Shown here: positions 1 to 64,000 of the stretch, in pieces | How the letters are laid out: each line of letters opens with the position of its first letter | How positions within the stretch are numbered: position 1 is the stretch's first letter | Assembly (NCBI GenBank): GCA_963402885.1 | Contig: OY727095.1 | Location: 26,417,001-26,481,000 of the forward strand | DNA from: Antedon bifida | Lineage: Eukaryota; Echinodermata; Crinoidea; Comatulida; Antedonidae | DNA: 64,000 nt | Reading direction: 5' to 3' | The notes under the pieces: model-generated | Database searches by the model: none | Seen by the model: only the letters and a program-made list of their open reading frames with translations | Told to the model about the DNA's origin: nothing | Program-made: the position numbers and the translations under genes

Positions 1-1988
1 TATACCCATGCGAAGGAAATACACAAGTAATAAACCACAGTGGATGAATAAAGCCGCACTGGAAGCTGTAAAGAGGAAACGCAAATGCTGAAATAAATAC
101 TTAAAAATAAAGAAAAGTGATCCATCAAAAGAATCGTATTATTGGGACCAGTACTGTGAAGCAAGAAATGAAGCTACCACACTTATTAGAAAGACTAAAT
201 CTGATTTTGAAAATAGACTGGCAGAAGAAGTTAAGGATAATAACAAAAGTTTTTGGAGCGAAAACAAGAACAAAATTGGGCATTCCAGATATAAAGACAC
301 CAGAAGGAAAATTGGCTACATCTGACCAGGATAAAGCTGAAACTCTCAACACATTTTTTGGAAGTGTCTACACCATAGAAGATTTATCAACAGTACCTCA
401 CTTGGAAAAGAAAACCGAATCTAAAATAACTAATATCGACTTTACAGTACACGATATCGATAGCCTTCTCATCAATTTAAACATTAAAAAATCACTGGGA
501 CCGGATGGACTGCACTCTCGTATTTTGAAGGAAACCCATGAAGAGATTGCACAAACATTGCAGATGATCGTTACCAAGCTGATGAATGAGGGTGATGTTC
601 CAACAAGCTGGAAAAAAGCTACAGTGGTACCAATCTTCAAAAAAGGAAGGAAGGATGACCCAAACAACTATAGGCCTGTAAGCTTGATGTCGGTGGTATG
701 CAAGATTATGGAAAAAATTATACGGAAGGCACTTACAAATCATCTAAATCAAAATAACTTGTTAAGCGATGAGCAGCATGGTTTCCGTAGTGGCAGGTCC
801 TGTACAACGCAATTGCTGGAAGTCTTGGAGAAATGGACAGAGGATATTGATGATGGTCACTTTATTGATTGTTTGTATTTAGATTATCGAAAGGCTTTCG
901 ACAGTGTACCGCATCAACGGTTACTTAGCAAGCTCAAATCATATGGCATTGAAGGTAACCTGTATCGATGGATAGAGAAATACTTGACTGGACGATCACA
1001 GAAAGTTACACTAAATGGTGAACTATCACAAAGTGTAAATTTCACAAGCGAAATCCCATCTGGAAGATCGTTTATCATATTTATTAACGATCTTCCAGAT
1101 GTTGTTCTTTCCGACCTCAAACTCTTTGCTGATGACACTAAATTATTTAGAATTGTAGACAACCCAGAAGATGCTGATGCTTTACAAAGTGATGTCCAAG
1201 CAGTCATGGATTGGTCAAAGAAGTGGCAGCTGCCCTTCAACAAAAATAAATGCGAAGTTATGCAATATGGGAAGAATAATCAACATCATGAATATACAAT
1301 GGATGAGGGAACAACACAGAAACCAATCAAAGTGGAGGATAAAGTGAAAGACCTGGGAGTCACATTTGATAAGAAATTAACTTTCAGTCTCCATGCAAGT
1401 GATGTAGCAAGAAGAGCAAATATCAAGCTGGGAATGATCAAAAGATAATTCAAATCACTACAAAAGAAAGGTTTCATCCAACTTTACAAAACCATTATAA
1501 GACCAACATTGGAATACTGCAATACAGCTTGGTATCCATTGTATAAGAAAGATGAAGAACGAGCCACACGACTTATTCCTGAGACAAGGCATTTATCCTA
1601 CCCAGACAGATTGAAAGAACTGAATCTTCTTACTTTAGCCTACCGAGAAAGGTCAGATGTCATACAAATTTTCAAAATTATAAAAGGATTTGGTAACCTT
1701 GATGCCAACATGTTTTTTGATATGGACGAGAACTCAAAAACAAGAGGACATATTTTTTTTAAAAAAAAGCAGAACTAGGACCAGACAAACCACTTTTTCA
1801 TTCAGAGCCATAAATAATTGGAATTCTCTACCTGGACATGCTGTTGAAGCCAATACAATAAACCGATTCAAATCAGCATTGAAAAAATATTGGACAAACC
1901 ACCCAATGAAGTACGACCCTTACATCAGATGCACTGGGAAGTATTAATGGGCAAACAAGCAACGCTTCCAGCCTCTAAGTAAGTATTA
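1..1988 (+). pseudogene. CR1/Jockey-type LINE, reverse transcriptase fragment
   Basis: This is the 3' part of a non-LTR retrotransposon. The long frame 117-1448 carries reverse transcriptase motifs in order: GPDGLH, NYRPVSL, QHGFRSGRSC, LDYRKAFDSVPH and the catalytic FADD. The C-terminal domain continues after a stop at 1446 in frames 1509-1778 and 1690-1947, the latter shift lying beside a run of T and A around 1751-1768. Bases 1-116 also translate, with interruptions, into the region preceding the RT. The stretch that normally reads GIPQG-S-xLGP-xLF is shortened by roughly eight residues just before FINDLPD, so the RT would be inactive. No endonuclease is in the window. Clade assignment to CR1/Jockey rests on motif style only. 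Confidence 0.88.
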
Positions 1989-2014
1989 GTTATATGCATG
2001 ATAATGCATATAAC
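1989..2014. other. 11-bp perfect stem-loop at LINE 3' end
   Basis: GTTATATGCAT, a GATA loop, then ATGCATATAAC form a perfect hairpin about 40 bases after the stop of the upstream LINE. Three-prime hairpins recognised by their own RT are known for CR1/L2 elements; that role here is inference. Confidence 0.5.
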
Positions 2015-2024
2015 CTAATCAGTT

Positions 2025-3172
2025 TGGATGCAGCAAAGAGTGTCAACTGTTGATGCCCTTATAAAAATTTTTAATGAATGTTTTTCCGCAACGGAAAAAA
2101 AAACAAGAACAACACTTCTGTTAGACTTTTGGAAAGTGTATGATCTGATAGATCATGGAAATTAGGAAACTTGGAGTAGATTCCTACCTTCTATCTTGGA
2201 TTAGAGCTTTACTTTGCCATCGCCAACAACGTGTAAAGATAGGCAACGCCTTCTCTTCATGGAAGGGTGTAAATTGTGGTATCCCCCAAGGCTCGTTGCT
2301 GGGGCCCATTCTCTTTGCTTATGATCTTATGGTGGGGGTGCTATGAATTAAATACATGGACGACACCACTGTCTATGAGCGCATTGGTAGGGATGGTATG
2401 AGTCACTTGTTGACACCGCTTGCGCATGGGCTAATGATAATCTTATGGGTTAGCTGCAAAACAGTTATAAAATCAAATTTTGACCCATTGATCATAAATG
2501 GAACCCCCATCGAATGGGTAGATCAAACCAAACTCCTGGGTGTTACCCTCACTGATAATCTGACTTGGAATGTCCAAGTAGATTGCATGTGTAGGAGGGA
2601 TAATTCTAGACTTTATTTCCTAAGGCAAATGCGTAAAGCCGGTTCACGAATTAAGTTGTTTTTATTGTAGTATTGTCCGACCTGTAGTTGAATATGCTGC
2701 GCCAGTATGGGCTACTTGTTTGACCCGCTTACAAGTCAATGCTATTGAACAAATTCAGAGAAGGGCTTTTATAATTATACTCCCATGGTTTTCGTACAAT
2801 TATACCTTTGCTTGAGGACCTATGTACTCGACTGTGCAAGGAATACTTTCGAAAACTGAAAATTCCGAGCCATATTCTTCACAACCTACTTCCACAAACA
2901 TGTCACATACCATATAAGTTAAGATCAGTGAATTTCCTCTACCAAAATGCAATAGATCAAAGAACTTCATTATTAACACCGGTATTTTTAATGGTTGGTA
3001 GATGGTAATCCTTGAGCAGTCGGGTACTAAGATTTATTCTTAGATTTATATTGATTGTTTCCCTTATTTATAACTTATATAATTCGTAATTTTGTATATA
3101 TTTTCTTAATTTGTTGAATTGTTCAACTTCAATTTGTATTTCAATTTTGTTTTATAAATTACAATAAAGTTT

Positions 3173-3173
<1 letters not shown>
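2025..3173 (+). pseudogene. Second LINE fragment (CR1/L2 group), RT C-terminal half
   Basis: A separate, more decayed LINE. Frame 2155-2346 has LGVDSYLLSWIRALL and GIPQGSLLGPILF; frame 2356-2670 begins with the catalytic YMDD-like MDDT and continues to a LLGVTLTDNLTW motif; frame 2808-3008 has the C-terminal tail. Bases 2025-2150 translate into the preceding RT block (LLLDFWKVYDLIDH). Several stops and frameshifts separate the pieces, so it is dead. It ends in an AATAAAG-like sequence followed by an ATCT microsatellite, typical of a LINE 3' end. It lies directly behind the first LINE but differs from it in sequence, so it is an independent insertion. Confidence 0.85.

Positions 3174-3204
<31 letters not shown>
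3174..3204 (+). repeat. (ATCT)n microsatellite tail
   Basis: About seven TCTA/ATCT units immediately follow the LINE 3' sequence and probably arose from its reverse-transcription tail. Confidence 0.8.
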
Positions 3205-3349
3205 TAAATCTACAAATACACCAATCATACAAATTTGCACCACAAGAAGACAGGCTGCAATGGCAGGGAAAAATGATCCAATATACTGGACTACAGTTAA
3301 TGTACCCAAATAAAACAGTTTATTCGTGGTCATAGGCATAGCGTGTAGG

Positions 3350-3518
3350 TATTGGCGTAACGCAGAGGACTGAGGCCCCTGATTGGGATGCTAAGTGGCC
3401 CTCTAATGCTGGAGGTTTCAGGCGTTTTAAGGCCGTTTCAACATGTTTTAATTTCTATTTTTCTCCTGCTCAGGTGCCATGGGCTTAGACAGTGAGCGCT
3501 CATAAATGTTATGCCACT
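3350..3518. mobile_element. Candidate short TIR element (MITE)
   Basis: The left end TATTGGCGTAAC is an imperfect inverted match to the right end (AGTGGCATAAC on the opposite strand). The 7-bp GTGTAGG occurs at 3343-3349 and again at 3519-3525, as expected for a target duplication. The superfamily is not clear. It lies in the presumed intron downstream of the asparagine synthetase exons. Confidence 0.42.
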
Positions 3519-3543
3519 GTGTAGGCCGGACCTACATATTTAC

Positions 3544-3690
3544 CTTTTTAGTTTTTGTGTCAAGAATACAAACGGCAAAAACTCCATCTAGCATCTTGGT
3601 CATAAAGTCAATTCCGCCACGACCGTACAAGTGAATTAAAACTTCACCATCACAGTCACTTGTGAAGTTGAATCCATAATGGTCACGCAG
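3544..3690 (-). CDS. ASNS: Asparagine synthetase, coding exon 2 (glutaminase domain)
   Basis: This exon encodes 49 residues of the glutamine amidotransferase (class II, Ntn-type) domain, starting LRDHYGFNF and containing DCDGEVLIHLYGRGGI and MLDGVFAVCILD. On the minus strand the acceptor is TTTCCTCAG just above 3690 and the donor is AAG|GTAAAT below 3544. The length of 147 nt keeps phase 0 on both sides and joins in frame to the exon at 3840-4088. The DGE and LDG(V/I)FA motifs are diagnostic of asparagine synthetase. The next exons (rest of glutaminase and synthetase domain) are not seen between 1 and 3540, which is filled with LINE DNA, so the gene either runs off the left edge through a long intron or is truncated. 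Confidence 0.85.
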
Positions 3691-3839
3691 CTGAGGAAAG
3701 TAATAAGTAAATTCCAAAATTCCTTGTGAATTTAATTAAAGAAAAAACTATGGTTAATTATCATGTTTATCGTTACAAATACAAGTACAAGGTTTTTAAA
3801 CCATGGTAAAGATGCTCTAGCTGACAGTACTTATCTTAC

Positions 3840-4096
3840 CTTCTTATAATTGTAAATTTCACCATTGTACATCATGATGACATGAGGGAATTCCTTTATT
3901 CTCATTGGCTGCATTCCAAGTGCATCATCCATTATGGCAAGTTGATGAAACCCAAATAAGCAGTTGGTAAAATGATTAATATTTTGCATACAGAATGAAT
4001 CGGGTCCACGGTGCGATATCTTGCATGCCTTTTCAAAATGTGTTTGCAAATCTTCTTCACTTCCAAATATTGCCCAAATTCCACACATCTTACTGG
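3840..4096 (-). CDS. ASNS: Asparagine synthetase, first coding exon
   Basis: The ATG at 4088 opens an 83-codon exon beginning MCGIWAIFGS. Cys2 is the glutaminase nucleophile exposed by removal of Met1. SHRGPDS, FGFHQLAIMD, GMQPM and YNGEIYNYKK are further class II amidotransferase signatures and match the start of metazoan cytosolic asparagine synthetase, which makes asparagine from aspartate, glutamine and ATP. A splice acceptor (AATTGCAG) lies eight bases upstream of the ATG, so a 5' UTR exon lies further right; the donor is AAG|GTAAGA. All visible catalytic residues are intact. The TE block starting at 4.4 kb must lie in or upstream of the 5' UTR intron. Confidence 0.9.
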
Positions 4097-4410
4097 CTGC
4101 AATTAAATTATTGAACTGTTGATTGGATTTTGTATGTGTTACAAAATAGTGTAATGTTGAGTGAAGTGAAAAGGCTATTAAAAACAGTAAATATTATTCA
4201 TAATTTTTTATTACAACAGTAGGCCTACAGTATAGCAAATAGTGGTAACAGTTAGTTCTATTATACCAGTATAAAGTGTCTGGCACCAAGAGAGCTAACC
4301 AGATCTAAATAAACTGGAGAAGATCTCTTGAGAGCCAGAAATGATAATTTTTCATTTGTATTAATGTAATCATGCATGTGCACTCTAATTAGCACTTCCC
4401 CGTTTTAGAA
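4097..4410. other. Noncoding spacer upstream of ASNS exon
   Basis: AT-rich DNA that is probably the intron before the first coding exon. No further feature is seen before the retrotransposon breakpoint near 4411. Confidence 0.5.
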
Positions 4411-4413
4411 ATC

Positions 4414-5033
4414 ATGATTCGTGATTGCCTTGACACACTGTCGGGGAATATCTGGTTTTCTAAACTGGACGCGATTTGGGGGTACTGGCAGATTAGGATG
4501 AAAGATGAAGACCGTAAGAAGACAGCGTTTATCACCAAGCATGGCCTGTTTGAATTCGTTAAAATGCCATTTGGCCTTACCAATTGTCCTGCAACTTTCT
4601 CCCGTGCCATGGGTTTGGTGCTCCGGGGATTGACGTGGGATATTGTATTGGCATTTCTCGATGACATTGTCGTGCTGGCAAAACGTTCGAAGATCATCTC
4701 AGCAACCTCTCTCAGGTTCTGCAACGATTTCGTATTAACAACTTTAAACTTAAACCTAAAAAGTGTGTTTTCTTTCAGAAACAGGTTGAATTTTTAGGGC
4801 GAATCGTTGGTGAGGATACTGTGGCGGTGTCCGATTCGGATATAAAGGTTGTTCAGGACTGGGCGACACCTACCAATCTGAGAGAAGTACAGCAGTTCTT
4901 GGGGTTGGCTAACTACCATAGAGAGTTCATTGAGAACTTTGCTGGTTTAGCTGCACCTCTATATGAAATAACTAAAAAAGAGGGGAAGTTTCACTGGGAT
5001 GATGAACAACAAGCGTTCACGTCACCGGCCTGA
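4414..5033 (+). pseudogene. Gypsy reverse transcriptase, C-terminal part (frameshifted)
   Basis: Frame 4414-4797 carries FSKLDAIWGYWQIRM, FVKMPFGLTNCPATFSRAM and the catalytic FLDDIVV. A frameshift near 4690 disrupts the thumb, and frame 4821-5033 resumes with VVQDWATPTNLREVQQFLGLANYH. The two residues of the DD pair are present but the N-terminal third of RT is absent. The corresponding minus-strand copy is at 16502-17306. Confidence 0.88.
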
Positions 5034-5065
5034 AAGCTGCTCTCGTTCAACCTCCTCTACTCGCC

Positions 5066-6268
5066 TTGCCGAACGGGACTAATGAATTTATTCTGGATGT
5101 CGATGCTTCGGATCAAGCGCTAGGAGGCGAGCTGCTCCAGGTACAGGAAGGTAAAGAGAAGGTAATTGCATATGCAAGTGCCCGTCTAACTCATGAACAA
5201 CGGAACTATTGCACTACACGCAAAGAGTTGCTAGCAATTGTGTTCATGACAAGGTATTTTAGGCACTACCTTCTAGGCAGACCTTTTAGAGTGCGGACAG
5301 ATCACAACAGCCTGACCACCTGGCTTCTCAACTTCAAGCAACCACAGGGGCAACTCGCTCGGTGGATTGAGGAGCTGAGCCAGTACCACCTACTGATTGA
5401 ACACTGCCGAGGACAACACAATGGCAACGTCGATGCTCTTTCTTGCCGACCAGAAACTCATGACAGTAGCCACGAACGGCCTGCGCTTGAGGTGCTTCCC
5501 TGTGGGGGCTGTTCGTACTGTCAACGAGCGAATGCAAGATGGTCAGCGTTCCAGGATGAAGTAGACGACGTTGTGCCCATAGCCCACGTACACCAGGTAG
5601 TCGTGGACCACCCGGAGGGTACCCTACCAGGGGACCCCGGTGGACAGGTAAGTATAGAGGTATCACGGACTGCTACTAACGGCACAATTCAGTTTTCTTT
5701 TCTACAGGACAACGACGGTGGACGAGTGGCTGCAGTACAGCTACGGCCGAAGGGAGCCGAGTGTTGGGGTTACTCACTGGACGAGCTAAGGAGACATCAA
5801 ACGAGTGATCCTGACTTGGCACCTGTTCTGGACTGGTTGCAGAATGGGGAACCCTCCGAGAATCAGCTGTTTATCTCCAGCGCTGCCACCAAACACTACT
5901 GCAGGCTGAACAGGCAATGCCTGCAGCTCACGGAAGCAGGTATACTGTTCATCAACCAAGCAGAGGGTACCGGACGACTACTTGTGTTGCCCAAGGAGCT
6001 ACACGCCGTAGCTCTCAGGCTACATCATGATTTGCCATCGGCGGATCATCAAGAGGTCGCCCGGACCAAGTTTCGACTGAAGTTTTTCTGGTATGGTATG
6101 AGCGGGGATATACAGAGGTATGTACAGACTTGCAATATTTGTAATAGAAGCAAGAAGGCCACTCGCAAAGGTCGACCGAATTCCAGGCCGGTGTTCCTAT
6201 GGAACGCGTACATATCGATTTCCTCGGCCCGTTACCAAAAACTGAACAGGGAAACATCTACATTCTGA
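5066..6268 (+). pseudogene. Gypsy RNase H and integrase N-terminal zinc region
   Basis: RNase H occupies about residues 1-130: DVDASDQALGG, RKELLAIVF, FRVRTDHNSL and HNGNVDALS supply the D-E-D-D set. After a variable spacer come the integrase HHCC zinc finger elements (RLHHDLPSADHQ, CNICNRSKK) and FRLKFFWYGMSGDIQRYV, a segment that is deleted in the minus copy. The frame ends at 6268 because of a shift just before the integrase core, which continues from 6199 in another frame. Codon use is GC-richer than the flanks, as expected for a transposon. Confidence 0.88.
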
Positions 6269-6984
6269 TGATGATCGACCAATTCACAAAATGGGTTGAA
6301 ATCAGCCCGCTCCCGTCTCAAGTTGCAGAGGTAACCGCTAGAGCCCTAGTAAGGAACTTTTTCTCTCTCGGTGTACCTTTTCAGTTACACTCAGACCAGG
6401 GGAGGAATTTTGAAAGTGAATTGTTTGCATCTTTATGTAAAGTTTTACAGATCCACAAGACCCGAACGACAAGTTACCGACCGGCGGCTAATGGTCAAGT
6501 AGAGCGATTTAATCGCACACTAATGGATGCTGTACGATGCTTCGTTGGGAAGAGACAGCGAGACTGGGATGTCTATCTGCCGCAGATTGCTGGTGCACTA
6601 CGCGCCACGGTGAACCGCTCGACTGGTTTTACTCCAAACATGCTGATGCTGGGCCGAGAGGTTAACTTACCAGCTGATCTCATGTTCGGAGAATGCTGGT
6701 CCACCAATGAGCAGGAAGCCACCACCTACGTTGCAGATTTGGTAAAACCGATCCGTGATGCCCATGGCATCGCTAGGGAAACGCTAAAGCAAACTCAGAA
6801 GAGAATGAAACGGGACTATGATCTTCGAGTACTGGAACATCCACACCAATGTGGGGACAAAGTCTACGTTCTTGACAACGCTACCCCTCGGGGAAAGTGC
6901 AAGAAATTGTGTCCCCTTGGAAGGGGCCCGGTATTATTACTAAGGTTATTAGTTCTTATTATTTCAGGTGCAGCTGAGAAATAA
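6199..6984 (+). pseudogene. Gypsy integrase catalytic core (DDE)
   Basis: The frame starts MERVHIDFLGPLP with the first catalytic Asp, followed by FQLHSDQGRNFES (second Asp) and NGQVERFNRTL (Glu). This is the retroviral-type DDE integrase, which inserts the cDNA copy into the genome. GFTPNMLMLGREVNLP belongs to the post-core region. The reading frame is lost near 6915 relative to the minus copy, so the C-terminal domain continues in a different frame toward the PHD finger. Confidence 0.9.
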
Positions 6985-6999
6985 GACGGTGGTTTTAAA

Positions 7000-7545
7000 T
7001 CATGACAAGCTGAAGCCCTGTCGGGATCGACAATTTCCTAAATGGCTGGCTGATTTTAATTTACCTTCTTTTCCTTCACCTACAGATGATGATGCAGGAC
7101 CGTTGTATTGTTTATGTCGCCAGCCCTGAGCCGGCTCATTTATGATACAATGTGACTATTGCGAGGTGTGGTACCACGGTGCATGTGTGAATATTGCACC
7201 ATCTGAGGCCTTGGACATCGATTTATATCTGTAGTGTTTACGTTATTTATGTAAATAGCCTACTTGGTCTGCGAGTTGCTTTATTTGCATATTGGTCTGC
7301 AGCTGGCCAGTCCTTTATAATAACGGGGTATACAACGACACGGGGACAATAGCGATACATGCTAGTTAGCCGCCTACTGCACACAACATTTGTTATATAT
7401 GAATGTGAGAATACACTTGACTGGAACGTTTGTGTATATGAATGTGAGGATACAAATAAAAGCACTTGACTGGATTGTTTGAATACTGTTTCTTTATTTG
7501 GTATATCACAATATCGATGTGCGGACTGCAAGCCCTCAGTTAACA
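7000..7545 (+). pseudogene. Integrase C-terminus with PHD finger, split by solo LTR
   Basis: Out-of-frame remains of the integrase tail lead to a C4HC3 PHD finger (CLCRQP, stop, SFMIQCDYCEVWYHGAC). The last Cys pair is separated from the rest by a 281-bp insertion at 7230-7510 and resumes as CADC-like sequence at 7515 onward. A TGA replaces the Trp codon seen in the minus copy. The finger is intact in the minus element. Confidence 0.8.
7230..7510 (+). mobile_element. Solo LTR of an unrelated LTR retrotransposon
   Basis: The insert begins TGTAGTG and ends ATATCACA (TG...CA). It is flanked by the perfect 5-bp duplication ATATC at 7225-7229 and 7511-7515, and contains AATAAA near 7456, which suggests plus orientation. 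The minus-strand copy of the host element lacks it, which gives an empty-site comparison. It does not resemble the host element's own LTR. Confidence 0.85.
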
Positions 7546-7583
7546 ATTAAGTAGTCACGTTTACCTTCTCTTCTCCCTCAGAT

Positions 7584-9147
7584 ATGGATCAGTTACCGTT
7601 CGCTGACGGAAGTGAGACGGAGGTTTCCGAAATGGAGGAAGATGTGCTCCTGGCTAGTCCGGGTGCACAGGAGGAATCGACCCCGAAAGAAGAAGCAGTG
7701 GCTGGGGATACGGGAGGGGCTTGCCCGGTGGCGAACACCCCAGCCAAGCGGAAACTAATCTGCCATCTGGGATGTGGTCCAGTGGGCAACATGAGAGTCC
7801 ATGTCACAAAGATGCATGCTTCGGCACTGGAACAAAGTTCTTGGCGGAGGGCACGAGTGCAGTGGCGGGTACTCACCAGCTTGGCAGCGGAGGGCCTTGG
7901 TAAAGGCAAGACACCGGAGGACTTGAGATGCTGCCTGAACGCCCAGCACCTAATGGGGGATGGTACTGACGTCCTACCTCCGGATAGAAAAACTCGTGGT
8001 GCCATCCATATGCTGATACGGGTGATTGGGGGAAAGAGGTCCATGCCTCTCACGATAGCTCCGGTTATCAGCCACCCGTTGGCTCTCATACACTGGCGTT
8101 GTGTGATTGCTCTCATCGCTTCTTTTGGTGAAGAGCTGTTGAAGGAGTGTGGTCGTCGGGCTGAGGAGGAGGAGCCGGCAGGGCACCAGACCACCAAAAA
8201 GCCGACGAAGAGGAAAGCGACAGAAAGAGAGCATGGAGAGCGACCGACCAAGCGCGATGCCCCGGCACCTAAGGATGGTAAATCAGTGGCGGCGCCACCG
8301 ATTGTGCAGGAAACATCGGCCTTGCTTGGTTCGGCGGCGAAAGTGTTTGATGCCTGTTTCCATCTGGATCGGCTGCAGAGGGACCTGCAACTTTCTCGAA
8401 GGGCGGACCTCTGGGACGTAGTGCGGGTGAAAAGTGGAACTCAGCCTGTGGAAGTGGTAGGCGGGATTGCTCTGTTTGCCGATCCAACCACTTACCCACC
8501 GAGCGGGAGATTGCCGGATTGGCGAGGAACGACTGTGCGGTGGGCTTGGGAGTGGCTCCTGGCTACCCGCCAACAACGGTCCAATTCGATAGGCTTCTGG
8601 CCTTAGCCCGATCTTGAGATGTTCGAGTAATCGGGAGAGTGGGACGCTTACGGACTGGCCAAGACAGGATCAGCTGCTAAAGAGGGTGTTGGGTCGTTGC
8701 TTGAACGGCCGCCACCACCGCATCCTGTGCCTGGAAATTACTGGAATTCAAGGCGATGTCACTGGGGAGGAGTGCTACTACCGCGTCTTGGACAGCTTAC
8801 GTCTAAGTCGCGTATCGAAGGAACAGCGGCTGCTTCTGGCAGACTACGCTTCGACGGAAGACGTAGCAACCGCCTACCTCTGGCATTTCCCCAGGACACA
8901 CTTCAGTGTGACCAGCAGAGTGACGGGTTTTACAGCCGATCAACGCAAGGGCCTGCGTTTCATCGCCACAAATGAAGATCGGCGACTGCTGATGGGGTCC
9001 AACGGACCGGACTATCCTCCTGCCGGATATCCAGTCGGAGCACCTCATCTGTTGTGGGGGACCGCCGTCGCCGTGGGACAGGTGTTCGACCGGAGCCCCA
9101 TGCAGGTCATTGATCTGACATGGAAGAACGGTCGAGATCTCCTTTGA
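7584..9147 (+). pseudogene. Third ORF (ORF3) downstream of pol, plus copy, frameshifted
   Basis: Two frames, 7584-8606 and 8614-9147, together cover about 520 codons starting MDQLPFADGSETE. An acidic N-terminus is followed by a short Cys/His cluster (CHLGCGPVGNMRVHVTKMH; C-x3-C-x8-H-x4-H spacing), a Lys/Arg/Glu-rich low-complexity segment near residues 195-235 that could act as a nuclear localisation signal, and a conserved C-terminal half (for example RSPMQVIDLTWKNGRD). No signal peptide or membrane helix is evident, so it is not an obvious envelope gene. I do not recognise the family. Both copies conserve it at protein level, which argues that it is a genuine element gene. Confidence 0.75.
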
Positions 9148-9418
9148 GCCCCTGGCTCACCCACAACCAGAAGTTTTCAGTTTTCCCAGAAATTTTCCGT
9201 TTGAATAGAAAATAGTTCCGTATTACATTTATTTTCATTTATATCTTTCAGGTATCCAGGGAAGCGGAGGACAGTGCTACTGGTATGTCCCACGGCCATT
9301 GACTACCTGAAGAGATCGTTGGGAGCGGTCTACATAGCTACGGGTATTTTTCAAGTACGAAAATCACCCGGTTCACCTCCGAGGTGGATCCAGGACGGGG
9401 TGCCCGCTTTTCAAACAT

Positions 9419-9426
9419 GGGAGGAG
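9419..9426 (+). other. Polypurine tract of plus element
   Basis: GGGAGGAG directly abuts the 3' LTR start, the expected position for the plus-strand primer. Confidence 0.75.
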
Positions 9427-9729
9427 TGTTGTGAACGGTGCCCGCTGGGTAAACAGACCACCTCTCCGACCGAAAGAGGGCGTCGCCCCGATAGCTTGAT
9501 TTGCATACAGGGCGTATGCAAATGTTAACGTGGGACCTCGACGCCACCCGAACCGGTCTATTCGAAGCAAGGAACCAAGCAAAGAAGACGGAAGATACCG
9601 ATTATATATATAATTGACTTGGACTTGCTTTTCTACACTGTGTGTGATTTACAGTAAAGCGGGACTAATAAGGTAAGCCTAGTTGCTGTACTTATTAGGC
9701 CATCACAGTGCTGACTGAAAATCACAACA
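9427..9729 (+). repeat. 3' LTR of plus Gypsy element
   Basis: The LTR begins TGTTGTGAAC and ends AAAATCACAACA, so its termini are inverted TGTTGTG/CACAACA. It matches the reverse complement of both LTRs of the minus element (11792-12090 and 20146-20439). Confidence 0.9.
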
Positions 9730-10072
9730 ATATGATGATGTATCATGGAGGTACAGTATGGGGAACATGTATACTAGTACGGATTACGGTCGAAGCGGCC
9801 TAGTTCAATAACGGTAATCTGTATGGAACGCCGTGTCGTTGTTTTGTAATCTTTGATTGTCATTGTTTCGACAGGTTTTCTTTACCTCGGACGTATTAAT
9901 AACAATCTACATTATTATGTAATTTATTCTCTTTTTTTACAGATTGAATGTGATAGGCCTACGTTCTTTTAAACGAAATGGCGAATCGATGATTACTTAC
10001 TTTAACCGTTCTAACTGATATATATGTTTAATAAAGTCAATAAAATACATTGTGTACAGTACTGAAGTAGGC
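9730..10072. other. Spacer between Gypsy LTR and TIR element
   Basis: AT-rich DNA with aggcctag words. Nothing further is recognised. Confidence 0.5.
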
Positions 10073-10077
10073 CTAGT

Positions 10078-11580
10078 CAGGCATGTAGCCAGTGGGGGTT
10101 TTTATGGTTTTGGCGAACCCCCCTTTACAGCGAACCCCCCTTAACCGACTGCGAACCCCCATCCCCGACATGCCCAATACCCCACCCTCATCTCTGATAA
10201 TCCACCAAATAAGTGCCCCACACAGTACAAAAGGTTATTCGTAAATTGAAAAATTCGTAAACTCGTTCGTGAATAACTCGATACATTCTTCGCTGTATGA
10301 GCGTACGTCGAGCGATACGTGTCTGTAAATTTCCAAGAGTTGCAAATGAATTTTCACCTGAAATCCCTGGATGTAACATGATATTGACTCGTGTATCGTA
10401 CTCATACAGTGAGCTGGTGCACGAACGACTCGTACAAAGGACTCCGCCTGAAGACCGCGTACCTATATTGTTTAGATCACGGCAGTCAGCATGCATAAAG
10501 TATACCGTAAATCTTTTAATTATAACGATTGGTTATTATTCTTTTTTACTGTTTTTTAGTAGTGGGTTACTATTACTAATCCTAAATTAGGCACTTGAAA
10601 ATAGTAACTCACCTCAACTATTCCGTTCAGCAAATCATAGAAAAATAATAAAACAGTACGAATAAACAAATTTGTTTGAACTCTAACTTTATTTTATAAA
10701 CTCAAAAACACTCAATCCTCCCCCACTCCCGAGATCAACATGCATTATCTCCTTATTTTCAAAATACGGCTGCATCATAAATGATCAGTCTTCAATTCAT
10801 AATGTAATTTTGTCAATAGTTTTTGTGACTCTAATATTAACCCATGGGTTACTATTAGAGTAGTGGATTATTATTATAGATTGACTTATAAGGTTGGTTA
10901 CTATTAGAAGGAGAGAGTGTGGGTTACTATTAGAAGATTTACGTCATAAAAAAATGGAACGCTGCGGTTACCTACAGTATTTATGTGTGGCTATGAAGTA
11001 TAGTGTATCATAATCATAGAGGATTATAGTGTATATTAATATATTACCCTATGGTATCATGTACTGTAGTTTACATTATAGCATTTGATTATTTTTTTCT
11101 AGGGCTACTACCAGCCGATACGTACTGAACTGTATCAATACCATCTATTTACGTTGATTAATAATTAATTTCCTCAAATTGCTGTAAATAAATACAAGTA
11201 GAGCTATAATAAGCATTGAATTTGCCTTCTTTCACACAAAGTGTGCTTTTATCGGGGATTCTCCTAGGCGTACGTTCACATTGAACTTGAACGCAAAACA
11301 AAATACCGAGTGAATGATCAAACAATCGGCGGTTAAATAGTCCATGTGTGTGAGGAGGAGGAAAAGCGGCGAATACGATCGTTTTGCTCATTGGTAGCAT
11401 GCTGCATGAGAGTGTCTTTTCCGACCAATTAGAGGTGCCATTTATCATGAATGTTATGTGCGAGAGTACCATTTCCGGCCATCTAGGGGTGTCATTAAAA
11501 AAAATTCTCCCCCTCAGGGGGAAATGTCCTATACTTAGTGTCCGAACCACCCCCCTTGACAGATCCTGGCTACGGCCCTG
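10078..11580. mobile_element. 1.5-kb candidate non-autonomous TIR transposon
   Basis: The left end CAGGCATGTAGCCAG is an imperfect inverted repeat of the right end (CAGGGCCGTAGCCAGG on the opposite strand), and both are followed by G-rich runs. CTAGT at 10073-10077 is repeated at 11581-11585 as a 5-bp target duplication. The interior has no convincing gene. It contains several GGGTTACTATTA words that recur in a diverged segment at 45250-46000. Short ORFs inside, such as 11158-11550 (-), show no protein signature. Confidence 0.55.
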
Positions 11581-11791
11581 CTAGTATAGTATTATTAGTA
11601 GTACTAACTAGTAGTAGCCAAGTATAGGCCTAGCCAAGTATAGGCCTAGCTAGTACTAGTAAGGCCTAGCTTATGCAGTGATAGGATTCTAGCTAGGCAA
11701 CAGCCAGGTCTAGGCTAGTATAACCCTAAGCCTATTGTATATTATTAATTGGATAATGTCACTTACCTTACTTTTTATAATGTTTTATTTT

Positions 11792-12090
11792 TGTTGTGAT
11801 TTTAGGTTGGTGCTGGAATGGCCTGATAATTAAAGCTACTAGGCTTACCTTAGTCAGTCCTGCTTGTCCTAAATCACACAAGATCCGAAAGCAGCAAATC
11901 CAAATATATTGGTCAATTCCGTTTATGTCCGTTTCTCCTTGGTTCCTGCTTCGAATAGACCGGTTCGGGCGGCGTTGAGGTTCCACGTTAACATTTGCAT
12001 ACCCCCCGGTATGCAAATCAAGCTATCGGGGCGACGCCCTCGTTCGGTCGGAGGGGTGGTCTGTTTACCCAGCGGGCGCCGTTCACAACA
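11792..12090 (-). repeat. 3' LTR of minus Gypsy element
   Basis: Read on the plus strand it runs TGTTGTGATTTTAGG to GTTCACAACA. It contains the near-palindrome ATTTGCAT...ATGCAAAT around the centre, two inverted octamer-like ATTTGCAT sites that could bind POU factors. Confidence 0.9.
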
Positions 12091-12099
12091 CTCCTCCCG
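12091..12099 (-). other. Polypurine tract of minus element
   Basis: On the minus strand CGGGAGGAG immediately precedes the 3' LTR, the same tract as in the plus copy. Confidence 0.75.
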
Positions 12100-12375
12100 T
12101 GTTTGAAAAGCGGGCACCCCGTCCTGGATCCACCTCGGAGGTGAACCGGGTGATTTTCGTACGTGAAAAATACCCGATACCCGTAGCTATGTAGACCGCT
12201 TCCAACGATCCCTTCAGGTAGTCACTGGCCGTGGGACATGCCTATAGCACCGTCCTCCGCTTCCCTGGATACCTGAAAGATATAAATGAAAATAAATGTA
12301 AAACGGAACCATGTTCTTTTGAAACGGAAATTTCTGGAAAAACTGAAAACTTCTGGTTGTGGGTGAGCCAGGGGC

Positions 12376-14038
12376 TCAAAGGAGATCTCGACCGTTCTTC
12401 CATGTCAGATCAATGACCTGCATGGGGCTCCGGTCGAGCACCTGTCCCACGGCGACGGTGGTCGCCCACAACAGATGAGGTGCTCCAACTGGGTATCCGG
12501 CAGGAGGATAGTCCGGTCCGTTGGACCCCATCAGCAATCGCCGATCTTCATTTGTAGCGATGAAACGCAGGCCCTTGCGTTGATCGGCCGTAAAGCCCGT
12601 CACTCGGCTGGTCACGCTAAAGTATGTCCTGGGGAAATGTCGGAGGTAGGCGGTGGCTACGGCTTCCGTGGAAGCGTAGTCTGCCAGAAGCAGCCGCTGT
12701 TCCTTCAACACACGACTTAGACGTAGGATGTCCAAGACGCGATAGAGAGACTTCAAGACACAGCATGCGGTGGTGGCGGCCGTCCAAGCAACGACCCAAC
12801 ACCCTCTTTAGCAGCTGATCTTGTCTCGGCCAATCTGTAGGCGGGGCCGAATGGTCCAACCCCACTCTCCCGATTACTCGAACATCTCGAGTTCGGGCTA
12901 AGGCCAGAAGCCTATCGAATTGGACCGTTGTCGGCGAGTAGCCAGGAGCCACTCCCAAGCCCACCGCACAGCCGTTCCTCGCCAGTCCGCCAATCTCCCG
13001 CTCGGTGGGGTAAGTGGTTGGATCGCCAAACAGGGCAATCCCGCCTACCACTTCCACAGGCTGTGTTCCACTTCTCACCCGCACCGCTCGCTCCACGTCC
13101 CAGAGGTCCGCTCGTCGGGAAAGTTGCAGGTCCCTCTGCAACCGGTCCAGATGAAAACAGGCGTCGAACACTTTGGGCGCCGAACCAAGCGAAGCCGATG
13201 TACCCTGCACAATCGGTGGCGCCGCCACTGATCTACCATCCTTCGGTGCCGGGGCATCGCGCTTGGTCGGTCGCTCTCCCTGTTCTCCACCTGCCGCTTT
13301 CCTCTTCGTCGGCTTTTTGGCGGTCTGGTCCACTGCCGGCTCCTCCTCCTCCTCAGCCCGACGACCACACTCCTTCACCAGCTCTTCACCAAAAGAAGCG
13401 ATGAGAGCAATCACACAGCGCCAGTGTATGAGAGCCGACGGGTGACTGATAACCGGAGCTATCGTGAGAGGCGGGGGCCTCTTTCCCCCAATCACCCGTG
13501 TCAGCATAAGGATGGCACTACGAGTTTTCCTATCCGGAGGTAGGACGTCAGTGCCATCCCCCATTAGGTGCTGGACGTTCAGGAGACATCTCAAGTCCTC
13601 TGGTGTTCTGCCTTTACCAAGGCCCTCCGCTGCCAAGCTGGTGAGTGCCCGCCATTGCACTCGTGCCCTCCGCCAAGAACTTCGTTCCAGTGGTCGAAAA
13701 CATGCCAGGGCATGCATCTTCGTGACGTGGACCCGCATGTTGCTCACTGGACCACATCCCAGATGGCATTTTGGTTTCTGCTTGGCTGGGGTGCTCGCCA
13801 CCGGGCAAGCCCCTCTCGTATCCCCAGCCACTGCTTCTTCTTTCGGAGTCATCAGATGGCAGATTGGTTTCCCCTTGGCTGGGGTGCTCGCCGCCGGGCA
13901 AGCCCCTCTCGTATCCCCAGCCACCGCTTCCCCTTTCGGGGTCGGTTCCTCCTGTACTCCTGGACTAGCCAGGAGCACATCTTCCTCCATCTCGGAAATC
14001 TCCGTTTCACTTCCGTCAGCGAACGGTAACTGATCCAT
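12376..14038 (-). pseudogene. Third ORF (ORF3) of minus Gypsy element
   Basis: Frame 14038-12617 (473 codons) starts MDQLPFADGSETE; the conserved C-terminus lies in frame 12756-12376 (ending WKNGRDLL) after a shift near 12750. Relative to the plus copy, the N-terminal region carries an in-frame 93-bp tandem duplication (13781-13966) that repeats the segment containing GACPVASTPAK. The Cys/His cluster (KCHLGCGPVSNMRVHVTKMH), the Lys/Arg-rich segment and the C-terminal block are shared. Shifts fall at different points in the two copies, so the ancestral ORF was probably continuous at about 520 codons. Function is unknown; its place after pol is where errantiviruses carry env, but no membrane features are seen. 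Confidence 0.75.
13781..13966 (-). repeat. 93-bp in-frame tandem duplication in ORF3
   Basis: Two units, 13781-13873 and 13874-13966, begin CTTGGCTGGGGTGCTCGCC on the plus strand and differ at a handful of bases. The period of 93 bp (31 codons) preserves the frame. The plus copy has one unit. Confidence 0.85.
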
Positions 14039-14073
14039 ATATCTGAGGAAGAAGAGAAGGTAAACGTGAGTAC

Positions 14074-15756
14074 TTAATTGTTAACTGAGGACTTGCAGTC
14101 CGCACATCGATATAAGTCGATGTCCAAGGCCTCAGACGGTGCAATATTCACACATGCACCGTGGTACCACACCTCGCAATAGTCACATTGTATCATAAAT
14201 GAGCCGGCCCAGGGCTGGTGACATAGACAATACAACGGTCCTGCATCCGGATCTGTAGGTGAAGAAAGAGAAGGTAAATTAAAATCAGCCAGCCATTTAG
14301 GAAGTTGTCGATCCCGACAGGGCTTCAGCTTGTCATGATTTAAAACCACCGTCTTATTTCTCAGCTGCACCTGAAATAAACAAGAACTAATAACCTTAGT
14401 AATAATACCGGGCCCCTTCCAGGGGGGACACAATTTCTTGCACTTTCCCCGAGGGGTAGCGTTGTCAAAAACGTAGACTTTGTCCCCACATTGGTATGGT
14501 CGTTCCAGTACTCGAAGATCATAGTCCCGTTTCATTCTCTTCTGAGTCTGCTTTAGCGTTTCCCTAGCGATGCCATGGGCATCACGGATCGCTTTTACCA
14601 AATCTGCAACGTAGGTGGCGGCTTCCTGCTCATCGGTGGACCGGCATTCTCCGAACATGAGATCAGCTGGTAAATTAACCTCTCGGCCCAGCATCAGCAT
14701 GTTTGGAGTGAAACCAGTCGAGCGGTTCACCGTGGCGCGTAGTGCACCAGCAATCTGCGGTAGATAGACATCCCAGTCTCGCTGTCTCTTCCCCACGAAG
14801 CATCGTACAGCATCCATTAGTGTGCGATTAAATCGCTCTACTTGACCGTTAGCCGCCGGTCGGTAGCTTGTCGTTCGGGTCTTGTGGATCTGTAAAACTT
14901 TACATAAAGATGCAAACAATTCACTTTCAAAATTCCTCCCCTGGTCTGAGTGTAACTGAAAAGGTACACCGAACCTAGAGAAAAAGTCCCTTACTAGGGC
15001 TCTAGCGGTTACCTCTGCAACCTGAGACGGGAGCGGGCTGATTTCAACCCATTTGGTGAATTGGTCGACCATCATCAGAATGTAGATGTTTCCCTGTTCA
15101 GTTTTTGGTAACGGGCCAAGGAAATCGATGTGTATGCGTTCCATAGGAACACCGGCCTGGAATTCTGTCAACTGGTGTCGATCTTGGCTTGCCTTCTTGC
15201 TTCTATTACAAATATTGCAAGTCTGTACATACCTCTGTATATCCCCGGCCATCCCGTACCGTACTTGATGACCCGCCGATGGCAAATCATGATGTAACCT
15301 GAGAGCTACGGTGTGTAGCTCCTTAGACAACACAAGTAGTCGTCCGGTACCCTCTGCTTGGTTGATGAACAGTATACCTGCTTCCGTGAGATGCAGGCGT
15401 TGTCTGTTCAGCCAGTAGTGTTTGGTGGCAGCGCTGGAGATAAACAGCTGATTCTCGGAGGGTTCCCCATTCTGCAACCAGTCCAGAACAGGTGCCAAGT
15501 CAGGATCACTCGTTTGATGTTGCCGTAGCTCGTCCAGTGAGTAACCCCAACACTCGGCTCCCTTCGGGCGTAGCTGTACTGCAGACACTCGTCCACCGTC
15601 GTCGTCCTGTAGGAAAGAAAACTGAATCGTACCGTTAGTAGCAGTCCGTGATACCTCTATACTTACCTGTCCACCGGGGTCCCAAGGAACATCGTCCCCT
15701 GGCAGAGTACCCTCCGGGTGGTCCACGGCTACCTGGTGTACGTGGGCGATGGGCAC
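14074..15756 (-). CDS. Gypsy integrase with C-terminal PHD finger
   Basis: This is an open frame of 560 codons. In order: a linker; a zinc-binding region (LRLHHDLPSAGHQ, CNICNRSKK) in which about 13 residues present in the plus copy are missing; the DDE core with HIDFLGPLP, HSDQGRNFES and NGQVERFNR at about residues 205-330; a GPGIITKVISSCLFQVQLRNK C-terminal integrase domain near 450; and a PHD finger at about 507-555. The finger has C-x-C, C-x2-C, H-x2-C and C-x2-C pairs, with FMIQCDYCEVWYHGAC and DIDLYRCADC. The latter strongly resembles PHD fingers of the KDM7/PHF8 group, which bind histone H3 trimethylated on Lys4. The finger would tether the integration complex to chromatin; that role is inference. 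Confidence 0.9.
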   Translation of the reverse strand: MPIAHVHQVAVDHPEGTLPGDDVPWDPGGQVSIEVSRTATNGTIQFSFLQDDDGGRVSAVQLRPKGAECWGYSLDELRQHQTSDPDLAPVLDWLQNGEPSENQLFISSAATKHYWLNRQRLHLTEAGILFINQAEGTGRLLVLSKELHTVALRLHHDLPSAGHQVRYGMAGDIQRYVQTCNICNRSKKASQDRHQLTEFQAGVPMERIHIDFLGPLPKTEQGNIYILMMVDQFTKWVEISPLPSQVAEVTARALVRDFFSRFGVPFQLHSDQGRNFESELFASLCKVLQIHKTRTTSYRPAANGQVERFNRTLMDAVRCFVGKRQRDWDVYLPQIAGALRATVNRSTGFTPNMLMLGREVNLPADLMFGECRSTDEQEAATYVADLVKAIRDAHGIARETLKQTQKRMKRDYDLRVLERPYQCGDKVYVFDNATPRGKCKKLCPPWKGPGIITKVISSCLFQVQLRNKTVVLNHDKLKPCRDRQLPKWLADFNLPSLSSPTDPDAGPLYCLCHQPWAGSFMIQCDYCEVWYHGACVNIAPSEALDIDLYRCADCKSSVNN

Positions 15757-15764
15757 AACGTCGT

Positions 15765-16502
15765 CTACTTCATCCTGGAACGCTGACCATCTTGCATCTG
15801 CTCGTTGACAGTACGAACAGCCCCCACAGGGAAGCCCTTCAAGCGCAGGCCGTCGTGGCTACTGTCATGAGTTTCTGGTCGGCGAGAAAGAGCATCGGCG
15901 TTGCCATGGTGTTGTCCTTGGCGGTGTTCAATCAGCAGGTGGTACTGGCTCAGCTCCTCGATCCACCAAGCGAGTTGCCCCTGTGGTTGCTTGAAGTTGA
16001 GGAGCCAGGTCAGGCTGTTGTGATCCGTCCGCACTCTAAAAGGTCTGCCTAGAAGGTAGTGCCTAAAATGCCTGGTCATGAACACAATTGCTAGCAACTC
16101 CTTGCGTGTAGTGCAATAGTTCCATTGTTCATGAGTTAGACGGGCACTTGCGTATGCAATTACCTTCTCTTTACCTTTCTGTACCTGGAGCAGCTCGCCT
16201 CCTAGCGCTTGATCCGAAGCGTCGACATCCATAATAAATTCATCAGTCCCGTTCGGCAAGGCGAGTATAGGAGGTTGAACGAGAGCAGCTTTCAGGCCGG
16301 TGAACGCTTGTTGTTGTTCCTCATCCCAGTGAAACTTCACCTCTTTTTTAGTGAGTTCATATAGAGGTGCAGCTAAACCAGCAAAGTTCTCAATGAACTC
16401 TCTATGGTAGTTAGCCCACCCCAAGAACTGCTGTACTTCTCTCAGATTGGTAGGTGTCGGCCAGTCCTGAACAGCCTTTATATCCGAATCGGACACCGCC
16501 AC
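15765..16502 (-). pseudogene. Gypsy RT connection and RNase H
   Basis: The frame begins in the RT thumb (VQDWPTPTNLREVQQFLGWANYH) and continues with KAALVQPPILALPNG and RNase H motifs VDASDQALGG, RKELLAIVF, FRVRTDHNSL and HGNADALS, which supply the acidic active-site set. It is separated from the polymerase frame by a shift around 16510-16600 and ends shortly before the integrase frame. Confidence 0.9.
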
Positions 16503-16574
16503 AGTATCCTCACCAACGATTCGCCCTAAAAATTCAACCTGTTTCTGAAAGAAAACACACTTTTTAGGTTTAAG

Positions 16575-17306
16575 TTAAAAGTTGTTAATACGAAATCGTT
16601 GCAGCACCTGAGAGAGGTTGCTGAGATGATCTTCGAACGTTTTGCCTAGCACGACAATGTCATCGAGAAACGCCAACACAATATCCCACGTCAATCCCCG
16701 AAGCACCAAACCCATGGCACGGGAGAAAGTTGGACAATTGGTTAGACCAAATGGCATTTTAACGAATTCATACAAGCCATGCTTGGTGATAAACGCTGTC
16801 TTCTTACGGTCTTCATCTTTCATCCTAATCTGCCAGTACCCCCAAATCGCGTCCAGTTTAGAAAACCAGATATTCCCTGACAGTGTGTCAAGGCAATCAC
16901 GAATTAGAGGTAATAGATACGCATCTTTAGTAGTAATGTTGTTGAGAGCTCGATAGTCAATGCAAAAGCGCACAGAACCATCGCGCAATGTAAACTGTAG
17001 AGGCCCCACCTTCGAACCTGGCATGGATGTTCCCCTCCCTGCCAAAGTAAAGGACAGGGTGGACACCACAGGTGGTGCCGGATCTAGACTTTTATAAACC
17101 TTATCGGATAGTATGGTAAAATCCGCTGCAGTGTCCACGACTGCGTCAATTTTTGTACCATTTACAAAAGCAGTTGCATGCAACGCATTCAACGATTTTA
17201 CCCTGTTGATAACAATCCGAGTTTGAGTCTCTTCAGTTTTGGTTGTCGTCGGTGTAGATGATTCAATCAGCCCTGAGCTAATTGTAGATGGCTCGATGAT
17301 CGTCAC
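16575..17306 (-). pseudogene. Gypsy protease fused by deletion to RT
   Basis: An N-terminal Ser/Thr-rich stretch leads to an aspartic protease start (KIDAVVDTAADFTILSD; D-T-A replaces the usual D-T/S-G). The protease then runs directly from GSKVGPLQFT into LRDGSVRFCIDYRALN of RT. In intact Gypsy pols a few hundred residues lie between these points, so an internal deletion near 16990 removed the protease C-terminus and RT N-terminus. RT motifs PFGLTNCP and FLDDIVV follow. The polyprotein could not be processed or reverse-transcribed by this copy itself. Confidence 0.85.
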
Positions 17307-17437
17307 AGGATCCGGTGCTACCTCCTCCGTATTTACAGGCTTGGCAATCGGGCCCAGCTTGGAGATAGTTGACGAGCCATCATCTTCCTGGCCAGCTTCC
17401 GGAACCGGGTTAGGTCGTCGGCCCTCTGACCCAACCC

Positions 17438-19337
17438 TTACTCGTTTAACGGATCCTGCTCATTGCCACTAACCTGACGCAAACGGCTCGCTAACCTCGG
17501 ACACTCCCTGCGGAAATGTCCCACCTCCTTACATTCAAAGCAAGCTAGTTCGCCTGGTCTCATGAAACGCATGAGCTGATCCAATTGATTCCGCATGGCG
17601 GCAATCTCCGTGTTCACGGTGTTCTCCACCCGTCCCAGATTGGTGTTCAACGTCTGGAAATTACTCTCCACAGCGGCCAAACGGGCCTCCGTAGTAGGAG
17701 TATTGTTGGTGGGTGGCACCGACGTCACAGTTCGAGGCTGGTTCTGGCCGTCAGTAGGTGCGGGTTCCGGAGGAACCCAAGCTGGTGCTGGCCTCTGAAA
17801 CGTTACACGGTTTCCCCTCATAGGCCTCCCTCGCACCTGCTTAATGGATACCTCATCGCCAGTTTCACCCTCGGTATCGTCCTGGTCTTCTGAAGGTAGC
17901 TGAAAAGATAGTGGGGGTGCAAAAGAAGTACGGACCGTGGACCTAACATGAGGTTTCACGGTATCCTTAACCTTACTCTTACGTTTACTATATAGTCCCC
18001 TATAACTATCATATTTTTCAAACTCCCTAATAGCTCTGGGAATAGTTGAACAGCTTGTGCATGACGTGCCTACCTACTTCTGCGTCCCTGCACCCAATAC
18101 AAAACCTAACTACGGCCTGCTCCTGGATCCACTCCTTGGGCAAATCCTTAAACGCCTTTCTAGTCAGGGTTAGCACTCTATCTCCCCATTCCTCTATAGT
18201 CTCCCCCTCATTTTGCGTAGCAGTCTCTAATTTAGCTTGGAGGACTGCGGGGAGCTCGTCCTCATTAAAGCGTCGGTTGAAAGCTTTAATGATCTGCCTA
18301 AAGCCCATATCAGCGTCCATTTCTATTAGATTCACATAGAACTCAGCCGCCGCTCCGTCTAAACACCAAGTAAGGACGTCCTTACTTTCACGGTTTGTGA
18401 GTTCCTGCTCATCTATAAATGAAGCCAATCGTCGCTTAAAAAAGAACCAGTTGTCTCCCCTCCCCCTAAACGTTAGAGACCTAGGTATATCTTTTTTACG
18501 CATCCTCCTATGTTCTAAAAGACACTGCCGGCCTTCATAGTGCCTGATTCTCGGGGTAGTCTTAAGACACTCCACTGCTGTCCTAGCCCCTGCACTATGT
18601 CTATCAGACTCTATACTCCTGCTACTATCAGTATCAGTACCCTCTCTACTAAGGTCACTATCGCTGGTCGATGGAGATCGACGGCGAGCCCTAGTTTTAG
18701 ACCTAGCGTTTTTAGATAGTCTCCTGGGGAGTCTTTCCTCCTCGTCCTCCCTAGAGCTAAAACACGAGTCTAAGGTTATTGGAGATGGCTTTTTGATGTA
18801 GCTCCTACGTTGTGTTGACCTACTCTTACTTCTATCCTGGTCAGAACGCCCAACGGAGGTGGACGGCATATAAGCCCTAAGCCCACCTTCGAGATGACGA
18901 GGATCACTAGCAGGTCCTGCAGTATAATACGTACCTGGTACGTCTAATAAAAGAGTAGCCTGGGGCGATAAGAGGACGTGGTATCGACCACTATGGCCCC
19001 CGTCATTTTGCACCCTGTATGCCCCTTCTATATATACAGGTTGTGCGACCTGCGACCCCCTTCTGGCCGCTCTATTTTGTTTTTCCACTAGAGGTGACAC
19101 ATTATCAATCATCTGGCCTACGCCTCCACCTAAACTCGGATTCGGTTGAAAATCCAGGTAGTCAACTAACCTGGCAGTACCGGCTATTCCGTGTATCTGG
19201 TGAATATTAGAGGACGTAATGTTGCCATGGGTAGCCCGCCATTTAATTATTCTAGTTGCTCGTTTCTTCCCTACATTAGGGACTCCATGAAGGTCTTGCA
19301 CTGGGCAAAAGTTAACTAGAACCTTATTAGACGACAT
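17438..19337 (-). pseudogene. Gypsy Gag with helix-hairpin-helix N-terminus and CCHC knuckle
   Basis: Frame 19337-18027 (436 codons) starts MSSNKVLVNF; residues 14-50 read DLHGVPNVGKKRATRIIKWR...IHGIAGTA, a tandem helix-hairpin-helix pattern like the ComEA DNA-binding fold. A long Ser/Arg-rich region follows, then a retrotransposon Gag domain (RGRGDNWFFFKRRLASF, FNRRFNEDELPAVLQAKLE). The frame closes at 18027 through a one-base shift near 18040 and resumes at 17959-17438 with a basic linker and one zinc knuckle, CFECKEVGHFRREC. The HhH is not a usual Gag component. Confidence 0.82.
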
Positions 19338-20126
19338 GATCTAAACATTGTCTCTCTTCTATTGGGTTGTTATGCTCCTAAATCTAGTTACAGTGTATGA
19401 CAGATGTTATTAAGCAAAGAGTACGATACAAATTAAAATACCGCCAGACGTAATAAAGATTACAGGCCCAACAGTAGAATCAAATATCGTCAATGCAGTA
19501 ACACACACACACAATATTGCAAAATGGCTGTTGGAGATGCAAATAATTATAATAAAATATTATACCAGCAAACCTGCAATGAAAAGCAACTAGATTATTC
19601 AAAAAGACGTCAATACATTTAACAACACTTACCACTAAACCTTCCCCCGATGCAATGAAAGGAGAGCGATAATGCCACTGTGAGGTTAACACAATATAAT
19701 ACGCACAGCCAGTATAATTTCTCAAGATGAAAAACCTGACTGACGGACGAAAAAGATGTTATCCAAAAAAAAAACAATCAAGGTTAAAAATTAGTGGTGC
19801 CACTCAGTTCAACGGCCACGCCTAGTACCCCACCAGGTGATACGGCCTAATAAACTGCCCACTAATACTTCAACTATAGCAACAAAACTACCCCGTCGAT
19901 ACGCTAATCAGCAAGTATCCAAATGCCACAATACTGCGTGATTAACTTTACCGGTATGTTATACCTTTAATAAATATACCAACTTCAATAAACTAACAAA
20001 TGCACCGTAAGCACAATAAGTTAATAGGTTTCGGAGGACGAAATACCTCGCGATCAACCCGATCACGTTAAGAATGCAAAGCAATCAAGGTTCCCGCCTC
20101 TCAAAAAAAAAAAAATATATTCCGAG
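19338..20126 (-). other. 5' leader of minus Gypsy element
   Basis: The untranslated leader between PBS and gag, about 790 bp, has no sizeable ORF. It contains short homopolymer runs and an AC repeat near 19500. Confidence 0.6.
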
Positions 20127-20144
20127 CTTTTGCTCGCAGCACCA
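20127..20144 (-). other. Primer binding site of minus Gypsy element
   Basis: One base inside the 5' LTR, the minus strand reads TGGTGCTGCGAGCAAAAG, complementary to a tRNA 3' end finishing AGCACCA. The tRNA species was not determined. Confidence 0.75.
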
Positions 20145-20145
20145 A

Positions 20146-20439
20146 TGTTGTGATTTTAGGTTGGTGCTGGAATGGCCTGATAAAGCTACTAGGCTTACCT
20201 TAGTCAGTCCCGCTTGTCCTAAATCACACAAGATCCGAAAGCAGCGAATCCAAATATATTGGTCAATTCCGTTTATGTCCGTTTCTCCTTGGTTCCTGCT
20301 TCGAATAGACCGGTTCGGGCGGCGTCGAGGTCCCACGTTAACATTTGCATACCCCCGGTATGCAAATCAAGCTATCGGGGCGACGCCCTCGTTCGGTCGG
20401 AGGGGTGGTCTGTTTATCCAGCGGGCGCCGTTCACAACA
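20146..20439 (-). repeat. 5' LTR of minus Gypsy element
   Basis: It spans TGTTGTGATTTTAGG to CACAACA on the plus strand and is followed by TTTT, matching the TTTT before the 3' LTR. Confidence 0.92.
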
Positions 20440-20499
20440 TTTTCATAAATAATGTCCCTAGGCCTACTACTGTACGGGCCCAACTACCGTTTTCACCGC

Positions 20500-20740
20500 A
20501 GGATCCAGTCAAGTCGCCCCATCGCAAAGCAAAGTCTCCACCACTTTATTACGACGACGAAACAACAGAAGAGCGGCTGTGGTGTACGGGGCGCCGTTCG
20601 GGACATTGCTAATTTGTGTCGACAAAATACAATTACTGTACCAGAATTCATTTTGTGTCTACAGAATTCATTTTGTGTTGACAAAATTCATTTCGCGTCG
20701 ACTGAATTCATTTTGTGTCGAAAAAATTAATTTTGTGAGC
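20500..20740. repeat. GATCCAGTCAAGTCGCCCC fragment plus ~22-bp minisatellite
   Basis: At 20503-20530 a GATCCAGTCAAGTCGCCCC-type sequence matches the start of the 16-bp minisatellite at 62682. From about 20620 to 20735 there are five degenerate units of the kind GAATTCATTTTGTGTCGACA. Confidence 0.7.
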
Positions 20741-20822
20741 TGAGCCTACACAAGCGTGGTACAGAACGTTTTAACATGCAAATTAGAAGGCGGACCTTAA
20801 AATTTAAAAGGTCATGTTATAT

Positions 20823-23290
20823 GTGTCTATTCAATCACCTTATGAAAAAAAATCCTTTGCAATTAAAGGTTAAATGTCAATATTGACCTATAAAACCAAA
20901 TAAAAACTAACATTTAAGACAAAATGTTTTATAATTCTGTTAAGACATCAATCAATCATACACAATCAAACAAGCACATTCATCATTACACCAGTTGACA
21001 TAGGTCAACATTTTAACAAGTAATATACTAAATACCGTAAATTATTATATTATATAATGCAAAGTTATTCAAACTATGAGATCGATGGTCATAAATATAA
21101 TCACGTTATTTGATCAGTGAAGTTATGGTATTTTTCTAGTGCGCATTATTTTAATATTATAAAAATGTAAAATAAATGATAATATTATGACTGTTAAAAT
21201 GCCATGATGCTAAAATGTTACGCTGACCTTTAATGATTTGCCACTACACAGTTGCATTTATTAGGGCTACAATATTCTTATTTGGACAATAAACTACTAT
21301 TCATCAGAATCAGAGAATATCAATTCATCCACAGGATAGGGCATAGACAGATCCAGGTGGCCCAGCCCAGTCAACCCCACCCCCACCTTTATTTTCGACA
21401 ATGCAAAAGTAGGTTAACTTCACCATTTCAATTCACAATTCCAAGGACTCTGGCCATTCAGTGATCCCCATCTCTTTTTATTTAATGATCTTGGATTCGT
21501 CACTTATATGTGTTTGTCTTTTCACTGTCAAGTTCTGCAAATACTGTATGTTTTAAATGTTTCAAAAATTACCTTTCATAAGAGACAACCAGGATTTCTT
21601 TCCCTTTTGAAAATATTAAGAGAATATTGCCTGTTTCCCTAGTTGACGACACATTTACTCAGATCTATAATCCTGGTCAATAATTCTTTAGATTTTTACT
21701 TTTATTGGCTAATAAAAACTTGAATCCACAACTCACTACACAGACAGACCACAATTTGTATATGAGTCTCAGTATTGTTGCTAGCCACAGATAGTTTTCC
21801 TGTGCATAGTGTAGTACACATTTTGCTTTCTGAAGAGAAAGAAAACCTGTTTATAATAATAAAGTCCATCTTTCCCAAGGTTGCATATATACTGTTCAAA
21901 GTTAACAGTATGATGTTAGGAGAGAACAAACTCATCTGATCTTTATGCGTCTATCTAACGAACGAATATTTTCATTTCAATGTAAGCTTATTCATAATAA
22001 AACATAGTATTGGAAAACAATATAGACTATTATAATAAAATGAATGGGACATCAACAATTATTATTGGCAGTGAAAAGGGTGGAATCAAAAAAAGCAATG
22101 CTTTGAATGATTGTGTTCACTGTAAATGATTATGTCTCTTTCTTTTTTCGAACGAGAAATCAGAAATCAATCCTGGTGGTCAAATCCTGGTGGTCACGTA
22201 TAGAGATAGATCACAAATGTTTTGCAGGACTAGACCAAATGACCGAAATCTTCACAGAACAGTGTCTTGAAGTTGTGAAACATGTGCGCTCTACAACGAA
22301 AGTCAGAGTTAATCATCTATTTTAGAATCATTTTAATGATAGCAATGCAAGAATATGCCCTTTTGGTGAATCGGCTTGTTTGGATAGTCCAGAAAATCAT
22401 TCATGGACATGGGTTCCAGATTTATCTATTCACTAAGATTGGTATATACATATTCTAGACGTGCTAGTTGAACTATGAACTGTTCTGTTCTGATTGCAAT
22501 GGGGATGAAAAAAGTTATAACCAATAATATAGTAAGATTTGTTATATGCTTATCCACCCAAGTTCTCAAGGCGTCTGTGAAAAATCAATGGAAACTAATC
22601 CGTAAACTTTACAAAGCTACCAAATATAAACCACAAAATTGTATTTTGTTTACCAAAGGTGCACAGATTGACTAGTACATAACTAAGTATTCTCAGTTAT
22701 TTGAGTACCTAGACAAATAAAAACCAACATTATATATTGCCAACATAAAAAAGCAGATCAAATCCAAAATCAAAATGAATATTGCAGGCCTGCACAACCA
22801 TGTTCTGACCAATCTTTGCAAAATGAATTTTGAAAAGTGTTATAAGTTGTGCTTTAACCATTTATTCTATTCAAGGTCAGCGTAACATTTTAAGTCTGAT
22901 TTGATTAATTACAGTATTATAATTACATTGATTAAAATTGTAATGAAATAACATAACTTTACTGATCAAATAATTTGATTACTTGTAAAACCATCGATAT
23001 CATAGTTTGGACAACTTTTATTTGGTAACTAACTAATTACGCATATTGAAATGTTGACCTTTGACCTTATGTCAACTGATGAAATTGACCTTATGTCAAC
23101 TGATGAAATGATATATTTGCTGTTTTACATTGCGTATGATTGATTAAGTAAACAGGATGAGAAAACATCCAATTTTTGTTAAATATTAGCTTTTATTTGG
23201 TTTTATAGGGACATTCTATGATTGGTCAATATTGTCATTTGACCCTGAATCACAAAGGATTTTTTTTTCATAAGGTGATTGAATAGACAC
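20823..23290. mobile_element. Foldback element with ~410-bp terminal inverted repeats
   Basis: The left arm (20823-21230) starts GTGTCTATTCAATCACCTTATG and the right arm (22872-23290) ends with its complement. The arms stay alignable, with substitutions and indels, down to CGCTGACCTT at the inner end. The 1.64-kb interior has only short ORFs (22107-22325, 22475-22675) without recognisable domains. No clear target duplication was found. It lies downstream of the Roco gene's 3' end. Confidence 0.75.
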
Positions 23291-24550
23291 CTATAATCAT
23301 AAAAATGTAATAAAAAACCAAATTGTGCTTCCATAAATCTGTTATAATACATATACATATACATTGTTGTAATTGGTAAATTTTGAACTTTGACCCATTA
23401 TATCTCGAAACGCTTCCTATCCTATTTATTTTGTTTATTAGAGTCAATTATGATTCAGGAATAAGGCGTTCGATGAGAAACCGCAATATAAGAAACTGAA
23501 TTGCAATTTTGTCTTGAAGTTTATTGAGCATTTCACATTGGTTAAAATCGGTGTATAATTGGTCAGCGATTATGAATTGTCGCAGACAATTGCAAGGTGT
23601 CAACATTTTGTTTGCGACGAATTGATGGATGAGCGCCTCCAATCACATGTGTAGGCAACACAAGCGACATTGTGTCCATTATTATGGAAGCCATTTTTAA
23701 AGATGATGCCATAAAATAAAATGAAAAATAAAGAAAACTTTGTTTACAATACAGTACAGTAATAACTTTATTAGATCATCAAGTGATTGCTATTACTTTT
23801 GTTATGTTGATTATGCTCAAAATGATAAAGCAAAATGAAAAAAGTTACATCCTGATTTGTTTAAATATTAAGTGGAGGATTGTACAAATAATTTACTTCC
23901 TTGTGATCTATCGTTCCTCATTTGTCGAGTGCACACAAGATTAAACTGTAAAAAGAATAAAGTAATTTATTTTGACAATCTTTCTACGCTCAACAAAATT
24001 ATAGAAAAACATAGTCTACATCCAATAAACCTCAAAACATAATTTAAGAGGCACTATATGTCAACAAATAAGTATTAGTCCTCTCTCCATGACGGTTGTC
24101 ACATAATGCTTTGTATTATTTTTTATTGTATTTATATGTTTCATATGGACAGTTTGTCTGAAATAAAGTTGAATTGAAATAATGAACAATTTATTCAAAT
24201 GATAAAAACTGACTGATATTAATAATTAAATAAATAATAATATAATACAGTATATTTTAGAACGAAACACAGAAATCTGTTGTTGGAACAATGTTTACAG
24301 TTATTTCATAAGCACTAATTTGTAAAAAGCAGTTACTAAAAAGTAGACAATTAAGAGTTAATGTTGGATCCGGTGTTGGATAGCATGGCTAGCCGGCAAT
24401 GTAAGTAACAAAGTCTACACCTATGAAACAGTAATGATAATTACTTCTTTACAACTTTAGTTTTGTAAACATATTTGATATAATAATTACAGTTTATGAT
24501 TTACTATTATTATTTATGCCTAAATACGTTTTTAACCTATGTATATCCTC
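23291..24550. other. Region 3' of the Roco gene
   Basis: AT-rich DNA. On the minus strand, frame 23642-23448 (no ATG, ending IERLIPES) and an overlapping ATG frame from about 23695 have coding-like composition but no recognised family. Bases 23880-24050 resemble 36345-36450, so this segment was part of a duplicated block. A possible terminal exon of the Roco gene at about 24391-24262 (starting PCYPTPDPTLTLNC) has a weak acceptor. Confidence 0.4.
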
Positions 24551-24585
24551 TATCACCTCACAAACACTTTTCCCAGTATACTTAC

Positions 24586-27405
24586 CATTGATTTAAATGA
24601 AATCGTGTGGTAATCATCTGCTCTATATTCGTCAATTGCAGAGACGTCCTTAATAATAGTAACGATGTTCACCAAACACAATGTGCCATCTAAAGAACTA
24701 CATCTTTCACACACTGGACCACAAACAAACTGCTCATGAACGTAATCAGGACTGAACGTCTGTTGAACAATTTCTTCTATGAAAGTAGTAATTTTGTGTA
24801 GAATATTTACAGATTGATTCGGGTTTACCTTAGTAACTGAAAGTTTGATGAGATTTTTATCATAAAAGAAAATGCTGCCAGCAGAAATTGTTTCCGTGTT
24901 TATTTGAAAGAGACATGATTCACTTGCTCTAAATTTTGCAGCATTATAGTAGATATTAATCCAATTAAACATCTTGCAACATTTGGCAATAAGACGAAGA
25001 AAGATAAATTCAAGTATTATTTCTCCAAAATCAAAATAAAATATTTCATTGATGTCAACAGCTGATTTACTAGTTTGTAAATCAGTTCTCGGCAATCGGC
25101 TGCAAAGGTAAAATCTTCCAACTTGATCAATTTCATTAGTAATTGTAAGTGGAAAAAGTAGATGTGTTTCAACCAAAAAACGAATCACATAAGGATAAAC
25201 TCTCCAAATTCCTTTCATTCGACAAATATGTTCCACTAATCTACTGTCAATAATTCCGGTTTCCAGCAATCTCTGCCAAAGATCAGATACAGTTCGCGTT
25301 CTTTTATGTGGTTCTGGCACATTTACTAGTAATTTCAGAATGTCTATTAGTACTGGATCACAAACAATATAGTTTTGAAGCCATTCATCGTGTTCGTTGT
25401 ATATAATATCTCCAGATTTTTCAAAAAAATTCAGAAGTGTACGCAGCTCATATTTTAGAAATGTTTTGCTTTTTGAAATTATTTCCTTTTCAATATCGTT
25501 TATACTTGTAATAACACAATTTTTAGAGCGAAATCCATTTAGTATTTCCTTAAATAAAAGATATTTAACAAACAATAATTCCTTGAAGTATTTCAGAAGT
25601 TGCACCTCTTTGTGTATAGTTTTTCGTAATAGGTTACAATCTTTATCATCACTGAGAGCGTATTCAATAAAAAAATAAAGTCCACCATTTGGATGAAAGG
25701 CAAGCAATCTTGAAAACCTTTTGTAAATATGTGCATTTAACAATTTTTCAAAAGCTGGAAACAAGTTTGTATCACATATACTTTCTCGCCTTGTACCCAC
25801 AAGAAATACTACGACATTTTCAATATCGGCATGCATAGCAATAGATTGTAACCATAACTGTAGCCGCTTAATATGTCTATAAGGATTAGAAATTGCTTTG
25901 GCAGCGTTGAAAACAACCAAGTATACACCTTGCTTTGGCATAAATAGATGATGTGTATTATAATACATTTCTTGGCCTGCAAAATCCCATAAACTAAGTC
26001 TAGCATCGATGTAGCATTCATTTCGAATATCTGCTTTCATTGACTTTCTGATATGAATTATTGGCATCGATGACGTAGTTTTTAATAATTTTATGTATGT
26101 ACGCCATTCGTAGATAACAAACCCAATAATTGGTGCCAAAAAGAAAAACAATTCAAGCAAATATCTTGTAATAGAAAGTTTTTTGTCAAGTAAAATAAGA
26201 TTGTTGACATTTACAAATTCCCAACCACACATTTTTGTTAAACATATCCCAGTTATAAATCCAACAAATTTCTTTACGAATTAATAACCTTCAGGAACAC
26301 ATCCAAAAGCCGCTAGTTGCCTTCCTAATATAGACCCAAGCAATGCGGAAAAGATAATTGTAGAAAGGCAAAATAATGTAAATATGTCAACAAAAGTATT
26401 TCTTTCAAAATATTTAGCTGCGGTTATAAACAACATAATAAGTATTGACACAATAATGAACCTGCGCCTTATTGGATATATTTTAGTGTAAATAATCCTA
26501 AAAATAACCATAATAATAACTGCATAAATTAAAAACTCCAAATATTTTAGATTACAAATAAATATGTATAACTTTTCTAAGACATCTTCGAGTGAAGTAG
26601 GGGTATGGATTGGATGTACCATGCAGCACAAAGCTAAACAGATATCAGTCCTACCACCTCCGGCAATAAGTACACCAATAAAGAACGAACCTAGCCCATA
26701 CATAAAAGCAGTTACAAAAATCCATAAGTTGAACTCCATTTTCTGTAAGTTTGCAGTTTGTTTATGTAGTTGTGTAGCACTATCTACGAGTACCATGATA
26801 ATAGCATACCCACAACCAAAGCGATAAGCACTGTGAACATCACATATTGTCATAAGACAAAGGATGTATAACCATACGATTGGTCCGAATATAAACCCAC
26901 CAAAACAGAGCATAACTGTCATAGGAAAAATATGCAACATTAGGTAAAATGTATCCTCAAATAATTTTCGAATTGACAATTCTGTATTACTTTCAGACGT
27001 AATACTTTTCTTGAGACCTTTATTTTGATTATGTCTGAGCACATGGGATACTGTACACCACGCTGCTGAACTTTCATAATCTTCTACTGGTGTGTTGGTA
27101 ACTTCAGACCATTTACTATTAACATCACTAACGTTCGCCTTAACAGTATTTGTTTCTATTCCTATTGTACTAGGCTCCTCTGGTCGAAAATCTTTACCCT
27201 GTAAACGCCTGCATGTCGAAGTTTTCCCGGCACCATGATCACCCAGGATGAGAATCTTGGTTCTGTTAAACGGTATTTTCCCTTTTTCTTGTGCTGTTTT
27301 GTAGGCTTCTTTAACTTCAGTATCATCTGCTAATACGCGCATGTTTAAACTTCTCTTAAACGACACAATATATCCTTTAAGGAAATTTGATATGTTTTTA
27401 TTCAT
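24586..27405 (-). pseudogene. Roco-family GTPase with transmembrane insertion, one in-frame stop
   Basis: One continuous frame from ATG 27405 to a strong donor (ATG|GTAAGTAT) at 24586, interrupted only by TAA at 26281-26283; without that stop about 940 codons. Residues ~48-62 hold the P-loop (ILGDHGAGKTSTCRRL) of a Roc GTPase domain. Residues ~150-430 contain seven or eight hydrophobic segments (for example VMLCFGGFIFGPIVWLYIL). The domain resumes with the switch II motif LWDFAGQEMYYNTHH and a G4-like VFLVGTRRES, then a COR-like region and a C-terminal Cys pair cluster (CGPVCERC). No LRR or kinase is seen. The stop lies between membrane segments and may be a nonsense allele (CAA to TAA is one step) or a sequencing error. 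Upstream of the ATG is an in-frame stop and an acceptor (TTTGTTACAG) near 27463, so a 5' UTR exon is likely. Confidence 0.8.
26281..26283 (-). other. In-frame TAA splitting the Roco ORF
   Basis: The frames before (27405-26284) and after (to 24553) are the same; 16 sense codons separate the TAA from the next Met at 26232. No GT-AG intron long enough to remove it is visible. Confidence 0.85.
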
Positions 27406-28477
27406 ATTAATGTCTGGCCTTTTTACAATTTCTGCTTGTTATTTCAATTTGCTTTCATCTTCTGTAACAAAAAAGAATATATTAGTTAGACTTTCGATTG
27501 CCGATGAAACACAGTAATTATTCATTTTGAAGTAATATTATACAAACAAGGAATCTTGAATGTCATTTCTGTAATGTTATTGTTTGTTGCAAAATCAAGG
27601 CAGCAGTCGGCGCTATTGGATTTCAATTAACTATCAAATTTCAATCGCTATTTTGGCCTGGGGATTTTTTCCCTACGTTAGAAGATTTTTTTTAATACAA
27701 AATAGCTGAAAAAGGTACTTCACACGATCGTTTAATAGATAAAATGTGACCCATAATTGTTCAATCAAATGAGAATATATTTAGGTGTATTATAATACGA
27801 GGTAGAGAATTTAGTATGAAATAGCAGTATTACCTACTGAATTAGAAACGTTTGTCAATATACCAAAAGACCCACCACATATTACAATAGTAATGAAAAT
27901 AAGTGTAATCTACTCAGAATTTTATGAGGAATAACAAATCAAAAATGTAGAAAAAAAAATTAGTGGAAGTGGGGGTCACATTTTGCAAATAAAGGTTATT
28001 TGAGGTCAAATAATGTATGAAATAGTAATTTTTGCTGTATAGGACAATTTAAATAAATGGTATACAAGTGTGTTGCATATCATTTAAATGCATATTCAAT
28101 TTCCGTTTGAAGGATATCAACATTTTTAAAAATATTTGAATTTTTTAAAAATATTTTTTGTTCACTTTATAAAAATATACTTAGGCTAATTTTCAGATAT
28201 TCAATCAATAATTTCTCAGAAATATACTTATTGCCTGAAAATGTCATAACGCCCCTCCCACACATCCCCCTCCCAAACCAACCGTTTTCTCTATAGTAAT
28301 GGAATAGTAATGGTAGCTGTGATACCTGTTATAATAGTGATATTCATGATTTATCTACTGATAATAATTAGTTTTAAAATAAAACAATCAAAAATAATTT
28401 TAAAACGTCATCCATAACAAAAATTGGCAATCTGTGTGAACGTTTTACATGGCTAATCACCATACTGTAGTCGGCAA
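27406..28477. other. Upstream region of the Roco gene
   Basis: AT-rich noncoding DNA with the 5' UTR acceptor near 27463. No promoter element or other gene could be identified. Confidence 0.45.
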
Positions 28478-28662
28478 ACTGTAGTCAGCGAACTGGGTTT
28501 TGGGAAACTGGGTTTTGGCAAACTGTAGTCAGCAAACTGGGTTTCTGCAAACTGGGATTCAGCAAACCGGGATTCGGCATACTGTAGTCAGCAAAAACTT
28601 AAGTCAGCAAACTCGGTTTCGGCAAACTGTAGTCAGCAAACTGGGATTCGACAAACTCAATT
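28478..28662. repeat. 15-16-bp minisatellite (AAACTGTAGTCAGC / AAACTGGGATTCGGC)
   Basis: About twelve alternating degenerate units spell AACTGTAGTCAGC and AACTGGGTTTCGGC. The ORF across it is a by-product. Confidence 0.8.
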
Positions 28663-29710
28663 ATTTAGTTACTTATTGTGGCTGTAGGATCAAATGAGTA
28701 TATTAACAGAGTATACTGTACATGTAAGACAATTTAAGACGAAAAACTTTATTCACATAATCTTCGCACTTTGGTCTTATGATCACAGTACTGTATATGG
28801 AAAATGCTTTTGGGTACCAGAAGCTGTTGTATGATATGCTACCGTATTTTGTTGATGGTGGGTACAACCTGTATGACAATACCGATGTATATACAGACAC
28901 TTCACAAGGGGCTTCATAATCGACAATCAGATCGATTCTGGGTTGCGTTGTCTTGTGATCTTGTTATAGAAAAGAAGCCCTCATTATCTCGTTATAGAAC
29001 AAACTCTCATGCATAGTATGACACGATTGAGACAAGCCAGGAAAATTCTCAACCTTGTTTCCATCTGACTGATGACCTTTTGTTTTAAATCGAGTGAAAC
29101 TCGGATAGCCGAGTTGTTGATTAAGCTGGCAGGAACAACTGCGGGCTATCACGGTCCCGTTAGGATCCTGGGATACCTCTGACCATGTTGCAAGTCGTCT
29201 AAAACGTCTTCTCCACGGTGTCGCGGAAGTTTTAATGTTTAAACTAAATAATGTATTAATTATACAAATTAAGATGGTATTTATTGAATAAACGCCCAAC
29301 ACCTCCTCAATAAAACATCTCTTAGAATAATAATCGCCCCCACCCAACTATCTAATAAACGCCCATCACATTTATACACTCAATATTGTATTATATTCGG
29401 CCTGTTATCTAAGCATATGTTATCCTTTGTTACCACTTTTTCATATCTATTAGAGGATTTTATTTGATTATCAATGTTACCATATTATTAAAAAAAAATT
29501 AAACGTATCCCTCGAAAAAGCACCTCCCTCAAATGACCTCCGCCTCCCACCTCCGCCCTATAAGGGCCCTACCAAAAACGTGCAAGCCAGAACTATGGCG
29601 ACAAACAAAACTTTATGCGACGAATTTAATTAGGCCTATAACTTTTCTGAATTCAAATTCAACGATCTCCCAGAAATATTACAAGATTATTAATAAATGC
29701 AATTACAAGA
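28663..29710. other. Mostly unassigned; one unrecognised minus ORF
   Basis: ORF 29347-28964 (-), 127 codons, covers a locally GC-richer stretch around 29020-29230 but matches no family I know. From 29280 to 29570 there are scattered CGCCC/CACCTCC words resembling a decayed short repeat. Confidence 0.35.
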
Positions 29711-29945
29711 TTAGGATGACTAGCGAGGCATTTAATAAAAAGGCAAACTGCCTTAAAATGTAAATGTAACATGTTTCGAGAACCTATGCTAATTACATAC
29801 TTATTTACATACAATATGTCCTATTGGTATATAAGCACTCTAGGCGTTGTTTACTGTTCTGATGATGAGAATAGTTTCTCGAAACATCATTTACATTTTA
29901 AGGCAGTTTGCCTTTTTATTAAATGCCTCGCTATAGTCATCCTAA
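29711..29945. repeat. Foldback repeat, 70-bp inverted arms
   Basis: TTAGGATGACTAGCGAGG at 29711 has its complement at the end, 29945. The arms 29711-29784 and 29875-29945 are nearly perfect and enclose about 90 bp. Penelope-like elements often carry inverted partial LTRs, and a hammerhead-like motif overlaps the right arm. Confidence 0.75.
29851..29885 (+). ncRNA. Hammerhead ribozyme-like motif
   Basis: CTGATGA (29859-29865), one extra T, a 5-bp stem II (GAGAA/TTCTC, loop TAGT), then GAAAC match the hammerhead core order. Stem III and the cleavage triplet are not clear. This is typical of the short-stem-III hammerheads of Penelope elements but may be decayed. Confidence 0.5.
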
Positions 29946-30676
29946 CTCGTAAGTTTGGTGGTATTATTCATGAATTACAAGATTAAATACAAATTGTTTG
30001 TAAATTGTAGACCCTTTGAGTTTAAAAAACATTAATGTTGCCAATGTTCGAAATCTGCCGCGATTGATCTACGCTAATGTTTTTATGACCTTAAAGTAGC
30101 ATTTAATGACATGTAGGCCTAGTAGCCCTACATTCTCAAGTACAAAATCAGCGAGGATACTAGGCCCAGGCCTTCTAGGCTTACTAGTAAACCCCATGAT
30201 TTGCCGACACTGATATAGGCCTAGGTAGGCTTATTGGTAGGCTAATCTTAAGTGTAGTAGGTACAACGTGTAATCATGATCTATATACTCATCGTTGTCG
30301 ACTTCTTGTGGGAATAATAATACAGTATAGACAAGGTACTTTTATGCAGAACCATCGTCTACAAATGACCTTTATTTGCGAAATTTGATCCCTTCCACTA
30401 AATATTTGTTTTTACGTCTTTGATATGTTATTCCTCATTAGATTCTGAGTAAAATACATGAATTTTCATTACCATTGCAATTTGTGGTGGGTTAAGCCAT
30501 TTTTGTCATAGATTGACTGGAGTAAATTTTTCATTTTTTAATTTGTTTTATGTTGCAATGTTATATAGCCGCCGCCGACAAAAATACCTACCTCCTAAAG
30601 GCCCATTTACACTAGGTAGAACTATTACAGGATAATAGGATAATCATTTATTCAAACCCTGGTCAAACATAGCCGG
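29946..30676. other. Unassigned AT-rich DNA
   Basis: It includes an aggcctag-rich stretch at 30110-30250. No genes are supported. Confidence 0.45.
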
Positions 30677-30835
30677 GTGACGGGACGTTTTGCCGAACGC
30701 CATTTCGCCGACAGACCACTGACCGACAGACTATTCGCCGACCGGACATTTCGCCGACCAGACATTTCGCCGGCCGGACATTTCGCCGACCGGACATTTC
30801 ACCGACAAGACATTTCGCCGACAAGATATTTCTGT
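30677..30835. repeat. 16-bp minisatellite (ACATTTCGCCGACCGG)
   Basis: It begins GGGTGACGGGACGTTTTGCCG and then has about nine units of ACATTTCGCCGACCGG type. The same lead-in starts the array at 33813. Confidence 0.85.
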
Positions 30836-30883
30836 TCGAGGTCTTTCAAGAACATGTTTTTTTTAATAGTAGAGAGAGATTAT

Positions 30884-31986
30884 TTAGAGGGTTAGGTTTA
30901 GTATATTTACTTTTGAAATGTTGGTGTCCCCTTTTAATGTAGCACATCCTACTGGAAGAGAAGATTTGTTATTATAGTTATTTGAGTTACGTTTGAGAAA
31001 ATAACACTGAGACATAACATGTCCTGGTTTTTTGCAATGGTAACATGTTAATACCTTAGGCTTATCCCAACGCTTACTCGTAAACGGACTCTGTCTCTTA
31101 GTATCAGATACCCGTTTGTAATCACGTCGTTTATCCTCATGATTGGGATTATTTATATTTATCGCACTTAATTTATGAGTCAATGCATAATCATCGGCAT
31201 ATACTGCTGCGTCTTTTAATGTATCAATTTTACGTTCATCAAGGTGAATTTTAATATCAACATGAATGCACCTTATAAATTCTTCTATTAACATCATTTG
31301 CTTTAAATTATCATAATTCAATTCTACATCTTTAGAACTAACCCATCTTTCAAACATTTGCTCTTTAACTCTGGCAAACTCCACATGCGTTTGTTCATAC
31401 TGTATCCTCGCATCTCTAAATCTTTGTCGATAAGCTTATGGCACAAGTTCGTAAGCACTGAGCACTGCTTTCTTCACTATTTCATAATCACTACATTCAT
31501 GAAGGGGTAGAGCCGAATAAATTTCACGTGCTTTCCCTATGAAAACACTCTGCAACAGAAGGGTCCACTTTCTTTTGGCCATTTCATACTATACGAAATT
31601 TTTTCAAAGTGTTGAAAATATTTATCAACTTCGGTTTCCTGAAATTTTGGAACAAGCCTAATGTGTTTAGACGCATCGAAAGCATCAGGCGCACTAGCAA
31701 CATTTACTTTTACTTCTCTCTCCCCCTGTCTCTCTCCCCCTCTCTCTCAATAGTGTCTCTTTCAATTTGGTACTGCAATTTCGCAAGCTCTAATTCTACA
31801 TCTGCTTTTTGCTTTGCCTCCTCCATTTCCATTTCCATCATCATTCTCTCTTTATCAATTTCTATCTTAGCCATTTGTAACTCTGATTCTTTTAATTTTA
31901 CAGCTTCACTCTCTACTTCCTCAACCACAATCACTTCTTTTAAACATGATTCTTCTAAGTATTCTTCTCTTCTGGATGAATACTGA
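30884..31986 (-). pseudogene. Gag relic of a second Gypsy-like element (SCAN-like region, CCHC)
   Basis: Frame 31934-31710 is a Glu/Lys-rich coiled coil (EMEMEEAKQKADVELELAKLQ). Bases ~31640-31390 translate to the conserved Gag core (EVDKYFQHFEKIS, MKWP, then VFIGKAREIYSALPL) with a frameshift and a stop. Frame 31384-30884 has a SCAN-like segment (FERWVSSKDVELNYDNLKQ) and one zinc knuckle, CYHCKKPGHVMSQC. Coding ends at 30884 beside a minisatellite, and no protease or pol follows. The matching LTR and PBS lie upstream at 32256-32446. Capsid and nucleocapsid functions are inferred from the family. Confidence 0.82.
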
Positions 31987-32255
31987 GGACCACATGGGTA
32001 TATGCGCTCTTACAAGTGTTTCAATTAATTTATTTTTAACAACTTGTTTTCTCGTAGAGTGTTTTAAATGCAGATCAAAATACCTTCCCAACGCCAACAA
32101 ATCTGGCTTTTTAACGTATTAAATGTTTCCCAGGAAACACACTCTGCAAGGTATTTTTCAGCCTCAAACTCCATTATAAACAAATGGTTAAGAAAATTAC
32201 AATAGTGTAGTAGTAACTGTATGTTCCAAACCCCGAGTGAGTCTGATAACTTTGT
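31987..32255 (-). other. Leader between LTR and gag relic
   Basis: Sequence between PBS and gag of the second Gypsy-like relic. No ORF is supported. Confidence 0.5.
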
Positions 32256-32272
32256 TCCCGGACGAGTCCCCA
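32256..32272 (-). other. Primer binding site of the gag relic
   Basis: The minus strand reads TGGGGACTCGTCCGGGA five bases inside the LTR, close to the proline-tRNA type PBS used by many LTR elements. Confidence 0.7.
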
Positions 32273-32277
32273 ATTTC

Positions 32278-32446
32278 TGTTACGACCACTCGGTATCATA
32301 CGTATCTATAGTTGTGTTGTTATGTATTTTGTGCATCGTGAAAGGAATTAAATGGAGCTCGTGCTTCTTGCATATTATTATTGTTTGTTCCAAACCTCGT
32401 TGTTGCTATTTAGGTATTTCGACCTAGGCCAAAAGTGGTCGTAACA
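32278..32446 (-). repeat. 5' LTR of the gag relic
   Basis: 169 bp with inverted termini TGTTACGACCACT and AGTGGTCGTAACA. No second copy lies in the window, so the element is truncated. Confidence 0.75.
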
Positions 32447-33770
32447 ATAAGCTATCTTGCAATTCTTTATAATAGAAAATAATTAAGGTAATGAATTATT
32501 CATGATTTCTGCCTTAATTTGATAGGGAAAAAAATTTTGCGCGCGGGCCCCTTCTGGCTCTGGTGATACAGCATAGGCCTAGCCTTCAAACGCCGCTTTT
32601 AATAACACAGCCATTTTAACCCAATAAAAATGTTATTTCATTAAACAATTAAAATACAAGTTTAAATATTATTTACAGTTTTAAATATTCCACGTTTAAG
32701 GCTATATATACATTATTTCTAGTCGTTCTCCGTAAACGGGAAAATGGCAACTTTATCGTTCTCAAAAAGTTAAGACGAAGGAATTTCATGCTAAGCTCCG
32801 TCATTCATAAATTATTCATGAGCACCGTCCTATCCGATCGTGTTTACGGTAAAGTCCCTAATGTTTTTGAAACTCCAATCGTCCATTCGACATATGTTTT
32901 TGGTTTTTATTTATTTATTTTTCACGCTGCTGCTTTAGGCAGCTATATCCCCAGAAGACTACTCATTCAGAAGAAATATCAAGCAAAAGTTATCGTTCTA
33001 CAGTCTAGAGGCTGACATTTTTTAGATTTTGTAAACTAGGACGGGTTATGCTCAAATCACAAACCCCATCATCTTTTACAGAGTCAGTATTTTTTATTTT
33101 TCAATTTAAATTGCACAATTATGACATATCAAAGTATGATTTCTTGTTGTATTTTACTTAAAATACAAAAGTTATTCACTTCTGTCACAGAATAATAATA
33201 TTTATTCACTTAACCTAAAAAACATTGTCTGACATTTTTTGCTTTAAATTACATTTTTTTAGGTAAATAATTGTTTGGTTAACGTGAATAACTATTATGT
33301 GACAATAAAATGACACATTCAAAAACAAATTTGAAATAACAAATATTTTTCAGGAGAACAATATCTTTAAAACTGTTACGTCAACAAGCGAGCGGCGTTT
33401 TTTGTAAGAAATATTTCTTGTTTATTACGACATGGCTATATTTATATTAATTATGTGGCTTTCGTATAGTATTTTTCCCAAGGCATCGGATATTTATTGT
33501 TGAGCTACGTTTAAATTCTACAAAAGGTTGGAGGTTTGAATTAATTGTAAACAGTTCGTGTGATTTGAACGTATAACAAACATACAAACATTTATGGAAA
33601 TTAGACCGAATAAGCAAAGATTATTGGACTGCGTCACTTTCAGTAATAGGTCACAAAGAGCCAGAAACAATTTGTGTGACAGAAGCGAGCTGGTTGTTGC
33701 GAAAATTGTAAATGCGGGACTAACTAACATCCCTCTGGGGCTGATCTGTAAGAAAACTTTGAACAATAGA
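32447..33770. other. Unassigned DNA; one weak plus ORF
   Basis: AT-rich. ORF 33594-33806 (+) has coding-like, basic composition (KQRLLDCVTFSNRSQRARN) without a known family and runs into repeat DNA at its end. ORF 32788-33015 is not supported. Confidence 0.35.
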
Positions 33771-33773
33771 ACT

Positions 33774-34020
33774 GCTAGGTCACGGAAATTTGCACTTATA
33801 TATTGATATATGGGTGACGGGACGTTTTGCCGAACGCCACTTCGCCGATAGACTATTCACCGACCGGACATTTTGCGGACAGGACATTTCACCGACAAAC
33901 AATTGGCCGACAGACAATTGACTGATAGACACTCGACCCCGACAGGACATTTTGCCGACAGACAATTGGCCGACAAGGCACTTATCTGCCATTAATACGG
34001 TTGACTGACATACAATATCG
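33774..34020. repeat. Repeat fragment plus degenerate 16-20-bp minisatellite
   Basis: 33774-33812 matches part of the ~120-bp repeat at 35145. From 33813 the lead-in GGGTGACGGGACGTTTTGCCG is followed by about ten degenerate CGACAGACAATTGGC and GGACATTTCACC units. Confidence 0.7.
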
Positions 34021-34419
34021 ACAGACAATAATCTATATTACAATTTGAGTAAGGGAAAAATGGGTTGTTGTTGTAAAACTCGTTAGTGGGTGAACGGATG
34101 ACGCCCTAATAAATATTATGTTACGTGTATTACATTACATGTGTAGTAGTAAATTTATATTTTTTATTTCGATTTTAAAACGGTTTTAATTTTTCGATAA
34201 AATAATAATGATACAATAACACACACAATACACCTAGGTGAACGAGCCCACGCTACTCCACATGTGAAGCGTGGTAAAGCTAGTTCCCACTAGCGACGCA
34301 ACGTAAAGCAGCCTACGCAACTTAAGCAAATGCCCTTCCAATAATTGTGTTTGCCCCCGCCTGCGTGAAATCAAACCTGTGATTTTTGCAGCATTGTTGC
34401 GTCGTCGGTTCACTTCACT
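34021..34419. other. Unassigned DNA
   Basis: No gene is supported. A short TTCACTTCACTTCGTCGG repeat lies at the right edge. Confidence 0.45.
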
Positions 34420-34905
34420 TCACTTCGTCGGTTCACTTTGCGTCAATACGTCGCTGCGTTGCGTTCTAATGATAACCACTCTTCTATAAGGACGCTTCAA
34501 GATATTGTTGTTTTGCTCAGAGGTATTTCCCCAAACAGTTATCGCATAGTCACTACAAGGTTGTATGGTACTCAAAAACAACGTTTCTAATAATGATTTA
34601 TTTAGACATCCCGCCATTTTACTCAACATTGACATTTTATACCCAATATTTTTACTGATAGACTGGGTATTCTGTTTCCACGTTAGCATTTCATCTATAA
34701 TAACTCCCAGATATCTTATGCTATCAACTTGTTCTATTTTGGTGGGCCCAATTTTAATATCCAGTTGGATATTATCTACTGAACGACTGTTTCTGAGTAA
34801 CATGACCTTAGTTTTGTCTGTATTGATCGCGCAAACCTCAAAAAACCCTGCGCAAACCTCCTCCAAATCACTTATTATTGGTTCTATCATGACCAGGACT
34901 ATCAT
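34420..34905 (-). pseudogene. LINE RT C-terminal fragment
   Basis: Frame with INTDKTKVMLL, SIRYLGVIIDEMLTWKQN, then STIQPCSDYAITVWGN, the post-catalytic part of an L2/CR1-type LINE reverse transcriptase. Neither the catalytic core nor an endonuclease is present. Its upstream (right) end is truncated where a ~120-bp duplication begins. Confidence 0.8.
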
Positions 34906-35133
34906 AGCTGGTAATTTATGGGAACAAATTATGAAATTGCTATAAGTTGGCTTTTTTTTTGGACGAAAAACATCATTTTTTGGGTAAAATGTCAGATTTT
35001 AAAGTGTAAATCGCGCAAACCTAAAAAAAACCTGCGCAAACCTCCTCCAAATCATTTATTATTGGTTCTATCATGACTAGGACTATCATAGCAGGTAATT
35101 TATAAGAAAAAAAATTATGATGTAAGTTGGCTT
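34829..35133. repeat. ~125-bp direct duplication
   Basis: 34829-34960 and 35011-35133 share GCGCAAACC...CTGCGCAAACCTCCTCCAAATCA...GGACTATCATAGC...GTTGGCTTTTT with few differences. The first copy overlaps the end of the LINE fragment. Confidence 0.8.
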
Positions 35134-35144
35134 TTTAGGTTTGC

Positions 35145-35625
35145 ACGATTTACACTGTAGGTCCCGTGAAATTGGATTATACTTTGAAATATGAAACAAA
35201 ATATATATATATATATATATGTCTCCGCCAGGTGGGCTGAGCTAAGACATTTTTGAAAAATAGAGCTGCTACAGTATAGGTGCCCACAAATTGCACTTAT
35301 ACATTGATATATGAACGAAATTATAAGTCTACAGGACCATCCCACCATGGTTGGGGTAGAGCTAAGACAATTTTGAAAAATAGAGTTGCTTATCCCGGAA
35401 ATTGGACTTATATAGGCCTACTTTTAAATATGAAACAAAATGTATATGTCTCCAGAACCAGCCCTATCATAATTGCCTGAAAAGTTTTAAAAAATAGAGC
35501 TGTTCGGTCCCCAGAAAATGCACTTATTATACTTCGAAATATGAAACGAAATTTATAACTATCCTGGACCAGCTCTATGGTTGGGGAAAGACAATTTTTT
35601 AAATTAGAGCTACAGGTGTTCATAA
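35145..35625. repeat. Diverged ~120-bp tandem repeat, four units
   Basis: Each unit has ATATGAAACAAAAT, GTCTCC...ACCA, GGTTGGGG...AAGACAATTTT, AAAAATAGAGCTGCT and ATTGGACTTAT-type blocks. It includes an (AT)n run at 35200-35220. Confidence 0.75.
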
Positions 35626-35846
35626 TTTCTCCCCCAGCCTATGCCCCTATGTCATTTGTAGTTAAGATAGGCATAAACATAATATAGAATATTGACATAA
35701 GTGTAACTTACCAATTACTAACATGCTTTCACAAAATCAGTACAATGTTAAGAAAGAGGAAAAGAATATATATATATATATATAAACACAGTAGGCAAAG
35801 AACATTAATTCTAAACCGCCCGGTGATATACTGAAATTGAATTAAT

Positions 35847-36038
35847 TAATTTGAAACGATAAAGATGAGGAAATCTGTGAGAATGAGAAAAAGTCGCCCC
35901 AACCGAGACTCGAACTCGGACCCAGTGGTCTAATGGTTAGGGCAACTGCATATCAAGCAGGCGGTCCGAGTTCGAGTCTCGGTTGGGGCGACTTTTTCTC
36001 ATTCTCACAGATTTCCTCATCTTTATCGTTTCAAATTA
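35847..36038. mobile_element. tRNA-derived SINE rearranged into a perfect 74-bp hairpin
   Basis: Arms 35847-35920 and 35965-36038 are perfectly complementary around a 44-nt core. On the plus strand the core plus right arm reads as a tRNA: AGTGGTCTAATGGTTAGG (A box), CTGC-ATATCAA-GCAG anticodon arm (anticodon ATC) and GAGTTCGAGTCTC (B box). The left arm repeats the T-arm, acceptor and 3' tail in inverse. AT microsatellites flank it. The tail (CTCACAGATTTCCTCATC) is shared with the copy at 36790. Confidence 0.8.
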
Positions 36039-36344
36039 TATATATATATATATAATCCCAAGAACATTTTGCGGAAATCTTCATATGCCAGGAAATACCC
36101 ATATGACGGTTTCAGTGTTGATAACAAATGTCATGTTACCGTGTCTTGTCTTTCTGTCACATCATTTGTCTGGTGTTTTTTTTATTTGATTTTCTTTACA
36201 ATAGTTTTATGTATGACTTTTTCAAAAAGATAGATCAATAATTGTAAGATCCTACTTCAAATACTTTGCTTCATTAAGTATTGTAACTAAAAGTAATTTT
36301 CATGTTCACTTCACTTTAATAGGATTGCAATACGATATATACTT

Positions 36345-36785
36345 CCTTTTGTTCCTCATTGGTCGATTAAACTGTAAAAGAATAAAGCAATTTATTTTGA
36401 CAATTGTCTACGCTCAATTTAAATTATACAAAAACATTAACAGCATTAAAGTATATTCAAATTTATCCTGATTCAAATATTAGTCTACACTAAATTTGGA
36501 AGGTATAAGTTTGGATGGCCGGTCATGTTAGTATTAATGTATGAAAGTCTACCGAATGGGACACTAATGATACATTATTCCTTTACACTCCAAGCATTTG
36601 GATATTTTGATTATTATTAGTTAATACGTTAAGGAAATCATACAGCATTAATGTTGCTGGTGATTTTTAGCAGAAATTGTTTCGGTGTTTATTTGAAAGA
36701 GACATGATTCACTTGCTCTAAATTTTGCAGCATTATAGTAGATATTAATCCAATTAAACATCTTGCAACATTTGGCAATAAGATG
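36345..36785 (-). pseudogene. Partial duplicate of the Roco gene 3' region
   Basis: About 117 bp at 36669-36785 are nearly identical to the Roco coding sequence near 24880-24996 (same strand). The frame over this part encodes the same residues (SCLFQINTE region). Bases 36345-36450 resemble DNA downstream of that gene (23885-24010). The intervening gene sequence is missing, so this is a truncated, internally deleted copy about 12 kb from the parent. Confidence 0.8.
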
Positions 36786-36789
36786 AGTG

Positions 36790-36894
36790 GTCTAAAGGAT
36801 AAGATGAGGAATTCTGTGATAACGCCCCAACCGAAATTCGAATCCGTACCTCCTACTTGATATGCAGATATCCTAACCATTAGACCACTGGGGC
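36790..36894 (-). mobile_element. tRNA-derived SINE copy 2
   Basis: On the minus strand 36894-36824 folds as a tRNA with acceptor GCCCCAG/TTGGGGC, A box GTGGTCTAATGGTTAGGAT, anticodon loop ATATCAA and B box GGATTCGAATTTC. The tail after it matches the hairpin copy. The A·G and wobble pairs and SINE tail argue against a functional tRNA gene. Confidence 0.75.
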
Positions 36895-36949
36895 TTTCAT
36901 GGTATAGTTCAAACCCGATTGGATAGCGACTCTGTAAAATTCTCGGCGT

Positions 36950-37070
36950 GGTACGGCGGAACAGCACTAGGCCCGAAAGCTTTTACCTTTTTTGTATCTC
37001 CCCCCATTGGGATCCAGCAACTGATACCCACAGCATTGTCATTTTTTTAGTAATTTGCCTTTGGATTTAT
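36950..37070 (-). repeat. Dispersed repeat shared with 42245-42425
   Basis: The reverse complement matches 42245-42335 across AAATCCAAAGGCAAATTA and ATGACAATGCTGTGGG blocks, followed by a GCTTTCGGG...AGTGCT block as in the hammerhead-like part of the other copy. Confidence 0.75.
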
Positions 37071-37640
37071 ATTTTATATTTTTTATTTATACTGGGCGAC
37101 CTCTCTTCAGTCAAAGACTGGTCTCCCATAGGGCCCAGTTATGATCAGTGACTGTGATGATGTACTATAGTACATCGGGGCAACCCCTAGTGACTTGAGT
37201 GCTTCATGATTAAAGGTAGGACAGCGTCACGTAAGTATTTAAAGAGTCACAAATAAAATATGAGAATGAAAGTTAGATACTTACAGGTAGTTTATTTGTA
37301 TATGGAGAATTAATTTTATATAGAGGGAAACAAAAAAGTTTAGGTGCAGCCAAAGTCGCATCTAGGGCAATCTAATAACATATACTCTTTGGTGTCTTTT
37401 AACCATTTTAACAGGAAATGATAATAATGAGTTGAGCAATCTCAGTGGACTGGGATCACATATCAAGGAAGTATGCATAGAAATCTTTTTAACACTGTTA
37501 TTTGAGAGTTTCAGAGGCGCAAGAAGGGAAAATGACGTGACGTAGTTACAGTTGAAACAATAAGACATGATATTTGAATACAGAAATATTGTTTAATAAT
37601 TTCAAAAGCATTCTTTAACATTATTAATATGGAAATAGAA
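37071..37640. other. Unassigned DNA with small palindromes
   Basis: GATGTACTATAGTACATC near 37160 is an 18-bp palindrome followed by GGGGCAACCCC. No gene is supported; minus ORFs 37568-37362 and 37705-37511 lack signatures. Confidence 0.45.
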
Positions 37641-37749
37641 TGATTATTTATATATATAGGCCTAAATTTACGTAAGGACAAAATTCGGTAAATCGCGCGT
37701 AACATCTAGAATCTTTACTCATGGTATATAAAATATAGTAAGTTTTGTA
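37641..37749. repeat. Direct repeat, left copy
   Basis: About 109 bp (TGATTATTTATATATATAGG to AGTAAGTTTTGTA) recurring at 40263-40355 with small indels. The two copies flank a LINE. Confidence 0.85.
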
Positions 37750-37754
37750 CAAAT

Positions 37755-37850
37755 TCGATCCAACTCGGCCCTAAACCGTCTCGGCCAAAGTCTCGGTCTC
37801 ACGTCAACTCGGCCAACAACTAATCGGTCAACTCGGCCCCAATAAAGTAT
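37755..37850. repeat. Degenerate CAACTCGGCC minisatellite
   Basis: Seven or so CAACTCGGCC / GTCTCGG-type words in under 100 bp. Confidence 0.6.
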
Positions 37851-38218
37851 GGAACGCAAAAAGCGAAGCGAATTGATAAAACAATAAAATAGTTTTAAAT
37901 ATATTATTTTTTATAGACATTTTTATTTTACTGTTATCTAATATATCTATCTACTAAGAATATTTCGATTCATTCTGGGAACATCCTTGTAATGTATCAA
38001 AATATATAGCCTAGGCTAGGCCTAAACTAAACAACAAACACATACTGAAACTATACATATCACATACACATACTTTCGGAATTAGAATGATTCTCTCTCT
38101 CGAAGTGCCATACATGAGACTTTGGCGATCATTATGTTGTGCCACAATTCTCTGTCTATTGCCATGTTCAGCAACTTCACTTCATTGGTATTCTCACCTC
38201 TATTCCGAATCCATTCAG

Positions 38219-40200
38219 CTATGCTGGCCAACCAAGTAATTCTTTTCTCCCCCTGCTCCTTCTTCCTTCTATCTTAAAGGTTAATGCCAAGTTCTCTAGA
38301 CCTCCCTTCCTCAACACATGTCCCATGAATCTCATCTTTCTAATCCTAATATCCTTCAGTAGTTTCCTGCACACTCCAGCTCTTATCAACACATCTTCAT
38401 TGCTAACTCTATCTGTCCATGGAATTCTCATCATTCTGCTTAGAAACCACATCTCACAGCTTTCCAATCTTTTTCTGAGGTCAGTTGTGATTGACCAGGC
38501 TTCACTTCCATACATCAGCACAGGATAGATGTAGCAGTTTAATACACGCAACCTGGTTTCCATACTCATCGCACAGTTCTTCAAGATATTCTCCATTTCT
38601 CCAAATGCGGATTTCGCAAGGACTATCCTTCTCTTTATCTCCGTTACACACCTGGCATCATCTGTTATTTTGCTCCCAAGATGGTTAAAAGAGGACACCT
38701 GCTGAATTATCTGGTCTCCTGCTCGAAGGTTACATGTTGGACTCTCCTTTTGACAACCTACTAAACACTGTCTTACTGCAATTTACAGACAGACCCATCT
38801 TTTCACTCTCTACTACAACCACATCCAGCAACCTTTGGAGATCTTCAGCTGACTCTGCCAGTAGAACTGTGTCATCTGCATATCTGATGTTTGTAGTTCC
38901 TGGTGCCTGAATCCTTTACAAAACCAACTGCTCCCTCGCAATCTCTGGTTTTAATCTACTTCTTGTATGACTCATGATCAGGCTGATTGTACGATGTTTT
39001 TCACACTCTACAGCACCTGGTTTCTTCGGAAGGGCAATACAAATGGACAAGTCCTCAGGGAAACTTCCATCCTCATATATCTTATTTTCCACTCCATACT
39101 CTTCTAATGCCTCAATAATCATTTCAATGACTACACCATCCAGTCCTGCCGCCTTATTCTTCCTCAACATCTTGATTGCTGTTCGTACTTCTGCTTTCAA
39201 GATCTTTGGTCCTTCTTTTAAGTCAGGAAAGCTTGGCATTGCTTGTTTAACATAAAAAAACCCCGATATACTCTGTCCATCTTTTCAAAATAGCACTCTT
39301 TTCAACAAGCATCGTTCCATCCTTTGCCTTAATGCATCCAGAGTTTGAGCAGCAGTGATCTCATTAAGTCTCTGATCAATCTTGTGGTTGTTGTTCTCTA
39401 GTCCACTCCCAATCTCCTCACGATAGGTGTTGAGCCACTTTTCTTTTGCCTCCCTGCACCTCTGCTTAATTTCTCTATCTAGATCTTTATATTCTTTACT
39501 TGATCTACTACTAATCTTCTGTCTATCCATCATCATTGATAGTATCCAATTTGTTCTTCCTTCTTCTCTCTTTCTTGGGTAAGGATTCTTGGGCTGTCTC
39601 AACAAGGATTTCTCTCATTGAATCCCACGTAATCTCTTCACCTTCATCTACAAGGATGTCAAACTTATTCTTCACTTGAATGGAATATTCCAAACGGATC
39701 TCCGGACTGTTTAGCTGCTCAAAGTCTAATTTCTGTATATTTTTGGCTTTCTTCACCTTTTTTAACTTTGATTGAAGTGTGCAAACCACTGGAATGTGGT
39801 CACTTCCACAATCTGCCCCTGGATATGTTTTTGCATGAGTCACTGCCCTTTTACACCTACTGTTTACTGCAATGTAGTCAATCTGATTCCTCGTCACATC
39901 ACCAGGGCTCTTTCATGTGTATATTCGTCTGGGATGCTCTTTGAACCATGTATTTGTTATGGTCATATCCTTAGCTTTACACCAGTTCACCCATCTATCA
40001 CCATGCTCATTTCTTTCCCCTATCCCATGCTCTCCAACTGTGTTTCCATCCTGTCCATGGCCAACCTTTGCATTCAGATCACCCATGATGATGTTTATCT
40101 CATCTGATTTGCATTGGGATGTGGCCTGGTCTAAGGTCGCATAAAAGTTATCTATCTCTTCATCTGTGCTGTCAGCTGTAGGTGCATAAACCACTATGAT
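38219..40200 (-). pseudogene. APE-type LINE with endonuclease and internally deleted RT
   Basis: Read right to left: frame 40194-39913 has the AP-endonuclease motifs INIIMGDLNAKVG and MTITNTWF; frame 39897-39523 has RNQIDYIAV and CGSDHIPVV; 39605-39285 is the linker; 39239-38916 opens the RT (KNKAAGLDGVVIEMI, then ISLIMSHTRSRLKPEIAREQ). The RT then jumps to NIRYADDTVLLAESAEDL in 38905-38740, losing about 150 residues of fingers and palm. Frame 38698-38219 is the C-terminal domain (SFNHLGSKITDD, YGSEAWS, GHVLR). The catalytic YADD survives, but frameshifts and the deletion make it inactive. The style resembles RTE-like elements; the clade is tentative. Confidence 0.88.
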
Positions 40201-40262
40201 AGAGATATTGAAGGGTTGCCCCTGCAGTTTGTGTATTCTTTTATCAGACCCCTCCCCAAGAA

Positions 40263-40355
40263 TGATTATTTACATATATAAATTTACGTAAGGACAAAAT
40301 TCGGTAAATCGCGCGTAGAATCTTTACTCATGGTATATAGATAGTAAGTTTTGTA
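40263..40355. repeat. Direct repeat, right copy
   Basis: Partner of 37641-37749 (shared ACGTAAGGACAAAATTCGG and TCTTTACTCATGG). Confidence 0.85.
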
Positions 40356-41522
40356 TACTTTCGGTATTGATATTAACCACCTCCTATGTAACCCTGTCAA
40401 ACAGTGTTGTGATTAGCGCCTTGAGCACTTTTAGTGGATAGGTGCGCTATATAAACTGTTATATTAAATTATATTAAATTAAATGGTTAGGCTACATGTG
40501 TACGGTGCTGTTTACTAATTAAGATAGTGATAATTAGTTATTGACGACTAAGACGAATTTAGGTTAAAAATGTATTATCCCCCAAAAAATGAAAAATGAA
40601 GATTAATAAAATCAGACTTTGAATGGGCAAGTTTAATTAATTTCACTTCCGTAGGAAAAAAAAACGGAAACAATTTTGTTTCACTTTATAAAAGGTTAAA
40701 TTCAACCAAAAATCAATTGGCTGCATGGAAGCCAATTTTCAGCTGAATTAATTTCGTAAAAACCTGGGACTACAATATCAATATTAATATAGTTGTTTCT
40801 CATGTTAAAAAACAGAAAAGTGTCTAATAAAACTAATCTCAAGAGGCACTAACGGCGTTTCATACAACCAGCTGTTACTACTACGTTTTGGAATACAGTA
40901 CTTTACTTGTATTGTTAGTCAATAAATAGCATATATATTTATACATATAAAATGTAAGCCTTATTCCAATATAAGTAAACAACCTATGTCTGCAAGAGAA
41001 ATATTTCATTATATATAAGCCTGATATTTGCTCTCTTAATCAAAGAAACAAATTATTTAGCACATGCAGACATAGAAGAAAATTCTTATTAAGATATCAA
41101 GGTTAATAATTAAAGACACCTATAGATAAATAGAACGGGCGAATATACAATTGCTCTGTCGCTTGCATATATTAACTATAAACAGTCTCTTCGTGAGCAT
41201 TGTACTTCTAAATACTTTACTCAGAGCCTAACACCTGAAGATTGAGGAGGTATTTTATCTCTTTCATGAAACAGTCTGTAGTGTTAATAAATATGTTGAA
41301 TTGTTAACCTGAGTCTTGATTTTTCATTTACATATAAAACCATTTATTTATACATATAAAACCTTTAAAAGATTTATAATATGTATAGTTGTTATCTTGT
41401 TTAATTTAAATTTGTAACAATCTTCCAAGCAAAATGGTTTTCTGTGTTTTAAAGATAATAATTGTATCTTATAATTTACAGATGTTCACTATACATCTAA
41501 ATTTTAAAAACCTAGTACGTAC
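40356..41522. other. Noncoding DNA downstream of the C48 protease exons
   Basis: 40410-40470 (GCGCCTTGAGCACTTTTAG...GCGCTATATAAAC) resembles the common 3' tail of L2/SINE-type elements. The rest is AT-rich; a possible short minus exon near 41277-41240 could not be phased. Confidence 0.45.
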
Positions 41523-41640
41523 CAACATGACAAAAGAACCACAGCTGTGGCCATCAGTTTGTTTGCATGTATTCATGCTAACTGTTTTCCATGGGCCACC
41601 TAGTTCACCTGTTTCTGAAGATCTTTTTTCCATATAGTTG
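41523..41640 (-). CDS. C48 protease catalytic Cys exon
   Basis: Encodes NYMEKRSSE...WKTVSMNTCKQTDGHSCGSF. The Q-x3-HSCG block is the oxyanion Gln and nucleophile Cys. Donor TTG|GTACGT; acceptor ATTTAAG. Confidence 0.8.
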
Positions 41641-44600
41641 CTTAAATGGGATAAAAATATTACATATTATTTTAAATAACTGTGTAACGTTTAATTGTAT
41701 GTAAATTATAAACCAAAACATCATGTTAGATCAAGATTGGTTGAGATATTAATATATTGTTGGCATAATGATTCAACATATTTCAAAACTCTAAAGAAAA
41801 TAAACTACCTGGTACTGGATGTGTGCATCATTATTCCCATGTAGGGAATCCAGTACAGCAACTGATTTCGAAGGCACATGTGCCACAAGTAAAATCCAGT
41901 GTTGTGGCACATGAATCGGAACCAGAATCCAATCAAACTTAGACAGGACAACCTGTATACATTGAAAAAAATGTATGTGTGTATAAGTAAGTATAATAGT
42001 GACATATTGTACATTGATTGAAATTCTAATTACAGGTAATTTGCTGCACATTTTAAGAGTTTCACATGGAAAATAAAGAGAGTAAATGGGTTAAACAAAG
42101 ATAAACTTAATTTACTGGTGATTCTTCAATCACAAACATTAAAACAAAAAATGATACATGAACAACAAATAAGCTGAACCATATAATTATATATAATAAT
42201 ATTATATATAATTATATGGTTCAGCTTATTTGTTGTATTATATTATATAGAAATCCAAAGGCAAATTAATGAAAAAATGACAATGCTGTGGGTATCAGTG
42301 GCTGGATCTCAATAGAGATACAAAAAAAAAAGCGAAAAACTAAATAAAAACGTAAAAAAGTAAAACAGCAAGAAAAATTAGCAGAGCTTTCGGGTAACAC
42401 TAGGCCTTCATCAGTGCAAGTGAAGGAATTTGGATATATATAATATTAATAATAATAATAATAATAAAATGTAAAAGAAATAAAAAATCATTTATATGCA
42501 GTTGATTATATATTAACATGACAAATGGATTTTAACAATGTATGATGGGCCACTAAGTCCAAATAATATTATTGTTATTCTAATCCTATCCTATGTCACA
42601 GAATTTAATCACAAAGTTTTCAGCAAATTTGCATTTAGAGTCATTCATTCATTCATTCTTTATTTAGCCTTTAAAATCGAAATAAAACAGGTGGAAATCT
42701 AAGGAGGCAAAGATAAGCAAAAGCAGTTAAAATCGCTGTAGCTCACAGGCTTGCTTATCCATGCTTAGACAGAGACATAACATTTTGTAGGCCTTAATAG
42801 TGATAACAACCATGAATGTACACACAAAAATATTCAATGTATTCTTGAATTAAAAATAATAAGCTGATGGAGATGGATGGACATTTTAACTAATATATAC
42901 AGAATAATCAAAAAGAGAAAAACTAAATTGTAACTGACCATTGTTTAAAAAGAATAAACAATTCGATTTCGGTAGGTACAAAAAGCAAATAACTGTGAAA
43001 CAATACCTTCTTTGCCAACCACGGTGTAATGTGTGGGTTGTTCCACCTCGAGGCAATGTTTGTGGGCAACACGAACACATGCCCCGTATCGTGCAAGTTT
43101 CTTTGGAAGGCAATTAAGCCCAGATAGGCATTTATGATCTATAGAAATAAATAGTAAATGTTAAATATCCTTAAAAAAGATCCTGAGCGGGAATTTAAAC
43201 AAGAATCTCAACTGTGTAAGGATATATAACCAAAAATAGCCTAATAACACTCGAGGGGAAATAATATGTAGGGGAATTATTTATTATTTATTATTAGTTT
43301 TTGAAAATTATTTGTTATTAGTTTTTGAAAATTCGTAGAAAATGAGTGCAGTGAATTGGCTGCTGTAGATAGGTGATTATTTGTGGTGTAAAAAAAAAAA
43401 AAGTAATAATGCTTTTTGGCATGTATTTATTAATTTAAGAAATAGCACATTTTTACCGCATCATTAATCCACCGTGGACTAATCAGTGTCATCAAATCTT
43501 GACTGTTGATGCTAAATTTTGGCAATTTCATCCACTCATTTTCTTTTAGTTTATTAATGCTTTCCTTCAGCTGATTGATTTCAGTATTTCTTGTTCGTAA
43601 AAAGCCAGTTAATACTGATATATCTGTAAAAAGAAAATAATAAATAATCCAATGTTGTTATTAAGTTCAATATCGGGGCTCGATTTTTTATTAACCTGGC
43701 ACGTAATAAAAACTGCACTGCCTACTCAGGCTATCTTTACCTGGTTGGAACAAAAGTAACATAGCCTATAACAAATAATTAATAAACATAAGTAGGTAAG
43801 TAGCCAATAATTTGAATATTAAAATAGCCATTAATTGCTCAAATACACAGTACAAACAAGTCGAGTCCTGCCTGCTTAAAGGAAAACTTAATAAATGCCA
43901 AATGAACTATTTCACAGGGATTTCATTGGTTGGTTCAATCTGAATAAGATTTGATTTGATTTTATTCGTTTTCAACATAAGATTAGAAGACAATATGAAT
44001 ACAACAATTTACAAGCAAATACATTAAATAAGAAACCAAGGATAGCCCATAAAGTGGAAAGAAAAATCAACTTAATTTCAATGGGGTCCTTTAAACAGCA
44101 TAGACTTACAGCATTACCCTAGAATATAGTATTTGTTATATTGGCATTGTATAGTATTTGTTATATTGGCATAAACAAAGTTTGTATAAGTTAGTTAAGT
44201 TACCTCAATAACATAATTGTTAACCTACCTAGCGTCAAGATTGTTTGAAACTGTGTTGATTTTTTATTGTCTTCATTTTGTTTTTCTTTCTCATTCATGT
44301 TTTCTTCTTCATCTTCTTCCTTAATATCATTATTTTCTTCATCTTGTTCTTGCTTGTCATTATTCTTTTCTTCATCTTGTCCTTCATTTATTTCATTCTT
44401 GTCCTATAAAACAAATGTTTCATTTACATAATACATTTCCACACAATAAAAAATAACATTTTGTTATTAGAAAACTATAAATCATCCTCAGAAATTGTAA
44501 ATTAAGCGCTTGCTAATGTTGTGTTTTAATGAGGATAATATAGTGTTGTATAGTAAAACAATAGGATATAATGTTATTGATCATTAAAATACTTATTTAT

Positions 44601-47116
44601 AATTTATTTGGTTTAAAAAATTGAATTATTCTTTGGGGACCTTAAAAATAAGTCTTTTGTTTTTTTTTCATTTTAATTTAATCCTAAGATTCTAAAACCA
44701 GCAGACTTAGGTCGTCTCCAGTTCCCACCATGGTAGATATAATTAATAGGCATCACTAGCTCTTTTTTTAGATATGTTATAAGTGAATGTTTTAAGGTTT
44801 TTTATTCATGTATGGTTTATAATTTTATGGTACGATATCTAATTTTAATAAGATGTTTCTATTTTTATAGCAATTTTAACTAATTTTTATTTATTTGTAA
44901 TACAATTCATTTCAGTCTTTGACTGTCGTTTTGTAATATATTTTTATATACCGATTAAATGAAAAAAAATAAGAGGAATAATACTTTTAAAATGTCTAGA
45001 ACAAAAATGAATTTATATTAACATAAAATATTATTAAATACCTTAATTATACTAGCCTTAAAATGATCAATGATAGAGATCATTTCTTGCTTGCAAAGGT
45101 ATTGTCCATCTATTGAAAACAAATATTGATGGTTTTAATTAAGGTTATGAAAGAATTGGCATAGTGTTTCAATACCTATCTAATAATTAGATTGGGATTT
45201 GGATTATTTAATATAATATAGTATGTGGAGGCCTAAATAAGTTGGGAAGGTATAAATAGTAAACCCTATTCTTTCATTGAGTTTTTAGGGATAGGGTGGG
45301 TTACATTAACTGTTAGTGTATTGGGTTACTATTACGGGATATCTTCTGGTATTAAATCCCACGAATAGAACACGAAATTGGGTTGACTGGGGGGTGGAAC
45401 TAATACCCAGGGAAACCTGGTTCAGGAAAAAATGATTGATAAAGCATTTCATGTAAAAACTCAACTGAATTAGCTATTATGAGAGGCCTATATTCAGACC
45501 AAAAATCAATACTTGGACTATACCAGGAGATATGCATGTTTGTGAAATCAGAATCACTGGGTGGGATTAAACCCGAAGTGGGATTATACCTGATGATAAG
45601 AAAGTAAGTAAATTTATTGTCATTTATAAATATATAAAAAACATTTACATTGAAATGAATTTCGACTAACAAGAAATAAATAGAACTTAAACTACTGTAT
45701 ATATATACGGTACTACTAAAATTAATCTAACCCACCCCACCCCCAGTTAATTTAACTTTATATAATATAAACATACGTCCTCTTAAAAAAAAACAACCAT
45801 GTTTATCTAGATAATAGAATATTGGTCGATGAACAATCATATGTCATACTGAAATATTTTAAATTGAAAATTGTTGACTTGAATGTCATTTTGTGTACAG
45901 TTTTTGTGATTTTAATGGGTTATTATTTATTATAGACTACCTAATAGGATGGGTTACTATATTATCATTATTATATTATTTCAGGGCCTTCACAGGAAGT
46001 AAATCAACTACATAATTTATTTAAGGTAAAACTAAAATAATATAAGGTTGAAATGATGTTCAGAAAATTCATTTATTAAGTGACTTACCTTTATTAGGCT
46101 GGCAGGGTGACATAAACGGCACATGTATTGGCCACCATGATGGCTTGTTTTCGATGAGGTAAAAAGTTTTACCTAACTGTGGAGCTAAAGTGAAATAATT
46201 AAATCATGTTATATTATATTTATATATTGTTATACTCTGTTATAAAAGAGAAACAATAAATGAACTAAAAATTCCCATTATATGCCATTTACAAATGTAA
46301 TGTTTACTACAACATTTATTACAAAACTCAGACTGTGGGTAGGCCACCCTGTATGTTGATGCTGGTAAACTCATTATCTCCTTAAGGTTGTCTAATCTAA
46401 CTAAACAATTGCTTTTTATAATGACCTTTAATAGGGCAATAAATTTTGGGTTTGGGACAGATAAATCTCCAGACCATCCTTGTGTGCATTCTTTGTCATA
46501 TGACTAATTTATTTTAATCTCTTGTTTTCCATTGTATGGAAACAAATTTATCTGGCTTAGGAATGGATTTTAATTCACAACTTATGGTTCAGATACACCC
46601 ATAAAATATGTTCTGAAATAACATTTTTTTCTACGAGATGAACAAATAAAAGTTTGAAATACGTCTGAATCAATGGCCAATTGCCTCGCTTTTTTATACA
46701 GTAGTAAACTTCTTAGTGGTATGATATAGGATTTTTTTTAACACATAGAGTATGCACATACAAATATGGTGGCATTCTAGTTCAACCAGATTTTATTTTC
46801 TTGAATTTTTAAGGCTCAAATAGGTCAAATTACAAACTGTAAACTTTTGTTAAAAATCATAATTATGTATGATGATATTTGAATTACAATTTGAAACCCA
46901 CAATATATACCCCAACCTCTACTGTATTTTACATTTTAATTTGTATTATTCATTAATCTATGAAATTTGTATTCTTCTTTTCCAATTTCAGTAACATACC
47001 AGTTGTCCTGACAACTCGAACAATCATCCCACGTAATCTCATAACAGATAGGTTCGTTGTGTCCTCTTCTTCTATAAGCTCTTTTATAGTTAAAAATTCA
47101 TTGTCTGTTGTTATAA
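41523..47116 (-). CDS. Ulp1/SENP-like C48 cysteine protease gene (eight exons)
   Basis: Exons on the minus strand, each with GT-AG borders: 47116-47000, 46184-46089, 45109-45042, 44403-44229, 43623-43457, 43138-43007, 41952-41809, 41640-41523. Phases match at every junction except the last, where the donor CAG|GTAGTT leaves the final exon out of frame; a weaker donor seven bases earlier restores it. The product has a leading basic/acidic region (exon at 44403 is Asp/Glu/Lys-rich), then RWINDA-IINAYLGLIA (Ulp1 substrate-side motif), PIHVPQHWILLVA (catalytic His), AVLDSLHG (Asp) and KQTDGHSCGSFVML (Gln and Cys). The family removes SUMO or related modifiers. 5' and 3' ends are unresolved; it could be a host SENP-like gene or one derived from a transposon. 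Confidence 0.82.
41809..41952 (-). CDS. C48 protease His/Asp exon
   Basis: 48 codons, VVLSKFDWILVPIH to HIQYQ, carrying QHW (His) and LDS (Asp). Acceptor TGTATACAG; donor CAG|GTAGTT. Confidence 0.85.
42162..42236. other. Perfect palindrome, 37-bp arms
   Basis: ACAACAAATAAGCTGAACC and an AT-rich stretch are mirrored exactly around the centre base 42199. Cruciform-prone, in an intron of the C48 gene. Confidence 0.9.
42245..42425 (+). repeat. Dispersed repeat with Penelope-type 3' motif
   Basis: Second copy of the repeat at 36950-37070, extended by AGCAGAGCTTTCGGG...CTTCATCAGTGC and followed by an (AAT)n run at 42445-42475. Confidence 0.7.
42381..42420 (-). ncRNA. Hammerhead-like motif (degenerate)
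   Basis: On the minus strand CACTGATGAAGG, a CTAGTG loop region, CCC and GAAAGCTCTGC follow the order of hammerhead core boxes CTGATGA and GAAA. Stem II is only two or three pairs. Confidence 0.4.
42630..42790 (-). repeat. Candidate SINE/LINE 3' end with (ATTC)n tail
   Basis: Four ATTC units precede TTTATTTAGCC..., which on the minus strand reads as an element ending in an (AATG)n tail. Confidence 0.4.
43007..43138 (-). CDS. C48 protease exon with INAYLGLI motif
   Basis: 44 codons from IINAYLGLIAFQRN to TPWLAKK, joining in phase 0 to exons on both sides. The upstream exon 43623-43457 ends SPRWINDA, completing the W-x-N-D-x-x-I-N motif of Ulp1 proteases. Confidence 0.85.
43920..44110 (-). 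repeat. Candidate non-LTR 3' end with (AAATC)n tail
   Basis: GATTTGATTTGATTTTATTCG at 43949 is a simple tail on the minus strand, preceded there by a CCCATTGAAATTAAG-type body. It lies in an intron of the C48 gene. Confidence 0.45.
45250..46000. repeat. Diverged relative of the TIR element interior at 10.5-10.9 kb
   Basis: Shared word order GGGTTACTATTA, TTTTGT...AGTTTTTGTGA and TTATTATAGA...CTA..AGG..GGGTTACTAT recurs in both places. Identity is low and the borders are not defined. Confidence 0.4.
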
Positions 47117-47656
47117 CTATGAAAAAAAATATGAACTAAGTAAGTAGAGTATGATTCAAATCCACAAAATGGGTTCTGTGGAGAGAGTAGCTCTTCCAGC
47201 TGCACCCATAGACCAGGTGATGTTCAGGGATCCTCTATGAAATCTGATTATATTAAATAAAAAGATATATTGATAAAATTCTTTTTTTTTTAATTTATGG
47301 GTTTAAATTATAACATAAAAGCATATCAGTATCTATCTTGTATTATCTTATATTTAAATATATAATTTTATTGCAATGTATCTTGTATCATATTTAAATA
47401 TTTTATTACTTTATTTATTTTATTGTAAATTGCAAATAGGCCCTCTCTTAAAACACAATTAAACATTATTATTACCATTAGTTACCATCAAGGAAATAAA
47501 CTAAAGAATTCCATTTTCTAAAAAGTATAAATATTTCTAATTTCTAAATAATAGTTGTGTTTTGTGTCACATTAATTCATAAAAATACCAAATCTAGGAA
47601 GCTAAATTAAACAAAATTATGAATAACTGTATAGGATTCAAATGCTTTTTAACAGA
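47117..47656. other. Intronic or upstream DNA of the C48 gene
   Basis: AT-rich with no supported exon. Confidence 0.4.
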
Positions 47657-47769
47657 CAATAGTTGAGTAAAGCGCAGGATTGGTTATTTTGGAGTTTTCA
47701 GAGCTTATACTTGTGTTGTAGCATACAGGTTTTTTTTGCTATTTGTTGCTTTAACCATGCTATTTATGC

Positions 47770-48620
47770 TAATATTGCTATTTCTGCTTATAGCTGGAAA
47801 AGCAGTTGTGGTTGCTACTGATATGTTATTGTGCTATTGAAGTCTAAGGGCTAAGTGTTTCACTGCTATAGCAGCTATTTCTGCCATAGCTGGAAAAGCA
47901 GTTGTGGTTGCTACTGATATGCTATTGTGCTATTGAAGTTTGAGAGTTAAGTGTTACTGCTATAGCAGCTATTTTTGCTATAGCTCGAAAAGCAGTTGTG
48001 GTTGCTACTGATATGCTATTATGCTATTGAAGTCCAAGGGTTAAGTGTTACTGCTATAGCAGCTATTTTTGCTATAGCTGGAAAAGCAGTTATGGTTGCT
48101 ATTGATTTGCTATTATGCTATTGAAGTCTAAGGGTTAAGTGTTACTGCTATAGCAGCTATTTCTGCTATAGCTCGAAAAGCAGATATGGTTGCTACTGAT
48201 ATGCTATTGTGCTATTCAGTTTCAGTTTCAGTTTCAGTTTTTATTTTCCAAAATAATAATGATAAGCGAAATGGAATATATGCAAAAATGGAAGGATGAC
48301 CAAAAAAGAGCAAAGCTCGTACAGTATTTGGCCACCTTAACAAAATAATTAATACATGATACAAACATAATTGAAGCACAGGACGAGACAATACTAGCTA
48401 AACATGTTGGCATAAGAACTCAAAGATAGTGCGATAAAACCAAAAGAAGCAAAAGAACAATGTAAATGTAAACATATTTGTAACACTCATTGATAAGTTA
48501 AGAGCAAATTATTTTTATACAACTTTTTAAGTCTAAGGGTTAAGTCTTACTGCTATAGCAGCTATTTTTGCTATAGCTGGAAAAGCAGTTGTGGTTGCTG
48601 TTGATATGCTATTATGTTAG
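47770..48620. repeat. 94-bp satellite, interrupted array
   Basis: Units of CTGCTATAGCAGCTATTTTTGC...TATTGAAGTCTAAGGG type, about five copies from 47770 to 48216 and one at 48528-48620. The unit itself contains the palindrome CTGCTATAGCAG. Confidence 0.9.
48217..48527 (-). mobile_element. ~310-bp SINE-like insertion with (AAACTG)n tail
   Basis: It splits a 94-bp satellite unit between TGCTATT and GTCTAAGGG. Its plus-strand start is (CAGTTT)4, so on the minus strand it ends in an (AAACTG)n tail like several non-LTR elements. No coding capacity. Confidence 0.7.
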
Positions 48621-48979
48621 TAATAATTATTGATGAGTTGCTAAGTTGATAATTAAAAAATAGGCTTAATTTATAATATTAAAATAACAAATAAAACCTT
48701 GTAATTTTCAATAATCATGGCATTTTTGAAAGAAATATACATTATGACTAATTTTGCGCACCATATATTTGTAAGACCGGACCATATTTGGCTGCCAAAA
48801 ACAGTCCTACTGCCCGGACCGATTTTATCCAGGCCGGACCAGTTTTGGCCCTGGTACAGATACTGAGATGGGTGCAATAATCACCTTTTCCTAACCTTGG
48901 AGACATTGATTTGTATAAGGATGGTGGCATGAAGCTACATAGACCCATTGTCTATGTTGTAACTTCATTTATTCATTAA

Positions 48980-49525
48980 AGATGTATTGTCCCTTGAAAC
49001 ACAAAAAAATGAAGGTCAAAATATTCTAAATTTAAATTGGCCATATCAAAGTAATATTAAAGTTATTCACTTTAAGTCGAAAATTCGAGTCACAAACAAC
49101 AATTTTACGTAATTAAAAGCTAAATTAATTAATTACATTTCGTCTGGAAAATCGTCGCGAGCGAAAGTAAACAAAGATTTCAAACCACGAGTATACATTA
49201 TGCATGATGCTAATTAGGATTGTTTACAACTCTTCACGGTTGAGAAGGTGTTTTCACACAGATCGCGAGGAATTTTTATGATTATGCATACAGAGTAGCC
49301 AAATAAGCGCGTTGCATTAAGAGGTATGCTTTGATTGAAAACTTTGACTGGAAGTCAAAGTTATTTTTTGAACCAAAAGACGTCTGTATTTCAGTTAAAT
49401 GATTTTTTTTCCGACTAATTTTTGGTGAAAGTTAATAACTATTAGGATACTTCAAAATGACCCACTTTTTTTCGAAATCTTTTATTTTTTATTTTTTTGG
49501 AATTTGACAAAGGGACAATACATCT
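48980..49525. mobile_element. TTAA-flanked MITE, copy 1 (piggyBac-like)
   Basis: Inverted ends AGATGTATTGTCCCTT/AAGGGACAATACATCT sit between TTAA at 48976-48979 and 49526-49529. The TTAA duplication is typical of piggyBac-type and Kolobok elements. Internal sequence is noncoding. A second copy is at 58868-59385. Confidence 0.9.
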
Positions 49526-49529
49526 TTAA

Positions 49530-50570
49530 ACATATGAAAGCATTTAACACATTTAACACAAACAATACTGAACAATTTTACATCTCAAAATTGCAGTGCA
49601 TATTATGAGAAGAAACAAATAAGCATAAGGTTGCTTATAATTGATGAAGAAATAGCAAAGATCAGGGAACGGAAACTTTAAATTAATTAAGTAGCATTGA
49701 CATTGCATTGAAATAATATTGCATTATTAAGGAAAAATACACTTGTTCCTTGCTCTCAATAATAGAGAAAAAATCCAATAATTCTCATTACAAAAATATC
49801 TGAATATACATGTGGAGTAATTTTTTTTAGGATACATGCCAGGGGTTTTAAATGAGGGTGGTTAGGACACTAATACACATTGAATACACTGTGTATACTA
49901 ATAAAGGGTTAGGTGTAGTTGACACAGTGGAGGTTATTTAAATGGTTAGGTTCAGTTGGTTAAAGGGTTTGGTTTATTAAGAGGGTGGGGTTCAGATGAT
50001 AGTTGAGATTATTTAGAGGGTTGGGTTCATTTGATGCTTGAGATTATTTCGACGGTTAGGTTTAGTTGACAGTTCAAAATTTCTTGAAATGGGAATTCAG
50101 TTGATACTTCAGATTCTTTAAGTTTCTGTCCAAAGAAAGTTGATGCAACATGTTAATTGCCGAAACACCGATTTACAAATATAAAAAATTAATGTCATTG
50201 CATTGTATGTGGTTGGAAGATGTTTCTATAATGTTGATGGTAGTTGTTTTTATAACTCAAACAGCTTTAAGTACTGTAGTACAGTATTGCCAATAACCTA
50301 GCATCCGTCTGTTGCAAGCTGTATATGAGAGTTATCAGTTTGATTGTTCAGTTAATAAGTATGGCTGTAATTGATATAATGTAATGACAAAGTAGTAAAT
50401 TGTGATTTAGGTTTTCTGAACCAAATTAAACACATCGTCATTGCTAACAAATACGAGACATTCGCAATAATTGAATTGCGTTCAGAGCTTGACAATTCAA
50501 TCAGTGAGAATGAACCATCATGATAAGTTGTAGTTTGTTTTTGCTTGTACTTAATTGTATTTAATTAAAG
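49530..50570. other. Unassigned DNA with GGTTAGGT words
   Basis: 49850-50100 has several irregular GGGTTAGGTTCAGTTGA-like words resembling a decayed repeat. No gene supported. Confidence 0.4.
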
Positions 50571-50842
50571 CATGTCTTGACAAACATACAAGTATACAAA
50601 CTTGCAATGGCCTAATGACAAACACATTGACAACACTCATATCAACAATCAGTAGGTGTTCTCTTTATACACGACCTTGTGTCTACCAGACTTTCTGTAA
50701 TGATAACAATTGTTGGGTTGAAATTTTGCAAAATATATGCCAAAAGAGCATGGAAAAAGCGCTCCGCAATTATCAATCAATAGATCTAGATATTTTAACA
50801 GATTTCCGTTCTGTATTGCAGAGTAAAACTAGCAAAGTGTAA
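50571..50842 (+). CDS. Candidate terminal exon, unknown protein
   Basis: After an acceptor-like TTTAATTAAAG the frame runs 90 codons (CLDKHTSIQTCNGLM to LQSKTSKV) to a stop, with seven or more Cys residues. A T-rich 3' region follows, with AATAAA at 51079-51084. There is no Met start, so upstream exons would be required; none was found. I do not recognise the protein. It lies inside the 10.7-kb TIR element and could be element-borne or a captured host exon. Confidence 0.4.
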
Positions 50843-51117
50843 ATTTCTAATGTTGTTGCTTTTGTTTTTGTTTTTTTTTAATTTATTTATTTTTTTGTTT
50901 TTTTTACTGTATCTATCAGTTGATTTTTAAATGCCTTCTTTTATTTCTTATGTTTAACTTTATAATGTCATTTGTTAATTTTGCAAATGTTAATTTCTGT
51001 TCATTGTAGGGGTTTTTTATATCTGTATTTTGTATCGTCATTGTAAACGACACTTAACTGCTGTATGGAGACTAAATGAATAAATTTATATTTACTAAAC
51101 TTTCAAAACACAATTAA

Positions 51118-51215
51118 ATCCAAGATTTAACCACCCTCATGTGAAACGCCTGACGTGTATACCCATAAAAAAACATCACTCCAGATGTAAACCGCCAAGA
51201 TCTGAACACCACCAC
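51118..51215. repeat. Single outlying unit of the 76-bp satellite
   Basis: One and a quarter units (CCAAGATTTAACCACCCTC... to CCGCCAAGATCTGA) lie 2.6 kb before the main array. Confidence 0.85.
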
Positions 51216-51269
51216 CACCAATTCAAAATGGTTTTGACTTACCCCAATGCTTCGGATCCAATTAAAACG

Positions 51270-51430
51270 AATTAAAGGAAATGCAAAAAGTGTTCAACAA
51301 TGTTCAAATGTTCAAACAACGAGTTAAAGAAATGTTAAAAGTGCTCATCAATGTTCAAATTTTCAAACAACGAACTCAAAAAATGCGAAAGGTGTTCGTC
51401 AATGTTCAAATGCTCGAAGTTCAAAATTAA
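51270..51430. repeat. ~54-bp minisatellite, three units
   Basis: Units contain GTTCAAATGTTCAAACAACGA and AAATGTTAAAAGTGTTC blocks. Confidence 0.7.
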
Positions 51431-51929
51431 AAAAAGTAAATGTTAAAAAAACGTTCTTGTCCGCTTGCTTCTGTTTTCCGTCTTGAGTCTTCTTGTGTCT
51501 TCCTTGATTATCTTCTTTATCTTCATCAAACGGTTATACTTGTTCTGCTTGTCTGATTAAAATATAAATTTTAGCTTGTCTTCGTGTAATTTTCGGTTTT
51601 CTCCTATCAAACAATTATCTGACTGGTGGCTGGTTTTCTTCGTCTTCGTCTCTTGTTCTGTTTCAAGAAATTATCTCTTGCTTTTATTTTCTGCTTCTTG
51701 TCTTTATGTTAATTTTCTTGTAAATTTTGGTTTCCTCGCTCTTTTTCTTGTAAAATTTGGGTCTTTTACCATGTAATATAATGTTATGTTATGTTGTACT
51801 TTGTAAGGAAGACTCTTTACTCGCTTTGCTGTCGTAACATATATTATTTATTTAGAATATACTTGATACAATAATAATGATATGGATGCAGCTAACTAAC
51901 TGACTAAGGAACAGAGGATTAGTGATGCT

Positions 51930-52090
51930 GGCTGTAAGGTATGCGCTCTGTAAAGTGGCTGTAAGGTGTTCTTCTGAAGAAGTGGCTGTGAAGTGTGTGC
52001 TCTGTAAAGTGGCTGTAAGGTGTGTGTCTCTGTAAAGTGGCTGTAAGGTGTGTGTCTCTGTAAAGTGGCTGTAAGGTGTGTCTGGGCTCT
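51930..52090. repeat. 28-bp minisatellite (TCTGTAAAGTGGCTGTAAGG)
   Basis: Six units, the last three nearly identical with spacing 28 bp. Overlapping minus ORFs (THLTATLQ repeats) are a consequence. Confidence 0.85.
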
Positions 52091-52693
52091 TCTGAAACTT
52101 GGGAGTATATCGGCTTCGGTTCATTTACATATGTCACTACGTAATCTGTGAGGGTAACGATTGGTTCTAAGTTGGTCCAGGGGTGTTTAAGTGGGAGTGA
52201 TTAACGGTATAATAAGGTATTTCAATGATGGATGACACTGTCAAATCTGTACTTAAATAGTGTCAATCTCTCCTGGTTTAACGATGGGATAGGTCAAATG
52301 TTAAACTAAGTGTTTTCTTTAGGGATTCTTTTATAAACTAATGGTCATTAAAAAACATCTGGACAAACTCTCCTCTGGACTTTCTGGGTCAAATTTGTGA
52401 ACTCAAATACAAAGGTTGATAGAAATTATAAAAGTATATCATTACATTACAATATCATAGATTAATGTGACCACTGTAGCATCTCTTTTACTGTTAATTA
52501 GTGTTATAACTACCTACTACTAGACCATTGCATAAATTAGATTGTGAAGTAATTATTGGTCGTGTTGTATTAAAAAAAAAAACTAAATTAATTATGGTAT
52601 AATATTCATATCATCATACTCGTCAGAACAAGTGCATTTGTATACATGTTGCATACTTCTATATAGAATAGATTTTTTTTCTTTTTACCGTAG
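52091..52693. other. Unassigned DNA
   Basis: AT-rich; nothing recognised before the exon-like segment at 52694. Confidence 0.4.
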
Positions 52694-52804
52694 GATAATA
52701 AAAATCAGCTGTACCAAAACACTTTCATGACCTTGATTGGACTTGCAGTTGATAATGCTGTAAGGGCTTGTGATTTTAGCCAAGAAATTCAAATACATTT
52801 TCAG
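52694..52804 (+). CDS. Candidate internal exon, unknown protein
   Basis: A T-rich tract and TTACCGTAG acceptor precede 37 open codons (DNKNQLYQNTFM, then LAVDNAVRACDFSQ) ending at CAG|GTAAAT. Phase is 0 on both sides. No domain is recognised and no partner exon was found; it lies within the TIR element and is flanked by satellite DNA. Confidence 0.45.
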
Positions 52805-52892
52805 GTAAATGGATTTATATAATCAAAATGTCCTACAATAAAAACTGGTAAATAAGAATGTTTAGTTTTATTTATATGATATTAGGAGAAAC

Positions 52893-53830
52893 TATTGCTG
52901 GAAAAGCAGTTGTGGTTGCTACTGATACGCTATTATGCTATTGAAGTGTAAGGGTTAAGTGTTTCACCGCTATAGCAGCTATTTCTGCTATAGCAGGAAA
53001 AGCAGTTGTGGTTGCTACTGATATGCTATTGTGCTATTGAAGTCTGGGAGTTAAGTGTTACTGCTATAGCAGCTATTTTTGCTATAGCTGGAAAAGCAGT
53101 TATGGTTGCTATTGATTTGCTATTATGCTATTGAAGTCTAAGGGTTAAGTGTTACTGCTATAGCAGCTATTTTTGCTATAGCTGAAAAAGCAGTTGTGGT
53201 TGCTACTGATATGCTATTATGCTATTGAAGTGTAAGGGTTAAATGTTTCACTGCTATAGCAGCTATTTTTGCTATAGCTGAAAAAGCAGTTGTGGTTGCT
53301 ACTGATGTGCTATTATGCTATTGAAGTGTAAGGGTTAAATGTTTCACTGCTATAGCACAAAAAGCAGATGTGGTTGTTACTGATATGCTATTATGCTATT
53401 GAAGTCTAAGGGTTAAGTGTTACTGCTATAGCAGCTATTTCTGCTATAGCTCGAATAGCAGATGTGGTTGCTACTGATATGCTATTATGCTATTGAAGTC
53501 TAAGGGTTAAGTGTTACTGCTATAGCAGCTATTTTTGCTATAGCTGGAAAAGCAGTTGTAGTTACTACTGATACGCTATTATGCTATTGAAGTGTAAGGG
53601 TTAAGTGTTTCACCGCTATAGCAGCTATTTCTGCTATAGCAGGAAAAGCAGTTGTGGTTGCTACTGATGTGCTATTGTGCTATTGAAGTCTAAGGGTTAA
53701 GTGTAACTGCTATAGCAGCTATTTTTGCTGAAGCTGGAAAAGCAGTTATGGTTGCTATTGATTTGCTATTATGCCATTGAAGTCCAAGGGTTAAGTGTTA
53801 CTGCTATAGCAGCTATTTCTGCTATAGCTC
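52893..53830. repeat. 94-bp satellite, main array
   Basis: About ten units of the same family as 47770-48620, with one shortened unit near 53350. Confidence 0.92.
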
Positions 53831-56227
53831 ATCCTGACATAAACCGCCAAGATCTAACCACCCTCATGTGAAACGCCTGACGTGTATAACCTTAAAAAAA
53901 ACCTCACTCCAGATGTAAACCGCCAAGATCTAACAACCCTCATGCAAAACGCCTGACGTGTATACCCTTAAAAAAAACTATTAATCCTGACATAAACCGC
54001 TAAGATCTAACCACCCTCATGTGAAACGCCTGACGTGTATACCCATAAAAAAACATCACTCCAGATGTAAACTGCCAAGATCTGAACACCCTCTTGTAAA
54101 ACGCCTGACGTGTATAATCTAAAAAAAAAACATCACTCCAGTGTAAACCGCCAAGATGTAAAATGCTCGTGACATAAACCGCCAAGATCTAACCACCCTC
54201 ATGTGAAAAGCCTGACGTGTATACCCATAAAAAAAACATCACTCCAGATGTAAACCGCCAAGATCTAACCACCCTCATGTAAAACGCCTGACGTGTATAA
54301 CCTAAAAAAAAAACATCACTCTAGATGCCAACCGCCAAGATCTAACCACCCTCATGTGAAACGCCTGACGTGTATACCCATAAAAAACATCACTCCAGAT
54401 GTAAACCGCCAAGATCTGACCACGCACAATGTAAAACACCTGACGTGTATAACCTATAAAAAACCATCACTCCAGATGTAAACCGCCAAGATCTAACCAC
54501 CCTCATGTAAAACGCCTGACGTGTATAACCTAAAAAAAAACATCACTCCAGATGTAAACCGCCAAGATTTAACCACCCTCATGTAAAACGCCCGACGTGT
54601 ATAACCTAAAAACATCACTCCAGATGTAAACCGACAAGATGTAAAACACCTGACGTGTATAACCTTAAAAAAAACATCACTCCAGATGTAAACCGCCAAG
54701 ATTGAACCACCCTCATGTGAAACACCTGACGTGTATACCCATAAAAAAAAACATCACTCAAGATGTAAACCACCAAGATCTGACCACGCTCATGTAAAAC
54801 GCCTGATGTGTATAACCTAAAAAAAAACATCACTCCAGATGTAAACCACCAAGATCTAACCACCCTCATGTGAAACACCTGACGTGTATACCCATAAAAA
54901 AAAACATCACTCCAGATGTAAACTGCCAAGATGTAAAACGCCTGACGTGTATAACCTTAAAAAAAACATCACTCCAGATGTAAACCGCCAAGATCTAACC
55001 ACCCTCATGTAAAACGCCTGACGTGTATACCCATAAAAAAAAACATCACTCCAGTGTAAACCGCCAAGATCTAACCACCCTCATGTAAAACGCCTGACAT
55101 GTATAACCTTAAAAAAAACCCATTAATCCTGACATAAACCGCCAATATCTAACCACCCTCATGTAAAACGCCTGACGTGTATAACCTTAAAAAAAAACAT
55201 CACTCCAGATGTAAACCGCCAAGATCTAACCACCCTCATGTGAAACGCCTGACGTGTATAACCTTAAAAAAAACATCACTCCAGATGTAAACCTTCAAGA
55301 TCTAACCACCCTCATGTGAAACGCCTGACGTGTATAACCTTAAAAAAAACATCACTCCAGATGTAAACCGCCAAGATCTAACCACCCTCATGTGAAACGC
55401 CCGACGTGTATAACCCAAAAAAAAACATTACTCCAGATGTAAACCGCCAAGATCTAACCACCCTCATGTGAAACGCCTGACGTGTATACCCATAAAAAAA
55501 AACATCACTCCAGTGTAAACCGCCAAGATCTAACCACCCTCATGTAAAACGCCTGACATGTATAACCTTAAAAAAACCATTAACCCTGACATAATCCGCC
55601 AAGATCTAACCACCCTCATGTAAAACGCCTGACGTGTATAACCTTAAAAAAAAAACATCACTCCAGATGTAAACCGCCAAGATCTAACCACCCTCATGTA
55701 AAACGCCTGACGTGTATACCCTTAAAAAAAAAACATTAATCGTGACATAAACCGCCAAGATCTAACCACCCTCATGTGAAATGCCTGAAGTGTATATCCA
55801 TAAAAAAAACATCACTCCAGATGTAAACTGCTAAGATCTGACCACCCTCATGTGAAACGCCTGACGTGTATAACCTAAAAAAAAACATCACTCCAGATGT
55901 AAACCGCCAAGATCTGACCACCCTAATGTGAAACGCCTGACGTGTATAACCTAAAAAAAAACATTACTCCAGATGTAAACTGCCAAGATCTAACCACCCT
56001 CATGTAAAACGCCTGACGTGTATAACCTTAAAAAAAAAACATCACTCCAGATGTAAACCGCCAAGATCTAACCACCCTCATGTGAAATGCCTGACGTGAG
56101 CCATAAAAAAAACATCACTCCAGATGTAAACCGCCAAGATCTGACCATCCTCATGTGAAACGCCTGACGTGTATAACCTAAAAAAAACATCACTCCAGAT
56201 GCAAACCGCCAAGATCTGACCACCCTA
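53831..56227. repeat. 76-bp satellite array, ~31 units
   Basis: Unit CCGCCAAGATCTAACCACCC...GCCTGACGTGTATAACC, an A-run of 5-9 and CATCACTCCAGATGTAAA. Some units carry the variant TTAATCCTGACATAAA. The array abuts the 94-bp satellite without spacer. Confidence 0.95.
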
Positions 56228-56704
56228 ACTGGTTATTTTCAACAAGCTTGTGTAATACAAAGAAAATCCCAAAAATTATGAAACATAGGGGAAACTATAG
56301 ATCGATGATTATTGGAATGTATGATCAATAGAAATTTCTTGCCCGCACCTGGCCTTTAAGTATACACAGTTTAAGTGTAGCATTGTGTAATTTTTATATT
56401 ATTTGGCTTTAACTATGACTACATTCTGACATGGTATGGTGTAGTTAAAATATAGCAACTATAGCAGAGGTTTCAGGCAAGTGATCAATGTGTCACAGTA
56501 GGATAGTGATATAACAGCTATCCCAAGGCTATTTGCAGCCTGTTTTGTAGAGTGGTTTTGTATAGGTGGTGTGAAGCAATTGCACAGGTATTTGTTTGCT
56601 GTTTATATTACAAAAGCTATCCCAAGGCTATTTTCAGCCTGGCTATATCAATTATAGCAACTGCAAGCTATTTCCATGCTATTTATGCTGTATAAAGTAT
56701 AGCA
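56228..56704. other. Transition between 76-bp and 56-bp satellites
   Basis: Mostly unique DNA; 56470-56600 (AGTGATCAATGTGTCACAGTAGG) recurs in altered form inside the next array at 57141-57230. Confidence 0.6.
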
Positions 56705-58365
56705 CTTACACAGCTATTTAATTGCTATTAATTGCTATTATTGCTGTATCATATATAGCAATTACACAGCTATTTTTTTTTGCTATTATTTGCTATTATT
56801 GCTGTATCAGGTATAGCAATTATACAGCTATTTGTTTGCTATTATTTGCTATTATTGCTGTATCAGGTATAGCAATTACACAGCTATTTCTTTGCTATTA
56901 TTTGCTATTATTGCTGTATGAGGTATAGCAATTATACAGCTATTTGTTTGCTATTATTTGCTATTATTGCTGTATAAGGTATAGCAATTACACAGCTATC
57001 AGGTATAGCAATTATACAGCTATTATTGCTGTATGAGGTATAGCAATTACACAGCTATTTGTGTGCTATTATTTGCTATTGTTGCTGTATCAGGTATCAA
57101 TTATACAGCTATTTGTTTGCTATTATTTGCTATTATTGCTAAGTGACCAATGTGTCACAGTAGGATAGTGATAGAACAGCTATCCCTAGGCTATTTTCAG
57201 CCTGTTTTGTATAGCATATACACAGCTATTTGTTTGCTATTACTTGCTATTATTGCTGTATCAGGTATAGCAATTATACAGCTATTTGTTTGCTATTACT
57301 TGATATTATTGCTGTATCAGGTATAGCAATTCCACAGCTATTTGTTTGCTATTACTTGCTATTATTGCTGTATCAGGTATAGCAATTATACAGCTATTTG
57401 TTTGCTATTATTTGCTATTATTGCTGTATCAGGTATAGCAATTAGACAGCTATTTGTTTGCTATTATTTGCTATTATTGCTGTATCAGGTATAGCAATTA
57501 TACAGCTATTTGTTTGCTATTATTTGCTATTATTGCTGTATCATATATAGCAATTACAAAGCTATTTGTTTGCTATTATTTGCTATTATTGCTGTATCAG
57601 GTATAGCAATTACACAGCTATTTGTTTGCTATTATTTGCTATTATTGCTGTATCAGGTATAGCAATTATACAGCTATTTGTTTGCTATTATTTGCTATTA
57701 TTGCTATCAGGTATAGCAATTACACAGCTATTTGTTTGCTATTATTTGCTATTATTGCTGTATCAGGTATAGCAATTACACAGCTATTTGTTTGCTATTA
57801 TTTGCTATTATTGCTTTATCAAGTATAGCAATTACACAGCTATTTGTTTGCTTGTATTTGCTATTGTTGCTGTATCACAGGTATAGCAATTATACAGCTA
57901 TTTGTTTGCTATTATTGCTGTATCAGGTATAGCAATTACACAGCTATTTGTTTGCTATTATTTGCTATTATTGCTGTATCAGGTATAGCAATTATACAGC
58001 TAATTGTTTGCTATTATTTGCTATTATTGCTGTATCATATATAGCAATTACACAGCTATTTGTTTGCTATTATTTGCTATTATTGCTGTATCAGGTATAG
58101 CAATTACACAGCTATTTGTTTGCTATTATTTGCTATTATTGCTGTATCAGGTATAGCAATTACACAGCTATTTGTTTGCTATTATTTGCTATTATTGCTG
58201 TATCAGGTATAGCAATTACACAGCTATTTGTTTGCTATTATTTGCTATTATTGCTGTATCACAGGTATAGCAATTATACAGCTATTTGTTTGCTATTATT
58301 TGCTATTATTGCTGTATCAGGTATAGCAATTACACAGCTATTTGTTTGCTATTTTTTGCTATGAC
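56705..58365. repeat. 56-bp satellite array, ~29 units
   Basis: Unit GCTATTTGTTTGCTATTATT...GCTGTATCAGGTATAGCAAT. A ~110-bp non-unit segment at 57141-57230 interrupts it. ORFs of 66-82 codons over it are periodic artefacts. Confidence 0.95.
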
Positions 58366-58509
58366 CAATCCTGCGCCTTAGTGCAATAGTTGTTATCAAG
58401 AAGAGCCTACTAATGATGTGCATATGGGAGGTCGATGGTGAGGAATGACTGAGAATAGGTAAAAAGAGCTAGCAACAGGTAGAATCCATGACAAATGTTA
58501 ATAGCTGGA

Positions 58510-58605
58510 AAAGGAGAAAGTAATAATAATAATAATAAATGTAAACTTGTATAGCGCCGGTGTCCCCCACCCATGTGGATTGGAATGAAAACAGGAAAAG
58601 GTTAT
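58510..58605 (-). repeat. L2/SINE-type 3' tail
   Basis: On the minus strand ...ACACCGGCGCTATACAAG leads into TTTACATTTATTATTATTATT, the usual GCGCTATA tail with simple repeat. Confidence 0.5.
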
Positions 58606-58715
58606 CAACCCAAAGGTAAAGAGTTTTACACTATAGCTTATTATAATAAATGTGTATAATCACGAATTAATAGACGCTTACTATACAACTTTACAATAAA
58701 ATTTACTTACAAAAA

Positions 58716-58768
58716 ACAAGAAGATCGACGTTTCGGAACCATCATGGAACCATTTTCAAGATCAAGTG
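58716..58768 (-). ncRNA. Degenerate hammerhead-like motif of Penelope type
   Basis: The minus strand reads CTTGATCTTGAAAATGG, then GGTTCCGAAACGTCGATCTTCTTG. GAAAC-GTC is the expected 3' core and cleavage triplet and GATCTT/AAGATC can form stem I, but the CTGATGA box and stem II are decayed. Confidence 0.4.
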
Positions 58769-58867
58769 ATCAAATTATACAAAAACAACAAACACCAATG
58801 GGTGACAGGAAATACTAATTAATTGGTTAATTAACATAAAAGAAGGCCTACAATACTAAGAAATTAA

Positions 58868-59385
58868 AGATGTATTGCCCCTTGAAACACAAAAAATGAA
58901 GGTCAAAATTTTCTAAATTTAAATTGGCCATATCAAAGTAATATTAAAGTTATTCACTTTAAGTCGAAAATTTTAGTTTACGTAATTAAAAGGTAAATTA
59001 ATTTGATTGCATTTCGTCTGGAAAATCGTCGCGAGCAAAAGTAAACAAAGATTTCAAACCATGAGTATGCATTATGCATGATGCTAATTAGGATTGTTTA
59101 CAACTCGTCATGGTTGAGAAGGTGTTTTCACATAGATCGCGAGGAAGTTTTATGATTATGCATACAGAGTAGCCAAACAAGCGCGTTGCATTATGAGATA
59201 TGTTTTGATCGAAAACTTTGACTGGAAGTCAAAGTTATTTTTTGAACAAAAAAATGTCTGTATTTCAGTTAAATGACTAATTTTTGGTGAAAGTTAATAA
59301 CTATTATGATACTTCAAAATGATTCACTTTTTTTCGAAATCTTTTTTTTTTTTTTTTTTGAATTAGTCAAAGGGACAATACATCT
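58868..59385. mobile_element. TTAA-flanked MITE, copy 2
   Basis: TTAA at 58864-58867 and 59386-59389; ends match copy 1 with one difference (GTATTGCCCC). It is inserted in the 3' part of the Penelope remnant. Confidence 0.9.
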
Positions 59386-59399
59386 TTAAGTGTGCCGCT

Positions 59400-59871
59400 G
59401 TTCTAAAAGCGTCTGTTCAATAAAGTTATTATTTATTATAAGTATTAAGCTCCTCCTTCTTAATTAATAAACAATTTAGCTTTGACTGAATCGGTTTATT
59501 TATTAAGTGTAGGCTTCAGTTGTTTGATCCAAAACATTTCCTTAATTAAACAATCAAATTTGGATTTGCACTCAGACAATATCCTGAAATGATTAAAAGT
59601 TTCAATAGGACTTATATTATGTTGCTTTAAATGCTCTCCTATGGTGCCTTTTACTGTGTTCATCAATACGTTGATAAAGGTGCCGACAAGTATAGCCAAC
59701 ATAGCTTGCATCGCACAAACCACATTGAAATTTATATACAACGCATTGCTGATTTACAATCATAGATTTTCTTTCCTTAGATTTAAGAATTTCACCTAAC
59801 TTTCTACTAGTAAAAACTGGCATAATATTATTGTTTAACTTGCAACTAAGTTGTTTGAGTTGTTTCGTCAC
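59400..59871 (-). pseudogene. Penelope-like element, GIY-YIG endonuclease fragment
   Basis: Frame 59871-59617 has a Cys-rich linker (CVVYKFQCGLCDASYVGYTC) and RHLYQRIDEH, the GIY-YIG-type endonuclease of Penelope-like retroelements in which the first motif is written as YKF...SYVG. A frameshift moves the rest to 59741-59496 (GTIGEHLKQHNI, FNHFRILSECKSKFDCLIKE, WIKQLKPTLN), the conserved C-terminus with catalytic Glu region. The reverse transcriptase is absent, so this is a 5' truncation. The 3' flank contains the MITE and the hammerhead-like motif. Confidence 0.85.
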
Positions 59872-60782
59872 AGTATTATATTCCTTATATATTCTATTTT
59901 AGACACATAAATAGAGTGCACTGTAGTTTCTTAAACCATGGTGAAATTACAAATTTAAGTCTATTTTTGGGTCACTGTTAGTGTTAATCATATTTTAAGA
60001 ACTGTTATGTGGCGGCCGCTAATAAATTTAATTATCTGACCGCCAGCCACTTTCAATACACCAAACCCTAACCCAAGCACAATTAAGCCCTCTACCAATC
60101 AATATAAAGTGATATGTTTAGAGTGTTAGAATTGCATTTTCACCAATACAATCATACTTTTTTTTTTTTAATTTTTGAAAATCTAAGTTTAAAAAATCAT
60201 GTTGACATTGTATTTACCGCACCATCATGTCAACGCATATATACTTGTTGCCACGCATGGAATAAAGACAGATAATTATATGTCGTCCACCAGATTTAAG
60301 TGGCCGCGCGCCCACGGAATTAATTATAATTATCTGGCAGCCATGTGGCCTTCAGGTAACAGCTCTTAAAATATAATTACTAGCCTAGGTCTAGTTAGTG
60401 GCCCAAACAGGCTTCAATACAAATTGATTAATTGTGCAAATGAATGATCATCATGGCAATATAACTTTATTCACAATAGGCCTAGGCTAGGCACCCTAGC
60501 CCTACAATGGCATTAAATTATTGGTGCAATACACATTTGGTGAAGTTATTAGCCTAGGCCTATATAGGCCTAGTAGGCCCTCTAGGCCTACCTTAGGCCT
60601 ACCTAGTAATTCCTGGCCTACCTAGCCTAGGCCTAGGCTAGTACTAAACTAGCCCTACTAGACTACGTAACTAGGCTAGTCCTCTACTACTACTAGCCTA
60701 CGTACTAGGCTAGAGCTAGGCCTAGGAGCCTAATGGGAGATCCTCTCTATAAGGCCTAGGCCCTAGGCAGGTATTTCCCTAC
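59872..60782. other. Noncoding DNA rich in aggcctag words
   Basis: 60380-60780 is dense in CTAGGCCTA palindromic words, probably within the first intron of the minus-strand gene starting at 60836. Confidence 0.5.
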
Positions 60783-60836
60783 CTTAACGTGTAATCTTTT
60801 GAGAGATTTACGAGTGTTTCTCTTTACCCTCGGCAT
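60783..60836 (-). CDS. Candidate first exon of a minus-strand gene
   Basis: ATG at 60836 opens 18 codons, MPRVKRNTRKSLKRLHVK, strongly basic, ending in the donor AAG|GTAGGG in phase 0. It is next to a GC-richer region that also starts a divergent exon. It could be the first exon of the C48 protease gene 13 kb downstream on the same strand, but no connecting exon was found. No other family is recognised. Confidence 0.45.
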
Positions 60837-61349
60837 GTTGACCCCAAAAAAAAAAACAACCTCTTTCAACGAAACAATGTTTGGAGACGGGGAGGAGGCA
60901 CGGAGGGAAGAAGAATGTCGGAGAGAAGAGATTAAAACTGTTTAGAAGTTTTGACCAATCATACAACAGAACAGTTTTACACTTACACTTCTCAAATATA
61001 CAACTTCAAGAGCTATTGTAAAAAACGATAACAGTTTTAACAATATTTATAATAGAAAATTCCACAAGTTTACACGCCTTAATTTGGATAGATGTTATAA
61101 ATGCACTCATTTTAAATGTATAGAGATGTGTATAAGTTTAATTAATTGATTAGAAATTTAAAAAAAATAGGATCCGTTCATAAAGGCATAAATGGCGCTC
61201 CGTAGAAGTAGAGAATACTCGATCGTCGAAATGACGCTCTGAATATTAATACCTCGACCCGGACGGAAAAGACACGTTGTCATCGTCAATGCTTTCCCCC
61301 GCTCTGGCTAGCTAGCTAGGCCTATAAAGGCCTGTGTATACAACGCAAA
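60837..61349. promoter_or_regulatory. Candidate bidirectional promoter
   Basis: 513 bp separate two divergent ATG-plus-donor exons. TATAAA at 61323-61328 lies about 22 bp before the plus ATG. The segment has more CpG and GC (CTCGACCCGGACGG) than its surroundings. Confidence 0.45.
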
Positions 61350-61400
61350 ATGCCGAGTTTTGTAAAGTTTCTGTCATATTTGGCTGTTCTATCAGCCAAC
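61350..61400 (+). CDS. Candidate first exon, signal-peptide-like
   Basis: ATG at 61350 opens 17 codons, MPSFVKFLSYLAVLSAN, a short basic start and hydrophobic core typical of a secretory signal, followed by a good donor (AAC|GTAAGC). The TATA box is very close to the ATG, which leaves a short 5' UTR. Joining to the acceptor at about 63040 would give a stop after four codons, so the next exon is probably elsewhere or outside the window. Confidence 0.45.
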
Positions 61401-61757
61401 GTAAGCATCAGTTTAATTATATATGTCACATGTGGATTTTATTATTGATTATAATAGCTAGCTAGTAGGCCTAGGCTAGATAGTAGGCCTAGGCCTCTAG
61501 AGGCTGACGTATAGTCCTAGGCCTACTAGGGATACTAAAAAAAGTAGGCCTAGGCCTAGTAGGGATACCCCCATAAAAAAAAACACTTATTTTCATGGAC
61601 AAAATTAAAACGAGTTGACTTCAGGCCGACTTGACTTCAGTCAGGCCGACTGAGACGGTTTAGGGTCGACTTGACCCACCCTAGCTAGGCATAAACCTAT
61701 ACTGGGGGTGATAACAAGTGCGAGGCAGGCAAGTCAAAGATTTATGTGAGACATGTA

Positions 61758-62335
61758 CCCCTTTCACACCAAAAGCAAAACTCCGGAGACACTCCGGAGA
61801 CACCCCGGAGTTGACGCCCCGCTGTTTGGTGTGAAAGGTAAAATCAAGCAACTCCGGAGTTTAAAACTGCGGGGTTGAACAGCTGAACATTCTCCGGAGA
61901 GCGAACTGCGGGGACACCCCGGTGTTTTGGTGTGAAAGGTACCAACATCAAACTCCGGAGTGTTTCGGGTCAAAAGGTCATCCTCTAAGATCACTCATTG
62001 CTTTAGTTTTATTTCAAAATACTTTAAATATTTGTACAAAATATATAGCGGGTTTAAAAAATAATAAGTAGGCCTAGTATCAATAAAACATTATATTACT
62101 TCTGAGACTTTTGAAAGTAATTATTAAATTAAAAATATTGTTAATTAAAATTATTCTAATGATCGTCGCTATGTAAACAACAAAAATAGAGGGCGACATT
62201 TACAATTTTATTTTATTAACCCCGGTGGCGCTAGGTTGGTGTGAAAGGGGTATCTCCGGAGTTTCTCGACGTTTTGAATGTTCATAAACCCCGGGGTGTC
62301 TCCGGAGACTCTCCGGAGTTTTGGTGTGAAAGGGG
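61758..62335. mobile_element. TA-flanked MITE with CTCCGGAG sub-repeats
   Basis: Left end CCCCTTTCACACCAAAA and right end TTTTGGTGTGAAAGGGG are perfect inverted repeats between TA dinucleotides (61756-61757 and 62336-62337). Inside are many CTCCGGAG palindromes and further copies of GGTGTGAAAGG. TA duplication is typical of Tc1/mariner-like elements. Confidence 0.8.
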
Positions 62336-62337
62336 TA

Positions 62338-62680
62338 ATGGTTTAAAAATATACAATGTTATCAAGTTCAATTTTAAACCAAGTATTATATTATCTTCAG
62401 CTGGAAAGCAATTCGCCAACATATTTTAATATGTCACAACAATTGTCACATAAATTGTTTTCTGCTAAATTCCATAGTTTTACACGATAAGATTTAATGT
62501 AGAAGTTTAAAGTTGAATTGAGCAACTTTAACTATATTTCTCATCTTGTATACCTTATAATACCATACTTTATTCCAATCTATTTCTAGGTTAATTATTT
62601 AGTTCACATTCCCATTTTCTTTGTGTACCTGCTTCACTGGAGCATTTGTTAATAAGCTTGTGAGGTGCTATATTTGGGAT
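62338..62680. other. Unassigned AT-rich DNA
   Basis: No feature supported. Confidence 0.45.
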
Positions 62681-62681
62681 C

Positions 62682-62885
62682 CAGTCAAGTCGCCCCATCG
62701 CAAAGTCGCCCCATACAAAGTCGCCCAATACAAAGTCGCCCAATACAAAGTCGCCCCATCGCAAAGTCGCCCCGGCACAGTCGCCCCATCGCAAAGTCGC
62801 CCCATCGCAAAGTCGCCCCATCGCAAAGTCGCCCCATCGCAAAGTCGCCCCAACGCAAAGTCGCCCCATCGCAAAGTCGCCCACG
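62682..62885. repeat. 16-bp minisatellite (GTCGCCCCATCGCAAA)
   Basis: About twelve units, some with CCAATACAAA. The lead-in GATCCAGTCAAGTCGCCCC is shared with 20503. ORFs on both strands through it are artefacts. Confidence 0.92.
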
Positions 62886-64000
62886 GTTTTATTTTGGTAG
62901 TTAATACTATACGCTGTTTTAATCATATCGGTTGCGTTTGACATTGATCGCGTTGTTACTTTGGTCGCGCTAAATGTCGTATACATTAATGTTTATCCTA
63001 TTATATACATAATTTGTGGTTTAATTTTTATTTTACAGGTTTTAATGGAGTGATGTGCTTTTTAAAAATCATTAAAAAAATAGTTCCTTGTTTGAAAGTT
63101 CTAAAAAGATTATCCCTGATTTATAGTTTCGAAAATTTTAATTTAATATGATTTTAAAATTAGTTACCAGAGCCACAATTACGAATCTTTCTTCTACCTA
63201 CGCGTGGATACCAGCTCATTTTTTAGGATAATATAATAAATGTTTAATGTGTAGTAGGCCTTCGTATAGATTAGTTAAAACAATAACAGCGTTGTAAGAC
63301 AATGAGTGTTATAGGCTACTTATTGATCATTTTGCATTTATTGACAAGTTATGTGTCTATTGTTATTTAATTTTATTATGACTTTTCAAAATGAAGAAAT
63401 AAAAAATACTCAAAAAAAAAAAGGATTTCATCGCCGATATGATCGTTTTATACATGCAGGTATTTTAGCAAAATTAAAACGCTACATTTTGACCATGGAA
63501 AAACCATCGTAGAGTATCGTGTGCGTGTTTTTTTAAAAAGGGGAATCCCCGACGGTGGTCAGCAGAAAGACGTAGCAGCTGTGAGAAAACAGATACCAGA
63601 AGGCGCAGCTCCGATTGGTTTCAGATTGCGAGTCGCCTTTTATTCAACAGTACAGTGATCATTTTACTGAAGAAATTCTTTTCAACCCTTTTGGTTATAG
63701 AACATTCTAATTATCATGCCTAAAATATCCTCATATCGGGTGTTTATTTAATTTTAAATTAAACAAGACAGTGAAGAGGCACGGAATATAATACGTACAC
63801 GGTACGTACACGGACGTACGACGAATACACACACGCACGCCGTCATCATTTACGACATAAGTGGTTATTTGATGCAATTTTATAATGGATATAATGATGG
63901 GATTGCCTTTCCAGGCTTATAATCAATGTTAATTGTAATACTAATAGTAAACTGAATGTTTATAAATAAATTGTTTTAGGTAATTTGTTGCATATAAAAT
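62886..64000. other. Unassigned right end
   Basis: Mostly AT-rich. 63540-63650 is less AT-rich and 63780-63850 has ACGTAC/ACACACGC repeats. No gene could be supported. Confidence 0.4.

Follow-up and report, generated by a model that had tools for sequence, protein, structure and literature searches.

Does the integrase of an LTR retrotransposon that ends in a PHD finger use this finger to choose where new copies insert? The question arises from a locus of the crinoid Antedon bifida, in a stretch of 64,000 nucleotides that was analysed as a whole (the window). The original prediction, made by reading this DNA alone, held that an integrase of the Gypsy type runs into a PHF8/KDM7-like PHD finger, that the finger was captured from a host gene and that it would steer insertion to active promoters. 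The finger lies in an element on the minus strand (the minus element), organized as follows.

11792..20439, minus strand: LTR retrotransposon copy from LTR end to LTR end, delimited by an LTR pair found by self-comparison; ends TGTTGTGA..TCACAACA, AAAA at both flanks
20146..20439, minus strand: 5' LTR, 294 bp, with a splice-donor-like AAG/GTAAGC inside (GT from 20198)
18027..19340, minus strand: gag part 1, weak N-terminal helix-hairpin-helix (PF12836 HHH_3, E 3.9e-5, under cut-off) and retrotransposon gag domain (PF03732, E 1.5e-5, over cut-off)
17438..18073, minus strand: gag part 2, CCHC zinc knuckle (PF00098, E 1.6e-5)
16575..17459, minus strand: protease (aspartyl protease, E 9e-4, under cut-off) and first part of the reverse transcriptase (RVT_1, E 8e-19)
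15765..16574, minus strand: end of the reverse transcriptase and RNase H (PF17917, E 3.4e-32)
14077..15858, minus strand: integrase ending in the PHD finger, an open stretch of 594 codons (PF00665, E 3.1e-15; PF00628, E 7.1e-8)
14095..14232, minus strand: PHD finger, residues 543-588, ligands C544, C546, C558, C561, H566, C569, C585 and C588
11792..12090, minus strand: 3' LTR, 299 bp, preceded by the purine-rich GGGAGGAG

The minus element shows the hallmarks of an LTR retrotransposon: paired LTRs, TG..CA ends, a target-site duplication, a putative primer binding site and a polypurine tract. The two LTRs are identical at 289 of 299 alignment positions and TTGGTGCTGCGAGC sits behind the 5' LTR; the AAAA duplication at the flanks is of low complexity, hence weak as target-site evidence. 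Along the minus strand, Pfam domains follow the Ty3/Gypsy order (gag, protease, reverse transcriptase, RNase H, integrase), spread over several frames and with the protease under cut-off. The pol frame is broken by frame breaks, and both copies of the element in the window are damaged. Judged by its sequence, the minus element is a Ty3/Gypsy-type LTR retrotransposon of a clade spread over several marine animal groups. The helix-hairpin-helix at the gag N-terminus (18027..19340, minus strand), which seems unusual, was also matched as ComEA-like in NCBIfam (under cut-off) and, weakly, to KIF22 (E 0.0032).

The integrase frame indeed runs without a stop into a complete PHD finger, which falls inside the interval 14085-14245 where the original prediction had placed it. 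In this frame (15858..14074, 594 open codons), the integrase core (PF00665) occupies residues 238-334, and the profile search proposed with the prediction matched PF00628 over cut-off at residues 544-588 (E 7.1e-8, 32.8 bits for a cut-off of 24); the stop follows six residues past the finger. The C4HC3 ligands, the Pfam score and the PHD fold all identify the domain as a PHD finger, and its predicted fold resembles that of PHD fingers solved with H3K4me3. Its best PDB match is PHF8 (E 1.4e-14), and the two fingers end alike, in DIDLY-x-C and DIDIY-x-C, respectively. When the integrase frame was scanned against Pfam at E 1, PHD families were recovered and no chromodomain. The fusion of the finger to a Gypsy-type integrase is thus almost certainly genuine.

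The finger is also found throughout the relatives of this integrase. A first query, the C-terminal 155 residues, returned PF00628 in 31 of 31 homologues, a count biased toward the finger, which the query includes. We consider less biased the count obtained with the integrase core alone (residues 230-440), since this query lacks the finger: among the best 120 of 1083 matches, PF00628 was annotated in 82 (database Pfam column, counted by eye), and a profile of 28 element fingers detected the finger in 87. Many of the finger-less proteins in this set end early. The finger was present in 86 of the 91 proteins with a tail of at least 30 residues and in 80 of the 82 whose sequence extends 60 residues or more beyond the integrase C-terminal block, which bears out the claim that it belongs to the family. 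Of the long-tailed proteins, two lack it: P0060, and P0071, which has a partial finger start (YCVCRGPDIG). The finger lies a median of 21 residues behind the integrase C-terminal block and, in 84 of 93 finger proteins, ends at most 12 residues from the C-terminus.

Among others, finger-bearing proteins come from a crinoid (Anneissia), a sea urchin (Lytechinus), a starfish (Acanthaster), a clam (Mercenaria), a mussel (Mytilus) and a pearl oyster (Pinctada). Among the matches listed, the closest integrase-PHD relative is P0001 from the crinoid Anneissia japonica (68% identity in the C-terminal 155 residues and 79% in the integrase core). Six integrase relatives (P0035, P0043, P0047, P0082, P0087 and P0089) are filed under Candidatus Thiodiazotropha MAGs, and proteins from such clam-symbiont MAGs are among the finger-bearers; they probably represent host clam DNA in the bins. 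Two Mytilus proteins, P0031 and P0094, carry the public name "COMPASS component SPP1", probably because of the finger. Scans of viral contigs (with the integrase and with alignment A1, made of the window and 25 of 126 integrase proteins) and one scan of genome contigs yielded 11, 9 and 50 short-pattern stretches, none of which was confirmed as a relative. A further alignment, A2, combined the window with 27 fragments chosen by eye for diversity. From these sequence comparisons, the finger is a near-fixed, clade-wide feature among close relatives.

If the finger reads H3K4me3, the residues that form the binding cage should be recognizable. Residues were counted in 85 full-length fingers (84 proteins plus the window, drawn from the 93 finger proteins), leaving out nine partial fingers (P0033, P0039, P0044, P0047, P0050, P0084, P0105, P0106 and P0126); 6 of the 84 proteins came solely from the finger-containing query. 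Six of the zinc ligands (C544, C558, C561, H566, C569 and C588) are present in 85/85 element fingers and the other two, C546 and C585, in 84/85, so that 83 fingers have the full set of eight. The K4me3 cage of PHF8 is described as Y7, Y14, M20 and W29 (PMC10321576). Y543, M555 and W564 face PHF8 Y7, M20 and W29 in every alignment and are thus secure counterparts of the aromatic/hydrophobic cage (YYMW in PHF8). M555 and W564 are invariant (85/85), and position 543 is Y in 72 fingers, F in 10 and H in 3. The fourth position, W550, faces Y14 in the pairwise alignment, whereas Y14 drops into a gap in the profile alignment; its assignment is uncertain, because the PHF8 loop has one extra residue and the placement of the gap decides. 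Position 550 also varies among the 85 fingers (W 33, D 31, Y 11, others 10). Such variation is compatible with binding, since PHD fingers with just two aromatic cage residues are reported to bind with micromolar or better Kd (PMC7335091). In PHF23, M353V or W362A abolishes H3K4me3 binding (PMC7335091), and these cage Met and Trp residues are 9 apart, as in the window's finger. The modelled finger folds like an H3K4me3 reader and has most of the residues of the cage, and its assignment to this class is well supported.

We consider it likely that the finger binds H3K4me3 or me2. It is the last domain of the pol polyprotein, behind the integrase C-terminal region, and each integrase would present it at a free C-terminus to the H3 tail carrying K4me3. 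Such binding would dock the intasome onto nucleosomes at active promoters, and new copies would then land in transcribed chromatin. This tethering reading draws a precedent from an engineered protein: when the PHD finger of ING2 was fused to the integrase-binding domain of LEDGF, HIV-1 integration was moved towards transcription start sites (PMC8149907). An effect of the finger on insertion-site choice is somewhat better than an even bet, and the reading as a whole, in which a predicted H3K4me3-reader finger tethers the integrase and brings insertions near active promoters, is on balance probable.

Two other readings accept the finger and change what it does. It may be a genuine reader that acts at a different point of the life cycle (in transcribing the element, recruiting a host complex, nuclear retention or integrase multimerisation), with no large effect on site choice. 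The finger is carried on pol, which has several jobs beyond strand transfer, and the authors of PMC4120745 stated that they knew of no functional studies of the PHD fingers in LINE ORF1 proteins; however, the extreme C-terminus of the integrase is the place of the chromodomain in chromoviruses (PMC3605345, PMC10799480), and we regard this alternative as rather unlikely. It is also improbable that the finger binds a target other than H3K4me3, be it unmodified H3, another lysine-bearing protein tail or nucleic acid. Some PHD fingers do bind unmodified H3. The structure of the PHF2 finger was determined together with an N-terminal peptide of VRK1 (title of entry 7m10), and at least 31 of the 85 fingers have an acidic residue at position 550; yet the cage Met and Trp occur in all 85, and several of the closest solved fingers, by sequence and by fold, were solved with H3K4me3.

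Chromodomain integrases are the best-known retrotransposon case of reading histone marks. In chromoviruses, as in the window's element, a chromatin-reader domain occupies the C-terminus of a Gypsy integrase (PMC3605345, PMC10799480, PMC7385966). There it is a chromodomain, which may target heterochromatin via H3K9 methylation (PMC7385966), whereas here a PHD finger of the H3K4me3 class takes its place, with active promoters as predicted target. Retrotransposon-borne PHD fingers are likewise described in the ORF1 proteins of CR1/L2 LINEs, with a suggested role in targeting (PMC4120745; PMC4255032 also refers to the PHD in CR1), but these elements are non-LTR and, in most subgroups, carry the finger in ORF1 rather than on an integrase. 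A PHD behind a Gypsy-like integrase is listed for Ginger1-9_HM, whose transposase is given Ulp1 and PHD as C-terminal domains (PMC2836005); this is a DNA transposon with TIRs and, in the table of that source, one of 16 Ginger1 families, whereas the window's finger is clade-wide. The ING2-PHD/LEDGF-IBD protein also tethers an integrase through an H3K4me3-reading PHD finger, as we predict here, but it is an engineered fusion to a host factor and the window's finger lies naturally within the integrase chain.

Within open-licence PMC papers, we found no description of a PHD finger on a Gypsy integrase or of TatD in retrotransposons. Passages in these papers concern a TATDN2 retrocopy (PMC5408686) and a gene near an insertion (PMC3286476). 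A clade whose integrases bear an H3K4me3-type reader would mirror the chromodomain integrases on the euchromatic side, and makes it directly testable whether the reader domain of an integrase sets the insertion landscape.

The window holds a second copy of the element on the plus strand.

About 4417..9730, plus strand: second copy, 5'-truncated and without gag, 88-93% identical by blastn to inner parts of the minus element
About 7106..7535, plus strand: its PHD finger, broken by one in-frame stop and an insertion at 7231-7522
Near 9427-9729, plus strand: its 3' LTR, 82% identical by blastn to the minus-element LTR

It had been stated that both genomic copies carry the finger. The minus copy is intact in this respect; in the plus copy a stop and a 292-bp insertion interrupt it. 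The insertion (7231-7522) has TG..CA ends and ATATC on each side, lies before the last two cysteines and is probably a solo LTR of another element. Between the two copies, dN/dS of the integrase-PHD frame is 0.31 (565 codons), against 0.70 and 1.95 for the two shifted frames, and 0.62 for the reverse transcriptase/RNase H; the low value of the integrase-PHD frame likely stems from constraint that preceded the decay of the copies. The comparable codons of the finger itself (3 silent differences, 1 replacement and 1 stop) are too few for a test of their own.

Homology of the plus copy starts 329 bp upstream of the ATG of a first coding exon resembling asparagine synthetase (3840-4088, minus strand; MCGIW.., glutamine amidotransferase domain), which ends at a GTAAG donor. 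We rejected this proximity as a case of promoter insertion: the near end of the copy is its truncation and not an insertion edge, and therefore shows no insertion preference.

Where did the finger come from? Finger and integrase-core pairwise distances correlate (r 0.54 for the 80 of 85 fingers with enough integrase core; 0 of 2000 permutations as high), which indicates that the two mostly descended together. We propose that a cellular PHD finger would have been acquired once, in an ancient event, and would then mostly have co-descended with the integrase.

The original prediction favoured capture from a host gene, noted a resemblance to the KDM7/PHF8 finger and suggested a phylogeny with cellular PHD fingers. 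In the tree that was built, a weak test (91 tips over 47 columns, with six cellular fingers, none of them from an echinoderm), the PHF8 and PHF2 fingers pair (support 100). The window's finger, judged on these 47 columns and six cellular fingers, lies outside their group: it pairs with P0001, without a support value, inside a group of five elements (support 89), and no grouping with KDM7 was seen. A split with support 85 separates the six cellular fingers, joined by a single element finger, P0102, from the window's. By raw distance, every one of the 85 element fingers lies at least as close to the finger of another element as to any of the six cellular ones. P0102 itself is at 0.32 from element P0055 and 0.39 from PHF2; it matches PHF2 at E 2.9e-19 and may represent a second capture of a cellular finger. 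The likeness to KDM7/PHF8 stands insofar as PHF8 is the top PDB match of the window's sequence, whereas the profile of 28 element fingers scores CXXC1, PHF2, DIDO1 and BPTF within 4 bits, CXXC1 on top. From these scores and the tree, the PHF8 likeness mirrors the reader class and is no sign of capture from PHF8. More generally, the element fingers share fold, zinc ligands and most cage residues with those of PHF8/PHF2/KDM7A, CXXC1, BPTF and DIDO1, which are cellular chromatin proteins standing across that split from all but P0102.

Capture from the host's own PHF8/KDM7 gene, for which the PHF8 match (E 1.4e-14) and the shared DIDLY-x-C/DIDIY-x-C ending plead, is therefore very unlikely: clam, mussel, sea urchin and starfish elements have the finger in common, no element finger is closer to the six cellular ones (no echinoderm finger among them) than to those of other elements, and the cellular fingers cluster apart with P0102 alone. 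Finally, the damage to both copies (pol has frame breaks, and the plus finger contains a stop and an insertion) could speak for a host PHD exon that came to adjoin a dead integrase by chance or artefact. The clade-wide fusion (80/82 relatives with a long enough tail) refutes this notion, and the position of the finger between integrase and ORF3, within the LTRs, also argues against it; its probability is negligible.

Behind the finger, both copies contain this third open reading frame (ORF3).

14043..14044, minus strand: possible 3' splice site, AG behind a pyrimidine tract, four bases before the ORF3 ATG (two in the plus copy)
12617..14038, minus strand: N-terminal part of ORF3, with the start MDQLPFADG, a C2H2-like motif and the start of a TatD-like domain (PF01026, E 3.4e-4, under cut-off)
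12376..12807, minus strand: C-terminal part of the TatD-like domain, in another frame (PF01026, E 0.013, under cut-off)
7584-9147, plus strand: ORF3 of the plus copy, C2H2-like motif and TatD-nuclease-like domain; the MDQLPFADG start is found in both copies

ORF3 starts at 14038 in a frame other than that of the integrase-PHD. By a simple pyrimidine score, its acceptor AG ranks in the top 2 in either copy (of 601 AGs in the minus element and of 346 in the plus copy), and a donor-like AAGGTAAG is present in all three LTRs. This LTR site reaches a score of 8 of 9; four further sites outside the LTRs equal it, and one in the integrase region surpasses it with 9. ORF3 may thus be expressed by splicing from the LTR, by analogy with env, using these candidate sites. 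Between the copies, dN/dS is 0.50 for the N-terminal part (1.00 and 0.93 in shifted frames) and 0.22 for the C-terminal part.

A search with the ORF3 protein, in which the 8000 candidates sharing most words were scored, returned 2 proteins. One of them, P0127 (Antedon mediterranea, 273 residues), matches 27% of the ORF3 frame at 97% identity and is 80% identical over a longer alignment. In P0128, a metagenomic protein, a TatD domain goes with a zinc motif like that of ORF3. P0084, an Acanthaster model of 861 residues, is a single chain with an integrase, a PHD finger, a C2H2-like motif and a TatD domain. Its finger is without the first and the last two cysteines and, with these three missing, the join may be a predicted intron. 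At the Pfam cut-off of 27 bits for TatD_DNase, P0127 (29.3), P0128 (125.1) and P0084 (120.7) score above and the window's own ORF3 pieces below.

The metal ligands of TatD are HxH, E, H, H and D. All are kept in P0084 and P0128. In the aligned ORF3 copies of the window they are not: CFH replaces HFH, R replaces the Glu and the later ligands are lost. P0127 begins after the first ligand motif and has lost the remaining ligands. Constraint on ORF3 despite the lost ligands suggests a non-catalytic role in the window's copies; the structure model of ORF3 has a mean pLDDT of 40.5. If real across the clade, the TatD-like ORF3 would be an accessory function of it. The widest version of our proposal, to which we give even chances, is that an old marine-animal Gypsy clade natively encodes an H3K4me3-guided integrase, a natural counterpart to PHD-LEDGF retargeting, and that some members carry a spliced zinc-finger/TatD-type third gene where env would otherwise lie, with an active nuclease in some lineages and a scaffold without catalysis in Antedon.

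Elsewhere in the window, a reverse transcriptase that is LINE-like by eye lies at 111-1448 on the plus strand (RVT_1, E 8e-29). Two neighbouring long frames at 24553-27438 (minus strand) show membrane-like stretches and the motifs GDHGAGKTS and DFAGQE, which we take to be GTPase-like, possibly of a Roco-like protein. Long tandem arrays occupy 52892-53829, 53840-56226 and 56677-58362, with periods of about 94/190, 76/152 and 56, and probably cause the strong base skew at 54-56 kb.
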